A stretch of DNA of 64,000 nt from Persicobacter psychrovividus (GTDB lineage Bacteria; Bacteroidota; Bacteroidia; Cytophagales; Cyclobacteriaceae): contig NZ_AP025292.1 in NCBI RefSeq assembly GCF_036492425.1, positions 124,001 through 188,000 of the forward strand, in the 5' to 3' direction. Positions 1 to 64,000 of this stretch are shown here, one piece after another (position 1 is the first letter of the stretch; every line of letters begins with the position of its first letter). The position numbers and the translations under genes were made by a program. Below the pieces are notes generated by a model that saw only the letters and a list, made by a program, of their open reading frames with translations, was not told where the DNA came from and made no database searches.

Positions 1-1208
1 ACAAACTGCGTAGGGAAAGTTACGCGCTCTTTCAGCAACTGACCAATCGCTGCGGCTTTTTCTTCAGAACATTCCAAGCCTGCTTTTTGGGCATCAGCCA
101 ATACAAAAGCGGTTAGGTCTTCTGCAGAGCGGTTTTTCAGGTATTGCTGATTAAACCACTGTGCTTTCTGGATGTCGAATTTGGTTCCTGCCTTACCTAC
201 ACGCTCAATTGAGAATCGTTCGCAAAGATCCTCCAAAGAGAACATCTCTTCGTCGTTTCCTGGCGACCAGCCCAGCAATGCCAAAAAGTTGGTCATGGCT
301 TCAGGCAAATAACCTTGCTCACGGAAGCCCATAGACGTTTCGCCAGAGCGTGGGTCGTTCCAGTCCAATGGGAATACTGGGTAACCTTTTTTGTCGGCAT
401 CACGCTTCGATAATTTACCGTTACCGTCAGGCTTGAGGATTAGCGGCAAGTGAGCGAATTCAGGCATGCTGTCTTCCCATCCCAAAAATTCATATAGCAA
501 AACGTGGCATGGCGCTGAAGGCAACCACTCTTCACCACGAATGACGTGGGTGATTTTCATCAGATGATCATCCACTACATTGGCCAGGTGGTAAGTCGGC
601 ATACCGTCAGATTTCAGCAAAACTTTGTCATCAATATCGATAGACATCACTTTTACCCATCCTCGAACCATGTCTTTCAGGCGTACTTCCTCTTTTTGTG
701 GTACTTTCAAACGTACCACATAAGGCTCACCGGCATCCATTTTTGCTTTGACCTCCTCGGCAGAAAGTGTCAAAGAGTTTTTCATTGATGAACGGGTGAT
801 GGAGTTGTATTGTGGTTGTGCCACTTTAGCTTCCATCAATCTTTGGCGCATTGCATCGAGCTCCTCAGGGGTATCGAAAGCGTAGTATGCTTTGTCCTGG
901 TCGATCAGTTGCTGCACATATTTTTGATAGATGTCTTTGCGTTGTGACTGAACGTAAGGGCCGTGCTCCCCAGCCTCTTTTGCGCCAACACCTTCATCTA
1001 CTTCCATGCCCAACCAGTTGAGGGCTTCAAGGATGTAGGCTTCAGCACCTTCGACGAAACGGCTCTGGTCGGTATCTTCCAATCTTAAAAGGAATTTACC
1101 ACCATTTTTGCGTGCGAACAGGTAATTGAAAAGGGCAGTGCGGACACCACCGATATGAAGGGCTCCCGTTGGTGAGGGGGCGAAACGAACTCTTACTTCT
1201 TTTTCCAT
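1..1208 (-). CDS. gltX: Glutamyl-tRNA synthetase, C-terminus cut by window edge
   Basis: Class I aminoacyl-tRNA synthetase that charges tRNA-Glu in the cytoplasm. About 402 codons are present; the last ~100 (anticodon-binding domain) lie outside the window. Read on the minus strand, the protein begins MEKEVRVRFAPSPTGALHIG, giving the HIGH signature as HIGG at residues 18-21. The KMSKS-type loop reads KLSKR near residue 265. The VRGEEWLPS and DTDQSRF stretches are typical of discriminating GluRS. The ATG at 1208 is the first methionine before the conserved N-terminus. A promoter and a short 5' UTR lie just upstream. Identification is very secure. Confidence 0.97.
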   Translation of the reverse strand, partial: MEKEVRVRFAPSPTGALHIGGVRTALFNYLFARKNGGKFLLRLEDTDQSRFVEGAEAYILEALNWLGMEVDEGVGAKEAGEHGPYVQSQRKDIYQKYVQQLIDQDKAYYAFDTPEELDAMRQRLMEAKVAQPQYNSITRSSMKNSLTLSAEEVKAKMDAGEPYVVRLKVPQKEEVRLKDMVRGWVKVMSIDIDDKVLLKSDGMPTYHLANVVDDHLMKITHVIRGEEWLPSAPCHVLLYEFLGWEDSMPEFAHLPLILKPDGNGKLSKRDADKKGYPVFPLDWNDPRSGETSMGFREQGYLPEAMTNFLALLGWSPGNDEEMFSLEDLCERFSIERVGKAGTKFDIQKAQWFNQQYLKNRSAEDLTAFVLADAQKAGLECSEEKAAAIGQLLKERVTFPTQF

Positions 1209-1246
1209 TTATAGAGGAATGATTATTTATGTCAAAACCTGATTAG

Positions 1247-1308
1247 GCCGCTGTTGTTCAACGGCTAAAATCGTCTGCAAAGGTAACAATTCAGTGGGGA
1301 TTTTGAAA
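1247..1308 (-). promoter_or_regulatory. gltX promoter and 5' UTR hairpin
   Basis: On the minus strand a -7 box TACCTTTG (1285-1278) is preceded, after 19 bases, by TTTC (1308-1305). This is one base off the Bacteroidota consensus TTTG-N19-TAnnTTTG. Transcription would start near 1270, about 60 nt before the gltX ATG. The UTR contains a 7-bp hairpin (1247-1265, arms GCCGTTG/CAGCGGC with one G-U pair). Its function is unknown. Confidence 0.6.
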
Positions 1309-1381
1309 AAGCAGGGCGCAGGAACTGTAATATTACTTTGCAGGAGCACCAAGGGGGTATGCCTGTTGGGAAGCGGGCATG

Positions 1382-1407
1382 AAAAAAGCGCCTATTTCAG
1401 GCGCTTT
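1382..1407 (-). terminator. Rho-independent terminator for the TPR/PD40 gene
   Basis: Perfect 9-bp stem AAAGCGCCT/AGGCGCTTT with a 5-base loop, followed on the minus strand by six T. It lies about 50 bases past the stop at 1459. Confidence 0.8.
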
Positions 1408-1458
1408 AAGTTAGTGATGATGGGTTACGCTTTAAAATCAAAAGCGCACCTTGATGGC

Positions 1459-3360
1459 TTATTTACTGCTTTCAGATTTGGATTTCACCTTTACTTTATC
1501 AGTTGATCGCAGGTTTTTGGCAATAAATTTCATTTGGTTGACTTCCTCTTCAGGGCGAGATTTCAGGTATTCCCAGTCGAGTTGCGACATTTTGGCCATG
1601 CCTTCTTTGTCGTGGCGGAAAGCCCTGTAAATGATGATTCTGCGCCATTGGTCGGCGGTTTTATCGGTATTTTCTTTACAGAAATTGTATTCCTTTTGTG
1701 CTAAAGTAGCGCGTTGGGTGAACGACTTTGCGTAGTAATACCTGCCGAGCGTTTTGATGGTTTTTTTCTGCTCCTGATTTAAAGCATGATAATCTTCATT
1801 GAGTTTTGCTTTTAGTTCAGGGGCAAGCGTGAGGTACATATTCAGCCACATGACAGCAATGATGCGCTCTACTTTGTTTTTTTGCTGATGTTCAAGATCA
1901 GCATAATAATGCTCTGCCTGTTTTTCTTTTTCCTCGTAATTCAGCGCTTTTGGGGCTTTGGGTGCTGTTGGTGCTTTGCTTTCTTCGGGTGCAGCAACGG
2001 ACACGCTTGCGGTCAGTACCTCGGTGGAGGCTTTCGCATCCAGGTTGGTATTAAAAGAAAGTTTTTGTTGATCGCTGTTAATCTGCTGAATTTTATCGAT
2101 GGTGGATTGTGCCACCACGGCAGCCTGATCGATGGTCTGTTCATACACCTGATAACCATTTTGGCCCCTTTTGGAACTCCAAAGCATTTGGTGGTCGGTA
2201 AGCACAAGGTAACCGTCGTCGGCATGGGTATTAAAAGGCGCACCGAGGTTGACGACTTCATTCCGTGAAGCATCATATTTGAAAATATCATAACCACCAT
2301 AGTTGGAATGGCCGTCGCTGGTAAAGTACATGGTGTTGGTGCGGTGGTCAAATACGGGAGCAAGTTCATCGGAAGAGGAATTGACCTCCTCAAAGTTGAT
2401 GGCCTTTTTCCACTCCCCTTTGCTGTTTTTTACACTGTACCAGATATCGAATCCTCCTTTGCCATGTGGGCGGTCGGAGCTGAAATACAGGGTGTCGCCA
2501 GTGGCAGAAAGTGCAGGTGTGATGTTATCAAAGTAGGGATCGTTCACGCGGTCTTCCAATACCTGTGCCCTGCCCCATCGGCCATTTTTTCGGGTAGAAA
2601 AGTATAGCTGTGCGGGGTAGTTCAATGAACTTCTGACAAAATACAGGGTGTTGCCATCGGGGCTGATGATGGCACTTTCCTCCTGATTGGTGGACGTGAG
2701 GTTTTTCATCCCGTCGGTGGTGTTGAGGTAGGGTTCCCACTGTTGGGTATCGCTATTTTGGGTGAATCTTTCAAAAGCGCCTCGGCCCGTACGCTCGACA
2801 CTTGCCAGCCACAGTTGTTTTTGTTGTGGCAGGTAAGTTCCTGCAAAGTATTTCTTTGAAGTGGGGAATTCAGTCGCAAGGCGGAAACCGTCATTTTCAG
2901 AAGGCTGGTAGGGGTCGTTCAGGGCGAGTTCACAGCCCTTGACTTCCTCTTCAGCTTTGATGATCAGTGTTTTTGCATCTCCTTTAATCCGTCCACGGAT
3001 CGTTTTTGCCTCTTCAATAAAAGTATCGAAAGCACTGACGGCCTGTTCGTATTTTCCCATTTGCTTCAGTACAACGGCATAATCATAGCGCACCAAGGGA
3101 AGGTCTTCACGGTAGTCGCTGATGAGTTTTTCAAACATGGCAGTGGCCTTGTCGTGATCTCCCATCCCGATATAGCACTCCGCAAGCTCGAAAGCGGTGA
3201 AGGGGTCGAAATTGGCTTTCAGGGCTTTTTCATATAGTGGTACTGCTGCGGCATATTTTCCAGCATCGTAGGCTCTTTCAGCTTTTTCAATGGTGGAGTT
3301 TTGTGCTGCGGCAAAGTGGGCGTTACCTAAAATAAGGAGGAAAAGGAGGATTTTCTTCAT
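1459..3360 (-). CDS. Secreted TPR and PD40 beta-propeller protein without OmpA domain
   Basis: A signal peptide (residues 1-19, ending AAAQ) is followed by about three TPR-like helical repeats (20-150). Next comes a PD40/WD40-like propeller (about 160-420) with repeated blades such as GNTLYFVRS, GDTLYFSSDRP and NTMYFTSDGH. A charged helical C-terminal third (about 470-633) follows. In Bacteroidota this TPR-PD40 order usually continues into an OmpA peptidoglycan-binding domain, as in PorE-like envelope proteins; none is visible here. It probably sits in the periplasm or at the outer membrane, perhaps as a scaffold. It has its own terminator and appears monocistronic. No specific function can be assigned. 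Confidence 0.85.
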   Translation of the reverse strand: MKKILLFLLILGNAHFAAAQNSTIEKAERAYDAGKYAAAVPLYEKALKANFDPFTAFELAECYIGMGDHDKATAMFEKLISDYREDLPLVRYDYAVVLKQMGKYEQAVSAFDTFIEEAKTIRGRIKGDAKTLIIKAEEEVKGCELALNDPYQPSENDGFRLATEFPTSKKYFAGTYLPQQKQLWLASVERTGRGAFERFTQNSDTQQWEPYLNTTDGMKNLTSTNQEESAIISPDGNTLYFVRSSLNYPAQLYFSTRKNGRWGRAQVLEDRVNDPYFDNITPALSATGDTLYFSSDRPHGKGGFDIWYSVKNSKGEWKKAINFEEVNSSSDELAPVFDHRTNTMYFTSDGHSNYGGYDIFKYDASRNEVVNLGAPFNTHADDGYLVLTDHQMLWSSKRGQNGYQVYEQTIDQAAVVAQSTIDKIQQINSDQQKLSFNTNLDAKASTEVLTASVSVAAPEESKAPTAPKAPKALNYEEKEKQAEHYYADLEHQQKNKVERIIAVMWLNMYLTLAPELKAKLNEDYHALNQEQKKTIKTLGRYYYAKSFTQRATLAQKEYNFCKENTDKTADQWRRIIIYRAFRHDKEGMAKMSQLDWEYLKSRPEEEVNQMKFIAKNLRSTDKVKVKSKSESSK

Positions 3361-3732
3361 TTGGTTAATGTTGATAGCCTTTGTAGTTTAAATGGTGTGC
3401 TTACTGGTTGTAAAGACTTGTTAATTCATTAACAAGTAATGGGTTATTGATCAATCATTAAAAGCATAATTATACTAATTTATTTAAAATATATTAATAT
3501 TTTTATTTAATAAGTGATTATTTTATTGCTTTCCTTACAGCAATGCGGTATTATCTTAATTTGAGGATTATTGCGTGTATTACGGCTTGCCAAAATTGTA
3601 CAGAGTAGCGGCATTTTGCGGTTACTGTTTTTAAGGGAAGAGAATAAATCTTACCTTTGATTGTTCAGTATTAATCAAATGAGCAGTCAGTGGCCTTCTA
3701 CGTACTGAATAAAAAAAAGACTTAATGGGATT
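3361..3732. other. AT-rich divergent intergenic region
   Basis: This 372-bp gap separates the divergent TPR/PD40 gene and cysE. It is strongly AT-rich around 3470-3530 and should hold both promoters. Only one recognisable promoter box, at 3652-3659 for cysE, was found. No ORF or RNA gene was seen. Confidence 0.6.
3652..3659 (+). promoter_or_regulatory. cysE -7 promoter box
   Basis: TACCTTTG matches the Bacteroidota TAnnTTTG element and lies 73 bases before the cysE ATG. No good TTG element was found 17-23 bases upstream, so the support is partial. Confidence 0.45.
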
Positions 3733-4563
3733 ATGACTATGGATAAGGAATTTATAAACAAGCTGTTTGCCTACCACCAATCAACACCACCGATGCCTTA
3801 CCGTTCTTCGGTATGTGACTTGCTGGAAAAGGTGAGGGAGTTCCTGTTTCCACAGCTTTCAGAAAGCTGTATTGTGTCTCCTGCGCAGTTAGAGGCGCAG
3901 TATCAGGTGCTTTATGCCAAGATGCTCAATATTCTGGTGGGAATGCGGAAAGAGTTGCGCGATGACCCTGAAAAACTTACGCACCAGATTTTTGAAAAAT
4001 TCCCTCAGATTCATGCTTGCCTGAAAAAGGATGCTGAAGCGATTTGTGAAGGTGACCCTGCGGCCTCTGGTGTCGATCAGGTGATTCGTACCTACCCAGG
4101 CTTCAAGGCGATTTTCAGTCACCGTTTTGCCCACGAGTTGTATTTGCTGGATATTCCTCTTTTGCCACGCATCATCAGTGAAAATGCGCACAGCCATACG
4201 GGGATCGACATCCACCCAGGAGCTAAGATTGGCGCCTATTTTTGCATTGATCACGGGACGGGTATTGTGATTGGGGAAACGACAGAAATTGGTGATCACG
4301 TGAAGCTGTACCAGGGGGTAACCCTCGGAGCGCTGAGTGTGGACAAAAGCATGGCGGAAACAAAGCGGCACCCTACATTGCATGACCATGTGGTGGTTTA
4401 TGCTGGGGCGACGATTCTTGGTGGCCATACGATTATTGGTGAGAATAGCACGATTGGCGGTAACGTCTGGCTGACGAGCTCGGTGCAGAAGGATTCCGTA
4501 GTGTATCACCGTCCGCAGATTATCATGAAAAATAAAAATGAAGCCAGCAGCGAAAGTGCTTAA
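3733..4563 (+). CDS. cysE: Serine O-acetyltransferase
   Basis: Transfers acetyl from acetyl-CoA to L-serine, giving O-acetylserine for cysteine synthesis. The 276 residues match the usual family length. The N-terminal ~130 residues are the helical SATase domain. From about residue 150 comes the left-handed beta-helix with hexapeptide repeats (IDIHPGAKIGAYFCIDHGTG, VIGETTEIGD, VYAGATILGG). The DHGTG segment carries the catalytic histidine of the family. The loop with KRHP precedes the last coils. No cysK/cysM is adjacent. Translation starts at ATG 3733; a second in-frame ATG two codons later is an alternative. A bidirectional terminator follows. Confidence 0.95.
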   Translation: MTMDKEFINKLFAYHQSTPPMPYRSSVCDLLEKVREFLFPQLSESCIVSPAQLEAQYQVLYAKMLNILVGMRKELRDDPEKLTHQIFEKFPQIHACLKKDAEAICEGDPAASGVDQVIRTYPGFKAIFSHRFAHELYLLDIPLLPRIISENAHSHTGIDIHPGAKIGAYFCIDHGTGIVIGETTEIGDHVKLYQGVTLGALSVDKSMAETKRHPTLHDHVVVYAGATILGGHTIIGENSTIGGNVWLTSSVQKDSVVYHRPQIIMKNKNEASSESA

Positions 4564-4602
4564 ATTAGCTGTTGGAAGCTGAAACGCTTTGTACAATAAA
4601 AT

Positions 4603-4648
4603 AAAAAAAGGTGATGCTCCCAAGTACAGAGGAGGATCACCTTTTTTG
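4603..4648. terminator. Bidirectional terminator between cysE and the glycoside hydrolase gene
   Basis: The arms AAAAAAGGTGAT and ATCACCTTTTTT form a 12-bp stem with T-runs on both strands. It serves two convergent genes and ends two bases before the stop at 4650. Confidence 0.85.
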
Positions 4649-4649
4649 T

Positions 4650-7316
4650 TTATTCGGCCGTAATGCGCATATAGTCGATCAGTGCCTTGTTGTTTTCCTG
4701 TCGCCAGCCATCGTTAAAAGATTCGAGGCTGAGAGAAATGGTTGATCTCCCTTTGGGCAGGCGGATCAGGGTCTTGTTGCTATATCCCCAGTTCGACCAC
4801 TCCCCTTTTCCTCTCGAGGGCATCACAACCACCCCCTGATAAATACCGGAAATACTTAGGCTTCGCGAAACACACGCCCCCTGCGCTTTATCGGGCTGCT
4901 GGCCGTTACTGTAATGGAAATCAATAAAATAGTTGCCTTCATGCTTTAGGTTGATCTGAAAGTTCACCATGCTGCGGTCTTCTCCCTTCAGGGTAAAATA
5001 ACCGATAGGTTTCAGTCCTTTAACATCTGCACTTTTGTGATAAGTAACATTGGAAGCCGGTACCAAAAGGGTGTTAGATTCCGGAAGCAAAGGCTTTGAA
5101 ATGTAGGAGGTGAAGCCCAGGGAATCAATCCCCTGCACGCTGTACTGGGCATGGTCGTTGGGGATGAGCTTGAAGTTATGCTCATCAGCAACATACGCAT
5201 ACGGGAGCCCATTGCGTAGCACATTGTAGGCAATGGCATTTTTCTGCTGATCCCAATGGAGGGTATTGCCATCTATTTTTGCCATCGGGCTCTTGAGCAT
5301 TTTCACCATAGGTAATAAATCTACTTCAGAAGCCGGCCATGGTGTGTTGGTCATAACGATCTTCACCTGATGTTTCCCTTTGATATTGTTGGGAATGCTG
5401 TGGGTACTTTTGGCAACATTATCAATGCTGAAAGATTTAATGTGCTGACCGTGCCCACTGATCTGAATATCGAGCAGGCTGTTTCTGTATTTAAAGTTTT
5501 TCAGGTGTAACTCGCTGCCAAAACTGCCCGGAATCTTCGGCGCAAAGTGCAGCCCCGATTCCCGGAAGTCCATGCCCATCAGTACGCGGTAATATAGACC
5601 GAGCGTGGCACAGGCACTCCAGAGTTTTTCTTCAGGAGTGGCGTTGATATAGTTGATCGTGCCCGTGGAGGCGTTTACACTTGCCGGAGTTTGTAAGCTC
5701 AGGGAGTTGGCGCGCAGCAGGCTACCGATGCCAAACCTTGCGGCTTCCTCATTACTATTTTCACTTGCCCCCCAGATCCATAAAGTTTGTATCAGTGGGA
5801 GAATGTGCGCCTGATCGTCTGAAATGTTATTGGCCAAAGGGCAATAGGCCGGAATGCCAAAAGGTGCCAGGGGAACATTCTGGTAAAGCAATTTGGCCTG
5901 CCGCTTACTCGTAATGCCATTGAGGGTGGTCATGGCTTCGCCGAAATAATCTATTCTGTTGAACTTATAAAGGTTTGAGGGGCCATAAACATAAGAGGAG
6001 TAATATCCGACATTCTCATTCCACAGGTTTTTATTAATCGCCAGTTTAAGCTGCTGTTGGTATTTCCGGTAGCGGTCGCTCTCTTTGCCGAGCAGGTCGG
6101 AGGCCTGCGCGAGAATACTGAAAAGTTGGTAATGAATGGTATTGGTACTGAGGTGCTGACTGTTGAAAATGTCGGTGGGCTGCATCCATTTCGGGTAATT
6201 CGACAGGCTGGCACCCACGCCAATATTAGCGCCTTTGATCAGGCCAGTATGGTGATCCATCAGCGTGATGATGTCCTGCTCAACGGTTTCCTGAAGAATA
6301 GGATAAATAAACTCCAGCCACTCCCGGTCGCCGGTTACCAGATATAGCTGCCAGGCAGAAATACCCCAAAGCACGTGCTCCGAAGAAATAGGCCAGCCGC
6401 CAAAATGTTTATCGTAATTGGTAATTCGGTTTTGGGTAATCTGTGCGGTCAGGTTGGTCTTGACGGTCTCAGGGTCAAGGATTCCCAGGGCAAGCATGGT
6501 CGCAAAAGTCATGTTTGACTCTTCATTGATCGTCTGTGATTGTGTTGCCCATGCTGAATGGTGAAAGTAATCGTTCACATAATCAATGGCGAGCTGATAG
6601 TTGCGCTCCAGGATGGTCACATTTGAAAGTAACTCCGGATAGAAGTAATTCGCCCGGCCCGAGGGCTTCCATTGGTTGGCGGTAAACTCTTTTCGGTTCC
6701 TGATCTGCAGGGTCAGTTGATAGATCCCCTCCTGATCGGTCGCTTCAAGCAAATATTGCTGTGTCCCCTCGATGGGCTGATTAAGGATCATTCCCTGTGG
6801 GATATTGGTCAGCAGGGCAATGTCCTGCAGTTCATCTTTATAGATCACATCCTCCCCAAACTGGCAATAGCCCTGCCGTTTGATCTCCTGCAAAACCGGC
6901 GAAAAGTCCAGCTTGAAACTAATGGCGGTCAGTGCTTTGTTGGCTTGTGTATTTGCTTTAATTTTTAGACTGGTGTCGGGGGCATGCTTTCCGAACACCA
7001 CCATGGGGCAGTCCAGGTGCCCATGCGCCTGTGCTTTGGTATGATACTGATGGTACTCACTTGAGGGGAATTCAATATTTTTCCCATTGACGGTGAAAGT
7101 GTACTTGATATTTTTGGGAATGATATTTTTTTCCCGTTGATAATAGTTGGTGCGTAATCCTGTTTGTGTAGTTTTGGCACTGTAATTTTGACCAATGACT
7201 GCACTTGGGTATATCGTGAAGTAGCCGACATTGAACATGGCGTATTCTTCTTGCGTTTTTTTGCAAGCGGAACAACTCAAGATCAGGCCAATAAAAAGGA
7301 ATAGTTTTCTAATCAT
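4650..7316 (-). CDS. Lipoprotein with (alpha/alpha)6 glycoside hydrolase domain and C-terminal carbohydrate-binding-like domain
   Basis: Starting at ATG 7316, the protein has a lipoprotein signal (MIRKLFLFIGLILSCSACKK). An N-terminal beta-rich region (~20-270) precedes a helical toroid (~270-640). The toroid's segments, such as GGWPISSEHVLWGISAWQLY and LIQTLWIWG, resemble GH63/MGH1-like trehalase- or glucosidase-type catalytic domains. A spacer and then a CBM6/CBM35-like beta-sandwich (~760-888) end the protein. It is likely an outer-membrane-anchored glycan hydrolase with unknown substrate. No SusC/SusD pair or other hydrolase lies nearby, so it is not part of an evident polysaccharide locus. 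An upstream in-frame ATG at 7376 would hide the signal peptide and was rejected. Confidence 0.75.
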   Translation of the reverse strand: MIRKLFLFIGLILSCSACKKTQEEYAMFNVGYFTIYPSAVIGQNYSAKTTQTGLRTNYYQREKNIIPKNIKYTFTVNGKNIEFPSSEYHQYHTKAQAHGHLDCPMVVFGKHAPDTSLKIKANTQANKALTAISFKLDFSPVLQEIKRQGYCQFGEDVIYKDELQDIALLTNIPQGMILNQPIEGTQQYLLEATDQEGIYQLTLQIRNRKEFTANQWKPSGRANYFYPELLSNVTILERNYQLAIDYVNDYFHHSAWATQSQTINEESNMTFATMLALGILDPETVKTNLTAQITQNRITNYDKHFGGWPISSEHVLWGISAWQLYLVTGDREWLEFIYPILQETVEQDIITLMDHHTGLIKGANIGVGASLSNYPKWMQPTDIFNSQHLSTNTIHYQLFSILAQASDLLGKESDRYRKYQQQLKLAINKNLWNENVGYYSSYVYGPSNLYKFNRIDYFGEAMTTLNGITSKRQAKLLYQNVPLAPFGIPAYCPLANNISDDQAHILPLIQTLWIWGASENSNEEAARFGIGSLLRANSLSLQTPASVNASTGTINYINATPEEKLWSACATLGLYYRVLMGMDFRESGLHFAPKIPGSFGSELHLKNFKYRNSLLDIQISGHGQHIKSFSIDNVAKSTHSIPNNIKGKHQVKIVMTNTPWPASEVDLLPMVKMLKSPMAKIDGNTLHWDQQKNAIAYNVLRNGLPYAYVADEHNFKLIPNDHAQYSVQGIDSLGFTSYISKPLLPESNTLLVPASNVTYHKSADVKGLKPIGYFTLKGEDRSMVNFQINLKHEGNYFIDFHYSNGQQPDKAQGACVSRSLSISGIYQGVVVMPSRGKGEWSNWGYSNKTLIRLPKGRSTISLSLESFNDGWRQENNKALIDYMRITAE

Positions 7317-7413
7317 AAAGAAAAATTTTAGCAAGGGCGAACCCATTCCAAAAAGCTTTTCGCGTTTGTCTGTCAAAAATATCTTAAATTTATCGCTGTT
7401 TAACCATTTGGCT

Positions 7414-8163
7414 ATGAGATTTTATAAATACTTTTTGCTTTCGTTGTTGCTGATGCTTGTTGCACAGGCGAAGGCGCAGCAGTTCATCGGTGTACGAGGC
7501 AGTGGCGGCGTATCGACGGTGAATTTTCAGAATAATATCAATAATGCAAATTTCTTTACGGCTTTTACCCCGGCCTATTCGGGGGGCGCCTTTTACAGAA
7601 TATACACAGGACCCCACGCCGGCTTGCAAACGGGGCTGGATTTTACCAAAAAGGGGTTTATTCAGCGGCTTCCGGCATCAAGTACACAAGACACTTTGCA
7701 GGCAGCGAGCTATACCTACCTTGAGGTGCCATTGATGTCGAGCTTTTACTTTTTTAAAGGATCGACCAAGGTGGTATTGAACCTGGGGCCTTATTTTGCT
7801 TATCAGCTCAGTAACACACAACAGCTGGTGAGCCGAAGTTCGGGGGATATCATCAGTGAGGGGCCATTGGACTATGATGATTTCAGGGACAATCGTTTTG
7901 ACCTTGGCATTCGTGCCGAGTTGGGTTTGCTGCAATCCTTTGGTCCAAATTCACTCGAACTTACGGGGGTGTTCAGTATGGGGCTGAAAAATATCATCAA
8001 CCCAGATTATCCTTCAGCGCCTTTAGGGACCCTGAATATGTATCTGGGGATTCAGCTGGCGTATATGTTCCAGTTTGATAATGCCCGTGAACGTTTCCCA
8101 TTTGTGGATCAACGCCGAAAGCTGGCGCGTAAAAAACAGAAAAAAGAGAAAAGACATTATTAG
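7414..8163 (+). CDS. Outer-membrane beta-barrel protein (PorT-like fold)
   Basis: The signal peptide MRFYKYFLLSLLLMLVAQAKAQ supports the start at ATG 7414 rather than the longer frame from 7231. The mature ~227 residues show alternating amphipathic strands (GVRGSGGVSTVNF, GLQTGLDFTKKGF, YLEVPLMSSFYFF). They match the outer-membrane beta-barrel families common in Bacteroidota (PF13568 type). After the last aromatic strand (YLGIQLAYMFQF) a ~25-residue tail is very rich in Lys/Arg. The gene is divergent from the glycoside hydrolase lipoprotein with a 97-bp gap. Role unknown; barrel assignment is fairly secure. Confidence 0.75.
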   Translation: MRFYKYFLLSLLLMLVAQAKAQQFIGVRGSGGVSTVNFQNNINNANFFTAFTPAYSGGAFYRIYTGPHAGLQTGLDFTKKGFIQRLPASSTQDTLQAASYTYLEVPLMSSFYFFKGSTKVVLNLGPYFAYQLSNTQQLVSRSSGDIISEGPLDYDDFRDNRFDLGIRAELGLLQSFGPNSLELTGVFSMGLKNIINPDYPSAPLGTLNMYLGIQLAYMFQFDNARERFPFVDQRRKLARKKQKKEKRHY

Positions 8164-8183
8164 GATTTTGGGCCGCCCGTTTT

Positions 8184-8203
8184 AAAAAAAGCTTCACCGC
8201 TTT
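8184..8203 (-). terminator. Weak hairpin overlapping the GNAT stop codon
   Basis: On the minus strand AAAGC-GGTGAA-GCTTT is followed by T's. The stem has only 5 bp and overlaps the stop codon, so this is a tentative terminator. Confidence 0.35.
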
Positions 8204-8702
8204 AATGTTGCTTGAGTGCCGATAGCTGAAGCAACATGGGCAAATCACAGGCACGGTGTCCGGTGTTTCCCATCGGTGTTTCTATGGTTTTAAATCCGGT
8301 CTTTTTATATAATCCAACGGCACTTTCAAGGCTTGGCAGCGTTTCGAGATAAACCTGTTTAAAGCCTTTTTTTTGTGCAAAATCGAGGCACTTATTCATC
8401 AGAAGCTTGCCGTATCCCTTGCCACGGGCTTGTGCACTAAGGAACATCCGCTGGAGTTCGCAGGTTTCAGTTGGGGAGCCCGCGCCCTTAAGTGGGGCAA
8501 TGCCCGCACCTCCAATAATCAGTCCTTTATCTTCAATAATGAAATAGCGTGAGGAGGCTGTTTGGTAATGTGCGCTCATTTGGTCGAGCATGGGGTCGAA
8601 ATAAATGGTTCCCTCTTTGTTCTCGCCGTACTCTTCTAATGCCGACCGGATAATTTGGGCGATCAGGGGATTGTCGTTGGGGGTGATGGTTCGGATGGTC
8701 AT
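8202..8702 (-). CDS. GNAT family N-acetyltransferase
   Basis: A 166-residue single-domain acetyltransferase. The acetyl-CoA loop reads LSAQARGKGYGKLLM, the classic R/Q-x-x-G-x-G/A motif of motif A. It is followed by the motif-B-like SLESAVGLYKKTGFK. The substrate cannot be predicted. The start is set at ATG 8702 (MTIRTITPND), which begins directly at the fold; the upstream in-frame codons at 8726 add only a short unconserved leader. The upstream gene ohr is on the same strand, but a strong terminator lies between them, so the two are probably transcribed separately. Confidence 0.9.
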   Translation of the reverse strand: MTIRTITPNDNPLIAQIIRSALEEYGENKEGTIYFDPMLDQMSAHYQTASSRYFIIEDKGLIIGGAGIAPLKGAGSPTETCELQRMFLSAQARGKGYGKLLMNKCLDFAQKKGFKQVYLETLPSLESAVGLYKKTGFKTIETPMGNTGHRACDLPMLLQLSALKQH

Positions 8703-8715
8703 GCAGGAAGTAAAA

Positions 8716-8747
8716 CAAAAAAGCACAAACGGTCAAATTTGTGCTTT
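8716..8747 (-). terminator. ohr terminator
   Basis: A perfect 10-bp stem AAAGCACAAA/TTTGTGCTTT with an 8-base loop, followed by T's on the minus strand. It lies 30 bases past the ohr stop and overlaps the start of the next gene's leader. Confidence 0.8.
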
Positions 8748-8775
8748 AATTTCGGGTTAAGAAAGAGGTGTTATA

Positions 8776-9204
8776 TCATGCATTTGAAGCGGAGATATTA
8801 ACTTCAATATTGCCTTTTGTTGCTTTGGAATAAGGGCATACCTGATGTGCGGCATCAGCGAGTGCTTTGGCTTCTTCTTCGCTTACTTCAGGAATGATGG
8901 CATGAATATCTACTGCCAGACCAAAGCCGTCGGCATCTTTTCCAATAGCCACTTCTGCTTTCACGGCAGTGGTTCCTGTTTTTACTTTTTTATTGTTGAT
9001 GACCAAATTCAGGGCGCTGTTGAAACAAGCCGCATAGCCCGCTGCAAATAATTGCTCGGGGTTGGTAGCTCCTGCTTTTTCCTCTCCGCCAAGACTCTTA
9101 GGCATGCTCAGCTGGCGATCTATGGCTCCGTCTGGGGTGGTTACTTTTCCATCTCGTCCGCCTGTGGCTTCTGCTTGTGCGGTATATAGTTTTTGAATAC
9201 TCAT
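8776..9204 (-). CDS. ohr: Organic hydroperoxide resistance protein (Ohr/OsmC family)
   Basis: Thiol peroxidase that reduces organic (lipid) hydroperoxides, normally with lipoylated proteins as electron donor. The length of 142 aa is typical. The two catalytic cysteines are C60 in AGYAACFNSAL and C123 in HQVCPYSKAT. The N-terminal LYTAQAEATGGRDG and the TNPEQLFAAGYAACF block are characteristic of Ohr rather than OsmC. No MarR-type ohrR lies nearby, so local regulation is not evident. In the family, the lipoyl dihydrolipoamide dehydrogenase system feeds Ohr, and the suc operon is only 1.6 kb away; this proximity may be chance. Confidence 0.95.
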   Translation of the reverse strand: MSIQKLYTAQAEATGGRDGKVTTPDGAIDRQLSMPKSLGGEEKAGATNPEQLFAAGYAACFNSALNLVINNKKVKTGTTAVKAEVAIGKDADGFGLAVDIHAIIPEVSEEEAKALADAAHQVCPYSKATKGNIEVNISASNA

Positions 9205-9419
9205 TATCTTTTGGTTTATGTCGTGTGCGATATAATTACTATTGAGTATACCCCAAGCGTCCGTAAAAGGTTACGTTCATCCGTGAAAAAAGAGGAAAAG
9301 AAATTAAATCGTGTATTTGGGCTTAGCGCGTGTTGAAAGACTTAGAGCTGATGGAAAATTCAGATGAATGAAAGTGATTTTGAATTACATCTCCAATACT
9401 CGAAATATTCGTTACGAAT
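9205..9419. other. Intergenic sequence upstream of ohr
   Basis: Leader and promoter region of ohr. No clear TAnnTTTG element, ORF or RNA was recognised. It runs into the 181-bp repeats starting at 9420. Confidence 0.4.
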
Positions 9420-9600
9420 TTTAAGTTTTAAATACGCTCTTGTTGTATGGTTTTATATTGTCCACAGATTACGCAGATTTCCACAGATTTTTTTATTTCG
9501 TAAATTGGATATCGGCCATCGCAAACCTGCGATCACTTTTCATTATTTTAGAGAAATGGTTCTCATAGAAATATCCTGCGTTATTTGCAGGCAGAAGCGC
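9420..9600. repeat. 181-bp tandem repeat, copy 1
   Basis: The first of two head-to-tail copies, about 90% identical by eye. It begins TTTAAGTTTT and contains the triple motif CACAGATT/CGCAGATT/CACAGATT, a CGCA-AACC-TGCG hairpin, and a 5-bp hairpin CCTGC(GTTATTT)GCAGG at 9575-9591. Reading frames crossing it are short and copied with it, so it is treated as non-coding. Confidence 0.85.
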
Positions 9601-9781
9601 TTTAAGTTTACAATACGCTCTTGTTGTATGTTTCTATATTGTCCACAGATTACGCAGATTTCCACAGATTTTTTTGTTTCGTAAATTGGATATCACCCAT
9701 CGCAAACCTGCGATCACTTTTCATTATTTTGGAGAAATGGTTCTTATAGAAATATCATGCGTTATTTACATGCAGAAGCGC
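9601..9781. repeat. 181-bp tandem repeat, copy 2
   Basis: The second copy abuts the first exactly. The corresponding hairpin (9756-9772) is CATGC...ACATG. The second base pair has changed from C-G to A-T on both sides, while the pair next to the loop is lost. It ends 25 bases before the stop of the neighbouring GNAT gene. Confidence 0.85.
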
Positions 9782-9806
9782 TCTTATAATCCCTTTTGGA
9801 ATACCT

Positions 9807-10376
9807 TTAGCATTTACGGAAGGTGTAAATATGATTGGTTCGGTTGCGGCTGTTGCTTTCAGATGCTTCCTGCTTAAATCCACAACACATCAGGATCATG
9901 GCCCCCGCAGCATCTTGCTGATCGATATAAGCTTTAACAGTTTTGAACCTCAATGTTTTGACTGCATATCGGGTAAGTCCCTTGGCCAACTCAAAACCAT
10001 AACCTTTCCCCCACACTTCTGGATCAAGTCGCATACTGATCACCTCTTCCTCCTTGGCGTTTTTGACAATGGAGCAGGTACCCAAAAATTGCTGATTTTT
10101 GATATCGACCGCCGCCCATACCCAATGGTCATTATAGGGCTTATTATAATTGTCGATAATTTGCTGAAGTAATGCGCTACTCTCTTGCTTGTTCAGGGGT
10201 TTGCCAATAGTGTACTGGGTTACCTGATTTTGGGATAACAGTTTACTGAAGGCAGGGAGGTCCTGCAGGTTCAACGGGCGAACCGTGATCCTCTTCGTTT
10301 CGAACTTGGCAGTGTTGTTATACTGCGCAGGTCTGATGGGTTCTTCGTGTACTCTATAATGGGGGGAAGTACTCAT
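9807..10376 (-). CDS. GNAT family N-acetyltransferase, RimJ/RimL type
   Basis: A 189-residue protein. The core TKRITVRPLNLQDLPAFSKL and the acetyl-CoA motif DPEVWGKGYGFELAKGL are those of the RimJ/RimL-like acetyltransferases (Acetyltransf_3). These modify ribosomal proteins or small molecules; the substrate here is unknown. The tail contains adjacent cysteines (LMCCGF) where the family usually has an N-x-x-S-x-x-V-x-x-K-x-G-F segment, so this part is slightly divergent. ATG at 10376. Its 3' end lies beside the tandem 181-bp repeats. Apparently monocistronic. Confidence 0.88.
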   Translation of the reverse strand: MSTSPHYRVHEEPIRPAQYNNTAKFETKRITVRPLNLQDLPAFSKLLSQNQVTQYTIGKPLNKQESSALLQQIIDNYNKPYNDHWVWAAVDIKNQQFLGTCSIVKNAKEEEVISMRLDPEVWGKGYGFELAKGLTRYAVKTLRFKTVKAYIDQQDAAGAMILMCCGFKQEASESNSRNRTNHIYTFRKC

Positions 10377-10734
10377 ATCTGTTCTGTCTAAGCTAAGTTG
10401 TTTTATTGCTTAATCCGAAAGCAATTAACTTATTTATTTTGAATATATCAATTATTTAGCTGTTTTGATGTGATATTCAAATTTGATGCGCTTTGTGTAA
10501 ATAGGGGTTTGGTCTTAATTTTATTTTGACAAACAATAAAAAACGAAATAATAATTGTTGAATTCTATACAATTTAAACCTCTTTTATTATAGATGGGTT
10601 TGAATTTTTTGAGGATGAGTATATTGTTTATGGGCTGTAAGTGTTTCACAATGATGTGTAAGTAATAAAAATGATAAGGCCTGATTTGATTTTTTCAAGA
10701 ACAGTCTGACAAGTGTTTTTAGTCGTTTCAGCGC
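10377..10734. other. AT-rich intergenic region
   Basis: Sequence between the GNAT start and the lpd terminator. It should contain the GNAT promoter. No recognisable box, ORF or structured RNA was seen. Confidence 0.4.
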
Positions 10735-10767
10735 AAAAAAAAGACAGGCGAAGGCCTGTCTTTTTTT
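10735..10767. terminator. Terminator of the sucA-sucB-lpd operon
   Basis: AAAAAAAGACAGGC-GAAG-GCCTGTCTTTTTTT: a 14-bp stem with a tetraloop and T-runs on both strands, about 22 bases past the lpd stop. Confidence 0.9.
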
Positions 10768-10788
10768 AGGTATATTTATCTATTTTTT

Positions 10789-12189
10789 CTAAACATGCAA
10801 TGCGCGGTCTTCCGTTGCAGCAAGGCAGGCCTCTTTCATGGCCTCGGTATAGGTGGGGTGTGCGTGCGACATCCGTGCGATATCTTCTGCAGAGGCACGG
10901 TACTCCATGGCAATAACGGCTTCAGCGATCATGTCTGCCGCTCGGGGCCCGATGATGTGTACACCGAGCAATTCATCCGTCTGTTTGTCAGCAAGTACTT
11001 TCACCTGTCCTTCGATATCCATGGAGGCTCTTGCGCGCCCGAGGGCTTTGAAAGGGAATGCTCCAGTTTTATAAGCAGTTCCTTTTTCTTTCAGCTGCTC
11101 TTCGGTATAACCTACCGAAGCCACCTCAGGCCAAGTGTAAACCACCCCAGGAATTAAGTTGTAATTGATGTGTGGCTTTTGTCCAGCGGCATATTCGGCG
11201 ACGTAAACGCCTTCTTCTTCCGCTTTGTGAGCAAGCATGGCACCTTTGATCACATCTCCGATGGCAAAGATGTTGTCTTGTGAAGTTTGCAAGTGTTCGT
11301 TCACTTCCACCCTGCCCTGTTTGTCTGTCGTGATGCCCACATTTTCAAGCCCAAGCCCTTCAGTATAGGCTTTACGGCCAATAGCCACCATGCAATAATC
11401 GCCGAGGAATTCCACGGTTTGTCCTTTTTTATCTTCCGCTGTAACGGTTACCTGATCTTCCGAACGGCTTACCCCAGTAACCTTATGTTGGAGGTAGAAT
11501 TTTACGCCGATCTTTTTCAGTGAACGCTGGAGGTCTTTACCCATGGTGCGGTCCATGGTCGGGATAATATTGTCCATATACTCAATCACAGATACTTTTG
11601 CGCCTAATCGGGCATATACTGAACCGAGCTCCAGGCCAATAACCCCTCCACCAATAATAATGAGGTGATCGGGCACTTTTTGCAAGTTCAGGGCCTCTGT
11701 AGAGGTGATCACCCGCTCTTTGTCGAGTTCGATAAAAGGCAGGTTGGCAGGTTTGGAACCTGTGGCAATAATGGTTTTTGCTGAAGTGAAGGTATTCACT
11801 TCTCCTTTATCATTGAGGACCTTGATGGTGTTTTTATCCTGAAAGCTTCCCAGTCCGTGGTGTACATCAATCTTGTTTTTCTTCATCAGGTAGTCGATGC
11901 CTGCGGTAGTTTGGCTTACAACGCTATCCTTTCTTTTGATCATCTGTGGCATATCTACGCCAAGATCATTGATTTTGATCCCATGCTCCTCGAATCGTTT
12001 GTGGGCATTGTGGTAATGCTCCGAAGAATCCAGCAGGGCTTTGGAAGGGATACACCCGACATTCAGACAGGTGCCGCCGAGGGTGCTGTATTTTTCAACA
12101 AGGGCGGTTTTCATGCCCAGCTGTGCACAGCGAATGGCTGCTACGTAGCCGCCAGGACCTGATCCGATGATGGTGATGTCGTATTTCAT
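10789..12189 (-). CDS. lpdA: Dihydrolipoyl dehydrogenase (E3)
   Basis: FAD-dependent enzyme that reoxidises dihydrolipoyl groups of 2-oxo-acid dehydrogenase complexes and passes electrons to NAD+. The FAD motif GSGPGG lies at residues 9-14 and the redox disulfide at C41/C46 (GGTCLNVGC). The NAD-binding GGGVIGLELG is mid-protein, and the C-terminal HAHPTYTEA holds the catalytic His-Glu pair. It has 466 aa, normal for the family. The ATG at 12189 begins right at the fold; an upstream in-frame start at 12336 gives an unrelated 49-residue extension and was rejected. Last gene of the suc operon, with a 232-bp gap after sucB that contains a palindrome and a repeat motif. Confidence 0.97.
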   Translation of the reverse strand: MKYDITIIGSGPGGYVAAIRCAQLGMKTALVEKYSTLGGTCLNVGCIPSKALLDSSEHYHNAHKRFEEHGIKINDLGVDMPQMIKRKDSVVSQTTAGIDYLMKKNKIDVHHGLGSFQDKNTIKVLNDKGEVNTFTSAKTIIATGSKPANLPFIELDKERVITSTEALNLQKVPDHLIIIGGGVIGLELGSVYARLGAKVSVIEYMDNIIPTMDRTMGKDLQRSLKKIGVKFYLQHKVTGVSRSEDQVTVTAEDKKGQTVEFLGDYCMVAIGRKAYTEGLGLENVGITTDKQGRVEVNEHLQTSQDNIFAIGDVIKGAMLAHKAEEEGVYVAEYAAGQKPHINYNLIPGVVYTWPEVASVGYTEEQLKEKGTAYKTGAFPFKALGRARASMDIEGQVKVLADKQTDELLGVHIIGPRAADMIAEAVIAMEYRASAEDIARMSHAHPTYTEAMKEACLAATEDRALHV

Positions 12190-12227
12190 TGTTTTGGAAT
12201 TTTCGTGGTGATGGTGTGATGATGTAG

Positions 12228-12247
12228 CCTCAGGGCATGCCCTGAGG
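12228..12247. repeat. Perfect 20-bp palindrome between sucB and lpd
   Basis: CCTCAGGGCATGCCCTGAGG is fully self-complementary. There is no T-run, so it is not a standard terminator. It lies in the transcribed gap 39 bases before the lpd ATG and could act as an mRNA processing or stability element, or as an operator. Confidence 0.7.
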
Positions 12248-12317
12248 ACTATTTGTTGAAAGCGGATGCTTTCGGTTTTGGGGATCGTAGCGGGATGTTG
12301 TGAAGAGTGGTTTTCTT

Positions 12318-12358
12318 TTTTGTCCACAGAGTACACAGATTTTCACAGATTACTTTTT
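12318..12358. repeat. Dispersed CACAGATT repeat motif
   Basis: GTCCACAGAGTACACAGATT followed by TTCACAGATT reproduces the core of the 181-bp repeats at 9420-9781: three CACAGA-type units about 10 bases apart, then a T-run. It sits in the sucB-lpd gap. Confidence 0.6.
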
Positions 12359-12421
12359 TCATTTAAAATAAATCAAGTCAATCCTTTTAATCAGGGTAAT
12401 CATGGCCTTAAAACCAACACT

Positions 12422-13996
12422 TTAAATTCCCAACAACAGGCGCGAAGGATCTTCAAGTAGTTCTTTCACGCGAACGAGGAAGCCTACCGATTCTCGGCCG
12501 TCGATAATGCGGTGGTCGTAGCTTAGTGCGACATACATAATCGGCAGAATTTTCACTTCGCCATTCACCGCCATTGGGCGCTCAACGATGTTGTGCATTC
12601 CTAAAATTGCCGACTGTGGAGCATTGATGATTGGCGTGGAGAGCATGGATCCGAAGATTCCCCCGTTGGTGATGGTGAATGTTCCACCAGTCATTTCATC
12701 AATGGAAAGTTTATTGTTTTTGGCTTTTGTGGCCAGTTCAACGATGGTTTTTTCGATGGTATCAAAAGACATCTCCTCGGCATTTCTGATCACGGGCACC
12801 ACCAGGCCTTTAGGAGCAGAAACAGCAATGGAAATATCGCAGAATTCATTATACACCATCTCATCTCCGTCGATCTGTGCATTTACTGCAGGGAATTCTT
12901 GAAGGGCCAGGCAACAGGCTTTGGTGAAGAAAGACATGAAGCCGAGATTGACCTCATATTTCTTCTTGAAAGATTCTTTGTACTTTTTACGAAGATCCAT
13001 GATCGGCTGCATGTTCACCTCATTGAAGGTGGTCAGCATCGCCGTTTCATTTTTCACCTGTACCAGTCGTTTGGCAATGGTTTTGCGCAAAGGCGTCATG
13101 CGCTTGCGTTCCTGCCCGCGGCCTTCGACTTTAAGACTTGGGGAAGGTGCTGATTTTTCCGCACTTTTCTGAGGTGCTTTAGGCGCTGTGGAGGCTTTGG
13201 CATTGAGGGCATCTTCTTTGGTGATGCGGCCATCCTTACCAGTTCCATTAACATTTTCAGCCTTAATTCCTTTTTCAGCCAATATTTTTGCAGCAGCAGG
13301 AGAGCTGTGACCAGAGGCGTAGCTGTCATTGTTCGCCGCTGGCATTGGGTTTGGTGTTTCGTCCTCTTTTGCTGCTGTCTGTGTCGAGGAAGCGGAGGAG
13401 CCTCCTGCGTTTTTAGTGATTTTACACAGTGGCGCACCGATGTTCAGGGTGTCGCCTTCCTCGGCAATGGTTTCAAGTACGCCTGTGGCTTCGGCAGTGA
13501 GTTCGAAAGTCGCTTTGTCGGATTCAATTTCGGCAATGACTTCATCCATCTCCACCTGATCGCCCGTGCTTTTCAGCCAGGAGGCAATCACCACCTCAGT
13601 GATGGATTCCCCAACGGTAGGAACGTTCATTTCAACAACTTCCCCTTCGCTACTATCGCTACTTTTGTGCTCCTGCTCATTACCGCCATTGTCGTTTTGG
13701 CTTTGTGCCTGACTGTCGGTATTTTCTTCTTTGCTGGTATCGGCAGATCCTTCGCCTGCGGCAGATTCGTCGATCTTACATACCAGACCACCGATTTCAA
13801 GGGTTTCCCCTTCTTCAGCGACAATGCTCAGCTTTCCGCCTGCTTCGGCGGTAAGTTCAAAAGTGGCTTTGTCGGATTCCATCTCGCAGATGACCTCGTC
13901 CATTTCTACCACATCACCGTCACTTTTCAACCATTGTGCAATGGTAACTTCACTGATTGATTCCCCAACATTAGGGACTGTTACTTCAAGGCTCAT
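12422..13996 (-). CDS. sucB: Dihydrolipoyllysine succinyltransferase (E2 of 2-oxoglutarate dehydrogenase) with two lipoyl domains
   Basis: Core of the 2-oxoglutarate dehydrogenase complex, transferring succinyl groups from E1 to CoA. Domains: lipoyl 1 (residues ~2-76, lipoyl Lys K43 in ESDKATF); an acidic Ser/Gln-rich linker; lipoyl 2 (~121-196, K161 in the same ESDKATF motif); the E3/E1-binding domain ([14 protein letters not shown]...GRITKED); and the catalytic domain ending [14 protein letters not shown] with active-site H495. E. coli SucB has one lipoyl domain, so this 524-aa protein carries an internal duplication. Downstream of sucA by 59 bp. A short linker peptide reading [11 protein letters not shown] is unusual in this region. 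Confidence 0.95.
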
Positions 13997-14055
13997 AATT
14001 TCTTATGTTGGAATGTTTTTGGAAAAGAGGCCTGACGCCCCTTTTTTTAGATTGA

Positions 14056-16818
14056 TTATTTTAGGTCGAAAGTGGTTTCGACGATGATTGCTTGATTTTT
14101 CGCATGCAACTTGGCGTAACCTGTTGCTGGCGATGTGGAGGTGTTTCTCGAGATACAGCGGATGTTTCTGCTTTCAGGGAAGTTCTCACGGATAAACCAC
14201 CAGGCACCCATGTTTTTCGGTTCTTCCTGAACCCATACCACTTCGGCTTTTTTGTATTTGTCGAGCAAGTCTTCCACTTGCTTTGTTGGGAATGGGTGAA
14301 TTTGCTCCACCCTTACCAGTGCGACGTCCTCACGCTTGTCGTTGCGTTGTTTTTCCAGCAGGTCGTAATAAACTTTCCCAGAACAGAACACCACTCGCTT
14401 GGTTTTTCTTGGTCCTGCCTTAGGGTCGTCAATTATTTCCTGGAAGGAAGTTTTCTCCGTGAAATCACTGATGGGCGAAACCACCTCAGGGTGTCGCAAC
14501 AATGATTTCGGTGACATATTCACTAATGGCTTTCTGAAATCCCAGGTAAGCTGGCGACGCATAGCATGGAAGAAGTTCGCTGGCGTGGTGATGTTGGTGA
14601 TGATCCAGTTTTGGTTGGCAGAAATTTGCAGGAAGCGTTCCAGTCGTGCTGAAGAGTGCTCTGGCCCCTGACCTTCGTAACCGTGAGGCAACAGCATCAC
14701 GAGGGCACTCATGGAGTTCCATTTTGTTTCTGACGAACAGATAAACTGATCAATCATTACCTGAGCACCATTGGCGAAATCGCCGAATTGTGCTTCCCAG
14801 ATGGTTAATGCATTAGGGTTGGCAGTGGAGTAACCATACTCAAAACCGAGCACGGCATATTCTGAAAGCAATGAGTTGTAGTTGCTGAAATGCTCCTGCT
14901 TTTCGTCGATGTGGTTCAGCGAGTTGTATTTCTCGTTGGTTTCAGAATCGAACAATGCAGCATGGCGGTGCGAGAAGGTTCCACGAATAACGTCCTGACC
15001 TGTCAGGCGTACCTTTTTTCCTTCAATCAGCATTGAACCATAAGCCAGTAACTCGCCAGCGGCCCAGTTGAGTTTCTGCTCCTCGAAGAACATATTTTTA
15101 CGCTCCTTGATCAGCTTTTCGATCTGGCGCAAAACCTTAAACCCTTCTGGTACGGTGGTGAGCGCGGTAGCCACCTGATTGATTTTCAGTTCATCAATCC
15201 CTGTAATTGGCGAGTAGTCAAAGTCCTCGCCCTTGGATTTCCGCAAAGCTTGCCATTGTCTTTCGAGCGGTTGCAGCTTATAAGGCAGCGGGCTTTGCTT
15301 CACCAGGTTGAGGCGATCCTGCAACAGCTGGCGGAACTGCTTGTCCATTTCCTGCGCTACTTTGGCATCCATTTCCCCGCGCTCCGAAAGGTATTTGGAG
15401 TAAACCTCTCTTGGGTTCGGGTGCTTGGCAATTTTTTTGTAAAGCTGTGGCTGGGTGAATTTCGGCTCATCCGACTCATTATGTCCATGGCGACGGTAGC
15501 AAACCATGTCGATATAAACATCGCGATTAAATTTCTGACGATACTCAATGGCAATCTCCATGGCATGTACCACCGCTTCAGGGTCATCGCCATTCACGTG
15601 CATAACGGGGCAATCCGTTACTTTAGCGATATCGGTACAGTAAATACTTGATCGCGCATCGTGGTAGTTGGTCGTGAAACCAATCTGGTTGTTGATCACA
15701 AAATGGATGGTACCACCAGTATTGAAACCGTGCAGTTTGGCCATTTGCGTGATTTCATACATGATGCCCTGCCCTGCAATGGCGGCATCACCATGAATGA
15801 GAACGGGAACAATTTTATGGTAATCGTTCTCGTAAAGGTAATCAATTTTTGCACGGGTATTTCCCTGCACTACAGGATTTACCGCCTCCAGGTGTGAAGG
15901 GTTTGGCGTCAGGTTCAGCTTTACTTTTTCGCCTGTTCGTGCAACAATATCAGAGGAATAGCCGAGGTGATATTTTACGTCACCGTCTCCCATGGTGGAA
16001 TCTGAAGGGGTGTTTCCTTCAAATTCGTTGAATATTTGCTCATAGGTTTTACCCATGATATTGGCCAGTACGTTCAGTCGGCCACGGTGAGCCATACCGA
16101 TAACAAACTCTTCCGCACCTAAAGCAGCACCATGGTGAATCATGGCGTCAAGTGCAGGAATGGTTGTTTCCCCTCCTTCAAGGGAGAAGCGTTTCTGCCC
16201 GATATATTTGGTGTGGAGGAAATTCTCGAACACGACCGCCTCATTGAGTTTACCAAGGATATGGCATTTTTGGTCGTAGTCAAAGGATTTGTGGATGGCG
16301 TAATCTTCCACTGTATCTTTAAACCACTGTTGAATTTCAGGCTCACGGATGTACATAAACTCAAACCCAATGTGGTGAGAGTAAATGGCTTTCAGTTTGT
16401 CGATAATCTGATTAAGCGTACCGTTTTCCAGTCCGATTTCCTTTCCAGCTTCAAAGGTCGTTTCACCGTCGGCATCTGTGAGTCCAAATTCTGTTGGATC
16501 CAGATACGCTTTCCAGTAGCGGCGTTCACGTACAGGGTTGGTTTTTGTTTTTAGGTGTGCACGGGTACGGAAGGCATAAATAAGGTTTCGGACGCAAATT
16601 TCTTTATATGCGTGAGAATCGGTATTGGTGTCCGCTCCTACTTTCTGCTGAAAGTCAGGGGAAGGGGTTTCTTCGTTTTGGTAATGCGAAGAAAACTCAA
16701 ATCCTTCAAAAAATTTTTGCCAACTCTCATCCACAGATTGTGGGTTTTGTTGGTACTGAGCATACAGTTCGTCGATGTAGTCACCGTGTGCATTAGCGAT
16801 GTAGGAGTATTTGTCCAT
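14056..16818 (-). CDS. sucA: 2-oxoglutarate dehydrogenase E1 component
   Basis: Thiamine-diphosphate-dependent E1 that decarboxylates 2-oxoglutarate in the TCA cycle. The 920 aa fit the full-length form. The N-terminus (YSYIANAHGDYIDELYAQY) is the E2-binding/FE-like segment. Further landmarks are GMAHRGRLNVLAN, HGDAAIAGQGIMYE, the RRHGHNESDEP stretch and EAQFGDFANGAQVMIDQF, all landmarks of the OGDH E1 family. First gene of the operon sucA-sucB-lpd, all on the minus strand, with a strong promoter 58 bases upstream. Confidence 0.97.
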   Translation of the reverse strand: MDKYSYIANAHGDYIDELYAQYQQNPQSVDESWQKFFEGFEFSSHYQNEETPSPDFQQKVGADTNTDSHAYKEICVRNLIYAFRTRAHLKTKTNPVRERRYWKAYLDPTEFGLTDADGETTFEAGKEIGLENGTLNQIIDKLKAIYSHHIGFEFMYIREPEIQQWFKDTVEDYAIHKSFDYDQKCHILGKLNEAVVFENFLHTKYIGQKRFSLEGGETTIPALDAMIHHGAALGAEEFVIGMAHRGRLNVLANIMGKTYEQIFNEFEGNTPSDSTMGDGDVKYHLGYSSDIVARTGEKVKLNLTPNPSHLEAVNPVVQGNTRAKIDYLYENDYHKIVPVLIHGDAAIAGQGIMYEITQMAKLHGFNTGGTIHFVINNQIGFTTNYHDARSSIYCTDIAKVTDCPVMHVNGDDPEAVVHAMEIAIEYRQKFNRDVYIDMVCYRRHGHNESDEPKFTQPQLYKKIAKHPNPREVYSKYLSERGEMDAKVAQEMDKQFRQLLQDRLNLVKQSPLPYKLQPLERQWQALRKSKGEDFDYSPITGIDELKINQVATALTTVPEGFKVLRQIEKLIKERKNMFFEEQKLNWAAGELLAYGSMLIEGKKVRLTGQDVIRGTFSHRHAALFDSETNEKYNSLNHIDEKQEHFSNYNSLLSEYAVLGFEYGYSTANPNALTIWEAQFGDFANGAQVMIDQFICSSETKWNSMSALVMLLPHGYEGQGPEHSSARLERFLQISANQNWIITNITTPANFFHAMRRQLTWDFRKPLVNMSPKSLLRHPEVVSPISDFTEKTSFQEIIDDPKAGPRKTKRVVFCSGKVYYDLLEKQRNDKREDVALVRVEQIHPFPTKQVEDLLDKYKKAEVVWVQEEPKNMGAWWFIRENFPESRNIRCISRNTSTSPATGYAKLHAKNQAIIVETTFDLK

Positions 16819-16876
16819 CAGCCTGATTTCTATATGTTTCGGTCATGATTGTAAGACTGTTGTAACAGCCTCTAAC

Positions 16877-16906
16877 CAAATTTAGCTTCATTATTTATCA
16901 ATCAAA
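16877..16906 (-). promoter_or_regulatory. suc operon promoter
   Basis: TTTG (16906-16903), 18 bases, then TAAATTTG (16884-16877) on the minus strand: a full match to the Bacteroidota primary promoter. Transcription would start around 16870, giving a leader of ~50 nt. Confidence 0.75.
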
Positions 16907-17279
16907 AACCGTGTAAACGGGTAGGCAATTTATGGATTCTGATTCAATGTGGCGGATTTACTCAAGGTTACATTTATAGCGCTTTTTTTTGATGGTATGT
17001 GATGTTTTTTAGCGTAAAAATGGCGTTTGGGCATCAAAAGATCGCATAATTATACAAAGGGGGCTTCTGTTGTTATGAATTTTGATGGCGATCGGTAAAG
17101 GGGATTTTTTTCTTTTTTGTGATGGCATCCTTAGCTGCGGTACGCCTTGTGTTGGTGGGTTTCTGCTTATCTTTCCAAAGATAATTTAGGGCAGGATGAT
17201 ATTATTTATGAATTTATTGACTTCAGATATTAAAAAAGCATAATTAAGGCTCTTGCAGGCGCTTTTTTTAAATAAAGGG
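16907..17279. other. Intergenic region between suc promoter and tRNA promoter
   Basis: No gene seen. Contains several T/A runs and one short inverted-looking stretch near 17230-17265 without a clear stem. Confidence 0.4.
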
Positions 17280-17310
17280 TTTGTAAAAGAAAAAAGGAAT
17301 ACTACCTTTG
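17280..17310 (+). promoter_or_regulatory. Promoter of the tRNA-Arg array
   Basis: TTTG (17280-17283), 19 bases, TACCTTTG (17303-17310): a perfect Bacteroidota consensus, 64 bases before the first tRNA. It is the only promoter-like match found for the array. Confidence 0.8.
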
Positions 17311-17374
17311 CAAAGCAATTTTGAAAAGGGGGCTTTCGAGACCCTATTTTTTTCTGTGATTGCAAAACAATTTT

Positions 17375-17448
17375 GGCTTCGTAGCTCAACTGAATAGAGC
17401 ACTTGATTACGGCTCAAGAGGTTCCAGGTTTGAATCCTGGCGAGGTCA
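17375..17448 (+). tRNA. tRNA-Arg(ACG), copy 1
   Basis: A 74-nt cloverleaf. The acceptor is GGCTTCG/CGAGGTC (two G-U pairs), the D-arm GCTC/GAGC, and the anticodon stem CTTGA/TCAAG with loop TTACGGC, so the anticodon is ACG (read as ICG for CGU/CGC/CGA). The T-arm is CCAGG/CCTGG with loop TTTGAAT. Discriminator A, CCA not encoded. Position 15 is A with T48, and position 19 is A with T56, in place of the usual G15:C48 and G19:C56. Confidence 0.95.
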
Positions 17449-17485
17449 CAAACACTTATTGGCGGTGTATAAAAGCTAATGAACT

Positions 17486-17559
17486 GGCTTCGTAGCTCAA
17501 CTGAATAGAGCACTTGATTACGGCTCAAGAGGTTCCAGGTTTGAATCCTGGCGAGGTCA
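17486..17559 (+). tRNA. tRNA-Arg(ACG), copy 2
   Basis: Identical to copy 1, 111 bases downstream. The preceding 37-base spacer carries the TTGGCGG form and ends GAACT. Confidence 0.95.
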
Positions 17560-17596
17560 CAAACACTTATTAGCGGTGTATAAAAGCTAATGAACC

Positions 17597-17670
17597 GGCT
17601 TCGTAGCTCAACTGAATAGAGCACTTGATTACGGCTCAAGAGGTTCCAGGTTTGAATCCTGGCGAGGTCA
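17597..17670 (+). tRNA. tRNA-Arg(ACG), copy 3
   Basis: Identical to copy 1. The preceding spacer has TTAGCGG and ends GAACC. Confidence 0.95.
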
Positions 17671-17707
17671 CAAACACTTATTGGCGGTGTATAAAAGCTA
17701 ATGAACT

Positions 17708-17781
17708 GGCTTCGTAGCTCAACTGAATAGAGCACTTGATTACGGCTCAAGAGGTTCCAGGTTTGAATCCTGGCGAGGTCA
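17708..17781 (+). tRNA. tRNA-Arg(ACG), copy 4
   Basis: Identical to copy 1. The preceding spacer has TTGGCGG and ends GAACT, the same as the spacer before copy 2. Confidence 0.95.
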
Positions 17782-17818
17782 CAAACACTTATTAGCGGTG
17801 TATAAAAGCTAATGAACC

Positions 17819-17892
17819 GGCTTCGTAGCTCAACTGAATAGAGCACTTGATTACGGCTCAAGAGGTTCCAGGTTTGAATCCTGGCGAGGTCA
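17819..17892 (+). tRNA. tRNA-Arg(ACG), copy 5
   Basis: Identical to copy 1. The preceding spacer has TTAGCGG and ends GAACC. Confidence 0.95.
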
Positions 17893-17929
17893 CAAACACT
17901 TATTAGCGGTGTATAAAAGCTAATGAACC

Positions 17930-18003
17930 GGCTTCGTAGCTCAACTGAATAGAGCACTTGATTACGGCTCAAGAGGTTCCAGGTTTGAATCCTGGCGAGG
18001 TCA
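17930..18003 (+). tRNA. tRNA-Arg(ACG), copy 6
   Basis: Identical to copy 1. The preceding spacer has TTAGCGG and ends GAACC. Confidence 0.95.
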
Positions 18004-18040
18004 CAAACACTTATTGGCGGTGTATAAAAGCTAATGAATC

Positions 18041-18114
18041 GGCTTCGTAGCTCAACTGAATAGAGCACTTGATTACGGCTCAAGAGGTTCCAGGTTTGAA
18101 TCCTGGCGAGGTCA
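18041..18114 (+). tRNA. tRNA-Arg(ACG), copy 7
   Basis: Identical to copy 1. The preceding spacer has TTGGCGG and ends GAATC. A terminator begins two bases after this last copy. Confidence 0.95.
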
Positions 18115-18115
18115 C

Positions 18116-18147
18116 AAAACTCCTGAAGATGATTCAGGAGTTTTTTT
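18116..18147 (+). terminator. Terminator of the tRNA-Arg array
   Basis: Stem ACTCCTGAA/TTCAGGAGT with a 5-base loop and seven T's. It closes the seven-copy transcription unit. Confidence 0.9.
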
Positions 18148-18228
18148 ATGCCTCATTTTTTTTATGCAGGGATTTTCAAAATATTGGCGGAAGTAGCCTG
18201 TTGTGAATGCCCACTAAATAGACTGAGC

Positions 18229-19467
18229 CTAAATCAGGTCTTTTAACTGAAATTTGACTTTGGTTCGATGGCCGTCTCTGCGGTACACAATTTTGACTTT
18301 CTGCCGTTTTCGCATAGATTTGAATAGCGTGGAGATGTTGCCCATGTTGGCTTCCACGGCTTTAAAATGATTGACCCGCAGCAGTTGGTCGCCCGCCATT
18401 AGCCCTGCCTTTTCGGCCGGGGAATTAGTAATGACTTTCTGAATAATGATTTTTGGCTCGTGCTCGTCAATCAGCTGAAGGACGATCCCACTCCTGTTAT
18501 GCCTGAAGGGATTTTTATGGTATTTGCCTGTTTTCAGATAAACCATTGCTCCAGCGTAATCCAGCCATACCTTATAGCGCTTCAGCACCTCCCCGCCTAT
18601 CGTGCCGTTTCTGCTGAGTACAAAAGTGCTGTCTTCAAGGTAACTTTCATCAGCAAAATTGGTGACCACCTCTTTGAGTGGCGGCAGTTCCTGATGAAGA
18701 CTGATATGATCAATGCGGCCCATGCTTCCTTCAAGTTGTCCGCTGATGCTTAACCCAAGTGCGGTGTCGATATGCTTTTGGGGTGGGTTGAATGGCAGGC
18801 CTTCGTGGTCTTGCTCCAGGGTCAGCCCACTGCTTGCGCCAGTATCAATCATTAAGGAAAGGCTGTTCAGTTGTTCCTCCTCCAGGCGAAGGTCGGCGAT
18901 AATGTGGGCTTTGGTGTGCCGAATGGTAAGAGGAAGGGCAATACTCTTTTTGGGAGGAGAGAAATGTTCCCGTCGATGAAAGGTGATCAGTTTGCGGTCG
19001 TAATTAATTTCCGTGACAAAACGACTCAATAATTCATAACCAATAATTCCGTGAACCATGGTGCCTGTAAGTGCCCAGAAATTCATGGGGTCTTTTTCGA
19101 GGATCAGCAATGCGCCATTTCGGGAATGTAACTGCCCGGCATCAAGATTAATGCCCGTGGAAATGTAAGCGGTTATGGGTGTCCTGTTGGCACCATAAAG
19201 GGTGATTTTTTTCTGATACGTGAGACCAAGTACCTCCGCAACAGACACATCTGTCAGGATGCTGTGTTGCACACCAGTATCAATAATAAAATTTAGGGGA
19301 AGGAATCCGTTGATCTGAAATTTGACAATAATCAGATTGCTCCGCAACTCGAAAGGGAGGCTGTGCCGTTTGGTGTTGTCGTCCAAGAAAAAACCAAACC
19401 GATTTTGGGCAGAAGATAATAAGGGAAAAAATAGAACCAGCAACAAGCTGATCGTACCGCGCATCAT
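18229..19467 (-). CDS. Secreted retropepsin-like aspartyl protease with C-terminal PDZ domain
   Basis: The signal peptide (residues 1-20, ending SSAQ) is followed by two aspartyl-protease lobes, each with an Asp-Thr-Gly signature: FIIDTGVQHS near residue 62 and LMIDTGASSG near residue 210. A PDZ domain closes the protein (~325-410, SPAEKAGLMAGDQLLRVNH). This is the standard arrangement of Bacteroidota 'aspartyl protease family + PDZ' proteins, probably periplasmic; substrates are unknown. Two consecutive ATGs (19467, 19464) are equally possible starts. It follows a small membrane-protein gene by 6 bp, suggesting co-transcription. Confidence 0.88.
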   Translation of the reverse strand: MMRGTISLLLVLFFPLLSSAQNRFGFFLDDNTKRHSLPFELRSNLIIVKFQINGFLPLNFIIDTGVQHSILTDVSVAEVLGLTYQKKITLYGANRTPITAYISTGINLDAGQLHSRNGALLILEKDPMNFWALTGTMVHGIIGYELLSRFVTEINYDRKLITFHRREHFSPPKKSIALPLTIRHTKAHIIADLRLEEEQLNSLSLMIDTGASSGLTLEQDHEGLPFNPPQKHIDTALGLSISGQLEGSMGRIDHISLHQELPPLKEVVTNFADESYLEDSTFVLSRNGTIGGEVLKRYKVWLDYAGAMVYLKTGKYHKNPFRHNRSGIVLQLIDEHEPKIIIQKVITNSPAEKAGLMAGDQLLRVNHFKAVEANMGNISTLFKSMRKRQKVKIVYRRDGHRTKVKFQLKDLI

Positions 19468-19473
19468 TTTTGG

Positions 19474-19713
19474 TTATCGGCGAAGTACTAAATCAGTGAA
19501 TATACCAATAAAATTCAGGTGGAAATTAGGCGTCAGCGCCGTCTCCTGCATAAGCCCCTGTGTCGGAAATATGGTTGCAATCCGAGATTTTGAATTGATG
19601 ATATGTATTTGACTGAGGGCAATAAGGCCTGTGGATAGCAGCATGGCGAAAAAAACACCTAATACTTTGTTGTTAAAGGACTTTGGATTATTTGGCTTTG
19701 TTGATGGCGTCAT
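19474..19713 (-). CDS. Small single-pass membrane protein, unknown
   Basis: A 79-residue frame starting at ATG 19713. A basic N-terminus (PSTKPNNPKSFNNKV) precedes one hydrophobic helix (about residues 19-36, VFFAMLLSTGLIAL). An outside part with few charges follows. It ends 6 bp before the protease gene on the same strand, which supports it being real. I do not recognise the family. A longer TTG-initiated version from 19773 is less likely. Confidence 0.5.
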   Translation of the reverse strand: MTPSTKPNNPKSFNNKVLGVFFAMLLSTGLIALSQIHIINSKSRIATIFPTQGLMQETALTPNFHLNFIGIFTDLVLRR

Positions 19714-20138
19714 GGGAGTGTTTCGGTTTTTGGACAACGAAAGTAATTTAAATAAGAAAAACTGACAATACAAATGATTAGTCTTGATTGTTAGTCATTT
19801 ATATCAATTTTTAATCCTAAAGGGGATTAAGCTGCGAAATCTGAGCTGATATGAAATTTATATTAAATAATACAGATGATTATACGCAATAATGTTCGTG
19901 AGGGATTTTTTAGCTGAGATTGGTAAAAATAATCCATTTGATTGAATGGTGCCCTAAGCGGCTGTAATCCGTGCCTGAGAGGGAACATCTTGAAGGTATT
20001 CTTGTTTACCTGTGGAGGTTGAAGTGTTGGTAAATTGTAAAATTTCAATATTCAGGACTGGGCATCTTTGTCCCATAGGGTAGGAATTTGCTGACACTTG
20101 CTGCAGGATTAAATGATACTGAATAGAATAGATTGGCT
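19714..20138. other. Divergent intergenic region upstream of LamB-like porin
   Basis: About 420 bp between the small membrane protein and the porin. The part 19900-20050 is less AT-rich than the rest, with segments such as CCTGAGAGGG. I checked it against TPP, SAM and cobalamin riboswitch cores and found no convincing match. A short minus-strand frame here (19863-20048) has no coding character. Confidence 0.4.
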
Positions 20139-21596
20139 ATGGCGAAATTTTTAGGATTGATATTAGGAGTATTTTCGATGTTTTTTTTCAATATGGCATG
20201 GGCGCAGGAAGTTGATACCGATTCCCTGAAGAACTATCAGAATGGTGCCTTTGTTGGTTTGTATGGCCGTATCGGGATCAATACGGTGGTGAATCACGGT
20301 CGTGCTACTGGAGCGAATTTCAATTTGAATGGCATGGGAAGCCGTGGGGGAAGAAATGAAGAGGGGGATTATTTTGAGTTTATTCCAGGTTATCAATTTC
20401 AGCCTAACCTAAAGAATGGCGACCGCACAAGGATAAAGATTGCCCTGACTTTCGCGATGTATTCTCGCTCCTCGCAGCTCATTACCTACGGAAGCACCAA
20501 TCAGCTTTCGGGCCTGGCTTTCGCACTGCCCGAGGCGTATATTCAGGTAGATGAAATAGCCAACCTGCCACTGATGCTCTGGGTAGGTGGGCGGTACACC
20601 CGCGAGACTTATTCACAAACCAATGATTATTTCAATTTTGATGACCATACTGGGCAAGGGGCGGGAATCAAGTATAAAAATACACAATTGATGGCCTTGT
20701 ATGTTGCCAGTCGAGACACTTCAGACACGGGCCCAAATTATTTTTACAATGGGGTGGTCAACAACGGGCAAGTGCTGGAGCTCCGACAGCGTTTGGTGTT
20801 GATTGGAGAGCAAAATTTCAGCCTGGGAGAGGATCACTCCTTTAAGGCACTTGCGGAATATCACCAGCTTGCAGAGGCAGATGACAACGCGGACACGGTG
20901 GGGGTTAATCCCAATCAGCTGAAATCAGCCAATGGCTGGGTACTCGGATTGAAGCATCGCTGGAATATACTGAATCGTTCACGGCAGACCTATAATACAC
21001 TGACTGTTCGGTATGCGCGAGGGATTGCCAATGGTGGCGATAACGGCTTCTCGCGGACCTATTTTACTTATGGTGCTCCAGATCTGGAAGCGAATCATTT
21101 CAACCGTGCCTATTCGCTGTCGATTGTTGAGTCCTTAATCCTTGAATATTCTGAAAAATTCTCTTCAGAGATTTATGGCTTATACATGCGCAGCCGTGGT
21201 GCGGCAGCGGAAAGTGCCCTCGATGATCGAGGGCAGGCCGAGAACTATTTCGGCACCAAGGTTTACAATTTTAAGGAAGAGTTTGTTGTAGGCGCCCGAA
21301 CGATGTTTCACCTTAATAATTATTTACACCTGATTGCTGAGGGCAGTTACCAAGGTCGGGTAAATGGGACAGATCCTGCCGCATCGGTTACAAAATTGAC
21401 CCTTGCGCCTACTTTTATGCCTATTGGTCATGATGGTTTATTTGACAGGCCGCAGATCAGGCTGGTGTTTACCTTGGCACGATACAACGATTTTGCACAG
21501 CGAAGCATCGGCTCCCCTTTCCTGAATGTGGTCGGGCCAACACCTGTGGGTTTTTATGTGGGGGTGAAGTCGGAATGGTATATTGGGACTCCTTAA
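20139..21596 (+). CDS. LamB-like carbohydrate porin
   Basis: A signal peptide (MAKFLGLILGVFSMFFFNMAWAQ) is followed by a ~460-residue barrel. The segment LMLWVGGRYTRETYSQTNDY, then F-N-F-D and GQGAGI, corresponds to the maltoporin signature in which a W-x-G-x-R-Y pattern precedes an aromatic strand and G-x-G-A-G. The end (RPQIRLVFTLARYND) matches the RPEIR-type terminal strands of LamB. It should form an outer-membrane channel for sugars or oligosaccharides. The ATG at 20139 is preferred to the in-frame TTG at 20133. The next gene downstream is a lipoprotein with a possible carbohydrate-related domain. Confidence 0.72.
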   Translation: MAKFLGLILGVFSMFFFNMAWAQEVDTDSLKNYQNGAFVGLYGRIGINTVVNHGRATGANFNLNGMGSRGGRNEEGDYFEFIPGYQFQPNLKNGDRTRIKIALTFAMYSRSSQLITYGSTNQLSGLAFALPEAYIQVDEIANLPLMLWVGGRYTRETYSQTNDYFNFDDHTGQGAGIKYKNTQLMALYVASRDTSDTGPNYFYNGVVNNGQVLELRQRLVLIGEQNFSLGEDHSFKALAEYHQLAEADDNADTVGVNPNQLKSANGWVLGLKHRWNILNRSRQTYNTLTVRYARGIANGGDNGFSRTYFTYGAPDLEANHFNRAYSLSIVESLILEYSEKFSSEIYGLYMRSRGAAAESALDDRGQAENYFGTKVYNFKEEFVVGARTMFHLNNYLHLIAEGSYQGRVNGTDPAASVTKLTLAPTFMPIGHDGLFDRPQIRLVFTLARYNDFAQRSIGSPFLNVVGPTPVGFYVGVKSEWYIGTP

Positions 21597-21696
21597 TAAA
21601 AATAAATTAGTTTAAAAATGTATATAATTATAAATATAATTTTAAAAGTGGGGTTTAGTTATTAATATAGATAAGTATTTTTAAGTATAACATATC

Positions 21697-22758
21697 ATGA
21701 ATTGTAAAACTGCACTTAACCTAATTTCGGCTATTTTTTTGACCGCCTCAATGCTCGCTTGTTCACAAGATTCAAATTTGTTACCAAACGAAAAGGGAGG
21801 AATAACCTTTTCGATTAGTGAGACCAACCATAATTTTCGTCATGCAGATGTTGGGGAACCAAAATTTATTCTCCTATCTATAAAGGATATGGAGGGTGAT
21901 TATATCTACAATATGCGGAAAATTGACCTATTCAATATGAATGGTCAGTACCTTACTGAAAACATAGAGCTTCCTGTGGCTGATTATACTGTTGAGGATT
22001 TTGCTGTTTTGGATCAAGATGCCTCCATCATTTATCTTACTCCTAAATCTGGATCTGAGTTTGAAGATTATGTTTCAACTCCTTTGCCACATTCTTTTAG
22101 TATAACACCCGATAATGTGAATAACGTGGTTTTGGAGGTTCTTCCCTCAGATTTTGGGGGGCTAGATAAATTTGGTTATGCCAAATTCTCCTTACAAATC
22201 GTAAAACATCTTAAACTTCGACCGAACAGTTCTGATGGAAAAGATGCACGAGTAGATTCTTGGTACGGAGATGAAAATTGGGGTGATCGAGAGGATTTGA
22301 TGATTAAAAATTGGACCATTGATGGGCGTTTAAGCAGAACAAGAGCTTACCTTGACTTTGACTTTACTGATATCCCTGCAGGAGCGACCATTAAAAAAGC
22401 GTCATTATCTTTATATCATTGGCCAGAAAATACGCACTCAAAATTAAGTGGGAGTAATGCGTGTTGGATTAATCGAGTAACAGAAGCGTGGGGCGAAGGT
22501 GAAATTACCTGGAATACTCAGCCTTCGTTCACTTCGGTAAACCGGATAAGTATGGAAGCCTCTGAAACAGATAACGAGGATTATCTGGATATAGATATTC
22601 TGCCAATAGTCAATGATATTGTAAATAGTCCAGCAGGAAGTGATGGTATAATGATTCAGTTAAAGCAAGAGAGTGGTTACAGAGCCTTATACTTCTGTTC
22701 AAGTGATTATCATGATCCTGATAAGCGTCCAAAATTAGAGGTTATTTACAGTTATTAA
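21697..22758 (+). CDS. Lipoprotein with C-terminal DNRLRE domain
   Basis: The N-terminus MNCKTALNLISAIFLTASML-AC-SQ is a lipoprotein signal. Residues ~30-160 form a beta-rich domain of unknown family (FSISETNHNFRHADVG, VADYTVEDFAVL). Residues ~165-353 form a DNRLRE-type domain: RVDSWYGDENWGDRED, the ARAYLDFD-like RTRAYLDFDFTDIPAGATIK, WGEGEITWNTQPSF and a C-terminal KRPKLEVIY. Such domains occur in secreted and cell-surface proteins, often together with glycan-active enzymes. Likely exposed on the outer membrane. It follows the LamB-like porin with a 100-bp AT-rich gap. Confidence 0.78.
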   Translation: MNCKTALNLISAIFLTASMLACSQDSNLLPNEKGGITFSISETNHNFRHADVGEPKFILLSIKDMEGDYIYNMRKIDLFNMNGQYLTENIELPVADYTVEDFAVLDQDASIIYLTPKSGSEFEDYVSTPLPHSFSITPDNVNNVVLEVLPSDFGGLDKFGYAKFSLQIVKHLKLRPNSSDGKDARVDSWYGDENWGDREDLMIKNWTIDGRLSRTRAYLDFDFTDIPAGATIKKASLSLYHWPENTHSKLSGSNACWINRVTEAWGEGEITWNTQPSFTSVNRISMEASETDNEDYLDIDILPIVNDIVNSPAGSDGIMIQLKQESGYRALYFCSSDYHDPDKRPKLEVIYSY

Positions 22759-22783
22759 TTTCAGCGCTTATATGTGATTTAAA

Positions 22784-22819
22784 AGGGTCTTTGAAGGTTT
22801 TCTTCAGAGACTTTTTTTT
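22784..22819. terminator. Terminator between DNRLRE lipoprotein and glycosyltransferase
   Basis: GTCTTTGAAG/CTTCAGAGAC stem followed by eight T's on the plus strand. It overlaps the last codons of the convergent glycosyltransferase gene. Confidence 0.8.
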
Positions 22820-24072
22820 ATGGATAGGGCTTGGTTGTATTTTTCAACATATTCTTTACCAACGATTTGTTCATTGAAATTCTCAAGGATATGCCCTCTT
22901 GCCTCTTTTTTGATACAAACAAGATCGGCCTCCTGCGTGAGCCATAAAATCCCCTTTGCCAAGTCTTCAACAGACTGATAATCGGCGACATAACCATTTT
23001 CTTTGTGCAAAACAGCTTCCGGATTACCACCTGTTCGGTAGGTAATCACGGGAGTTTCACAGGCCATTGCTTCCAAAATCATGTAGCTGAGGTTCTCATG
23101 AAGTGCCGCAGTAATAAAGCCATCCCCGATTTGATACAACTCCCGCATGTCTTCCTGTGCGCTGATCAGGCCTAAATAACTATACTCAAAGGGCAGTGCC
23201 GTTAATGTATCCAATTGCGTACATTTTCCGAAAAACACCAGGTGCGGCGGTTTTATTCCCTGTGCAATGAGTTGTTCGATGGCCTTGCAGACGTCCTTAA
23301 ACCCTTTTCGTGGGTCCAGTAAATTGGCAGCACCGAAGAGCAATAATGGCTGATGGAGCGGGAGTCCCCATTTTTTTTTCAGGCGATCTTCTTGATCTGA
23401 TGGCTGAAACAGCGTGGTGTCTATGGGATTGAAAATTCGGTCGAAATGAAGCAGAGGAGCCAAAGCGGCACTTTTTCCCTGCGCTACGATCCAGTCGCTG
23501 ACACCGATTAAGTGTGGGTGGTTCAATGGGTAAATCTCGCGCTTCTTTTTCCATTGCTGATGCGATAAATCGTGGCTGTGGGGGTTTCTGAGCAATGGAC
23601 AACAACCGCATTCTTTCAGATAGCCATCGCAGCGATCAGCATAATGACAGCCACCAGAAAATGCCCAAATGTCATGAAGCGTCCAGACGATTGGTTTTTG
23701 AAGTAAAAACAGCTTTTTCATTCCCTTCATGGAAAGAAAGCCCTGATTGGTCCAGTGGATATGGATGATGTCTGCCGATTGAATTAAGGGATGGTTGGCA
23801 AGGTCAGCCCCAACAGTTGCAGAAGAAAAAGCAAAACGATGTGCGGCATCCTTCTCGTACCATAAAAAGTGCAGCTTCTCCATGGCAAGACGAATTTTCC
23901 ATCCTTTGACCACCTGCATTTTCGGGTGGGGCTTATTTTGGTGTTGTACCAAAAAGTGTACATCCATTCCCTGCGCTTCCACAGCTTTAGCAATCCGCAA
24001 GGCAGCCATACTTGCCCCGCCAGTATCTCCGAAGGAGGTCAGAAAAACGATTTTTAATTTTTTATCTGCCAT
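22804..24072 (-). CDS. Glycosyltransferase family 4, WcaC-like
   Basis: A GT-B glycosyltransferase of 422 aa from ATG 24072. The N-terminal domain starts KIVFLTSFGDTGGASMAA. It includes a cysteine-rich loop (SGGCHYADRCDGYLKECGCC) typical of WcaC-like exopolysaccharide transferases. The C-terminal donor-binding domain has LLFGAANLLDPRKGF and EAMACETPVITYRTGGNPE, the E-x7-E motif region of GT4. Expected role is sugar addition in capsule, exopolysaccharide or lipopolysaccharide synthesis. A second GT4 gene lies upstream on the same strand with a 95-bp gap, so the two may work in the same pathway. Confidence 0.85.
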   Translation of the reverse strand: MADKKLKIVFLTSFGDTGGASMAALRIAKAVEAQGMDVHFLVQHQNKPHPKMQVVKGWKIRLAMEKLHFLWYEKDAAHRFAFSSATVGADLANHPLIQSADIIHIHWTNQGFLSMKGMKKLFLLQKPIVWTLHDIWAFSGGCHYADRCDGYLKECGCCPLLRNPHSHDLSHQQWKKKREIYPLNHPHLIGVSDWIVAQGKSAALAPLLHFDRIFNPIDTTLFQPSDQEDRLKKKWGLPLHQPLLLFGAANLLDPRKGFKDVCKAIEQLIAQGIKPPHLVFFGKCTQLDTLTALPFEYSYLGLISAQEDMRELYQIGDGFITAALHENLSYMILEAMACETPVITYRTGGNPEAVLHKENGYVADYQSVEDLAKGILWLTQEADLVCIKKEARGHILENFNEQIVGKEYVEKYNQALSIKKSL

Positions 24073-24167
24073 AGCAAGTGTTAAGCTAAGCAATCGGGAG
24101 GAAATTCTCTTCGATTTGCGTGGGAATTAAGTTAATGGGGCGGGTATTGTATCAAAAAGCGTACAGC

Positions 24168-25376
24168 TTATTTGGCGGCAATTTTTTGTAAAGCGGTTCT
24201 GAAGCGGTCGGCTACAGTGTTTATATTCACTTCATGATCAATGATATCGAGGCTTTTCTGCCCAAACTCAGCTACTTTTTCAGGGTTTTGCAGGAGCTCG
24301 GTGATTTTTTCAGCCAAGTCATTGATGTCATTTTCTTTAAAGAAATAGCCATTCTCCCCATGGCGTAAGAGGTGCCGTTCGGTACCGTCGCCCACCGAGC
24401 AAACAATAGGTTTGCCAAAGGCCATGCCTTCATTAATGGCCAGCCCACCCATTCCTGCGAGCACAAAAACAGCCGCCTGCATAAACTCCTTCCCGAGCTG
24501 TTCATAGCCATAAACGGCCCCCAGGAACTTCACGTGATCCTCTAAATTCAGGGCCGCCGCCTGTGTTTTCAGGTTATCGAGCTCAGGACCATTGCCAATC
24601 ACCACCAGCTCCACCTCGGGAATTTGCTTTCGGATGATGTCCACTGCCTGAAGCAGATGATGTACTTTTTTCCACTTCACCAGTCGGCCAACATGAATAA
24701 TTCGGAAAGGTTTTGGGGTATTCTGCGGATCAGCTTTGAGAGTGAGATAAGCCTTTTTGATCTCATCAGTATTGGGAGAGTTCAGGGTGACGTGAATGTC
24801 CTCGTGGGCAATGCCGAAGGATGGTTGTACGTTATATGCTACATCGGTATAGTTGATCGTGGCCGAACACTGTTTGTAATAGGCCTGCCGCATGATCGTC
24901 AGCAGGTGTGTTTTCAGCTTAAACCGCCAGCCACTGTTGGGCTGAAAGTGAAGGTTTTCATCGTAAATAGGATGCTCCTGATAATACTTCACTGCGCCAT
25001 GTTTTGGTGCCACCATGAACGGAATCTCACGGATGACCAGTTTGGTGTTCACCTGTTGAATGGCACGTCGCAATTTGGGCAGGAAGGCAAAACCGATGAT
25101 ATAGGGCCACAGCGAAACCACGATTTCAGGTTTTTCAGTAATGATGATTTGGTCCAGGTCTGTAAGCTGAGGTTTGCCATACCATGTTTTGTATTCAGAG
25201 GTTTTGATCAGTTTAAACTCATAACCCGAATCAATCAGTTTGACCCCTTTACCGATGGTGCCGTTCGATTGGCCTGGGATGACCACCACCACCTCGAATT
25301 CGGGCATGGCATTAATTTTATTCAATAAAGCGACTAAATAATGGGGCAATCCGCCAAAGGTAAAAAGTACTTTCAT
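24168..25376 (-). CDS. Glycosyltransferase family 4
   Basis: 402 residues from ATG 25376 (MKVLFTFGGLPHYL), which begins at the first strand of the fold. The donor-site region reads ILHVGR-like IIHVGRLVKWKKVHHLLQAV, then VVIGNGPELDNLKTQAAALN and GMAFGKPIVCSVGDGTE. These are hallmarks of GT4. No transmembrane segment is seen. Sugar donor and acceptor are unknown. An in-frame start at 25409 would add 11 residues and lies inside the predicted promoter, so it was rejected. Confidence 0.87.
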   Translation of the reverse strand: MKVLFTFGGLPHYLVALLNKINAMPEFEVVVVIPGQSNGTIGKGVKLIDSGYEFKLIKTSEYKTWYGKPQLTDLDQIIITEKPEIVVSLWPYIIGFAFLPKLRRAIQQVNTKLVIREIPFMVAPKHGAVKYYQEHPIYDENLHFQPNSGWRFKLKTHLLTIMRQAYYKQCSATINYTDVAYNVQPSFGIAHEDIHVTLNSPNTDEIKKAYLTLKADPQNTPKPFRIIHVGRLVKWKKVHHLLQAVDIIRKQIPEVELVVIGNGPELDNLKTQAAALNLEDHVKFLGAVYGYEQLGKEFMQAAVFVLAGMGGLAINEGMAFGKPIVCSVGDGTERHLLRHGENGYFFKENDINDLAEKITELLQNPEKVAEFGQKSLDIIDHEVNINTVADRFRTALQKIAAK

Positions 25377-25406
25377 GTTTTCAGTTATCAGATCATTGAC
25401 CGTCGG

Positions 25407-25414
25407 CAAAGCTA
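25407..25414 (-). promoter_or_regulatory. -7 box for the glycosyltransferase pair
   Basis: TAGCTTTG on the minus strand, 30 bases before the ATG at 25376. No clear TTG element at the right distance. Confidence 0.4.
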
Positions 25415-25702
25415 ATAATATTTGAACACTAAACTATTGTGGAAGGCTGTTGAGTGGGTATTTACCCATTAGGCACAGGTTGGAATGCATAGGATGGGAT
25501 TGTTTTCGAATTAAAATTTCGAAAATTATGTCGGTTGGGGAAGTTGATATCGCCTTATTTCATCAAAAATAACTTATATTTGGTTATATGTCCCGACCAT
25601 CAATTTCCTACATCAACAGCGATTTTTTTGGGTGGAACAGGTTCTACAGTAAGTAATATTTTTTGCTGACTGTTATTTTTCCTGAAGAAAATTAAAAATC
25701 CC
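25415..25702. other. Divergent intergenic region with candidate usp promoter box
   Basis: Gap between the glycosyltransferase and the Usp gene. A TATATTTG at 25575-25582 fits the -7 consensus on the plus strand and would give a ~115-nt leader, though no good -33 element precedes it. Nothing else was recognised. Confidence 0.4.
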
Positions 25703-26536
25703 ATGTTTAAGAAATTAGCCGTGGCCGTCGCTTTTTCTCCTACCGGAGAGGCGGTTTTAGCAGAATCATTGCGCTTGAAAAAGCTTTTCGATGCTGAGAT
25801 GGTCCTTATACATATTGGCGCACAGGGCAAGGCAGATATTGCTCAGCTCGATGAGATGCTTTCCCGTGTAGGAGTATCGAAAGAGGAAGTGATCCTTCGC
25901 TGGGAAGATGGCAACCCTTCAAAAAAGATTCTTGAAATTTGTACTGATGAGGATGTTGACCTGTTGGTTGCTGGTGCTTTGCGCAAGGAGAACCTCTTTC
26001 AGTATTATATCGGTTCCGTAGCACGCGATATTCTGCGCAAGGCGAATTGTTCGGTGATGGTGCTGGTATCGCCTTCTTCCAATCCTCAGAATATGGACAA
26101 CATTGTGGTGCAATGTGGTGGTGGACGAAACCCGCGCAAGTCGTTGAAAGCGGCAGTGGAGCTGGCCAAAAAAGACCAGTCGAGTATTGTTCACCTGATT
26201 CGCGAGATCAAGCTGTATGGCCTGAGCCTTGCTGTGGCCTCTGAAGACTCTGAGGAAGAATATTCTGAAACGAGAAAGAGCCTTGTGAATGAGGAACTGA
26301 AGGAAGTGCAAGAGAAGCTGAACAAACTGAATGTGGCCGACCTGCGGGTGAATATAAAAATTACCGCAGGGAAAGCCGGGCACGAGTTGGCGAAATTTAC
26401 ACGACGAACCAATGCGGATTTGTTGGTGATGCAGGGAATGGGGCGCAAATTAGGGCTTTTTGACCGTATTTTCAGACAGGATCTGGAATACATCATGTCT
26501 GATTTGCCATCGAATTTATTGATTGTGCACCCCTAA
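25703..26536 (+). CDS. Tandem universal stress protein (two Usp domains)
   Basis: 277 residues. The first Usp domain (~1-140) starts MFKKLAVAVAFSPTGEAVL and ends with GSVARDILRKANCSVMVL. The second (~150-277) ends with MGRKLGLFDRIFRQDLEYIM and LLIVHP. The G-x2-G-x9-G(S/T) ATP-loop is only partly kept, so nucleotide binding is uncertain. The gene ends 25 bp before a CPA2 antiporter on the same strand. The pairing suggests that the Usp protein senses energy or stress state and modulates ion transport. Confidence 0.88.
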   Translation: MFKKLAVAVAFSPTGEAVLAESLRLKKLFDAEMVLIHIGAQGKADIAQLDEMLSRVGVSKEEVILRWEDGNPSKKILEICTDEDVDLLVAGALRKENLFQYYIGSVARDILRKANCSVMVLVSPSSNPQNMDNIVVQCGGGRNPRKSLKAAVELAKKDQSSIVHLIREIKLYGLSLAVASEDSEEEYSETRKSLVNEELKEVQEKLNKLNVADLRVNIKITAGKAGHELAKFTRRTNADLLVMQGMGRKLGLFDRIFRQDLEYIMSDLPSNLLIVHP

Positions 26537-26561
26537 TTTTTATTCGTAGCGTGAATTTTAC

Positions 26562-27824
26562 ATGGAGAAATTAAATCATAGTGAAGTGATCAGCCTGCTG
26601 TTGCAGCTGGCCGTAATCCTCGGCGTGGCGCGTCTTTTGGCTGAGCTGATCCGAAGGATGAAGCAACCTGCAGTGGTGGGGGAAATTTTAGCGGGAGTAT
26701 TATTGGGGCCGACGTTTTTTGGACAGATAGCGCCTGAACTTTGGGGTACCCTTTTCCCGACAAGCGGCTCTTCGGCCATTGTGCTTGACGGCTTTTTTCA
26801 GATTGCCGTCGTATTACTGCTCTTTATTGCAGGGCTTGAAGTGGAGCTTGACCTGGTGATTGAACAGGGGAAGAAAGCGGCCAACATCAGTTTGTCAGCC
26901 CTGATTATCCCTTTTATCCTGGGATTTGTAGGCCCTTATTTTGTGCCTGAATTCTTTGGGCTTGAAGACAGCGCCAACCACCTTGTCTTTGCCCTGTTTA
27001 TCGGGACAACCCTCTCGATTACGGCTTTGCCCGTGATTGCGCGAATCCTGATGGACCTGAATATCTTTAAAACCCGAACGGGGATGCTCATCATTGCTTC
27101 AGCCATGATTATCGATATTTTGGGCTGGCTGATCTTTACCGTTATCCTTTCGATGATGGGTTCTGAAAGTGGACACATGGGCTTGGGAGAAACTATTGGC
27201 CTGACTATGGGCTTTACCCTGCTGATGCTGACCGTTGGCCGATATGTAATTGATAAAGTGTTGCCGTGGATCAACGCCCGCTTGGCCTGGCCTGGCGGTC
27301 TGTTGTCGTTATCTATGGCCTTGTGTTTTTGTGCTGCCGCCTTTACCGAATGGATTGGCATTCATGCCATTTTTGGGTCTTTCATTGTTGGTATTGCCCT
27401 GGGCGATTCGGTACACCTTTCCGAAAGAGCCAAAGAAATTTTACATCATTTCATCAATAATATCTTTGCACCGCTATTTTTTGTATCGATAGGTTTGCAT
27501 GTCAATTTCATCGACAGCTTTAATTTATGGCTGGTGGTTGTACTGATTATAACCGCTTTTATCGGGAAAGTCGCTGGTGGATATACAGGGGCGAAAATCA
27601 GTGGACTGCCAAAGCATGACGCGCTGGCGATTGGTTTTGGAATGAATACGCATGGTACGTTGGAGGTGATTTTGGGCGCCATTGCTTTACAGGCGGGCTT
27701 GATCGATAATCAGCTTTTTGTAGCGATCGTGATCATGGTGTTGGTAACCATCATTATTTCTGCACCACTGCTGAAGATGTGTATTCAGCTTGGGAAGCGA
27801 GATGCGGAACAGGCTGCTCCCTGA
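26562..27824 (+). CDS. CPA2-family cation/proton antiporter
   Basis: 420 residues with about 12 hydrophobic helices. The family blocks are visible: VVGEILAGVLLGPTFFG near the N-terminus, FIAGLEVELDLV, and FALFIGTTLSITALPVIARI. The last carries the conserved unwound-helix region. GIHAIFGSFIVGIALGD and a final GMNTHGTLEVILG block complete the pattern of Kef/NapA-type Na+(K+)/H+ exchangers. It lacks the C-terminal TrkA-N domain of Kef proteins. The upstream Usp gene is probably co-transcribed and may act as its soluble regulatory partner. Confidence 0.9.
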   Translation: MEKLNHSEVISLLLQLAVILGVARLLAELIRRMKQPAVVGEILAGVLLGPTFFGQIAPELWGTLFPTSGSSAIVLDGFFQIAVVLLLFIAGLEVELDLVIEQGKKAANISLSALIIPFILGFVGPYFVPEFFGLEDSANHLVFALFIGTTLSITALPVIARILMDLNIFKTRTGMLIIASAMIIDILGWLIFTVILSMMGSESGHMGLGETIGLTMGFTLLMLTVGRYVIDKVLPWINARLAWPGGLLSLSMALCFCAAAFTEWIGIHAIFGSFIVGIALGDSVHLSERAKEILHHFINNIFAPLFFVSIGLHVNFIDSFNLWLVVVLIITAFIGKVAGGYTGAKISGLPKHDALAIGFGMNTHGTLEVILGAIALQAGLIDNQLFVAIVIMVLVTIIISAPLLKMCIQLGKRDAEQAAP

Positions 27825-27840
27825 GTCCGTTGAAAGACAC

Positions 27841-27881
27841 AAAAAAAGCCAATGGGTCATTGAACTCATTGGCTTTTTTTT
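27841..27881. terminator. Terminator after the usp-antiporter unit
   Basis: AAAAAGCCAATG/CATTGGCTTTTT stem with a 12-base loop and T-runs on both strands, 16 bases past the antiporter stop. Confidence 0.9.
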
Positions 27882-28036
27882 ATGAATGACTAACTGTTAT
27901 TTCGTTGTTCGTTTTTACCGGTTAAAATCCGACACTTTGTAAGTAGGCCTACGGCACTTCAGTCCAAAAGCCCTTTTGAAGAATCAGAAGGAATGTCTAT
28001 CGCGGGCCATTTTATTGTCTCTTACCAATCACGGTT

Positions 28037-28690
28037 TTAAATATCAAGACAGTTTCCTTCTTTGTAGTAAATACTGGTCATGGTTTCTTCAAAACTAATG
28101 GGCGAATGGCCATGAAAATCAATTTTCCTGAAGCCAGCATCAAGGATTTTCTGAATCCCCGGCTGATATTCTGGTCGGTCGGAATTATCCCATATAATCA
28201 CTCCTCTCGAGGTCAGCTTGCTCAATGCAACAGGCGCACAGGCATTGCGGTTTCGGCCATCAATCACGATAATATCAAAAGCGGTCTCTTGCTGCTGCAG
28301 GTGCTTGATGTAGCCGTTGTTGGTATCTTCTTCAAGAAAGGCTTTCGCATTTTTTATTTTGGCAATTATAGGAGAAATGTACTCGAAGTAACTTTTGTCG
28401 TGATCAACAGAAACAACGTGCTTGGCCCTTTGTGCAAACCATTTGGTGGAGTTGCCCATACCATATTCATAAACGGTGAGCTTCTTGGCAGGAAGAATAC
28501 GCGCTGAAATGAAATGAATACAGGCATAGGAAAACCATGGGATGGGCTCGTTATTTCCATCAATCGACTGTCCCGTGAACCTGCTTTCTGTCCAGCCTTT
28601 AGGTTCGAGATAAAATCGGTTTAAAAAATAGATATTAAGTAACCGTGCCGTGAAACGGTTTTTACGCAAGGCTTTTTTGATAAAACTCAT
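28037..28690 (-). CDS. Class I SAM-dependent methyltransferase-like protein
   Basis: 217 residues. A Rossmann-like fold is suggested by motif I TVYEYGMGNSTKWFA (residues ~72-86), an acidic motif II VVSVDHDKSYFEYI, and motif IV AFDIIVIDGRNRNAC. These fit SAM-binding methyltransferases related to the FkbM group; the substrate is unknown. A basic N-terminus (KKALRKNRFTARLLN) could associate with membranes. Divergent from a clear FkbM gene 181 bp away, hinting at a shared glycan-modification role. Confidence 0.72.
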   Translation of the reverse strand: MSFIKKALRKNRFTARLLNIYFLNRFYLEPKGWTESRFTGQSIDGNNEPIPWFSYACIHFISARILPAKKLTVYEYGMGNSTKWFAQRAKHVVSVDHDKSYFEYISPIIAKIKNAKAFLEEDTNNGYIKHLQQQETAFDIIVIDGRNRNACAPVALSKLTSRGVIIWDNSDRPEYQPGIQKILDAGFRKIDFHGHSPISFEETMTSIYYKEGNCLDI

Positions 28691-28871
28691 TTATAAAGTT
28701 GATTAATTTTCCGTATCGCCTTTATAAATAAAAGCTTGATGGTTAACTTGAAGAGCGGCGAATATTTTTTGCTTTTCCATAAATTTCACGAATTTAAAAA
28801 ATAAGAGGCAATATTAAAGTGATCCCCGCAATGAAATTAGCAATCAATATTTTTTAACGGCACTACACAAT

Positions 28872-29633
28872 ATGAACAGGATCATTCAGCAGTATATGCT
28901 GGCGAAAGCATGGTGGAAACTCCGCAGATATTTCTCTATAAAAAAGATACCCATTGAGCGATTGGGCTCAGCATATGGGGGCTGGGTGGTACCCAAAGGG
29001 GTGCTGAACAGTAAATCGGTCTGCTATTGCGCAGGAGCGGGGGAAGATATCAGTTTTGATTTGCTGCTGGCAGAGAAATATGAATGCGAGGTGCATATTT
29101 TTGATCCTACTCCACGGGCAGTGGAACACTTTAAAAAGGCGGAAAGTGCCATGCGGCAGCGAAAGGCGATGTCGATTTATAATGGCGCATGGGCCTACCC
29201 CACTACGCCGAAAGTGTTGGAGATGGTGCAGTTTCATGAGTGGGGAATTTGGGACAGGGATTCGGTGTTGAGATTTTACACCCCGGCGGATCCCTCCCAT
29301 GTGTCGCATTCAGCGGTAAACCTGCAAAAGACCGATCAGTACTTCGAGGCCCAGGTTTACAGCACTCAGCAACTGATGGACAATCTGGGGCATCAGCAAA
29401 TAGATATGCTCAAAATAGACATTGAAGGGGCTGAATATACGGTGATGAATAACCTGCTGAGCGAAGGGCTTTACCCTAAAATCCTTTGTGTGGAATTTGA
29501 TGAGGTCAATCACCCGCAGGATGAAAATGCGCTACTGCGGATGCGGGAAGCGCTTGAGGCATGGATTGAACGTGGTTATGATTTGGTGCATCAAGATGAA
29601 TTTTTCAACTCTACCCTCGTGAGGAGGACTTAA
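28872..29633 (+). CDS. FkbM family methyltransferase
   Basis: 253 residues. SVCYCAGAGEDISFDLLLA is motif I, EVHIFDPTPRAVEHF is the acidic loop after strand 2, and QIDMLKIDIEGAEYTVMNNL is the strand-4 block that defines FkbM. Members O-methylate sugars in polysaccharides and antibiotics. Together with the divergent methyltransferase-like gene and nearby glycosyltransferases it suggests surface-glycan decoration. No signal peptide. Ends 109 bp before glyQS. Confidence 0.88.
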   Translation: MNRIIQQYMLAKAWWKLRRYFSIKKIPIERLGSAYGGWVVPKGVLNSKSVCYCAGAGEDISFDLLLAEKYECEVHIFDPTPRAVEHFKKAESAMRQRKAMSIYNGAWAYPTTPKVLEMVQFHEWGIWDRDSVLRFYTPADPSHVSHSAVNLQKTDQYFEAQVYSTQQLMDNLGHQQIDMLKIDIEGAEYTVMNNLLSEGLYPKILCVEFDEVNHPQDENALLRMREALEAWIERGYDLVHQDEFFNSTLVRRT

Positions 29634-29661
29634 ATACCCCTTAATTGTCAAGGACATTCCT

Positions 29662-29669
29662 TATATTTG
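29662..29669 (+). promoter_or_regulatory. glyQS -7 promoter box
   Basis: TATATTTG, 73 bases before the ATG. A TTG occurs 14 bases upstream, shorter than the usual 17-23. Confidence 0.5.
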
Positions 29670-29742
29670 CAAGCAATGTGGCAGCGGCCTGCTGCCCATG
29701 ATTAAATAAGCAATTCAAAGAATCAATATATATTTTTCCAAG

Positions 29743-31221
29743 ATGGCTAAACAACAAGAAGAAAACGGCGCCTTAAAGGACATTATTTCGCACGCAAAAG
29801 AGTACGGATTCGTATATCCATCCTCTGAAATCTATGACGGCCTGCAGGCAGTTTATGATTACGGAGCATACGGGGTGGAATTGAAGAAAAACCTTAAAGA
29901 CGTTTGGTGGCAGTCAATGACTCGCCTGAACTCCAATGTTGTCGGTATCGATGCATCAATCTTCATGCACCCTACAACGTGGAAGGCCTCAGGGCACGTG
30001 GATTCTTTCAACGATCCGATGATCGACAACAAAGATTCCAATAAGCGTTACCGCGCCGATGTATTGGTGGAGGAGTTTGCAGCCAAATTGGAAGAAGAAG
30101 GCAAAGCGGAAGAGGCGAAAGCTTTGGAGCAGGAATTGGGACGTTTGCTGGAGGCGGAAGATCTTGAAGCTGTTCGTCAGTTGATCATCGACAAGGAGAT
30201 TGTTTGTCCAATCTCAGGAACATGCAACTGGACAGAAGTTCGCCAGTTCAACTTGATGTTCTCGACGCAAATCGGTTCAGTAGCCGATGATTCAAGTACC
30301 GTTTATCTTCGTCCTGAGACGGCGCAGGGTATTTTTGTAAACTTCCTGAATGTTCAGAAAACAGCCCGTATGAAGGTGCCTTTCGGTATCGCTCAGATCG
30401 GTAAAGCATTCCGTAACGAGATCGTTGCGCGTCAGTTCATCTTCCGTATGCGTGAGTTTGAGCAAATGGAAATGCAATTTTTCGTTCGCCCAGGAGAAGA
30501 AATGGAGTGGTACGAAAAGTGGAAAGAAAGCCGCATGAAATGGCACAAAGTGCTGGGTGTTCCTCAGGATCGTTTGCGTTTCCACGATCACGAGAAATTG
30601 GCGCACTATGCCAATGCAGCAGCGGATATCGAGTACAAATTCCCATTTGGCTTTAAAGAAGTGGAGGGAATTCACTCTCGTACGGATTTCGATTTAACAC
30701 AACATCAGGAGTTCTCGAGAAAGAAACAGCAGTATTTCGATACTGAGATCAATAAGAACTATATTCCTTATGTGGTAGAAACCTCTATTGGTGCTGACCG
30801 CTTGTTCTTGATGACCATGTTCAATGCCTTTACAGAAGAAATGGTTGGCGAAGGAGAGAAAGCGAAAAAACGTACTTTCTTGAAGTTCCACCCTGCCCTT
30901 GCCCCTGTAAAAGCAGCGATTTTCCCATTGACTAAAAAAGATGGTTTGCCAGATGTAGCGAAAGAGATTTTCAATGACCTGAAATACGATTTCAATTTGG
31001 TATATGAGGAGCAGCAATCTATCGGTAAGCGTTATACTCGTCAGGATTTGATCGGTACGCCTTTCTGTATTGCAGTAGATCACCAAACTTTGGAAGACAA
31101 AACAGTAACCATCCGTCACCGCGACTCTATGGAGCAAGAACGTGTGGCGATTGCAGATTTGCGTAAAGTGATCGGCGAAGCGGTTTCTATTTCTAAGATT
31201 TTCCGTGAGTTGGAAGACTAA
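29743..31221 (+). CDS. glyS: Glycyl-tRNA synthetase (single-chain, alpha2 type)
   Basis: Class II synthetase that charges tRNA-Gly. The 492-residue single-chain form, rather than separate alpha and beta chains, is the one found in Bacteroidota, Gram-positives and eukaryotes. Motifs are DYGAYGVELKKNLKDVWW near the N-terminus, motif 1 in LRPETAQGIFVNF, motif 2 IGKAFRNEIVARQFIFRMREFEQMEMQ-like (residues ~220-245), and motif 3 TSIGADRLFL. The C-terminal anticodon-binding domain runs from ~390 (APVKAAIFPL). ATG 29743. A terminator follows 25 bases past the stop. Confidence 0.96.
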   Translation: MAKQQEENGALKDIISHAKEYGFVYPSSEIYDGLQAVYDYGAYGVELKKNLKDVWWQSMTRLNSNVVGIDASIFMHPTTWKASGHVDSFNDPMIDNKDSNKRYRADVLVEEFAAKLEEEGKAEEAKALEQELGRLLEAEDLEAVRQLIIDKEIVCPISGTCNWTEVRQFNLMFSTQIGSVADDSSTVYLRPETAQGIFVNFLNVQKTARMKVPFGIAQIGKAFRNEIVARQFIFRMREFEQMEMQFFVRPGEEMEWYEKWKESRMKWHKVLGVPQDRLRFHDHEKLAHYANAAADIEYKFPFGFKEVEGIHSRTDFDLTQHQEFSRKKQQYFDTEINKNYIPYVVETSIGADRLFLMTMFNAFTEEMVGEGEKAKKRTFLKFHPALAPVKAAIFPLTKKDGLPDVAKEIFNDLKYDFNLVYEEQQSIGKRYTRQDLIGTPFCIAVDHQTLEDKTVTIRHRDSMEQERVAIADLRKVIGEAVSISKIFRELED

Positions 31222-31245
31222 GCACTGCCTGTCATAAAAATATTT

Positions 31246-31277
31246 AAAGCGACTTCAGAGATGAGGTCGCTTTTTTT
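31246..31277 (+). terminator. glyQS terminator
   Basis: AAAGCGAC/GTCGCTTT stem with a 12-base loop and a run of seven T's. Confidence 0.85.
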
Positions 31278-31617
31278 GTAACTGAAAGTTTGGGGTATTG
31301 TAGATCAATAATTCAAGAACAATTCCAGTAATCCGAATTTGCAGCAGGATGGGAAGTTTAAAAAAATGCGCTTAATGATGTTGATAAAGTACAAATTGAT
31401 GTCGTTTTCCTGTGGAGGCATGAAACAGGAGTACCCCTTTAAAAAGCGTGTGAGCCTAATTTTAAATGAAAACAATCGGTGCTTAATGAGAAATTTATAT
31501 TTTTTTAATAAATGTCTGAAACCTGCAAGCGCTTTTTCGAGTTATAACATTTATACATTCGATAAATTGATCAAACCGATCTAAAGAAATACATTCCATT
31601 CCACAAGAGAAGTATTT
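31278..31617. other. Gap possibly holding a short transcript
   Basis: Follows the glyQS terminator and precedes a second terminator. The only frame (31339-31584) starts with TTG, or with ATG at 31366, and encodes an unremarkable basic peptide; I do not call it a gene. No RNA family was recognised. Confidence 0.3.
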
Positions 31618-31652
31618 ACCTGACAGCCACAGTCCACTGTCAGGTTTTTTTT
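31618..31652 (+). terminator. Orphan intrinsic terminator
   Basis: ACCTGACAG/CTGTCAGGT, a perfect 9-bp stem with a 10-base loop and eight T's. It lies 341 bases beyond the glyQS terminator with no annotated gene in between. Confidence 0.8.
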
Positions 31653-31657
31653 GTTCA

Positions 31658-31779
31658 AAAACTTCTTATTGTCGGGTTTTGGGGCGAAAATCCGAGCATT
31701 ATTTCAATTGTTGTTTATTTTACAACAAGCGTAATAAACTGCCGACTTCCCGACGTAAACTTGAACAATGAGAAGTTTT
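31658..31779. repeat. 122-bp inverted-repeat element with internal hairpin
   Basis: Outer arms AAAACTTCTTATTGT (31658-31672) and ACAATGAGAAGTTTT (31765-31779) pair over 15 positions with one G-U type exchange. Just inside, CGGG (31673-31676) can pair with CCCG (31749-31752). The centre holds a perfect hairpin TTGTTGT-TTATTTT-ACAACAA (31708-31728). It could be a structured RNA or a small terminal-inverted-repeat element. No protein frame covers it. Confidence 0.6.
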
Positions 31780-32040
31780 AGTGTCTTGAATTTGCATCAA
31801 CAGGCTTGATCAAATAAGCTTTTTATGGATGAATTGGCAATAAATGGGGCTTAATGACTTAGTTGCACTTATTTGTCAGTTGGGAAAACAGCCATTGATT
31901 TGGGATGTACTCAGCTTTATAAAGTTCAATATTAAACTAAAAAACAGAGCGTTTTCTCCTCAAAGATTATCGGGCTACCTCAGCCGACCTTATGGAAGAT
32001 TGTTTTAACTTGCTGAAAAATTAACATCACCTTGAATATC
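31780..32040. other. Upstream region of the phosphodiesterase lipoprotein gene
   Basis: About 260 bp with no recognised promoter box, ORF or RNA. Confidence 0.35.
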
Positions 32041-33276
32041 ATGCTGCGTTCCTTTATTTTTTTGCTGATCGCAGGCGGTCTTTTTGCCTGTAAATCCACA
32101 CCCAACAGTACTTCCGGTACGGGTTATCATCCGTTGATTCTCATTTCTGTGGATGGTTATCGCTTTGATTACACCGAGAAATTTCAGGCACCAAACATTC
32201 AGAAATTTGCTGAGGAAGGAGTAAAAGCCGAAGCATTGATTCCCTGCTACCCGAGCAAGACTTTCCCCAACCACTGGGCAGTAGCCACAGGTACTTATCC
32301 TGGTCATAATGGGCTGATTCATAATGCCTTTTTTTCAAAAAACTATCAGGCCACTTTTAAACTCGGTGATGCTGCCGAACGGAATAACCCCCGATGGTAT
32401 GGTGGCACTCCCATCTGGAAATTGGCAGAAGATCAGGGGAAAATTGCAGCCTGTTATTTTTGGCCCGGCTCGGAGGTGGAGCATGCAGGTCACCTTCCGA
32501 CTTATTACTACCCTTATCGGGAGTCCACACCTTTTAACGATCGGGTTGATCAGGTACTGAAATGGGCACAGCTTCCTGAAGGGGAACGGCCGGATTTTAT
32601 CACTTTGTATTTTCATGAACCCGACCACAGTGGGCATCATTTCGGGCCAGACAGCAAAAAGACCAAGCAGGCAGTGGCCGAAGTGGATCGGGCTTTGGGC
32701 CGGTTGTTCCGCTTGATGAATGAAAAAGGGATTGCCCCTGATTATTTGTTAATCTCTGACCACGGCATGGTGGAAGTAACGCATGGAATTGATTACCAGG
32801 AACTGGCCGACTTCAATGGTTGCCAGGTGTTAAATGCTGGAGGCACACAATTGATGATTTACCCTGCCACTGAAACAAATATCGCGGGCTTGATAAAAGC
32901 ACTGGAAGCTAATGCGGACGGGCGCTATCGGGTGATTCAGAAAAAGGATGCCCCTGAATACTGGCATTATACACATCAGGATGTGCCAGATTTTTGGCTT
33001 GAAGCCAGCCCGCATTATATGTTTGTGGAGGCAGGAAGAAAGCCGTCGGCGGGAACGCATGGTTATGACCCGGCAGTACAGGATACGCATGCGATTTTTT
33101 ATGCTAATGGCCCGTCGTTTAAAAGGGGGATGACCATTCCCGCATTTGAAAATGTCAATATTTATCCATTGATGGCAAGGGTTTTAAACCTCAGCATTCC
33201 ACAGGGCATTGACGGGAATTTGTCTGTATTGCAACCGATACTGGAAGAGACGCAAAAAAAGGCCACCACGGAATAA
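32041..33276 (+). CDS. Ectonucleotide pyrophosphatase/phosphodiesterase-like lipoprotein
   Basis: 411 residues from ATG 32041. The signal MLRSFIFLLIAGGLFACKS has a lipobox cysteine at residue 17. The alkaline-phosphatase-superfamily fold shows the metal and nucleophile sites of NPP enzymes: LISVDGYRFDY (metal Asp), PSKTFPNH (nucleophile Thr), EPDHSGHHFGP (metal Asp/His), LISDHGM and GTHGYDP. It should cleave nucleotide phosphodiesters or phosphonate esters in the periplasm or at the cell surface. An in-frame TTG at 32032 is less likely as the start. Apparently monocistronic. Confidence 0.9.
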   Translation: MLRSFIFLLIAGGLFACKSTPNSTSGTGYHPLILISVDGYRFDYTEKFQAPNIQKFAEEGVKAEALIPCYPSKTFPNHWAVATGTYPGHNGLIHNAFFSKNYQATFKLGDAAERNNPRWYGGTPIWKLAEDQGKIAACYFWPGSEVEHAGHLPTYYYPYRESTPFNDRVDQVLKWAQLPEGERPDFITLYFHEPDHSGHHFGPDSKKTKQAVAEVDRALGRLFRLMNEKGIAPDYLLISDHGMVEVTHGIDYQELADFNGCQVLNAGGTQLMIYPATETNIAGLIKALEANADGRYRVIQKKDAPEYWHYTHQDVPDFWLEASPHYMFVEAGRKPSAGTHGYDPAVQDTHAIFYANGPSFKRGMTIPAFENVNIYPLMARVLNLSIPQGIDGNLSVLQPILEETQKKATTE

Positions 33277-33290
33277 CCGCGATGGCCTTT
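33254..33290 (-). terminator. Terminator of the 33.4-kb lipoprotein gene
   Basis: On the minus strand AAAGGCCATCGCGG pairs with CCGTGGTGGCCTTT, followed by T's. It overlaps the 3' end of the convergent phosphodiesterase gene. A second inverted repeat (33312-33320 with 33351-33359, CCTTTGGGC/GCCCGAAGG) sits between it and the lipoprotein stop. Confidence 0.7.
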
Positions 33291-33368
33291 AGCTTAGTTG
33301 GCTTGGGCCTGCCTTTGGGCGTCAATTTTCCCGATCAATAATGACGGGCCGCCCGAAGGAAGGGAAAG

Positions 33369-34376
33369 TTATTTGTTTGCTCTGAAAATCAGTTGATCGT
33401 ACTGTATTTCGGTGCCTCTCGTGTTTCCATCCAAATAAAAGGTGAAAATCCCCGAAAGGGCAATTTCCTGACCAGAATTCAGAAGACCTACTTGATTTAC
33501 AATAATGCCATCAGCTACCAGCTGATAAGTCTTGCCATCCTTTTGCAGTGTACCACTTACCTCCAGATCATTTGTGCCAATCGCAGCGGCTTCATCACTT
33601 TTAAAAAGCTTTTCAAGCTGGTCTGCTGTTTTTGATTTTACCGTCAGATCGAATTGTTCGCCAGAAGCGAGGGCTACTGTGAAATGTAAGTTTTGTCCGT
33701 CAAGTTCAACACTTTGTTCTTTAATATCATCCGTTTGAATACTTGACGTTTTATTGATGGCCGTGAATTTTTTAAACTCATCTGCCTTAATTTCAATCGT
33801 GTTACTTTCCTGTTGGTCGTTTACCACCTTCAGGTACATGGCCCCCCCAGTGTGTGGTTTCATATTATTTACCTGATAAGGTGTGAAGGGCGCGAAGGAT
33901 TTCTGATCCATGGAAACCATCAGTGTTCCGCCAGAACCGACGGGTGTTTCTGTGATGTCGAACGACTGTTCGTCGACCTTTTTATAAGTGATTTTAAAGT
34001 CTGCTAATTTGGTCGTAATCTCTTTTGTACTGTTGGTTTCGAGGACACCATTAACGGCCATCATCGCAGTGTAGGTAACACCAGGAAATAGCACGACATT
34101 GTTAATCACCTCTTTGTGGTCACCTGCCTGTGCGGGCAACTCCAATACTGGCTTGACATCCGAAATATTGGGATTGTCTTTTGACGTTTGAAAGAGCTTG
34201 ATCTCAAAATTGGCGTCGCCTTTGGTGGCGTATTCAACTGTAAACCCATGTATAGTTGCTGCTGACAAAGCAACAATTTCTGCATTGGCCGATTCGGTGG
34301 GTGCGCTGCTGTCCTTGTCCTTACAGGCGAAGAGCAATGCAGGTAGGATGCAAAGGAGGAGTAGTAGATTTTTCAT
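33369..34376 (-). CDS. Lipoprotein of unknown function
   Basis: 335 residues with a lipoprotein signal (MKNLLLLLCILPALLFACKD; lipobox cysteine at residue 18). After a Ser/Ala-rich linker the protein is beta-rich with repeated polar strands, and no catalytic motif or known domain was recognised. A region near 55-120 (GFTVEYATKGDANFEIKLF, PGVTYTAMMAVNG) reads like a fibronectin-type-III-like fold, but this is only an impression. Probably outer-membrane or periplasm facing. It stands alone, with its own terminator. Confidence 0.75.
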   Translation of the reverse strand: MKNLLLLLCILPALLFACKDKDSSAPTESANAEIVALSAATIHGFTVEYATKGDANFEIKLFQTSKDNPNISDVKPVLELPAQAGDHKEVINNVVLFPGVTYTAMMAVNGVLETNSTKEITTKLADFKITYKKVDEQSFDITETPVGSGGTLMVSMDQKSFAPFTPYQVNNMKPHTGGAMYLKVVNDQQESNTIEIKADEFKKFTAINKTSSIQTDDIKEQSVELDGQNLHFTVALASGEQFDLTVKSKTADQLEKLFKSDEAAAIGTNDLEVSGTLQKDGKTYQLVADGIIVNQVGLLNSGQEIALSGIFTFYLDGNTRGTEIQYDQLIFRANK

Positions 34377-34692
34377 GTTATTTATTTTGTAGGGTAATAA
34401 ATTTCTAAACGGAATTTTTTATGGTGGTGGTTAATTCTGTTTAAGTCAATGAGTTCAATCTTCCTTATTTTGGTAAATTACTACTATTCAGCATTCATGG
34501 AATTAGAATCTATTTAAACTTTTTCAAGATTCGATCAAATTTATCCTGTGTAGTCTCGGAATATTTTCTTCAAAAAATAGGCTGATCTGAATGCTGAAAA
34601 TACTCCTGAACACTTTTGTTGGAGGTTCGAGCCTGCTAAGCCAGGCGATGAAGCCAACACTAATCAAGGGCAGTTTCCCTGAAGTGGGGATC
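34377..34692. other. Intergenic region between lipoprotein gene and ade terminator
   Basis: Includes the lipoprotein's promoter region. A short stretch near 34620-34650 looks slightly like a tRNA T-arm, but no cloverleaf can be built. No gene called. Confidence 0.4.
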
Positions 34693-34726
34693 AAAAAAAT
34701 GCCTCAAGAGTATGATCTTGAGGCAT
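34693..34726 (-). terminator. Distal terminator of adenine deaminase gene
   Basis: On the minus strand ATGCCTCAAG-ATCATACT-CTTGAGGCAT is followed by seven T's. It lies about 150 bases past the ade stop, leaving a long 3' UTR. Confidence 0.75.
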
Positions 34727-34877
34727 CGAGATTGATGAAGAAGTTGGTATTGTTTGTAATTTTTCAGTTAAGTTATTGGAGCCATTTATCTTATAGCTCC
34801 ATAAACATAACATTAAGATTTGATGAATAAAAGAAAAAAGTTAATAAAAATCATGTTTTTCTATATTTTAACTCTTT

Positions 34878-36503
34878 TTATTCCTTAGCCAAGTCGGTGA
34901 AGCAAAACTGATCTCCGTCAAATAGTCCTTTATCGCTTAATTTAAGAGATGGGATGACCAGCAGCGCCATGAAAGATAATGTCATGAATGGTGCGTTCAA
35001 TGTACCCCCCATGGCTTTCACCATTTTGTCCACGGCCATATATCGTTGTGCCGCTTCATAGCCATTGATATTGGTCATCAGGCCAGCTACAGGTAAAGGT
35101 AAAACGGTTTGATCTTCTCCATCGAAAGCACAAACGCCACCCCGAGATTCGATGATGATGTTCACTGCACGGCAAAGGGATTCGTCATCTGTTCCTACGG
35201 CAATAATATTATGAGAATCATGCGCTACGGAAGAGGCAATAGCACCCTTTTTCAGTCCGAAATTTTTAATGAAAGCTTTGGCAACAGGCGCTTTTTTGTA
35301 CCTGTTCACCACCACCATTTTCAGGACATCCCGTTCGGTATCCGATACATATTGGCCATCTTCAATTTTAGCCTCCATGGTCAGGGCATTGGTAATGAGT
35401 TCGCCTTCAAGGCACTCGATCACGTTGATTTTTTTCGCTGAAGCAGGAATGGCAAAATCTTCTACGACCTTTGGGGCACACGAAAAATTGTTGATGGGTG
35501 TGCACGGAACAGATTTTAATAAAGTGGTGCCATGTTCAGCCACCAGCTCCCCGTTGATGTAAGTTTTCTGAATGTTGAACTCCTCAAGGTTATCTACAAT
35601 AATCAGATCAGCAGGGTCACCTTCCTGCAACAACCCGATGTCCAGGTCATAGTGTTTGATGGCATTGTAACTTGCCGCACGAAGCACATCAAAAAGGTCG
35701 TGGCCTTTGGCCAGTGCACGTTTTACGTGATCGTTCAGGTGATTTTCAATCAGGTTGTCAGGGTGCTTGTCATCACAGCAAAACATCACCTGCTCAGGGT
35801 GATCTTTGAGTAAATCCACCAAAGCTTCAAAGTTTTTTGCAGCACTTCCCTCACGGATTTGCACTTTCATGCCTGCCTGAATTTTGTCTAATCCTTCCTG
35901 ATAAGTGAAGCATTCGTGATCTGTACTGATACCTGCATCGGCATAAGCTTTTGCCTGTTCGCCCTTCAGTCCAGGGGCGTGGCCATCGATCGGTTTGCCG
36001 TAAGCTTTGGCGATATCAAGTTTACGGACACAGTCCTCATCCTTGTTCAGCACCCCAGGCCAGTTCATGAACTCGGTCATGTATTTCAGCCCATCTTTTT
36101 TGAACAGGGTATCAACGTCCTCGGGAGTGATGGTCGCCCCCGCTGTTTCGAATTGTGTAGCGGGTACACATGGCGGCACACCAAAATTAATTTTGAAGTT
36201 GGTTTGTTTGGCATTGTTGATCATGAAGCGGATGCCCATGATGCCCATCACATTGCCGATCTCGTGCGGGTCTGAAACGGTTCCTACAGTTCCATGCACT
36301 ACGGCAAGTCTTGCAAATTCCGAGGGAATCAACATGGAGCTTTCAATATGAACATGGGCGTCCACAAAGCCAGGCATGATATAATGCGCTGGAGCTTCCT
36401 TGATTTTTCGGATTGACTTGATGCGTTGTTGATCTATTTTGATTTCTGCAGGATAGATGATCTTTTGATGAAGATCAACCAGTTGTCCTTTAATTATTTT
36501 CAT
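34878..36503 (-). CDS. ade: Adenine deaminase
   Basis: Amidohydrolase that converts adenine to hypoxanthine and ammonia in purine salvage. The 541-aa length is standard. The metal-binding motif GFVDAHVHIESS is near residue 47 and is followed by TVSDPHEIGNVMG. The central TDHECFTYQEGLDKI and CCDDKHPDNL and the C-terminal SVAHDSHNIIAVGTDDE are characteristic of the AdeC family. It stands alone, with a distal terminator. Confidence 0.96.
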   Translation of the reverse strand: MKIIKGQLVDLHQKIIYPAEIKIDQQRIKSIRKIKEAPAHYIMPGFVDAHVHIESSMLIPSEFARLAVVHGTVGTVSDPHEIGNVMGIMGIRFMINNAKQTNFKINFGVPPCVPATQFETAGATITPEDVDTLFKKDGLKYMTEFMNWPGVLNKDEDCVRKLDIAKAYGKPIDGHAPGLKGEQAKAYADAGISTDHECFTYQEGLDKIQAGMKVQIREGSAAKNFEALVDLLKDHPEQVMFCCDDKHPDNLIENHLNDHVKRALAKGHDLFDVLRAASYNAIKHYDLDIGLLQEGDPADLIIVDNLEEFNIQKTYINGELVAEHGTTLLKSVPCTPINNFSCAPKVVEDFAIPASAKKINVIECLEGELITNALTMEAKIEDGQYVSDTERDVLKMVVVNRYKKAPVAKAFIKNFGLKKGAIASSVAHDSHNIIAVGTDDESLCRAVNIIIESRGGVCAFDGEDQTVLPLPVAGLMTNINGYEAAQRYMAVDKMVKAMGGTLNAPFMTLSFMALLVIPSLKLSDKGLFDGDQFCFTDLAKE

Positions 36504-36622
36504 AGTTCCCTGTAAGTAAGCAATATAATGGCTATAGTCCTGAAGTATGGACAGGCTTAAAAGTGAACAAATTTAAAGGCTTAAGGGATAAAAGAAAATA
36601 AAATCAGTGGCTAAGGACTAAA

Positions 36623-37138
36623 TTATTGATAAACATCCTTGAGCTCAAAAAAGGCTTTCGACTTTTTGTAAGCAATGAATAATTTTTTCATGTAATCATT
36701 ATAATAGACCGTCAGGGCACGAAGCATTTTATTTTCAATCTCTGGGTATTTTTCAAAAATATCGTGGAGGTCTGAGGCTGGAATAGCATAGATTTCCGCC
36801 TTGGTGCTTGTAACGATGGTGTGGTGGAGTCGGTGGGTGTGTGGCAAGAGGGCATTTTTTCCGAAAGCCCCATACGCACCAATTCTGCCGAGTTCCTCAA
36901 AGTTTCCTTCGATATCCACAGACATGCTTACTTCGCCATTTTTGATGATATACAGCACCTGGCTGGGATCATTTCTGAAAAATATGGCTTCATCTTTTTG
37001 GTACTCCCTCAGGTATAGAAAGGGTTTGAATTCCGAAAGCTCACGGTAATTGAGCTCAGCAAGCAAAGGGCAATTTTGCAGAAAATCGTAAAGTTGAATG
37101 TCTTCGTCAGAATAAGGTTTTTTAAAGAGACCTTTCAT
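36623..37138 (-). CDS. Cyclic nucleotide-binding domain protein
   Basis: 171 residues from ATG 37138. A single CRP-like beta-roll (about 20-130: FLYLREYQKDEAIFFRNDPSQV, IIKNGEVSMSV, GAFGKNALL) is followed by helices, but no helix-turn-helix is seen. It is therefore a cNMP-domain protein rather than a DNA-binding Crp/Fnr regulator. The phosphate-binding cassette (GAYGAFGKNALL) lacks the usual G-E-x-(A/S)-L and Arg, so cyclic nucleotide binding is doubtful. Its ATG overlaps the tilS stop in an ATGA arrangement, so translation is probably coupled to tilS. Confidence 0.82.
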   Translation of the reverse strand: MKGLFKKPYSDEDIQLYDFLQNCPLLAELNYRELSEFKPFLYLREYQKDEAIFFRNDPSQVLYIIKNGEVSMSVDIEGNFEELGRIGAYGAFGKNALLPHTHRLHHTIVTSTKAEIYAIPASDLHDIFEKYPEIENKMLRALTVYYNDYMKKLFIAYKKSKAFFELKDVYQ

Positions 37139-38463
37139 AAAGATTGTTTTTGTACACGCCAAATATTAGTTGTTGAATCGGTGATTTTAAATCGGTCGTC
37201 GGGGCGATAGCCAACAACCCAGATAATTTTCCCATTGCTTTCGAGCACCATGCAGCGCTCTTTTAGCGGCAAGGGAACTTTTTGATCGATCAGAAAATCA
37301 CTGATTTTCTTTTTGCCTCTCATTCCCAACGGCTGAAACTTATCGCCGAGTTGCCAGGGGCGAAGTTTCAGTGGAAATTCAATTTTATCAAGGTCGAAAG
37401 CCCCAATGTCGGGAACTCTTTCTAATTGATAATCATTTTTGGCCATCTTTTCAAAAGATAATTTAAAATCTTGGCTGACCAAAGACTGATCGTCAATTTT
37501 GACCTCGATGGTGCGTAAATCCTGCTGTTGTTCCTGATAAATCAAATGGTGCCTGTCGGTAAACAGTCGGCCATTTTTACCTTCAAATTGTTTTCCGGCA
37601 GGGCTTTTCAGGTGTTGCGCAATTTGTTCAATAACGGCAAAGGAAAAACCCATCGGGCGAAGCCAGTATTCTAATAACAAAATTGGGGAGGCTTGTTCAG
37701 CAATTATACCCTTGTCCATCCAAATCTGCTGTGCTTGCTGTTTCCATGCCTTGACCTTGAGCTCTTCAGCCCATTGCAATAACTGTTTGTGAGCTTCGGA
37801 AATTCGGTACTGTGTCGCGGCGAAAGTCTTTTCAAGCTCAGGGTTAATGTGTTTAAGTTCAGGAATGATATGATGTCGTATTCTGTTGCGCTGATATTTC
37901 ACCTCCAGGTTACTTTCGTCTTCCCTGTACGCTATTTGATGCAAATCGGCATAATCTTGCAATTGTTTTCTGCTGAAATCCAGCAAAGGGCGAATCAGCT
38001 GCCCTCTTTGGGTTTGCATGCCTTTAATGCCTGCTATTCCGCAACCTTTGGCCGTATTGAACAGAAAGGTTTCGAGCTGGTCGTTGAGGTGGTGTGCCGT
38101 AGCGACATAAGCGTACTGGTGGGTGTTTACCAAATTCTCGAAGAACTGATAACGTAAAGTTCTGGCCACCATTTCGATGGATCCTCCCTGTTTTTGAGCC
38201 TCCGAGCGGGTATCCCATGTGGTACAATGCAAGGGTATTTGCAGTTGTTCAGCCGTTTTCCTGACCAGTAATTCATCGAGTTCGGAGGCGGTTCCTCTAA
38301 GTTGAAAATTACAGTGCGCAATGGTGACAGGTAAGTGGTGCTGGCAAAATAAATGGAGCAATACCATGGAATCAAGCCCACCACTGACAGCCAACAGATA
38401 GGGCTTTTCTGGGCTGTAAAGCCCCTTGGCTTTTAATTGTGCTAAAAACGCATTAAGGATCAT
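37135..38463 (-). CDS. tilS: tRNA(Ile)-lysidine synthase
   Basis: Adds lysine to C34 of tRNA-Ile(CAU) so it reads AUA. PP-loop ATPase motif SGGLDS at residues 27-32, then TIAHCNFQLRG and VATAHHLNDQLETFLF, and a C-terminal TilS domain (RPWQLGDKFQPLGMRGKKKISDF). It has 442 aa. The start is placed at ATG 38463; the longer in-frame start at 38517 precedes the conserved part and covers the promoter. Last codons overlap the downstream cNMP-domain gene. Divergent from the LptA/OstA-like gene. Confidence 0.95.
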   Translation of the reverse strand: MILNAFLAQLKAKGLYSPEKPYLLAVSGGLDSMVLLHLFCQHHLPVTIAHCNFQLRGTASELDELLVRKTAEQLQIPLHCTTWDTRSEAQKQGGSIEMVARTLRYQFFENLVNTHQYAYVATAHHLNDQLETFLFNTAKGCGIAGIKGMQTQRGQLIRPLLDFSRKQLQDYADLHQIAYREDESNLEVKYQRNRIRHHIIPELKHINPELEKTFAATQYRISEAHKQLLQWAEELKVKAWKQQAQQIWMDKGIIAEQASPILLLEYWLRPMGFSFAVIEQIAQHLKSPAGKQFEGKNGRLFTDRHHLIYQEQQQDLRTIEVKIDDQSLVSQDFKLSFEKMAKNDYQLERVPDIGAFDLDKIEFPLKLRPWQLGDKFQPLGMRGKKKISDFLIDQKVPLPLKERCMVLESNGKIIWVVGYRPDDRFKITDSTTNIWRVQKQSL

Positions 38464-38495
38464 GGGATTATTGGCGGAATAGCGGATGGATTTAT

Positions 38496-38522
38496 TAAAT
38501 TTGGTGGAATTTACCAAAATTA
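38496..38522. promoter_or_regulatory. Divergent -7 boxes of tilS and the OstA-like gene
   Basis: TAAATTTG on the plus strand (38496-38503) and TAATTTTG on the minus strand (38522-38515) both fit the -7 consensus. Neither has a clear TTG at the expected distance. Confidence 0.35.
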
Positions 38523-38605
38523 CAAGAGGATTGTGGCATTTGCCTGTTTTTTACCGCCAAATCACGTCCTTCTTCTTATTAGGCTTTAATTACTAATTGA
38601 TACAG

Positions 38606-40210
38606 ATGCGTAAAATCATCGCTTTATTCGCTTGTGTGCTTGTTATGATGAGCATGGGTCAGGTGCAGGCTCAAAATAAAAAAGAGAAAGTAAACTACGA
38701 CGCCAAGGATTTGGTTAACGGTCGGCGAGGATCTGTGCGCTATCAGAAATTGATTGGTGATGTGGTTTTCAGTTTCAAAAAACGTAATGCACAGATTTAT
38801 GCCGATTCTGCTTACTATTACCGCAGGAAGGGTGAGATGGAGTGCTACGGAAAGGTACGTATTGTTGAGAATGACTCGATAAATATTACCTCGCGGAAGC
38901 TGGTTTACCGAACCACCGAGCGGATGGCCAAGCTGCGTGAGGATGTGGTTTACAGTGATGGCAACATGACGCTGTACACTGATTTTCTGGATTACAACAC
39001 CACCAGCAAATCTGCCCACTATTTTAACTCTGGAAAAATTATTGATGGTGAAAATACCCTGACGTCAACTCAGGGGACTTACTACCCAAACCAAAAGAAG
39101 ATGGTCTTTTCGGGGGAGGTAAAACTGGTGAACCCTGAATATACGCTCGAAACCGATTCCCTGATTTATAACACAGTTACCAAGGAAGCCACCACCTTTG
39201 GCTACACCAAAAGTACCCGTAGCGATGGCTCTACCCTTGATACTCCCCATGGCATGATTTACGACGCCAGCAGTCAGGAATCGCAAGTTTATTCTGGGGT
39301 GATTGAAACCGACGCCTACCGGGTGAAGGGGGACGATATGGTTTATAATAAAGCGGAGAACCTGTATAAGGTGATTGGCAACGTATATATGCTGTCGAAA
39401 AAAGACAGTGTGGAAATTACCGGTCAGGAGGCTTATTACGACAAATCGCGTGGCTATACCAAAATTTGGGGAAGCCCAGTGATGAAAAAAATTATGGAGG
39501 TTGACACTTTCTATCTTTCAGCAGATACGCTGATTGCTGTTGATAACAAACAGGAAAATGAAAATAAGATGTTGGCCTTCCATGATGTAAAGATATGGAA
39601 ATCTGACTTGCAGGGAATCGCTGATTCTATGGCTTATAATATGAATGATTCACTGATTTACCTTTACGATGATCCATTGCTGTGGGCGCAGCGAAACCAG
39701 ATTGAAGCGGATTCCATTTCATTGAAATTAGGAAAAGGTTCTCTGGATAAAATGTTCCTCCAACGGAATGCCTTCATTATTATGGAAGATACTGTGGGTA
39801 ATTTCAATCAGATTAAGGGGCGTGAAATGGTGGCTCATTTTAAAGGCAAAAGCATTGAGGAAGTTGATGTGAATGGTAACAGTGAGTCGCTTTACTTTGC
39901 CCTGAAGCAAGACAACAGCTTGCAGGGACTTAACCGGATTCTGTGCAGTAATATGAAGATCTTTTTTGAAGGGACTCAACCTTCGGAAGTCCGCTTTTAT
40001 GTTAAGCCTGAAGCAACCTTCTACCCTCCTCATGAAATTACGGATGAGCTCAAAGTACTTAAAGGCCTTAATTGGCGGAAAAGTGACCGTCCTACCCTCG
40101 AGGATGTCCTGGCGCCGAGAGGCGTGCAGCCTGCTGATTCTACTGGCGTTATCAGTACCCCTGCGCCAATTCTAAAAGAGGCGATAGACGCACCCGCTTT
40201 GAATGAATAA
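38606..40210 (+). CDS. OstA/LptA-like LPS transport protein
   Basis: A signal peptide (MRKIIALFACVLVMMSMGQVQAQ) is followed by repeated OstA-like strands (about 30-440). In these, short segments such as MECYGKVRIVENDSINITSRKLVY recur with spacings typical of the beta-jellyroll of LptA/LptD. It probably bridges or assists lipopolysaccharide transport across the periplasm. The protein is much longer (534 aa) than E. coli LptA (~185 aa) and lacks the LptD barrel. The start is the ATG at 38606; an in-frame TTG lies nine bases upstream. Apparently monocistronic and divergent from tilS. Confidence 0.82.
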   Translation: MRKIIALFACVLVMMSMGQVQAQNKKEKVNYDAKDLVNGRRGSVRYQKLIGDVVFSFKKRNAQIYADSAYYYRRKGEMECYGKVRIVENDSINITSRKLVYRTTERMAKLREDVVYSDGNMTLYTDFLDYNTTSKSAHYFNSGKIIDGENTLTSTQGTYYPNQKKMVFSGEVKLVNPEYTLETDSLIYNTVTKEATTFGYTKSTRSDGSTLDTPHGMIYDASSQESQVYSGVIETDAYRVKGDDMVYNKAENLYKVIGNVYMLSKKDSVEITGQEAYYDKSRGYTKIWGSPVMKKIMEVDTFYLSADTLIAVDNKQENENKMLAFHDVKIWKSDLQGIADSMAYNMNDSLIYLYDDPLLWAQRNQIEADSISLKLGKGSLDKMFLQRNAFIIMEDTVGNFNQIKGREMVAHFKGKSIEEVDVNGNSESLYFALKQDNSLQGLNRILCSNMKIFFEGTQPSEVRFYVKPEATFYPPHEITDELKVLKGLNWRKSDRPTLEDVLAPRGVQPADSTGVISTPAPILKEAIDAPALNE

Positions 40211-40221
40211 CAAAACAAAAA

Positions 40222-40248
40222 AGGGCTACAACAATTAAGTGTAGCCCT
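40222..40248. terminator. Terminator-like hairpin after OstA-like gene
   Basis: AGGGCTACA/TGTAGCCCT with a 9-base loop. The T-run is on the minus strand, so it fits better as a distal terminator for yfcE, 298 bases away, than for the adjacent plus-strand gene. Confidence 0.5.
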
Positions 40249-40545
40249 ATCCATAATCCCATTTGTCCTCCGTATTAAAGAAGGAAATTAACCTATATTG
40301 ACTATAATAAAGAAAGGTAATTTTTTATATAATTACAATTATTTTTTGATTTTTTACGGCTTTTTCACTCACTTGTGCAAAAAGGGACTATTTTTGGTTG
40401 TATTTACACTATTTGAAATGAGCCTTTTTCCCTTAAAAATATAAACCCCATAATTTACAAGTGTTTATTGCTTATTAATGGGTTGCCTTCGGCGATGGAT
40501 TGTGCGCATTGAAAGCAAATGGTTACGTAATATTTTTAGACTATG
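40249..40545. other. AT-rich intergenic region
   Basis: No gene, RNA or promoter recognised. Confidence 0.4.
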
Positions 40546-41091
40546 TTAATCTAATGTTGTGCTTTTTATAGTTTCTCCATTAAAGTCTTTTACCGTTAAG
40601 GTATTGCCCTCAAATACACCATAACTTGCTTGAAAGCCACCTTTTGGGAGTGCTACGGAACCTGGATTGAAGAAAAATAAGTCGCCTTCTTTTTCGGCTA
40701 CTGGCAGGTGGGTATGGCCAGAAACAAAAATCGCATTTTTGGGCAAGGCTGGAGGGTCCATAGGTGTATGGAGGTGCCCATGTGTAATGTAGAAATATTG
40801 CCCTTCTGTTTGCAGAACAGTGTAATCCGCCATCATTGGAAAATCCAGTAGCATCTGGTCCACTTCGCTGTCGCAATTTCCGCGTACGGCAATGATTTTA
40901 TTTTTATACGTATTCAGTAATTGGGCAACATCTGCAGGGGCATATTCTTCAGGTAATGGGTTCCGAGGGCCGTGATACATCAAGTCCCCAACCAGTACAA
41001 TCTGATCTGCTTTTTCTTGTTCCACCGCCTTCAGGGCTTTTTTTATGGCCATCATCGACCCGTGGACATCCGAAATAAAAATGACCTTCAT
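40546..41091 (-). CDS. yfcE: YfcE-type phosphodiesterase
   Basis: 181-aa calcineurin-like metallophosphoesterase. Metal motifs are FISDVHGSM (residues ~5-13), LVGDLMYHGPRN, VRGNCDSE, ITHGHLH and VSGHTHLPV, the full YfcE set. In vitro such enzymes hydrolyse phosphodiesters; the physiological substrate is unknown. It follows an SDR gene by 6 bp and is probably co-transcribed with it. Confidence 0.93.
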   Translation of the reverse strand: MKVIFISDVHGSMMAIKKALKAVEQEKADQIVLVGDLMYHGPRNPLPEEYAPADVAQLLNTYKNKIIAVRGNCDSEVDQMLLDFPMMADYTVLQTEGQYFYITHGHLHTPMDPPALPKNAIFVSGHTHLPVAEKEGDLFFFNPGSVALPKGGFQASYGVFEGNTLTVKDFNGETIKSTTLD

Positions 41092-41097
41092 CTCTGT

Positions 41098-41844
41098 TTA
41101 TTTTTTGTTGAAAATTGTAGCTGAACCTTGTGCTTTCGGGAGAATGGTAATATCACTGATATTGACATGCTCAGGGCGCAACACCATGAATGCGATAATG
41201 TCGGCAATATCTTTGGCATACAGTGGCTCGTAGCCCTCATACACTTTGCTTGCACGTTCCATGTCCCCTTTGAACCTTACAGCACTGAACTCTGTATCCA
41301 CTGCGCCAGGGCATACATTACTGACCTTGATATTGAAAGGGTTCAATTCCATACGCAAGCCATCACTCAGGGCCGTAACAGCATGTTTTGAGGCACAGTA
41401 AACGCCTCCGTTAGGGTAGACCTCTTTTCCTGCAATAGAGCTGATATTGATGATATGCCCTGTTTTTCGTTCGACCATCATCGGGACAATCGTGCGCGAG
41501 ACATAAAGCAAGCCTTTTACATTGATGTCGATCATGGCATCAAAATCGAGAATACTTCCCTGATGAATCAGGTCCAGACCATGGGCATTACCTGCATTGT
41601 TGATCAGCAGATCGATGGCCTTCCATTCTTCAGGAAGACTATGAATACATTGCTCCACCTTTTCCAGTTCTCTGACATCAAACAGTAGCGGGTAGGTATC
41701 GGTATCGAGGGTATTGGCGAGTTCAGTCAGTCGCTCTTCGCGGCGGCCACACAGAATCAGGTTGTAGTGTGGGGCTAAAGCTTCGGCAGTGGCTTTCCCA
41801 ATACCTGAGGTAGCTCCTGTGATAAAGGCAATTTTCTTTTTCAT
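41098..41844 (-). CDS. Short-chain dehydrogenase/reductase (YdfG-like)
   Basis: 248 residues from ATG 41844. NADP motif TGATSGIGKAT, NNAGNAHG, catalytic Ser in INISSIAGKE and YCASKHA (Tyr-x3-Lys). The region around PGAVDTEFSAVRFKGD resembles 3-hydroxy-acid dehydrogenases of the YdfG type, which oxidise serine or related hydroxy acids. Substrate not determinable. In an apparent operon with yfcE. An upstream in-frame ATG at 41907 is outside the fold. Confidence 0.93.
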   Translation of the reverse strand: MKKKIAFITGATSGIGKATAEALAPHYNLILCGRREERLTELANTLDTDTYPLLFDVRELEKVEQCIHSLPEEWKAIDLLINNAGNAHGLDLIHQGSILDFDAMIDINVKGLLYVSRTIVPMMVERKTGHIINISSIAGKEVYPNGGVYCASKHAVTALSDGLRMELNPFNIKVSNVCPGAVDTEFSAVRFKGDMERASKVYEGYEPLYAKDIADIIAFMVLRPEHVNISDITILPKAQGSATIFNKK

Positions 41845-41956
41845 CTTTTTTGAGGATAGAAGTGAGTCCCTGAAAGGACAGAAATGTACGAAAAGCCAAT
41901 TTATCAATTTTATTGAAAAATAGCATTTCCGTTTTTATGCCGACAGCACAGGGCAT

Positions 41957-41988
41957 AAAAAAAGCGGAACATGAAGTCCGCTTTTTTT
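41957..41988. terminator. rluD terminator
   Basis: AAAAAAAGCGGA/TCCGCTTTTTTT stem, 8-base loop, T-runs on both strands; lies 8 bases beyond the rluD stop. Confidence 0.9.
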
Positions 41989-41996
41989 AATTTTTT

Positions 41997-43034
41997 TTAG
42001 TCGTTATGAGTAACGTATTGATCCCATTTGGCCAGCACATTGGTGAAGTCCTCAGGAAGTTCGCACTCAAACTGCATCCATTCTTTACTGATCGGGTGCT
42101 CAAAACCAAGCGATTTGGCATGCAAAGCCTGCCGAGGCATAATCTTGAAACAATTATCAACAAACTGCTTGTATTTTGAGAATGAGGTACCTTTCAGTAT
42201 TTTATTTCCTCCGTACATGGCATCACTGAAAAGTGGGTGGCCAAGGTATTTCATATGTGCACGAATCTGGTGTGTACGCCCTGTTTCAAGGTTACACTGA
42301 ATCATGGTGACATAGCGCAATGGCTTGATTACTTTATAGTGGGTGATGGCTACGCGACCGAAATCCCCTTCAGGGAAAGCATCAACAACCCGACGATCTT
42401 TCAAAGATCGGCCAATGTTTACATTGATGGTCCCTTCCTGCTCTTTGGGCTCTCCCCAAACTAAAGCGTTGTAGGTACGCTCAATGCTGTGGTCAAAAAA
42501 CTGGCGGGCCAATCCCGACATTGCCTGCTCCGTTTTGGCAATCACCAACAAACCACTGGTGTCTTTATCAATTCGGTGAACCAAGCCTGGGCGTCCGGTG
42601 TTACCTTCCATTTCTGGCAGGTTTTTAAAGTGATACGCAAGGGCATTCACCAAAGTGCCAGACCAGTTCTGGTGCGCTGGGTGTACTACCATCCCCGCTT
42701 CCTTGTTCACAACCAACAAATGGTCGTCTTCATATACAATATTTAGGGGGATGTCCTCAGGCACCACATCGGTATCGCGTGGCGGCTCTGGCATGGCCAT
42801 GACCACTACATCCTCAGGGTGTAATTTGTGGTTGGGCTTTACGGTTTTATCATTGACGGTGATGAAACCATCTTTGATTCCCTTCTGAATCTTACTACGG
42901 CTCGCATTGGGCAGCTTGTCCATCAAGAATTTATCCAGGCGGATAATGGCTTGTTTGGGATCTGCTACGATACGATGATGTTCATATAACTCATTGATTT
43001 CTTCATCGAAAAAATCATTTTTTTCTTCACTCAT
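41997..43034 (-). CDS. rluD: RluD-family 23S rRNA pseudouridine synthase
   Basis: 345 residues from ATG 43034. An S4 RNA-binding domain (~25-85, RLDKFLMDKLPNASRSKIQK) precedes the RluA-type catalytic core. The core has VNKEAGMVVHPAHQNWSGTL and the active-site GLVHRIDKDTSGLLVIAKT (Asp in HRIDKDT), then ETGRTHQIRAHM and GHPLFSDAMYGG. It makes pseudouridines in large-subunit rRNA (helix 69 in RluD). A promoter lies 18 bases upstream. Confidence 0.93.
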   Translation of the reverse strand: MSEEKNDFFDEEINELYEHHRIVADPKQAIIRLDKFLMDKLPNASRSKIQKGIKDGFITVNDKTVKPNHKLHPEDVVVMAMPEPPRDTDVVPEDIPLNIVYEDDHLLVVNKEAGMVVHPAHQNWSGTLVNALAYHFKNLPEMEGNTGRPGLVHRIDKDTSGLLVIAKTEQAMSGLARQFFDHSIERTYNALVWGEPKEQEGTINVNIGRSLKDRRVVDAFPEGDFGRVAITHYKVIKPLRYVTMIQCNLETGRTHQIRAHMKYLGHPLFSDAMYGGNKILKGTSFSKYKQFVDNCFKIMPRQALHAKSLGFEHPISKEWMQFECELPEDFTNVLAKWDQYVTHND

Positions 43035-43052
43035 AAGCTTGAATTTCAACCG

Positions 43053-43084
43053 CAAAGGTAGGTGCATGAACCCGAAAGTCCAAA
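43053..43084 (-). promoter_or_regulatory. rluD promoter
   Basis: TTTG (43084-43081), 20 bases, TACCTTTG (43060-43053) on the minus strand. The -7 box ends 18 bases before the ATG, giving a very short leader (~12 nt). Confidence 0.75.
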
Positions 43085-43130
43085 GAGAGGACAAAATAAA
43101 GCCCCAAGCACAGCTTGAGGCAGATCTTTA

Positions 43131-43865
43131 TTAACTTTTAACTTTTCTTAATTTAATTATTCCAACAGTATTCAGGATCTTAATGATAAGATAGGTGGGG
43201 TCGATCTCCCACCACTTTACACCAAAGTTCGGGCGATGCCCCATAGAGTGGTGATTGTTATGGTAAGATTCGCCCATCATCAGAAAATCTACTGGCAAAA
43301 GGTTCTTGGAGGTATCCGACACATCAAAGTTACGGTACCCGTATTTGTGCGCAAACCAGTTGATAATAACCCCATGAACAGGAGCAAGAAGAAATTGTAC
43401 TGGCAGCAATAGCCACAAAAGGATATGATCGGCAAAGGCAACGTAAAAGGCAACATATACCAAACCCCAGCCGATTCTTGAAACCCAGCTTGAAGCGAAT
43501 AGATCAAAACTTTTCCATTCGGGTACACCACGGGTAAATCTTTTTTCTACTTCGGTTCTGCTGTAAAGAATATCGGTGAAGATTTTCTTGGTGCGGAACA
43601 TCATATAAAAAAGGTTCTTGTCGTAAATCGGGGAATGTGGGTCTTTCTCAGTATCTGCAAAAGCATGGTGCATACGGTGCAATACGCCATAAGCATAGGG
43701 GCTCAGGTAACTTGAGCCTTGCCCAATCCATGTCAGGATAAAAAAGACCTTTTCGGTTTTTTTCGACATGGAGAATGTTTTATGAGCTGCATATCTGTGC
43801 AGAAAGAAGGTCTGGAAAAACAGGGAGAAATACCAGGTAAAGATAAAGAAAAGAATAACTGCCAT
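43131..43865 (-). CDS. Acyl-CoA/acyl-lipid desaturase
   Basis: 244 residues from ATG 43865. Membrane-bound di-iron desaturase with three histidine boxes: HRYAAH, HRMHH and HNNHH. Hydrophobic segments sit at the N-terminus and around residues 140-180. Introduces a cis double bond into saturated fatty acyl chains, which maintains membrane fluidity. An in-frame TTG at 43910 would add 15 residues (SYKQKLLLTLYYLR), and either start is possible. The downstream-facing ECF sigma factor gene is immediately upstream on the same strand. Confidence 0.9.
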   Translation of the reverse strand: MAVILFFIFTWYFSLFFQTFFLHRYAAHKTFSMSKKTEKVFFILTWIGQGSSYLSPYAYGVLHRMHHAFADTEKDPHSPIYDKNLFYMMFRTKKIFTDILYSRTEVEKRFTRGVPEWKSFDLFASSWVSRIGWGLVYVAFYVAFADHILLWLLLPVQFLLAPVHGVIINWFAHKYGYRNFDVSDTSKNLLPVDFLMMGESYHNNHHSMGHRPNFGVKWWEIDPTYLIIKILNTVGIIKLRKVKS

Positions 43866-43942
43866 ACGGAGGTAATAAAGAGTCAATAAAAGCTTTTGCT
43901 TATATGACAATCATCACCTCTGTTTGTGACAATTAAAAGAAA

Positions 43943-44539
43943 TTATTTTGTGTCTTCTTTCAAGAAGTTGATGAAATCGTCCAAATTTCCCTCTCTACTT
44001 GCTTTCAGGAAGTGTTCGTAGCCTTTTTTTACCTGCTGTGTTTCTACATTGAAGCGTTCTTTTTGATCCTCAAGGCGTTGTTTGGCCCTTGAAACCAGTT
44101 GGCGACAATGATCTTTCTTTTTTTCGAAGATTTCAGAAATTTCGGGATAATCCAAGTTAAATACCTCGCGCAACAGATAGGTGCCTCGTTCCAAAGGGTT
44201 GAGTTTTTTCACCATTGTTTTGTAGGCCGAGCGCAACTGGTGGTCAATATCAGTCTTAAATTCTTCGACCTCTTTGGTGGAGGGAAGAAACTCTGATATG
44301 TCCATTGACCATGGGCACTCCATGCGGTGCCTCCATTGTTTCTTGAAATTCAGACAGGCGTTGGTAACTGCCCTCACAAGGTACGCCTTAGGGTTGGCTA
44401 CCTTGGTGCGGTCCATGCTGGTCCACTTAATGAGGGTTTCTTGAACGATGTCTTCCGCATCTTTCAGATTGTCAAGTATTTCAAAAGCAATCTTAAAAAG
44501 AAGAGGTCTATAGGTGTTAATGCTTTGTGTCAGTTCCAT
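43943..44539 (-). CDS. ECF sigma factor with truncated SnoaL-like tail
   Basis: 198 residues from ATG 44539. Region 2 (~10-80: FKIAFEILDNLKDAEDIVQE, NPKAYLVRAVTNACLNFKK) and region 4 (~110-165: LNPLERGTYLLREVFNLDYPEISE) are clear. The region-4 helix is SigJ/ECF41-like. The tail QQVKKGYEHFLKASREGNLD-DFINFL resembles the first helix of the SnoaL domain carried by ECF41 sigmas, then stops at residue 198 where a full domain would need ~100 more residues. An alternative GTG start lies three codons upstream. The desaturase gene follows closely. Confidence 0.88.
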   Translation of the reverse strand: MELTQSINTYRPLLFKIAFEILDNLKDAEDIVQETLIKWTSMDRTKVANPKAYLVRAVTNACLNFKKQWRHRMECPWSMDISEFLPSTKEVEEFKTDIDHQLRSAYKTMVKKLNPLERGTYLLREVFNLDYPEISEIFEKKKDHCRQLVSRAKQRLEDQKERFNVETQQVKKGYEHFLKASREGNLDDFINFLKEDTK

Positions 44540-44803
44540 TGTAATCACAAATATAATTTAATTATCATTGAATCAAATTAAATCAATGGCTAAGCGATGA
44601 TTATTAACAAAATTGAGGAAACTCCTTTCGGTGTGCAACATGTAAGTGATGAAATTTTAAGTGATCATCAAAAGTAATGGCTGCTGTATTGAGAGGCTGT
44701 TTTTGTCTGTTTTTTTTTTACAGCACCCCACTTTTTTTTGGCTGTTGAGTTTCCAAAATCAAGGATGTATTTGTGCGTATTTACGTGGATGACGATGGAT
44801 GGA
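44540..44803. other. Sequence between ECF sigma factor and beta-helix gene
   Basis: About 260 bp. Apart from the ECF promoter, no gene or terminator with a clear stem was found. Confidence 0.4.
44548..44577 (-). promoter_or_regulatory. Promoter of the ECF sigma factor gene
   Basis: TTTG (44577-44574), 18 bases, TATATTTG (44555-44548). Only 8 bases separate the -7 box from the ATG at 44539, so the mRNA would have almost no leader. Confidence 0.75.
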
Positions 44804-46171
44804 TTACTCCGTAGGTGTAAGGTCTTCTTCGGCTATAAACTCAAAGGCACCGATATCGGGTTTTTCATCTCGTGTTCGATCAAGGAAATCTTTTTTTACG
44901 GCAGTAGGTGTTGCCTGATCGATCTGAGGGCTATCTTCTTTCAGCTTGTAATTATCCTCTTCAATATTTTGAAAAAGGTCACTGCTGAAATAGTTGTTAT
45001 ATAAGTTCGTGTTTCCGAAATCCTGCAGGGTTTTCAGTAAAGAGAAGGTGATCTCTGCCGGAGAGTCAGTTCCTTCAATTGAGATTTCCTCCTGATTAGC
45101 ACCCCAGACTATACTGTTGATCAGTTCAAAGTGAGGAGCATTTGCCTGCACTTTGCTGTTCGTTTCGGGAGCTTCGGGCTGTACCTTAATGAGTGGGTCG
45201 CGGCGCAACAGGCTACTTCCAATGCCGTTGATGGTCAGGTGATTTCCATAAAAATGTGTACCACCATAGCTGCAAATCATGGCTTTTCCACTCTTGGAGA
45301 AGATGCTGTTTTCGGCATGAATTTCCGCCTGGTTGATCAGTAGGCCGTATCCCCCCTGATTGATCAGCTGACAGTTTTTCAGCATCACAGGCGTGGTGCT
45401 GTTTTGAATACAAAGACTGTTTTGTGCATTTCTGACTTCGGTAAACTGCAGATTTATTTCACCCGTAGGGCTGTTAATGTGAATCCCAGACCACTGCGAG
45501 GGTGCTTCAACGGTCAGTTTTTCATTTCTGAAAACGATGGGCTGTTCATTTGTTCCCTGAGCCTGCAAGCTGCCAAATATATTGACTGCTGCGGCTTGTT
45601 GAGCAAGAAAAGTGGCGCCTGCTTCAATGGTAAGGTTTACGGCAGGTGCTACGGTCAGTGTATCAGTCAGTAGAAAAGGTCGGTCGGCTTTTAAGGTCGT
45701 ATCCTGAAGGATGGTGTGCTTGCCAAAACGATAAACATCCTGTGTTGCCGCCTGGCATTTCACCTCTTGTTCGTTGCCGTTGGTCAGGAAGATTAAGCTG
45801 TCGGGCATGGCAACGGGGGCGTTTTCATTGGTGGCCTGAGCATGATACTGAACGATGATCAGCAAGGAATCTTTGCCCAATAGCCTGATGTTATTTTCTG
45901 TGGTGGTTTCGTTGCCGTTGATGATCACCTGATAGGGGGAGTTGTCTCCGCCTGCGAGCCGTATTTGGGTGATTTCAATGGCTTTCTCTGCGCGATTATA
46001 AACCTGAAGTTGCTCAAAGGTACTTTTTTGTCCACTGATAAGGGTATCGAACTGAAGGGTGTCTGTTGAAAAGGCCAGTTTCAGTATCGGGTCGGTAGAC
46101 AATTGTTCTTCTTTAGGCAGGCATGCCCATGCAAAAAAGAGAAGGAAGAAGACTAAAAAAGAAAATCGCAT
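44804..46171 (-). CDS. Right-handed beta-helix lipoprotein
   Basis: 455 residues from ATG 46171; the first ~19 codons of the longer frame are dropped because MRFSFLVFFLLFFAWACLPK is a lipoprotein signal (cysteine at residue 17). Residues ~30-140 form a beta-sandwich-like start (DTLISGQKSTFEQLQVYN). Repeats such as TVEAPSQWSGIHINS, AQNSLCIQNSTTPVMLKNCQ and GGYGLLINQAEIHAENSIFS form the parallel beta-helix. The end reads DKPDIGAFEF, common to Bacteroidota choice-of-anchor/right-handed parallel beta-helix surface proteins. Exported; role unknown, possibly polysaccharide binding. Confidence 0.78.
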   Translation of the reverse strand: MRFSFLVFFLLFFAWACLPKEEQLSTDPILKLAFSTDTLQFDTLISGQKSTFEQLQVYNRAEKAIEITQIRLAGGDNSPYQVIINGNETTTENNIRLLGKDSLLIIVQYHAQATNENAPVAMPDSLIFLTNGNEQEVKCQAATQDVYRFGKHTILQDTTLKADRPFLLTDTLTVAPAVNLTIEAGATFLAQQAAAVNIFGSLQAQGTNEQPIVFRNEKLTVEAPSQWSGIHINSPTGEINLQFTEVRNAQNSLCIQNSTTPVMLKNCQLINQGGYGLLINQAEIHAENSIFSKSGKAMICSYGGTHFYGNHLTINGIGSSLLRRDPLIKVQPEAPETNSKVQANAPHFELINSIVWGANQEEISIEGTDSPAEITFSLLKTLQDFGNTNLYNNYFSSDLFQNIEEDNYKLKEDSPQIDQATPTAVKKDFLDRTRDEKPDIGAFEFIAEEDLTPTE

Positions 46172-46279
46172 ATGGAGGCGGTCTGTTAAAAAATGCTCAG
46201 ACGAATATTTATGAAGTGGAGAACCCACCCCCTACCATCAGGTAAAGGGTGAATTAATATTTTGAGAAAATGGAGAAGC

Positions 46280-47350
46280 CTATTGCTCCTCGCCATTCAT
46301 TTTAGTGGCATTTTCAGCAATACGCAATTGCTCAACAATGTCACCAATGTCCCCGTCCATAATGGCTGGAAGGTTATGGGAAGAGTAACCGATGCGGTGA
46401 TCTGTTACACGGCTCTGTGGATAATTATATGTTCGGATTTTATCTGATCGGTCACCAGAACCTACCAATGAGCGGCGGTGTTCCGAGATCGCATCATTAT
46501 GCTTTTTCAGCTCAGCCTCATACAATCTTGAGCGCAGTACTGTCAGGGCTTTGTCGTAGTTGGCATGCTGTGAACGACCATCCTGACACTCCACAACCGT
46601 ATTGGTCGGAAGGTGAGTTAATCGAACGGCAGATTCCGTTTTGTTGACGTGCTGCCCACCAGCACCTGAGGCACGGAAAGTATCTTTCTTGATGTCTTTC
46701 AGGTTCAGTTCAAAATCCACATCCTCTGCTTCGGGCATCAGGGCAACCGTAGCGGCCGAAGTGTGAACACGGCCTTGTGTTTCTGTCTGAGGAACGCGCT
46801 GTACACGGTGTACACCAGATTCAAATTTCAGCTTGCCGTAAACATCAGCACCAGAAACGGAGGCGATAATTTCTTTATAACCACCAGCAGATCCCTCTGT
46901 GGCACTCATCAGTGATACCGACCATTTGTTTTTTTCAGCAAATCGCTGATACATACGGAAAAGATCTCCCGCAAAAATAGAGGCTTCGTCGCCACCTGTT
47001 CCTGCACGGATCTCCAGGATACCATCTTTGGCATCATTGGGATCTTTGGGGATCAATAATTCTTTTAAATCTGCTTCAATCGTTGACACTTGAGGCTCCA
47101 GTTCATTCAGCTCCATTTTGGCCATATCCCGATAGTCTTCATCCTTCTCGGTCGACAAAATGTGCTTCGCCTCTTCAATACCACTGATTACCGTTCGGTA
47201 TTCTTCATATTTTTTCACCACCTTTTCCAAGTCAGAGAATTCTTTGGTCAGCTTGGTGAATTGTTTCATGTCTGAAGCAATATCGGGCTGTACTAACAGT
47301 TGCCCAACTTCTTCATATCGAGCTTTGATAGCCTCAAGTTTTTCAGTCAT
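46280..47350 (-). CDS. prfA: Peptide chain release factor 1
   Basis: Recognises UAA and UAG stops and triggers peptide release. 356 residues. The catalytic GGQ lies at 231-233 (ASGAGGQHVNKTES). The codon-recognition tripeptide is PQT at 187-189 (VPQTETQGR), keeping the P-x-T form of RF1 rather than the SPF of RF2. LTHLPTNTVVECQDGRSQ follows, as in the family. Gene stands between the beta-helix lipoprotein and a YfiR-like gene; the usual neighbour prmC is not present here. Confidence 0.96.
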   Translation of the reverse strand: MTEKLEAIKARYEEVGQLLVQPDIASDMKQFTKLTKEFSDLEKVVKKYEEYRTVISGIEEAKHILSTEKDEDYRDMAKMELNELEPQVSTIEADLKELLIPKDPNDAKDGILEIRAGTGGDEASIFAGDLFRMYQRFAEKNKWSVSLMSATEGSAGGYKEIIASVSGADVYGKLKFESGVHRVQRVPQTETQGRVHTSAATVALMPEAEDVDFELNLKDIKKDTFRASGAGGQHVNKTESAVRLTHLPTNTVVECQDGRSQHANYDKALTVLRSRLYEAELKKHNDAISEHRRSLVGSGDRSDKIRTYNYPQSRVTDHRIGYSSHNLPAIMDGDIGDIVEQLRIAENATKMNGEEQ

Positions 47351-47373
47351 TTTCGTTCTTTCTTATGAATATG

Positions 47374-47381
47374 CAAAGTTA
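47374..47381 (-). promoter_or_regulatory. prfA -7 box
   Basis: TAACTTTG on the minus strand, 23 bases before the ATG. No good TTG element was found upstream. Confidence 0.45.
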
Positions 47382-47634
47382 ATAAAAACAATGTTTTATT
47401 CCCCGTCAAAAGTAATCAGGATTGATAAAGCTTTGTGAATCATGGCTGTTTTCATCTTTTTTTTACTATAATTACTCTTATCAATCACTGATTGTAAATT
47501 AATTTGACCATTAGTAGTTCTGAATAGTACATGGTTTGGTGTTGTCAGGAATGGAATTTAGGCGCCTGAACCCGATTTTAGTACAGCTTTAGGTTAAATT
47601 AAGTTGGTGATTATTTTTCGTTGATTTCAATAGC
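47382..47634. other. Divergent intergenic region
   Basis: Region between prfA and the YfiR-like gene. AT-rich, with no gene or RNA recognised. Confidence 0.35.
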
Positions 47635-47662
47635 TTGTATATTGAAAAACAGATTACTTTTG
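47635..47662 (+). promoter_or_regulatory. Promoter of the YfiR-like gene
   Basis: TTG (47635-47637), 17 bases, TACTTTTG (47655-47662). The ATG at 47668 follows after five bases, so this predicts a leaderless mRNA or one with a leader of a few bases. A match to both elements makes chance less likely. Confidence 0.55.
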
Positions 47663-47667
47663 TGATA

Positions 47668-48180
47668 ATGAAGCGACAAATCATTTTTCTCTTAATATTA
47701 TTTTCAACCTGTTCCATTGCTTTTGCGCAGGGAAACCAATCCTATGCTTTTCAGAAGCTGTACCTTTATACTTTTATGAAGTATATAGAGTGGCCTAATG
47801 CGGAGGTAAATGAAAAGTTTACCATCGGCTTTGTAGGCTATTCAGGGCTTTACCCTCATTTGGAAAAAATGGCAGAGGAGAAGGAAATCAGGGGGAAGGC
47901 GATTGAATTGAAGAAAATCAGTTCAGTAGAAGAAGCCCAACAATGCCAGCTATTATATGTGCCCAGTGGGCAGGCAGATTTGCCCAACTATATTGAAGCT
48001 CTGAAAGGCTCGCCTGTTTTGATTGTTTCTGATCTGGAAGGGGCAGCCGAAGAAGGCGCTGGCTTTAGTTTTTTGATGGTGGACGGTAAATTAAAGTTTG
48101 ACATTAACACCACAACGATAGAAGCATCGCAGTTGAGTATTAAGGATGCGCTGAAGAAGTTTGCTGTTAATACTTACTAA
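47668..48180 (+). CDS. YfiR-like secreted protein (DUF4154)
   Basis: 170 residues from ATG 47668. Signal peptide MKRQIIFLLILFSTCSIAFAQ, then a compact domain whose FQKLYLYTFMKYIEWPN and FTIGFVGYSGLYPHLEKMA segments match YfiR/DUF4154 proteins. In gamma-proteobacteria YfiR is a periplasmic repressor of the diguanylate cyclase YfiN. Bacteroidota homologues occur near signalling and adhesion genes, and no partner kinase or cyclase is adjacent here. A bidirectional terminator follows and separates it from an AraC regulator. Confidence 0.75.
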   Translation: MKRQIIFLLILFSTCSIAFAQGNQSYAFQKLYLYTFMKYIEWPNAEVNEKFTIGFVGYSGLYPHLEKMAEEKEIRGKAIELKKISSVEEAQQCQLLYVPSGQADLPNYIEALKGSPVLIVSDLEGAAEEGAGFSFLMVDGKLKFDINTTTIEASQLSIKDALKKFAVNTY

Positions 48181-48194
48181 AAAAATAAAGACAT

Positions 48195-48230
48195 AAAAAA
48201 ACCTTGATCATCGGCGATCAAGGTTTTTTT
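48195..48230. terminator. Bidirectional terminator between YfiR-like and AraC genes
   Basis: AAAAAACCTTGATC/GATCAAGGTTTTTT stem with a 6-base loop and T-runs on both strands. Confidence 0.9.
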
Positions 48231-48253
48231 ATGGTTAAAGCACTCTTGGGTGC

Positions 48254-49177
48254 TTAGATATTCATTAATGATTCACGACGACGCATCTTTCCTGCAGGAA
48301 TACCAAACATCATCTTGAAACGGCGACAGAAATAAGCGGTATCTTTATAGCCTACTTCTTTACCGATGTCGCGAATAGATTTCTTGGTTGTTCTCAATAA
48401 ACCTACCGCCTTCTCCATGCGCTGGTACTCGATATAATCCTGAGGGTTAATTCCTGTCAGCATTTTAAAATACTGCCCAACATAATCCTCAGAAACATTG
48501 GCTACACTCGCCAAAACTTTATTGGACAGATCGCCTTCAAGATTCTCCTTGATATAATTGAAGATATCAATCAATCGAGGATCCTTAAAATAAGTACTGT
48601 TCGTTGCCAGTTGTTCAACAAACAGGCGGTTGCGGATAATGTGGCGAACAATCTCCACCACCAAATATTCGGTATTGATTTTTACCACACGTTGGTTACC
48701 TGCCAACTCAGATACACTTTCCTTCAAGATGGAGCGCATGATAGCCGCCAAGCGATCATTTCTACCAATAATGAAAGGTGGAATATCAAGAGAGTTGAAG
48801 AAGTTTACAGAATCAAATACTTTAGCTTCAAAAGAAACATAAGAGAAATTTTCTGCAATGGTATCCTCGAGCTCAGAATGATGGAAAGATTTGAAATAGT
48901 CATCACGCTGTGTGATGAACTCATCATTGTTTAAAACATCTGGCTTACCTGACCCATAAGAAATGGTGGTCGAGTGGCCTCCAGGAATAAACAAAATATC
49001 CCCTTCTTTTACTAATTCATCTTCTTCTCCAAATCGTACTTCACCTTTATTAAGTAATAATATGGTGTTTTCAACATCGTAGAAATTGGTGATTGTTAAG
49101 GGTTGTAATATTTTAATATTTTTTGCCTTAGCATATCTTACGCCCAATGACTCGATAATCTTGTTATAATCTTCCAT
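48254..49177 (-). CDS. AraC-family transcriptional regulator
   Basis: 307 residues. The N-terminal half is a cupin-like sensing region (VEGDILFIPGGH-like KEGDILFIPGGHSTTISYG near residue 60). The C-terminal ~100 residues are two AraC helix-turn-helices: NKVLASVANVSEDYVGQYFK for HTH 1 and SIRDIGKEVGYKDTAYFCRR for HTH 2, ending in FGIPAGKMRR. Ligand and targets are unknown. It is followed, convergently, by a YfiR-like gene, and the upstream gap is long. Confidence 0.92.
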   Translation of the reverse strand: MEDYNKIIESLGVRYAKAKNIKILQPLTITNFYDVENTILLLNKGEVRFGEEDELVKEGDILFIPGGHSTTISYGSGKPDVLNNDEFITQRDDYFKSFHHSELEDTIAENFSYVSFEAKVFDSVNFFNSLDIPPFIIGRNDRLAAIMRSILKESVSELAGNQRVVKINTEYLVVEIVRHIIRNRLFVEQLATNSTYFKDPRLIDIFNYIKENLEGDLSNKVLASVANVSEDYVGQYFKMLTGINPQDYIEYQRMEKAVGLLRTTKKSIRDIGKEVGYKDTAYFCRRFKMMFGIPAGKMRRRESLMNI

Positions 49178-49831
49178 GATCTATCAACTTACACTGTTCA
49201 ATAATCCCTGAATTATCAAATTAAACCAAAGCTGTGTTTATTAACTTACTGAAAATAAGTGTTTAATGTTAGGGCTTATTGGTTTTGTTCAAATTTAGTA
49301 ATTTAATTTTTTATATTTTATTCTTCGGTTATTTTTTTTCGATCAAAATTAATCTAAGAACAATTCAAAAATTAAAATGTTTATGTTTTTCTGACTTAAA
49401 AGAAATTATTTTAGCCCTGTTTATCATAATTTACTGCCGAAAGGGGTAACATGTTTCAATTATTAAATATTTAAGTGAAAAGGCGAAAATTATACTAATT
49501 GGGGCTATCTTTTTGTCTTTTAAGATGATGATTTTGCTTTATTTTAAATCAAAAAATAGGCCACAATGTTTGGGCTTATGTATAAAATGATGAAAATATT
49601 GATAATTAGCAATGCGTACAGCTGAACAGTTAGGCTGTTTGTATTGGTAAAATGCTGTTTAGGAGCTTATAATCGGTTGTTAGTCAAACATTTTAGGGGC
49701 TTAATATTATAGTTCAATAATTGAATAAAAATTGAACTTGACTAATAAATAGTTAGCGGTTTTATTTAGGCGGACTAAAAAGCGGTTCGTTTGTATAATA
49801 CAATAGTCAATAAAGGTGTCTTTTCCCCTGC
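49178..49831. other. Long AT-rich gap upstream of AraC gene
   Basis: 654 bp without a gene. Two minus-strand -7-like boxes, TAAATTTG (49297-49290) and TAATTTTG (49351-49344), lie 110-170 bases before the AraC ATG but lack spaced -33 partners. An inverted repeat AGTTCAAT/ATTGAACT (49711-49718 and 49731-49738) is the clearest structure. Confidence 0.5.
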
Positions 49832-50812
49832 TCAGGAAATCATGTTTTGTGTCCTGAACCAGGCCAGTGCTTCTTTGATCGCCTGATCAATGCCCGACTG
49901 GGGCATCATGAGTTCTTTCTGAGCTTTGGAGGCGTGGTAATAATTTTTAACGCATAAGATTTTAGCGTTTGCAGGGGTCAGTTCAATGGCTTTTCCACTG
50001 ATGCTGCGCCAGGCTACACCAAACCTGGCCCCTAATTTAAGTAAAGGCTTGGGTAAGGTGATAATCACTTTTGGAAGCTGGTTGAGTTGTTGGCATTTTT
50101 TGAAAAACTGGCGGTAAGAGAGGTTTTCACCTGCGAGAATGAAGGCCTCCCCTGCGCTACCGTTGATCAGCCCATTAACAATTGCCGTGGCGGCATCTTT
50201 GGCCGAAACAAAGTTTTTTCCCCCTGGAGGAGCAAAGGCAAACCACTGGTTGGCCATGAGCAGGATGCGCCCCGAGGAAGGCTTGGCATCGTAAGGCCCA
50301 ATAATGAAACTTGGATTGACGATAATGGCATTCAGCTTTTGCTGCTGAACGGCCTCGAGGACTATTTTCTGTGCGTTCACTTTACTCTTGGCATAGCCGG
50401 TACGCATAAATACAGGGCTCGGAGGAAGGGCCTCATGGCCTGGGCTTTTCTTTGTGCCATAGCCAAAAGCATTCGCTGTACTCACAAATATAAACCGATG
50501 AATTTTTTGCCGTACAGCCGTCTCTACGAGCGCACGGGTGCTGTTGGTATTGAAAGCGTAGAAATCAGCAGTGAGTCCATTCATATTGGTGTTGGCGGCC
50601 GTGTGAATAACCGCCTGGCAGTCCATCATGGCTTCTTCAATATGGTCGGGGTTGGTCAGTTGCCCATAAAATATTTCAACGTTCAAACCTTCAAATCCTT
50701 TAATATTCGCTTTGGGGCGAACCATCGCTTTAGGTTCGTAGCCTTTTTGTAGTAGTGCTCTGATGACATTGCTTCCTAAAAGGCCGTTGGCGCCAGTGAC
50801 GAGTACTTTCAT
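49832..50812 (-). CDS. NAD-dependent epimerase/dehydratase-type SDR
   Basis: 326 residues of the extended SDR type. The nucleotide motif is VTGANGLLGSNVIRALL (G-x2-G-x2-G). The catalytic segment is SPVFMRTGYAKSKVNAQ (Y-x3-K), with VSTANAF before it and VNPSFIIGPYDAKPSSG after it. Closest in feel to dihydroflavonol-reductase-like / 3-beta-HSD-like oxidoreductases. It is 3 bp downstream of another SDR gene on the same strand, so the two are very likely one operon acting on the same, unknown, substrate. Confidence 0.9.
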   Translation of the reverse strand: MKVLVTGANGLLGSNVIRALLQKGYEPKAMVRPKANIKGFEGLNVEIFYGQLTNPDHIEEAMMDCQAVIHTAANTNMNGLTADFYAFNTNSTRALVETAVRQKIHRFIFVSTANAFGYGTKKSPGHEALPPSPVFMRTGYAKSKVNAQKIVLEAVQQQKLNAIIVNPSFIIGPYDAKPSSGRILLMANQWFAFAPPGGKNFVSAKDAATAIVNGLINGSAGEAFILAGENLSYRQFFKKCQQLNQLPKVIITLPKPLLKLGARFGVAWRSISGKAIELTPANAKILCVKNYYHASKAQKELMMPQSGIDQAIKEALAWFRTQNMIS

Positions 50813-50815
50813 TAA

Positions 50816-51625
50816 TTATTTGGTGTTGGTGAATTGAGAAATTTCAACTTTAACCCTATTTGTTAAAAATGGTACTCGGATGGCACCAGGTAACAGGACG
50901 CTCAGTAAGTGAAAGAATTTATTGCCTAAACCAGGCGTAATGACGGCTTTTCTTGCATACATTTTTTTCAATCCTACTTGAGCGGTTTTTTCAGGGCTCA
51001 GGCAGGCAATTCTGGCAAACCATCCTTGCTTTTTTGTTCTGCGAGTGACCTCAGGGTTGGTCATCATCGGGCCTGGGGTAATAACACTAACCGATACATT
51101 GGAGTTTTTAAGCTCTTCCCTCAAACCCACAGAGAAGGTATAAACAAAGGCCTTGGATGCTGGATAAACGGTTTTAAAGCCCGTTGGGTGAAAACAAGTC
51201 ATACTTGATACATTCAATATCCAGGCATGGGGCTGAAGTTTTAACTGATCGAGCAGTGAGTAGGTCAGGAATGTAAGTGCTGTAATATTCAGACGTAATA
51301 TATTTTCAATATATGGCCACTGAACATGCTCCATCGCCTTGGAGCCGCCCGTGCCAGCATTGTTAATTAAAGTATCAATTGGCCGATGCAGTAATTCTTG
51401 CTCTACCAGTAACCGAAGCGAAGTGGCATCTGTCAGGTCAGTGGTAAAATATATCACGACCGTATTATAGGTTTGCCTTAGCTTTTCAGCCAACATTTTC
51501 AGTCCGCTGTCTTGCAGTGCAATTAAAATCAAAGGCTTACTTTGCTGGGCAAACAGTTCAGCAAAAGCTTTTCCCAAACCAGAGGAAGCTCCAGTAATCA
51601 GGGTATAGGGAGGGGTAGCAGACAT
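50816..51625 (-). CDS. Classical short-chain dehydrogenase/reductase
   Basis: 269 residues from ATG 51625; an in-frame TTG two codons upstream is possible. Motifs are TGASSGLGKAFA, NNAGTGGS, SSM (catalytic Ser) and YPASKAFV (Tyr-x3-Lys). The C-terminal part has NPEVTRRTKKQGWFARIACL and LLSVLLPGAIRVPFLTN, a hydrophobic end seen in membrane-associated or lipid-acting SDRs such as SDR family DltE/YqjQ-like. First gene of a two-SDR operon. Confidence 0.9.
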   Translation of the reverse strand: MSATPPYTLITGASSGLGKAFAELFAQQSKPLILIALQDSGLKMLAEKLRQTYNTVVIYFTTDLTDATSLRLLVEQELLHRPIDTLINNAGTGGSKAMEHVQWPYIENILRLNITALTFLTYSLLDQLKLQPHAWILNVSSMTCFHPTGFKTVYPASKAFVYTFSVGLREELKNSNVSVSVITPGPMMTNPEVTRRTKKQGWFARIACLSPEKTAQVGLKKMYARKAVITPGLGNKFFHLLSVLLPGAIRVPFLTNRVKVEISQFTNTK

Positions 51626-51693
51626 GGTCAAAATTTAGCGGAATGATATCTACCTTAACTTATTTGCGCGCCGAATTGATTATTGAATCAAAT

Positions 51694-52728
51694 TTAATTG
51701 CAATATTTTTTGTTGAATGTGCTGATCTGTTCATTTGAACCAATCACAATAATGGTCGTGTGCTCTTCTATTTTGTCATGAATGGAAGGGTTGAAATTGA
51801 ATTGTTTATCGGGCATTTTTAGGCCAATCACCGAAACGCCTGTCATGTTTCGCACATCCATCTCTTTGATGGTCAGGTTACGGTACTTCTGCGCAATATT
51901 CTCGTAGCGAATTTCTTCCATCTGCATATCAACATTCGTTACACCACTGAGCAGGTCAATAAACTCAATCACCACAGGTTTGGTAATCAGCTGTGCCATA
52001 TGGTAACCACCAAGGGTATCTGGCTTAACAATGCGCGACGCACCCGCCCGCATCAGCTTTTTCTCGGAAGATTCTTCATTGGCCCTCGCAATAACACGCA
52101 CATGGGGGTTCAGCTCACGGCAAGTGAGGGTAATAAAAACATTTTCGGCATCTGAGGGCAAGGTGGTAATCAGTGCTTTGGCGGCAAGTATCCCTGCCTT
52201 AATGAGCACATGGTCCATTGTGGCATCTCCAAGAATGATCGATGAGCCAATGTTGTAGGGAAAGGTATCGAGCACTTCTGTATTGGCTTCTACCACCACA
52301 AAAGGGGTGCCTGCGCGCGCCAGCTCCTCACAAGCTTTTATCCCATTTCGTCCCAGGCCACACACAATCACATGGTCTTTCAGGCGTTTAACTTCTCGGT
52401 TCATTTTATATCGGTTTAACATTTTATTGACTTCCCCACCAAAAAGGTAGCTGGTCAGGGTAGAAACTCCAAAGGCGATGATAATCAGGTTACTGACAAT
52501 ATAGCAGGAGGTAAAAAGGCGTGCCGCTGGGCTGAGTGGAAAAATTTCTCCGTAGCCCACCGTCGAGATAGTGATGATGGACATATACGAAGCATCCACC
52601 AGTGAAAACCCTTCGTGAAGGTAATAGAAGGAAGTGCCAGTTAAAAAACTGATCAGCAGTAAACTGACAGCGACAAAGAGCCTTTTAAATGAGGGAAGAA
52701 CATCTCGGTCTATAAAAGCGAATTTCAA
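51694..52728 (-). CDS. Two-TM potassium channel with RCK (TrkA) domains
   Basis: 344 residues. The first TM helix (~17-37) is followed by a pore loop with selectivity filter TVGYGE (56-61), then TM2 (~70-95). An RCK-N Rossmann domain with GLGRNG (124-129) and a C-terminal RCK-C domain (about 255-344, ending TIIVIGSNEQISTF) complete it. It matches MthK/Kch-like channels that gate on cytosolic ligands. The start codon is TTG at 52728; no in-frame ATG occurs before the first TM helix, and the next methionine is residue 49, inside the pore region. Confidence 0.9.
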   Translation of the reverse strand: MKFAFIDRDVLPSFKRLFVAVSLLLISFLTGTSFYYLHEGFSLVDASYMSIITISTVGYGEIFPLSPAARLFTSCYIVSNLIIIAFGVSTLTSYLFGGEVNKMLNRYKMNREVKRLKDHVIVCGLGRNGIKACEELARAGTPFVVVEANTEVLDTFPYNIGSSIILGDATMDHVLIKAGILAAKALITTLPSDAENVFITLTCRELNPHVRVIARANEESSEKKLMRAGASRIVKPDTLGGYHMAQLITKPVVIEFIDLLSGVTNVDMQMEEIRYENIAQKYRNLTIKEMDVRNMTGVSVIGLKMPDKQFNFNPSIHDKIEEHTTIIVIGSNEQISTFNKKYCN

Positions 52729-53149
52729 TATGTGATGGGCTAAAAGGGAATAATCTATGAGAAAAATTCAATTCCCAAAATTATTAAAAAAAAAGTTCAT
52801 TTGGATGAAATTGAGAAATCTTTCTTCAACATCAAGATTTTTACACCTATGATGAATCCTATTAGTTGGTCTGAAATATGGCTTTATTGTAATAAAAAAC
52901 ACAAAAAATAGGCGGAATTTTGATTGTGTAAAAACTTTATGGATGTTAATAATATTTGTCTATATGTAAAATACGCCAAATAATATTCAACAACGGATAT
53001 TTACTATTGATCGTATTAGTAATTATAGGGTAGTAGAATAGTTACATCCAAAACTTATTTGTCTGAAAGTAAATATTGGTCTCTTTCTGCCCCATCGATT
53101 TGAATATCTTATCATTTACCTGACAGAAGACGATAACCAAGGAGGATAT
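52729..53149. other. Upstream region of prkA with a strong Shine-Dalgarno sequence
   Basis: AT-rich gap of 421 bp between divergent genes. AAGGAGG at 53139-53145, four bases before the prkA ATG, is a full Shine-Dalgarno match, unusual in Bacteroidota. No fully matching TTG/TAnnTTTG promoter was found. Confidence 0.55.
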
Positions 53150-55078
53150 ATGAGCCTATTAGATAAAATAAAAAAGAACTACCACAGTAACACGGTTGAA
53201 TTGACAGTGTCCGAGTATCTGGAGCTGTGTAAAACCGACCAAACGGCCTTTCTCAAGCCTGCAGAAAGAATGCTGAAATCCATAGGGGAACCTAAAGTGA
53301 TTAATACGGGTGATGACCCGAAGTTAAGCAGACTGTTTTCCAACAAACGGATTAAGGTCTACCCTGCTTTCGAGGATTTCTATGGAATGGAAACAACAAT
53401 TGAGCAAATTGTTTCCTACTTCCGCCACTCTGCCCAGGGATTGGAAGAGAAAAAGCAGATTCTGTACTTGATGGGACCTGTTGGTGGTGGTAAAAGTTCA
53501 TTGGCTGAAAAGGTGAAAGCACTCATTCAGGAAAATCCTATTTATGTGCTGAAAGCCGGAGATACGGTTTCACCAGTATTTGAAAGCCCTTTAGGGTTGT
53601 TTTCTTCCTATAAGAAAGAGATCGAAGAAGCTTATGGTATTTCTTCTCGTTACATTCCGATGTGTATGAGTCCTTGGGCTTCCAAACGGTTGAAAGAGTT
53701 TGGGGGAGATGTTAATCAATTTCGTGTTGTGAAGATGTACCCATCGGTGCAGGATCAGGTAGCGGTAGCGAAAACAGAGCCTGGTGACGAAAATAACCAG
53801 GATATTTCAACCTTGGTGGGTAAGGTGGATATTCGTAAGCTTGCCGAGCATCAACAGTCCGACCCTGACGCCTACTCTTTCACTGGAGGTTTGTGTCTTG
53901 CCAATCAAGGGGTGATGGAGTTTGTCGAGATGTTTAAAGCGCCTATTAAAGTGCTTAACCCATTACTTACAGCCACACAGGAAAATAATTATAAAGGAAC
54001 AGAGCCTATCGGGGCAATTCCTTTCGATGGAATTATTCTTGCCCATTCCAATGAATCTGAGTGGGCGAAGTTTACTTCTGATAAGAAAAATGAAGCCTTC
54101 CTCGATCGGATTTATAAAGTACAGGTGCCTTATGTGCTGCGGGTTGATAAGGAAATCAAGATTTATGAAAAGTTGATTCGAGAAAGCTCACTCAGTGAAG
54201 CCGCTTGTGCACCGCAGACCCTCGAAATATTAGCACAGTTTGCCGTGATGTCACGTTTGACTCCCTCAGAAAACTCTTCTTTATTTTCAAAAATGAGAGT
54301 TTACAACGGGGAGTCTCTTAAGGATACTGACCCTAATGCTAAAAGCCTGCAGGAGTATCAGGATGAGGCTGGTATTAATGAGGGAATGACGGGGATTTCT
54401 ACCCGATTTGCCTTTAAGGTACTGTCAAAAGTATTTAATTATGATACTGATGAAATTGCAGCCAACCCCGTTCATTTGCTCTATGTCTTGGAGCAGGAGA
54501 TCATTAAAATGCAGATGGATAAAGATCGGGAAGAACGTTATCTGAATATCGTGAAATCAGTGCTGGCATCGAAATATGCAGAGTTTATTGCTGATGAAAT
54601 TCAGAAAGCATATATCGAATCCTATTCAACTTACGGACAAAATATCTTTGAGAAGTATGTTGTATATGCAGATCATTGGATGCAGAATAACGATTACCGT
54701 GATCCAGATTCGGGTGAGATGCTTAGCCGATCGATGCTGAATGATGAACTGGAGAAAATTGAAAAACCTGCAGGAATTGCGAATCCCAAGGATTTTCGTG
54801 CTGAGGTAACCAATTTTACCTTACGCTATAAGGCCTCGAATGAGGGACAGTCGCCAAGGTGGGATACCTATGAGAAAATCAAGACGGTCATTGAAAAGAA
54901 AATCTTCGCTAATACAGAGGATTTGTTGCCTGTAATTACCTTCAATGCTAAATCCAATAAGGAAGATGAGGCCAAGCATAAGGACTTTATCAACCGAATG
55001 CAGGATCGTGGGTATACTTACAAGCAGATCCGTATTCTTGTAGATTGGTTTATGCGTGTCAGAAAGACCATGGCCTAA
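53150..55078 (+). CDS. prkA: PrkA family serine protein kinase / AAA+ protein
   Basis: 642 residues. The AAA+ core has Walker A GPVGGGKSS at 109-117 and a sensor region in ILAHSNESEWAKF. The C-terminal PrkA kinase-like domain runs from ~390 to the end (YNGESLKDTDPNAKSLQEYQ, GEMLSRSMLNDELEKIEKP). The E. coli homologue is YeaG, an RpoS-dependent stress protein; the B. subtilis one acts in sporulation. First gene of the cluster with yeaH and spoVR. It carries a near-canonical Shine-Dalgarno sequence. An intrinsic terminator lies between it and yeaH. Confidence 0.95.
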   Translation: MSLLDKIKKNYHSNTVELTVSEYLELCKTDQTAFLKPAERMLKSIGEPKVINTGDDPKLSRLFSNKRIKVYPAFEDFYGMETTIEQIVSYFRHSAQGLEEKKQILYLMGPVGGGKSSLAEKVKALIQENPIYVLKAGDTVSPVFESPLGLFSSYKKEIEEAYGISSRYIPMCMSPWASKRLKEFGGDVNQFRVVKMYPSVQDQVAVAKTEPGDENNQDISTLVGKVDIRKLAEHQQSDPDAYSFTGGLCLANQGVMEFVEMFKAPIKVLNPLLTATQENNYKGTEPIGAIPFDGIILAHSNESEWAKFTSDKKNEAFLDRIYKVQVPYVLRVDKEIKIYEKLIRESSLSEAACAPQTLEILAQFAVMSRLTPSENSSLFSKMRVYNGESLKDTDPNAKSLQEYQDEAGINEGMTGISTRFAFKVLSKVFNYDTDEIAANPVHLLYVLEQEIIKMQMDKDREERYLNIVKSVLASKYAEFIADEIQKAYIESYSTYGQNIFEKYVVYADHWMQNNDYRDPDSGEMLSRSMLNDELEKIEKPAGIANPKDFRAEVTNFTLRYKASNEGQSPRWDTYEKIKTVIEKKIFANTEDLLPVITFNAKSNKEDEAKHKDFINRMQDRGYTYKQIRILVDWFMRVRKTMA

Positions 55079-55097
55079 GCCAGTATAAAGCTTGAAA

Positions 55098-55133
55098 ATA
55101 ACCCAGGGTCAGCTCCATGATTCTGGGTTTTTC
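55098..55133 (+). terminator. Terminator between prkA and yeaH
   Basis: AACCCAG/CTGGGTT stem with a 16-base loop, then TTTTTC-TTT. The stem is moderate, so some readthrough into yeaH is likely. It would make prkA more abundant than the downstream genes. Confidence 0.6.
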
Positions 55134-55159
55134 TTTATCGAATTAAACCAACCAAGGTG

Positions 55160-56434
55160 ATGGGAAAAATTATAGACAGACGCCAAAATTCCAAAGGGAA
55201 ATCGACAAGTAACCGACATCGGTTTTTGCGCCGTGTGGAAGACCAAATAAAAAAAGCATTACCTGATTTGATCAGTCAGGAAAAAATTACCGATGCCTCC
55301 AAAGGGGGGACCGTCCGCGTACCCATAAAAAAAATCAGTGAACCCTCTTTTCACCATGACGGACGGACGGGCAACAAAACAACTGTACGGCCAGGAAATG
55401 ATCGTTTCAATCAGGGGGATAAGATTCCCAAACCACCAAGTGGAGAAGGTAAAGGCAGCGGACAAGGGCAGGGCTCCAATGATCCTGCGGTCACGGAAGA
55501 TGAGTTTTCGGTGACCATTACCCGTGATGAGTTCCTTCATTATTTTTTCGATGATCTGGAATTGCCAAATCTGCTGAAAAAATATATGGAGCAAACCGAG
55601 GCGACCAAGTTACGCCGTGCAGGTTATTCAAAAGAAGGGAGCCCCGCAAAATTGGCGATCAAAACAAGTTATCAGCAATCTATGGCTCGGCAGATTGCCA
55701 TTAAGGGAGTGCTGAAAAAGAAGCTTGAAGGTTTAAAAGCAGCTTATGAGAGCAGTACTGATGTTGAAGAAAAGGCTTCCCTATTGGCTGAAATTGAATT
55801 GGTAGAGAAGCAGATGAAGAATGTTCCGTTCTTTGATCATATCGACCTGCGGTATAAAAACCATGAGCCCCACCCGCAGCCGATTACCTCTGCGGTGATG
55901 TTTTGTATTATGGATGTTTCTGCCTCTATGGGGGAGCATGAAAAGGATATTGCCAAACGATTTTTTACGCTGTTGTATATCTTTTTACAGAAGCAGTACA
56001 AGAAAATTGAGATTGTTTTTATCCGCCACCATACTGTGGCCAAAGAGGTTGATGAGGAAGAGTTTTTCAATTCCAGGGAATCAGGGGGTACGATCGTGGC
56101 GCCTTCTTTAAAGCTGATGCGTGATATCATCCGTGAACGGTACAACCTCTCTGATTGGAATATTTATTGTTGCCAGGCTTCGGATGGTGATGCCTGGTCT
56201 GAACGTGATGCGGTCGAATGCCGAAACATTATTAAGGAGCAATTGCTACCGCAGGTGCAGTATATGGCCTATCTGGAAATAAATAACAGCGAGTACTCCA
56301 GTTATCTGTGGCAAAATTATAAGGCCATTTCGGAGGATTCAGGATTTTCGATCAGGAAAATATATCAGGTATCTGAAATATGGCCTGTATTCAAAGGCCT
56401 TTTCAAAAAGAAATCGGTGATAAAAACAACTTAA
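55160..56434 (+). CDS. yeaH: YeaH (DUF444) family protein with von Willebrand A-like domain
   Basis: 424 residues from ATG 55160; an overlapping GTG one codon earlier is the alternative. The N-terminal ~100 residues are low-complexity and basic (RRQNSKGKSTSNRHRFLRR, GKGSGQGQGS). The core is a vWA-like domain whose MIDAS-type sequence is MDVSASMGE, with GGTIVAPSL and ASDGDAW. DUF444 proteins accompany PrkA and SpoVR in gamma-proteobacteria and other phyla. No catalytic activity is known. It probably acts as a partner of PrkA. Confidence 0.94.
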   Translation: MGKIIDRRQNSKGKSTSNRHRFLRRVEDQIKKALPDLISQEKITDASKGGTVRVPIKKISEPSFHHDGRTGNKTTVRPGNDRFNQGDKIPKPPSGEGKGSGQGQGSNDPAVTEDEFSVTITRDEFLHYFFDDLELPNLLKKYMEQTEATKLRRAGYSKEGSPAKLAIKTSYQQSMARQIAIKGVLKKKLEGLKAAYESSTDVEEKASLLAEIELVEKQMKNVPFFDHIDLRYKNHEPHPQPITSAVMFCIMDVSASMGEHEKDIAKRFFTLLYIFLQKQYKKIEIVFIRHHTVAKEVDEEEFFNSRESGGTIVAPSLKLMRDIIRERYNLSDWNIYCCQASDGDAWSERDAVECRNIIKEQLLPQVQYMAYLEINNSEYSSYLWQNYKAISEDSGFSIRKIYQVSEIWPVFKGLFKKKSVIKTT

Positions 56435-56483
56435 ACCTCCTTCCTTTTTTCATTACTTATACCCATCAATTGAATAACCCCCT

Positions 56484-57995
56484 ATGAGCATACATTCAAA
56501 AAAAGAACTCAGTAAAAAGATGTTTTCCAATCCTCATTGGGATTTTGAATCTATTGAGCTGGCCAATGAGATCACCGACTATTTTGGGAAATCTTTCCTG
56601 AAGCTTGACACCTACCCCAACCAAATTGAAGTTGTAACTTCTGAACAGATGCTTGATGCCTACTCGCTGATTGGTTTGCCAACCTCTTACCCGCACTGGA
56701 AGTTCGGAAAAGACTTTGTGATTAATCAGAATAATTATCGGCAAGGGCGAATGGGGCTTTCCTATGAAATGGTCATCAACAGCAATCCCTGCATCTCCTA
56801 TAATATGGAGAATAATTCGACTTGCTTGATGGTTCTCGTGATTGCGCATGCCTGCCAGGGGCATAATGCCTTTTTCAAAGGGAATTATATGTTTAAAGAC
56901 TGGACGAGCGCCGATGCAATTCTTGATTATATGGTTTTTGCCCGTGATTATGTGCTCAAATGCGAGGATGAGTTTGGTTATGAGGAGGTGGAGGCTACGC
57001 TGGATGCCTGCCATGCACTGATGAACCTTGGTGTTGATAAATACAAAAAACCCAGTGAGCGAAGTATCAGGGAGGAAAATGAACGGTTGCGGCAGCTGGT
57101 AGATTTCAAGCGGGAGAGTTATAATGAACTGTGGAAAACGATTCCTTCCTCAACCTCACCCATTGTAGAGGAAAGGCAGCGTGGCGCTGAAGTGGAGGAA
57201 AATATCCTGTACTACATTGAGAAAAATGCCCCCCGATTACCCCAATGGAAGCGGGAGTTAATCAGAATTGTCCGTAAGGTCAGTCAGTATTTTTATCCGC
57301 AGTCACAAACCAAAGTAATGAATGAGGGTTTTGCCACTTTTACACATTACCACCTGATCAATAAAATGCATGATGAAGGATTTCTCGAAGAAGGTTTTAT
57401 GCTTGAGTTTTTGCACCATCACAGTAGTGTGATCTTTCAGCCGCCCTATTCAAGTAAGTTTTTCAGTGGGTTGAATCCCTATACCCTGGGCTTCAACATC
57501 TTTATGGATATGAAGCGGATTTGTGAAAATCCGACAGCCGAAGATAAAGCATGGTTCCCAAATATGGCAGGAAAAGACTGGCTGGAACATTTTCATTTTG
57601 CCATGCAGAACTTCCGTGACGATTCCTTTTTGTTGCAATACCTGTCACCGAAAGTGATGCGCGACATGCGACTGTTTGCAATTCGCGATGATGAGAAGGA
57701 GAAGCATTATGAAATTACGGCAATTCACAATGAGTCTGGCTATCGAAAATTAAGGGAGTCGATCAGTTCGCAATATGCTCGGGAGAATTATGTGCCCGAT
57801 ATTCAGGCGGAGAAAGGGGATTTACATGAAAGTAACGTATTGAAGCTTATCTACAACCCAATCCATAACTATCAGCTGAATGATAAAGAGGCGGAGGAAA
57901 CACTGGACTATGTGCGGTACCTGTGGGGGTTTCCAGTACATCTTTACCGTAAAAATAAACTCGGTGTTAACCAGTTGCTGAAAAAGTCTTACTAA
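56484..57995 (+). CDS. spoVR: SpoVR family protein
   Basis: 503 residues. SpoVR-type landmarks include WKFGKDF near residue 73, AHACQGHNAFFKGNYMFKDW, GFATFTHYHLINKMHDEGFL, PYSSKFFSGLNPYTLGFNIF and the C-terminal YLWGFPVHLY. Its B. subtilis namesake is needed for spore cortex formation; the E. coli homologue YcgB is RpoS-dependent. This organism should not sporulate, so a stress or envelope role is more plausible. It is the third gene of the prkA-yeaH-spoVR set, 49 bp after yeaH. Confidence 0.94.
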   Translation: MSIHSKKELSKKMFSNPHWDFESIELANEITDYFGKSFLKLDTYPNQIEVVTSEQMLDAYSLIGLPTSYPHWKFGKDFVINQNNYRQGRMGLSYEMVINSNPCISYNMENNSTCLMVLVIAHACQGHNAFFKGNYMFKDWTSADAILDYMVFARDYVLKCEDEFGYEEVEATLDACHALMNLGVDKYKKPSERSIREENERLRQLVDFKRESYNELWKTIPSSTSPIVEERQRGAEVEENILYYIEKNAPRLPQWKRELIRIVRKVSQYFYPQSQTKVMNEGFATFTHYHLINKMHDEGFLEEGFMLEFLHHHSSVIFQPPYSSKFFSGLNPYTLGFNIFMDMKRICENPTAEDKAWFPNMAGKDWLEHFHFAMQNFRDDSFLLQYLSPKVMRDMRLFAIRDDEKEKHYEITAIHNESGYRKLRESISSQYARENYVPDIQAEKGDLHESNVLKLIYNPIHNYQLNDKEAEETLDYVRYLWGFPVHLYRKNKLGVNQLLKKSY

Positions 57996-57997
57996 AT

Positions 57998-58027
57998 AAA
58001 AAAAGCTGTCTTAAAGGACAGCTTTTT
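57998..58027. terminator. Bidirectional terminator between spoVR and hemA
   Basis: AAAAAGCTGTC/GACAGCTTTTT stem with a 6-base loop. It follows the spoVR stop by two bases and lies next to the hemA stop. Confidence 0.9.
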
Positions 58028-58031
58028 ACTT

Positions 58032-59309
58032 TTATTTTTTGATCAGTTCCTGTGACTTCTCCAAGTCGAAAAGATCATTCAAAACATCAACAATCTGGTC
58101 AGCTTCATCACGCTTGCAGGCGGCTTTTAGTTGCAACACAGGCAGCTTCATAATTCGCTGAACCATGGACTTGGTAACCTTCTCCATCATTTTAGCTTCT
58201 TCGTCAGAAGCATTTTTGAGGTATCTGGTTAATTCCTGTTGGCGGATTTGCTCCAAAGCATTTTTCATTTTCTTGATCGTCGGCGAAACCACCATCTCCT
58301 TGCTCCAATTCATGAACTCGGCCTGGCATTCCACGATAATCTCCTTCACCATTGGTATCGCCTTAATGCGTTTATCCAAAGCTTTATTGGTGGTTGCAGT
58401 AATATTATCAATATTATGAAGTGTGGCTCCTGAAATGTTTTCAATTTCCAACTCAATACTTCTTGGCACTGAAAGGTCGATGAAATGTTTGTAACCGTGA
58501 ATAGGGAAGCTTCTGACAAAATCAGCAGTAATAAACGGTTTGTCCATCGCCACCGAGCTGATGATTACATCCGCCTCTTCGGCAAGGAATTTTTTCGCAG
58601 ATTCAAAAGGAAGCGTCTTGACGTTCAGCTCATCGGCTAACTTGCTTGCTTTACTTTCTGTTCTGTTGGAAATATAAATTTCCTGAAAGCCAGCATCCAC
58701 CAGGTTTTTAGTAACATCTTCCCCGATTTCTCCCAGTCCAAGAACCAGAATTTTAGGGTTGACAATCTGTGTCGTGAGGTTTTCAGCAATTTCTGAAGCA
58801 GCATAAGAAACAGAAGCAGCACCATCGCGGAAAGCTGTTTCTTGAGATACCCGTTTGTTGCAGTAGAATATGGTATGCATCAGACGGTGAAGAAATGGGC
58901 CCGCCATATTTTCATCACAAGCCCATTGATAAGCTTTTTTCACCTGGTTGGAAATCTGAATATCTCCGACCACTTTAGATTCCAAGCCCATACTTATCTG
59001 AAATAAGTAGTGAACAGCTTCGTGATGATTGGTAATACCAGTGAATTTTTGAGCAACAGAACACGGGTTTGGCAGGTGTTTTACCAATCCAACAATTCGA
59101 CCGATCTCAAACGTTAAGTCTTTACTGTGATTGTAATAGACCTCCGTTCGGTTACATGTTGAAAGCACCAAAGCCTCGTTAATTCCCAACTTCTCTTTAA
59201 GTTCAAAAAGTAAGGTTTTACACCCTTGCTCATTAAGCGCAACGATTTCTCGCAGATCAATTTCTGCGCTTTTGTGCGAAATCCCTGTTACTTTAATCTG
59301 ATTTACCAT
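58032..59309 (-). CDS. hemA: Glutamyl-tRNA reductase
   Basis: First enzyme of the C5 pathway to 5-aminolevulinate and heme. 425 residues. The catalytic cysteine is C52 in VLSTCNRTEVYY, and GISHKSAEID near the N-terminus is typical. The NADPH domain has VLGLGEIGEDV (near residue 190), ISNRTESKASKLA and FIDLSVPRSIE. The C-terminal dimerisation helices follow (EFMNWSKEMVVSPTIKKMK). It uses glutamyl-tRNA, the product of the gltX type of enzyme at the left end of this window. No other hem gene is adjacent. Confidence 0.96.
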   Translation of the reverse strand: MVNQIKVTGISHKSAEIDLREIVALNEQGCKTLLFELKEKLGINEALVLSTCNRTEVYYNHSKDLTFEIGRIVGLVKHLPNPCSVAQKFTGITNHHEAVHYLFQISMGLESKVVGDIQISNQVKKAYQWACDENMAGPFLHRLMHTIFYCNKRVSQETAFRDGAASVSYAASEIAENLTTQIVNPKILVLGLGEIGEDVTKNLVDAGFQEIYISNRTESKASKLADELNVKTLPFESAKKFLAEEADVIISSVAMDKPFITADFVRSFPIHGYKHFIDLSVPRSIELEIENISGATLHNIDNITATTNKALDKRIKAIPMVKEIIVECQAEFMNWSKEMVVSPTIKKMKNALEQIRQQELTRYLKNASDEEAKMMEKVTKSMVQRIMKLPVLQLKAACKRDEADQIVDVLNDLFDLEKSQELIKK

Positions 59310-59328
59310 AATTTCTTCTTCTACCTCA

Positions 59329-59336
59329 CAAAAATA
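59329..59336 (-). promoter_or_regulatory. hemA -7 box
   Basis: TATTTTTG on the minus strand, 19 bases before the ATG. The -33 element is not clear. Confidence 0.4.
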
Positions 59337-59528
59337 CTTGTTTCCTCACTAAATTCGCTGATAATAATCATTTTTGAAGGTTATTTATATCTATTCTAAA
59401 TTATTCAGCGAAAATCAAGCCGTTTTACTCATCTCCTACCTATTTATGACTAATAGATCTTTAATATAAAACTGTTAGTGAAGGGTGGTCAGCATAGAAA
59501 AATTAATAAATTTTTGTCGATTCTATTA

Positions 59529-59536
59529 TATATTTG
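59529..59536 (+). promoter_or_regulatory. -7 box upstream of the propeller-like protein gene
   Basis: TATATTTG, 45 bases before the ATG at 59582. A TTG lies only 12 bases upstream, so support is partial. Confidence 0.45.
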
Positions 59537-59581
59537 TGGCTTAAAGGGGCAAAATGTCCTTGTTATTTTTAAAAATAAAAT

Positions 59582-60520
59582 ATGATTTTTAAGCAATTTA
59601 TTTCGGTTTGGATGGCTGTAAAAAGTATCCTGATCGGTTGCCCTTTTCCTAATGAAGTGTGTGAGTCTTGCCCAGATCGGCTTTATGAAATTAATATGGT
59701 TGGCAAGTTACCTGACCAGGTGAAGGAGTCCTCGGGTTTGGCGGCACATAACGATTTGTTTTTTACCCATTCGGATAGCGGTGGCCCCGCTGTTTTATAT
59801 GCCTTTAAAGATGGTGAAGATTTAAAGGGGGAAATTGCGATTCCAGGTGTTAAAAACGTCGATTGGGAAGATTTGGCGCAAGATAATGACGGCCACGTTT
59901 TTATAGGCGATATTGGCAATAATTTGAATGGGCGAAAAGACCTGACCATTTATCGTTACAATATTTTCAGCAGCGATGTGGAGGTGATTAATTATCATTA
60001 TGAGGACCAGCGGGATTTTCCTCCCAAAAAGAATAAGGACAAACGTTTTGACTGCGAGGGGATGTTTTGGGCCAGAGGTCACCTTTATCTGATTGCTAAA
60101 ATTCGGGGAGGTAAACAGGTTAAGATTTATCAGTTGCCTGATCGGGCAGGAAGCTATGAGGCAAAAGTGGTGCAGGAATTCAAAATGAAATTGCAGGTAA
60201 CGGGTGCAGATATCAGTCCAGATGGTCGTCAGGTGGTGCTTTTGAGTTACGGAAAGGTGCTGATGTACAAGACTTTTTTCGAGGAGGATAATACCATTCA
60301 GCTGGTACCAGTATACTGCAAACGGTTTTTAAATTCAGGGCAGTCAGAGGGAGTCTTGTTTTTGGATGAAGAACGCCTTTTGATTACCAATGAAAAAGGG
60401 AAGGTGTTTTTGATGGAACGCAGGGTGCCAATAGAGCAGCAACCTGAGGAGTTGAAGGAGCGGCCGATTGTTGCCCCGCCGATTGTTCCCAAGGAGCAAA
60501 TCAATAATACGGACCGATAA
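59582..60520 (+). CDS. Exported beta-propeller-like protein, unknown function
   Basis: 312 residues. A hydrophobic start (MIFKQFISVWMAVKSILIGC) with a cysteine at residue 20 could be a lipoprotein or signal sequence, followed by a Cys-rich stretch (CPFPNEVCESCPDR). The rest has recurring propeller-like strands: NVDWEDLAQDNDGHVFIGDI, GNNLNGRKDLTIYRYNI, LYLIAKIRGGKQVKIYQL and DISPDGRQVVLLSYGKVLM. The C-terminal ~35 residues are Pro-rich and disordered. Similar 'DWEDLA...GDIGNN' proteins are common and uncharacterised in Bacteroidota. Downstream is a region dense in DnaA-box-like sequences. Confidence 0.72.
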   Translation: MIFKQFISVWMAVKSILIGCPFPNEVCESCPDRLYEINMVGKLPDQVKESSGLAAHNDLFFTHSDSGGPAVLYAFKDGEDLKGEIAIPGVKNVDWEDLAQDNDGHVFIGDIGNNLNGRKDLTIYRYNIFSSDVEVINYHYEDQRDFPPKKNKDKRFDCEGMFWARGHLYLIAKIRGGKQVKIYQLPDRAGSYEAKVVQEFKMKLQVTGADISPDGRQVVLLSYGKVLMYKTFFEEDNTIQLVPVYCKRFLNSGQSEGVLFLDEERLLITNEKGKVFLMERRVPIEQQPEELKERPIVAPPIVPKEQINNTDR

Positions 60521-60526
60521 TGTGCG

Positions 60527-60734
60527 TGATCCACAGTTTTGTGAGTAATTATTGTGGATATGTTGAAAACTCGGTGGATAACTCTTTACTTATCCACTAA
60601 TCATTGTGAAACATGAGTGGTTTGTCGGTGAAACAGCGATAAAATTCATGATTATCGAAAATCCGAAACGGTAAATGTAAATAAAAAGGGGTTTTCCACA
60701 TGTTAATTGTGGAAAACCCCTTTTTTGTGGATAA
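60527..60734. promoter_or_regulatory. Cluster of DnaA-box-like sites
   Basis: Against the consensus TTATCCACA there is one perfect site at 60726-60734 (minus). One-mismatch sites are at 60527-60535 (TGATCCACA, plus), 60553-60561 (minus), 60573-60581 (minus) and 60590-60598 (plus). TTTTCCACA-type sites form the two arms of the hairpin at 60692-60716. This gives seven sites in 208 bases, in both orientations, within a non-coding gap. Could be an origin or a DnaA-binding control region. Confidence 0.5.
60683..60726. terminator. Bidirectional terminator between propeller protein and outer-membrane barrel
   Basis: AAAAAGGGGTTTTCCACA/TGTGGAAAACCCCTTTTT: an 18-bp stem with a 7-base loop and T-runs on both strands. 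Its arms include DnaA-box-like TTTTCCACA. Confidence 0.85.
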
Positions 60735-60743
60735 GTGAATTGA

Positions 60744-61604
60744 TTACAGCTTATTTGTTGAACGGTAATTTTTAGATTTCACTTTTTTTGGTGTACTGCG
60801 TTTTCGATTTTTCTGCTTGATTTTCAGGTGTTGGTTGTACAGGTATTTTGTTCCTGATTTATTCCATGGGCGATAAACAACACCAATAGAAGAGTAAAAG
60901 TACCCATCTTTGGCTTGCCCTTCTACTTTAATGCCATCGAGAAAATCTGAGGTTGAAAAGCGATAAGCCCCTTCGATATTCACGGTGAACTTGTCAGAGA
61001 TATGATAATTAAAACCTAAGCCAACAGGGACAATTATGCCTAATTGAGCGTGTGAAATCATGGAAATGTTATCCGTGCTGGGGCTGGTGGCATTGTTGAT
61101 CACGAAGCCGTCATTTCTAATTGAAGAGGAGCTGTAGTCTTCATGAATAAACATGACGTTACCCAGGCCTACGAATAGGTCAATATCCCAGTATTGTGTG
61201 GCTTTTAGATAGTTGAGGCTGGTCAGGATTTTTCTTCTGATGACTGCATAGTACTCTATATTTCTGCTGCTAAAAGCGAGGGAAACAGAATCTTTATACA
61301 TGGGAAGTGATCCGCCATCGAAAGTTTGGCTGAAAAAGTTTAGGTGTGCAGAAGCTGACCAGTAGTTGTTAATCTGATAATGAATCCCTATGCCTACCAG
61401 TGGGTTAAAGTAACTTTTACTGTCAGCCAGTTTAAGGGCGTCAGTATTCAAAGTGGTACTTCCTACCGATGCACCAAAAGACCATTTACTGCGCAGGTTC
61501 GTGTGATGACTAAATCCTTTGGAGGCTGCTCGGCCTTGGGCAAAAACGGAGCCTGTTGTAAGGATCAGTAGAAAAAATAATAGGTTGAAACGTTGTGTCT
61601 TCAT
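60744..61604 (-). CDS. Outer-membrane beta-barrel protein
   Basis: 286 residues. Signal peptide MKTQRFNLLFFLLILTTGSVFAQ. The mature part has ~8 amphipathic strands ending in aromatic residues (KWSFGASVGSTTLN, YWSASAHLNFFSQTF, NIEYYAVIRRKI, FTVNIEGAYRFST, YFYSSIGVVYRPW), a typical small Bacteroidota porin-like barrel. As in the barrel at 7.4-8.2 kb, a ~35-residue Lys/Arg-rich tail follows the last strand. The role is unknown. Apparently monocistronic. Confidence 0.78.
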   Translation of the reverse strand: MKTQRFNLLFFLLILTTGSVFAQGRAASKGFSHHTNLRSKWSFGASVGSTTLNTDALKLADSKSYFNPLVGIGIHYQINNYWSASAHLNFFSQTFDGGSLPMYKDSVSLAFSSRNIEYYAVIRRKILTSLNYLKATQYWDIDLFVGLGNVMFIHEDYSSSSIRNDGFVINNATSPSTDNISMISHAQLGIIVPVGLGFNYHISDKFTVNIEGAYRFSTSDFLDGIKVEGQAKDGYFYSSIGVVYRPWNKSGTKYLYNQHLKIKQKNRKRSTPKKVKSKNYRSTNKL

Positions 61605-61838
61605 AGGTGGGACATTGGTTAAATCAGGTACTCAAAGTCAAATAGATTCCTTCAGGGCGAAAGATAATTGATTCAACTATATATATAAAATGATTTACTC
61701 AATACCACAGGCAGAGGTTGGAGCTTCTGATTTGTTGATGAAGTAACAAACGTATGTTTTGTGGAAGAATTATGGGGTGTTATTTTATAAGAATACTTGT
61801 AAGTGATTGATTAGCAGGTGGTGAGTGGCGGTGGCTGT
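61605..61838. other. Intergenic region
   Basis: About 230 bp between the barrel start and the MerR-type gene stop. No gene or clear terminator stem recognised. Confidence 0.35.
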
Positions 61839-62744
61839 TTAGAGTTGGTACTTACTCTTGTTTGGATCATTGATAAAATCGACCAAGTCCTGAAATTTGT
61901 TAAGAATGACAACATTATCAGGTTCTTCAATGCCTTGCCCAACAATTTGGGGGCCACTGATCAAAATAGTGCTTTTGGGGAATTTTTGGGAAATATCATC
62001 AACAAACCGCTGAACTTCAATAAATGAGGTTGGCGTGACAGTGAGGATGGTTAACAGAAAATCGGGTTTATGGATATCATAAATGGAGATCAGATGCTCA
62101 AAAGGCAAACTTTGGCCGAGGTAATAAGTACGGTTTTTACGCTGTCTTAATAAATAATTGGCAAACAGAAGGCCAATATCGTGCAGTTCGCCGTCGGGCA
62201 AAAACAGCATATATTTATCCTTGACTTCCTTTTCAGAAATAAACTGACTGTCAATCGCGACCATCAGCTTTTGTCGTACTAAATTGGAAATAAAATGCTC
62301 TTGAGCGGGGTTAATTCCGCCTGTCAGCCATAGTAATCCCACTCGGCTCATGAAAGGATAAACAATATTCACCATCGTTTTCTCAAAACCGTGCTTTAGA
62401 ATATTGGTCCCCATAATTTTCTCAAAACGTTCTTCATCGAGCTCGACCATAGCCAGGGTTAGGGCATAAATCTGCTCAGGGAAAGAAGTTTGAGAATCCG
62501 TGATTTTGATGACTTTCTCCCGCATTTCCCTTTCGTCCATTTTGGCAATATTGGAAATACGGATACCGTTTTCTTTAAGCAGGGAGACATTGAGAATCAG
62601 GCGTAAATCTTCGTCAGAATAAAGCCTGATGTTAGTATCTGTACGCTGAGGTTTGAGAAAGTTGTAACGCTGCTCCCAAATTCTGAGGGTGTGCGCCTTC
62701 ACTCCTGATAGCAACTCAAGGTCTTTAATGGAATAATTTGACAT
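61839..62744 (-). CDS. CarH/LitR-like MerR regulator with B12-binding photoreceptor domain
   Basis: 301 residues. MerR HTH at the N-terminus (SIKDLELLSGVKAHTLRIWE, residues 5-24; N-x-R-L-Y at 38-42). A four-helix linker holds the CarH light-sensing motif W-x9-E-H: W139, E149, H150. A Rossmann-type cobalamin-binding domain follows with E-x-H-x2-G at 186-191, H188 being the expected lower axial ligand. In CarH, adenosylcobalamin bound in the dark makes a repressor tetramer that light breaks apart. Its most common targets are carotenoid genes, and a CruF-like gene lies directly upstream (54-bp gap). Confidence 0.88.
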   Translation of the reverse strand: MSNYSIKDLELLSGVKAHTLRIWEQRYNFLKPQRTDTNIRLYSDEDLRLILNVSLLKENGIRISNIAKMDEREMREKVIKITDSQTSFPEQIYALTLAMVELDEERFEKIMGTNILKHGFEKTMVNIVYPFMSRVGLLWLTGGINPAQEHFISNLVRQKLMVAIDSQFISEKEVKDKYMLFLPDGELHDIGLLFANYLLRQRKNRTYYLGQSLPFEHLISIYDIHKPDFLLTILTVTPTSFIEVQRFVDDISQKFPKSTILISGPQIVGQGIEEPDNVVILNKFQDLVDFINDPNKSKYQL

Positions 62745-62798
62745 ATTTAATTTAGTTAATTAGGCTACGATATAGTCTAAACGCCTTGTACGCTAAAA

Positions 62799-63455
62799 TT
62801 ATAGCATATTCCAAAGAAAAATAAAAAAGAAACATTGCACCAAAAAGAAAATATGGGCAAGTGGATTTTTATGAACGTTGATGGTTTGAAAGTAAAAATA
62901 GCTTAAAGAAAAAGCAATGACAAACCAGCCTAAATAGTTATGAATTGGTACATCCGCGGAGGACCAATGCCAGAAATCCAGGTGGATGGCCACAGGTTCA
63001 ATAAAGAGATCAAGCACAACAAGCATTGTAGCAACGAGGAGGGCCTTCATGATTTTTGGGAGTCGAACCTTATCCAGTAAAAAGGAGGCGCTATAAATCA
63101 GGCCAAACCAGTTCAAGCCGATGGTCAGTGGGGTATTCCATAACTTCCAGCCAAGGGTATGGCCATAGCTGTAATTTCCGAAAATGATGCCTGTGTTGGT
63201 GCCGACCATTTCGGCGAGGAGGCCAACAGAGTAGCAAATGAGGGCAAAGCGGAAGAAAGCGGCTTGTTTATTTTCTGCTAAGCCAAATAAAATGCCATTG
63301 GCAAACAGTAAATTTAGCGGTGTCAGGGCCTGAAAGTAGGTTTGGGTTTCAGGGATTAATAGGCCGATAGCACCTGCGACGTGCATGCTAACGAACAGTG
63401 GCAGCAAGTATTTCGGCCTAAAAAAAGCGGAGGAAGATAGGTTGATATGGTACAT
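62799..63455 (-). CDS. Carotenoid biosynthesis protein (CruF/DUF422 family hydratase-like)
   Basis: 218 residues, mostly hydrophobic with ~6-7 TM helices. The signature LLAEMVGTNTGIIFGNYSYG and the following TPLTIGLNWFG match DUF422/CruF proteins. These hydrate the psi ends of carotenoids (C-1',2' position) or act on bacterioruberin precursors. Expected site is the cytoplasmic membrane. Its start follows the recX stop after two bases, so they should be co-transcribed, and the CarH-like regulator follows downstream. Confidence 0.87.
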   Translation of the reverse strand: MYHINLSSSAFFRPKYLLPLFVSMHVAGAIGLLIPETQTYFQALTPLNLLFANGILFGLAENKQAAFFRFALICYSVGLLAEMVGTNTGIIFGNYSYGHTLGWKLWNTPLTIGLNWFGLIYSASFLLDKVRLPKIMKALLVATMLVVLDLFIEPVAIHLDFWHWSSADVPIHNYLGWFVIAFSLSYFYFQTINVHKNPLAHIFFLVQCFFFIFLWNML

Positions 63456-63457
63456 GG

Positions 63458-63961
63458 TTAAAATTCGAAATCGTCTTCGTTCATCTGTATCGCCTCATCA
63501 ATCAAGGCATAAATAACATTGGGCTCGTAACCTTTTTGGGCGGCATGCTGAACGGTCTTCATCTTGCGTTTATAAAGGTCTTCTTCTTTGAACAACTGAT
63601 GGTATTTTTTATAAAGAATTCGTGTCAGTACCCGATCGTAATCGTCTGCTTTAATTTCTTCATTCATGGCTTTTTGGATCAAAGATTCATCTACCTGTTT
63701 AAGTTTTAGGGCTTGGCGAATCTTAATTTTCCCCCACTTCTGATAATAAAACTTACCTCTTGCATAGGATCGGGTGTAACGCTCCTGGTCAAGGTATTTT
63801 TCCTCCTGAAGTTGTTCAATGGCCACGGGGATTTTCTCTTCTTCGAGTCCCCACTTGCTCAGTTTTTCATGAACTTCATGGATACAGCGATCCTGATAAG
63901 CGCAATAGTTGGCCGCCTTCAGGTAAAGGGATTTATAGTCTGCCTGGTTTCTTCTCTGCAT
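63458..63961 (-). CDS. recX: Regulatory protein RecX
   Basis: 167 residues. RecX family with three tandem three-helix repeats: AYQDRCIHEVHEKLSKWGL, EEKIPVAIEQLQEEKYLDQE then KWGKIKIRQALKLKQVDESL, and a C-terminal region ending YEPNVIYALIDEA. RecX binds RecA filaments and limits recombination and SOS activity. Here it is not next to recA, and it heads an apparent unit with the carotenoid gene and the CarH-like regulator. ATG 63961. Confidence 0.92.
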   Translation of the reverse strand: MQRRNQADYKSLYLKAANYCAYQDRCIHEVHEKLSKWGLEEEKIPVAIEQLQEEKYLDQERYTRSYARGKFYYQKWGKIKIRQALKLKQVDESLIQKAMNEEIKADDYDRVLTRILYKKYHQLFKEEDLYKRKMKTVQHAAQKGYEPNVIYALIDEAIQMNEDDFEF

Positions 63962-64000
63962 GTCTAAAAATACAAATCTTTCAGCTTAAGTAAAGTAATT

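Follow-up and report, generated by a model that had tools for sequence, protein, structure and literature searches.

Seven identical tRNA-Arg(ACG) genes in a regular tandem array of Persicobacter psychrovividus, one of many tRNA clusters in its genome

The window, the whole 64-kb stretch of Persicobacter psychrovividus DNA that was analysed (assembly of 6,148,614 bases in 13 contigs), carries at 17375-18114 on the + strand seven tRNA genes, each called tRNA-Arg(ACG) by ARAGORN, and these are the only tRNA genes called in it. A scan of region 9000-26000 with Rfam RF00005 returned seven matches, from 17375-17448 to 18041-18114, at 58.4 bits apiece (gathering threshold 29), and in a cloverleaf test all seven copies exceeded the Rfam tRNA threshold with an ACG anticodon. 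The seven genes, of 74 nucleotides (nts) each, are one identical sequence in which CCA is not encoded, and Tandem Repeats Finder described the array as 6.7 copies of period 111 with 98% matches and 0% indels. The three programs thus bore out the sequence-only reading, according to which seven identical 74-nt tRNA-Arg(ACG) genes are set in 111-bp units; this anatomy, and the copy number in the assembly, are direct observations.

17280..17310, + strand: predicted promoter TTTG-N19-TACCTTTG, Bacteroidota type (by pattern, and by the same element ahead of the array of the congener G001)
17311..17374, + strand: 5′ leader in which a weak hairpin precedes a T run (17328-17353), a possible pause site or attenuator (by sequence and folding)
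17375..17448, + strand: tRNA-Arg(ACG) copy 1 (ARAGORN, Rfam)
17449..17485, + strand: spacer 1 of the six 37-nt spacers (spacer alignment, folding)
17486..17559, + strand: tRNA-Arg(ACG) copy 2 (ARAGORN, Rfam)
17597..17670, + strand: tRNA-Arg(ACG) copy 3 (ARAGORN, Rfam)
17708..17781, + strand: tRNA-Arg(ACG) copy 4 (ARAGORN, Rfam)
17819..17892, + strand: tRNA-Arg(ACG) copy 5 (ARAGORN, Rfam)
17930..18003, + strand: tRNA-Arg(ACG) copy 6 (ARAGORN, Rfam)
18041..18114, + strand: tRNA-Arg(ACG) copy 7 (ARAGORN, Rfam)
18115..18147, + strand: predicted intrinsic terminator, 12-bp stem and T run (by folding)

The element at 17280-17310 fits the Bacteroidota promoter consensus, and in G001 it lies at the same place before the Arg array. 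With a spacer of 19-21, the pattern occurred six times in the window against 1.58 expected, and none of 100 shuffles contained six or more; a single occurrence would by itself be weak evidence. A similar, looser element was found within 200 nts upstream of 14 of the 21 tRNA loci of P. psychrovividus, in two at a distance of nearly 200 nts. On the other side of the array, the predicted terminator folds at -15.8 kcal/mol, which none of 200 shuffles equalled, and a terminator at -6 or better follows 18 of the 21 loci. A generic promoter and terminator scan listed neither of the two elements; its promoter model is of the E. coli type, and it returned no terminators, a likely reason being that the stem continues into the T run. 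Judged from these patterns and folds, one promoter and one terminator would bound the array, and this earlier proposal is therefore retained.

In the leader between the promoter and the first tRNA there is a G-rich hairpin with seven T after it, and G001 has a comparable hairpin at the same place. Leaders were scanned in five genomes, at 106 tRNA loci of which 96 have a recognisable -7 box; six chosen leaders were compared with shuffles, and leaders shorter than 20 nts counted as without hairpin. Hairpins at -4 kcal/mol or below were found in 5 of 18 leaders in P. psychrovividus and 2 of 21 in G001, and just two leaders, those of the Arg array and of a single tRNA-Trp, have one in both genomes, the Arg hairpin of the window being within chance. 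Leader attenuators as a general feature of Persicobacter tRNA clusters were rejected, such hairpins not being general across the 106 loci. At the single tRNA-Trp (L085 in P. psychrovividus and L124 in G001), a promoter-like -7 box is followed first by the hairpin with its T run and then by the tRNA, and the fold reaches -11.8 kcal/mol, equalled by none of 300 shuffles; this hairpin may be the terminator of an upstream gene.

Seven of the 25 listed ORFs were scanned as neighbours of the array, and they resemble sucA, sucB, lpd, an aspartyl protease, a LamB porin, a CBM96 protein and a glycosyltransferase. An antisense ORF (17268-18083, - strand, 271 aa) spans the array and stays open because the repeat length of 111 bp divides by 3. 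As a whole protein it gave four Pfam families at E 0.001, two of them above the curated cut-offs, and in none of the four families did any stretch pass by itself. It was rejected as a real gene, being an artefact of the 111-bp repeat, and is a spurious-gene trap for annotation. Elsewhere in the window, at 9420-9782, a 181-bp unit is present in two tandem copies with 93% matches.

Variation among the six 37-nt spacers is confined to three columns (13, GAGAAG; 36, CCCCCT; 37, TCTCCC). Because the variation sits at these columns, spacers 1 and 3 are the same, spacers 2, 4 and 5 are the same and spacer 6 is unique, giving three variants in the array order a, b, a, b, b, c; spacer alignment confirmed the alternation as first described. 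Units 1-2 and units 3-4 are identical blocks of 222 bp, which supports the suggestion that the array grew by duplication of a two-unit block, and such a duplication would be a good parsimony account of units 1-4. Spacer 1 can fold into an 8-bp hairpin at -7.0 kcal/mol, equalled by 7 of 200 shuffles.

A DNA search of 59 genomes, P. psychrovividus included, gave a match in 40. ARAGORN called one tRNA-Arg(ACG) at the best locus of 24 of 29 relatives, two in three and five in one, namely G001, the best locus of the remaining relative being a TCG tRNA; copies may be cut off where a locus lies close to the end of its contig, as some of them do. The seven copies of P. psychrovividus are the largest tRNA-Arg(ACG) array among these 30 genomes. 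The five copies of G001 were observed directly at the same site, with a 118-bp unit and different spacers, and the flanks correspond: the upstream sucA homologue matches at 75% over 2670 bases and the downstream aspartyl protease gene at 71% over 374 aligned columns. By eye, a short stretch, GCGxTGTATAAA, is apparently common to the spacers of the two genomes.

The exact 73-nt tRNA pattern was found only in two contigs of an uncultured Persicobacter in a contig collection from which the organism's own or very near genomes may be absent. Across two stretches, 15.4 kb in all, the uncultured strain is 99.1-99.2% identical to the window, and its array has the same ends on the promoter and terminator sides. 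Its assembly breaks inside the array, and the copies are therefore given as at least four. Three of its spacers could be read; one is the same as spacers 2, 4 and 5, and the other two are absent from the window. Both variants in the predicted spacer stem, at column 13 here and at column 28 in the uncultured strain, retain pairing as G-U (two cases).

Within each genome the copies are uniform, and between the genomes there is a fixed difference, tRNA position 4 being T in all seven copies of P. psychrovividus and C in all five of G001; both points are direct observations. The fixed difference suggests concerted evolution. In addition, position 4 is C in G011, G050 and G002, and therefore the T is probably a derived state that spread through all the copies. 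The patterns of the spacers and of position 4 fit unequal recombination with homogenisation. Gene conversion explains the identical copies as well as unequal recombination does, and it could give the same unit pattern.

It is uncommon for a bacterium to have 150 tRNA genes or more. Rfam tRNA matches numbered at least 150 in P. psychrovividus, at least 151 in G001 and 137 in G011, high numbers that were directly observed in all three, against 40, 36, 34 and 39 in four other genomes of the same family (G002, G013, G029 and G031). ARAGORN called at least 155 tRNA genes in P. psychrovividus, in 21 loci including the array, with 27 anticodons of which 19 have three or more copies. Single-anticodon arrays are found there for Gln (eight genes), Met (nine), Asn (eight), Phe (eight), Lys (five) and Leu (four), and mixed arrays hold 22, 18, 15, 13 and 11 genes, the 22-gene cluster being L076. 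Of the 19 anticodons present at least three times, 13 show no difference between their copies across the first 71 nts; the Met(cat) set probably lumps Met and Ile2 tRNAs. Spacer identity is 0.959 in the Arg array, close to that of Asn (0.961) and higher than in Met (0.922), Gln (0.827) and, at the lower end, Lys (0.523), Leu(tag) (0.449) and Phe (0.369). This high spacer identity places the Arg array with the more regular, and probably more recent, arrays. It is nevertheless ordinary for P. psychrovividus and does not stand out among its tRNA arrays.

The available text of Anda et al. 2023 (PMC10645730) gives 173 tRNA genes for P. psychrovividus and describes 20-25 tRNA clusters per genome in the Persicobacteraceae, the largest of 22 genes in P. 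psychrovividus. The 155 genes called here are fewer than these 173, probably because the search from which the loci came was limited to 150 candidates, whereas the 22-gene cluster was recovered. The chromosomal tRNA genes of the family are reported there to be tandemly duplicated with few anticodons per cluster, and the Arg array is alike in being chromosomal, tandemly duplicated and of few anticodons. It also lies in a genome within the range of 128-173 tRNA genes, with tRNAs no more than 500 bp apart in tandem units. The same source places the rrn operons of P. psychrovividus on a plasmid only (PMC10645730). In our searches, the Rfam family gave no 16S rRNA match in the P. psychrovividus genome (the control was positive in only 9 of 14 genomes) and the exact universal primer pattern gave none in P. 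psychrovividus, G001 and G011, which we take as a limit of the data or of the search, not as evidence.

The leader hairpin with its T run could regulate how the array is transcribed, as an attenuator or a pause site, a reading encouraged by the presence of such a hairpin between promoter and first tRNA in both congeners. That of G001 folds at -7.1 kcal/mol and is matched by only 4 of 300 shuffles, and in two further P. psychrovividus clusters, L080 and L084, the leader is matched by 2 and 4 of 300 shuffles. Against this, the Arg hairpin of the window reaches only -4.5 kcal/mol and is equalled by 56 of 300 shuffles, and its entire leader fold by 16 of 200. Moreover, hairpins at -6 or below were found in 2 of 18 leaders of P. 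psychrovividus, 2 of 21 of G001 and 0 of 18 of G011, with 1 of 20 and 1 of 19 in two control genomes, and those of L080 and L084 have no counterpart in the G001 loci that start with the same tRNA. We therefore regard attenuation at this leader as unlikely. A broader scheme, in which the array would act as a dosage dial set by recombination and controlled by its leader, with unequal exchange readily changing the number of units to tune the supply of Arg-tRNA and keeping the copies identical, and with the hairpin metering the transcript, seems to us distinctly improbable. Another explanation of the seven copies is a specific demand for arginine CGN codons, as opposed to a general expansion. Codon usage was compared in a length-chosen and thus approximate sample, comprising 130 ORFs genome-wide and 30 ORFs of the S10 region, some of which do not encode ribosomal proteins. 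CGT makes up 201 of 355 Arg codons (57%) in the S10 region versus 540 of 2086 (26%) in the genome sample, and CGT, CGC and CGA together 267 of 355 versus 1346 of 2086; in addition, ACG accounts for 7 of the 11 Arg tRNA genes found. The array thus serves the preferred Arg codons, and in the proposed codon-usage check CGT is preferred in the S10 region. The demand so indicated exists, yet it looks ordinary, and no special Arg demand was seen: a favoured codon box is usual in the highly expressed genes of fast growers, and Val(tac), Glu, Thr(tgt), Gln, Asn, Asp, Phe and Pro(tgg) all outnumber Arg(ACG) among the 155 genes. With eight tRNAs ahead of it and three or more copies being so common among the anticodons, the idea that the copy number signals a special dosage demand for this isoacceptor was not upheld. 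A specific arginine demand is accordingly very hard to credit as the cause of the array.

Tandem repeats are error-prone in assembly, and the draft of the uncultured Persicobacter breaks within the array, so that the count of seven could be an artefact. The strain was, however, sequenced on the PacBio RSII with libraries size-selected at 17-50 kb, in a hybrid assembly with HiSeq reads (PMC10645730, available part), and a wrong count over 740 bp is therefore unlikely. The three spacer types also distinguish some of the units, and the congener has an array at the same site; we consider an artefact highly improbable. The array may be unstable, as the sequence-only reading also suggested: between species the copy number does differ, at seven here and five in G001. 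A phage, plasmid or integrated-element location is common, although not required, for the tRNA array units known from other bacteria. Such units, described from Mycobacterium, phages, plasmids and Firmicutes, resemble the present locus in that many tRNA genes are packed together, and their occurrence on phages and plasmids would be the reason to suspect an accessory, mobile-element or phage-derived origin; they differ, according to the contrast drawn in the available text of Anda et al. (PMC10645730), in their larger anticodon repertoire, whereas the Persicobacter array is chromosomal and has a single anticodon in place of many different ones. The seven scanned neighbours are without mobile functions, the site is kept in G001, and matches in 8 plasmid and 3 phage records included none with one place spanning 80% of the query. 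A mobile origin can hardly be entertained. In E. coli K-12 MG1655, argQ-argZ-argY-argV likewise form a row of four tRNA-Arg(ACG) genes on one strand, but with uneven spacing and with serV adjoining, unlike the seven genes in exact 111-bp spacing, Arg alone, found here.

The reading we prefer, with a probability of roughly 0.9, is that the array is one transcription unit of seven tRNA-Arg(ACG) genes, a dosage expansion by tandem duplication and one of the tRNA clusters of the family. A single transcript of the seven genes would run from the one promoter to the one terminator, and the precursor would be cut into seven tRNAs, as expected from general knowledge of tRNA processing. Maturation of tRNA includes CCA addition, and inosine at position 34 reads CGU, CGC and CGA; the tRNAs of the array would carry this inosine and read these three codons. 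We take the array to have grown by tandem duplication, with unequal recombination between units as the most likely route; such recombination can also keep the copies identical by concerted evolution. The selective force would be dosage, matching many plasmid-borne rRNA operons. Against this, copy number and amino-acid use correlated only weakly, in the genome sample (Spearman 0.31, p 0.22) as well as in the S10 region (Spearman 0.51, p 0.04), both from the incomplete inventory of 155 tRNAs with Ala and Met left out.

In outline, the array is thus explained by published work on the P. psychrovividus genome and is to that extent already known: tandem duplication is the published account of tRNA gene growth in the Persicobacteraceae, and the expansion is put down there to selection for rapid growth, in keeping with the numerous rRNA operons on a plasmid (PMC10645730). 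Gain of tRNA copies by duplication in a laboratory bacterium is also described in the available part of another report (PMC7661048). Among the literature matches listed, nothing beyond Anda et al. concerned this array, and the accessible text of that paper does not single it out; the present analysis adds the history of the spacers, the congener's five-copy array at the corresponding site and the fixed difference at position 4. The Persicobacteraceae have been proposed as a platform for studies of tRNA copy-number evolution (PMC10645730). Persicobacter offers a clear view of growth in tRNA dosage, with regular tandem units, spacers that retain part of the duplication history and copy numbers that differ between relatives.

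A different kind of repeat was observed in G002 (L013:1604-1870), where a normal tRNA-Arg(ACG) is followed by three 98-bp tRNA-like repeats that ARAGORN does not call. These repeats keep the D arm, the T arm and the 3′ strand, while the 5′ acceptor strand is foreign and the anticodon arm is altered.
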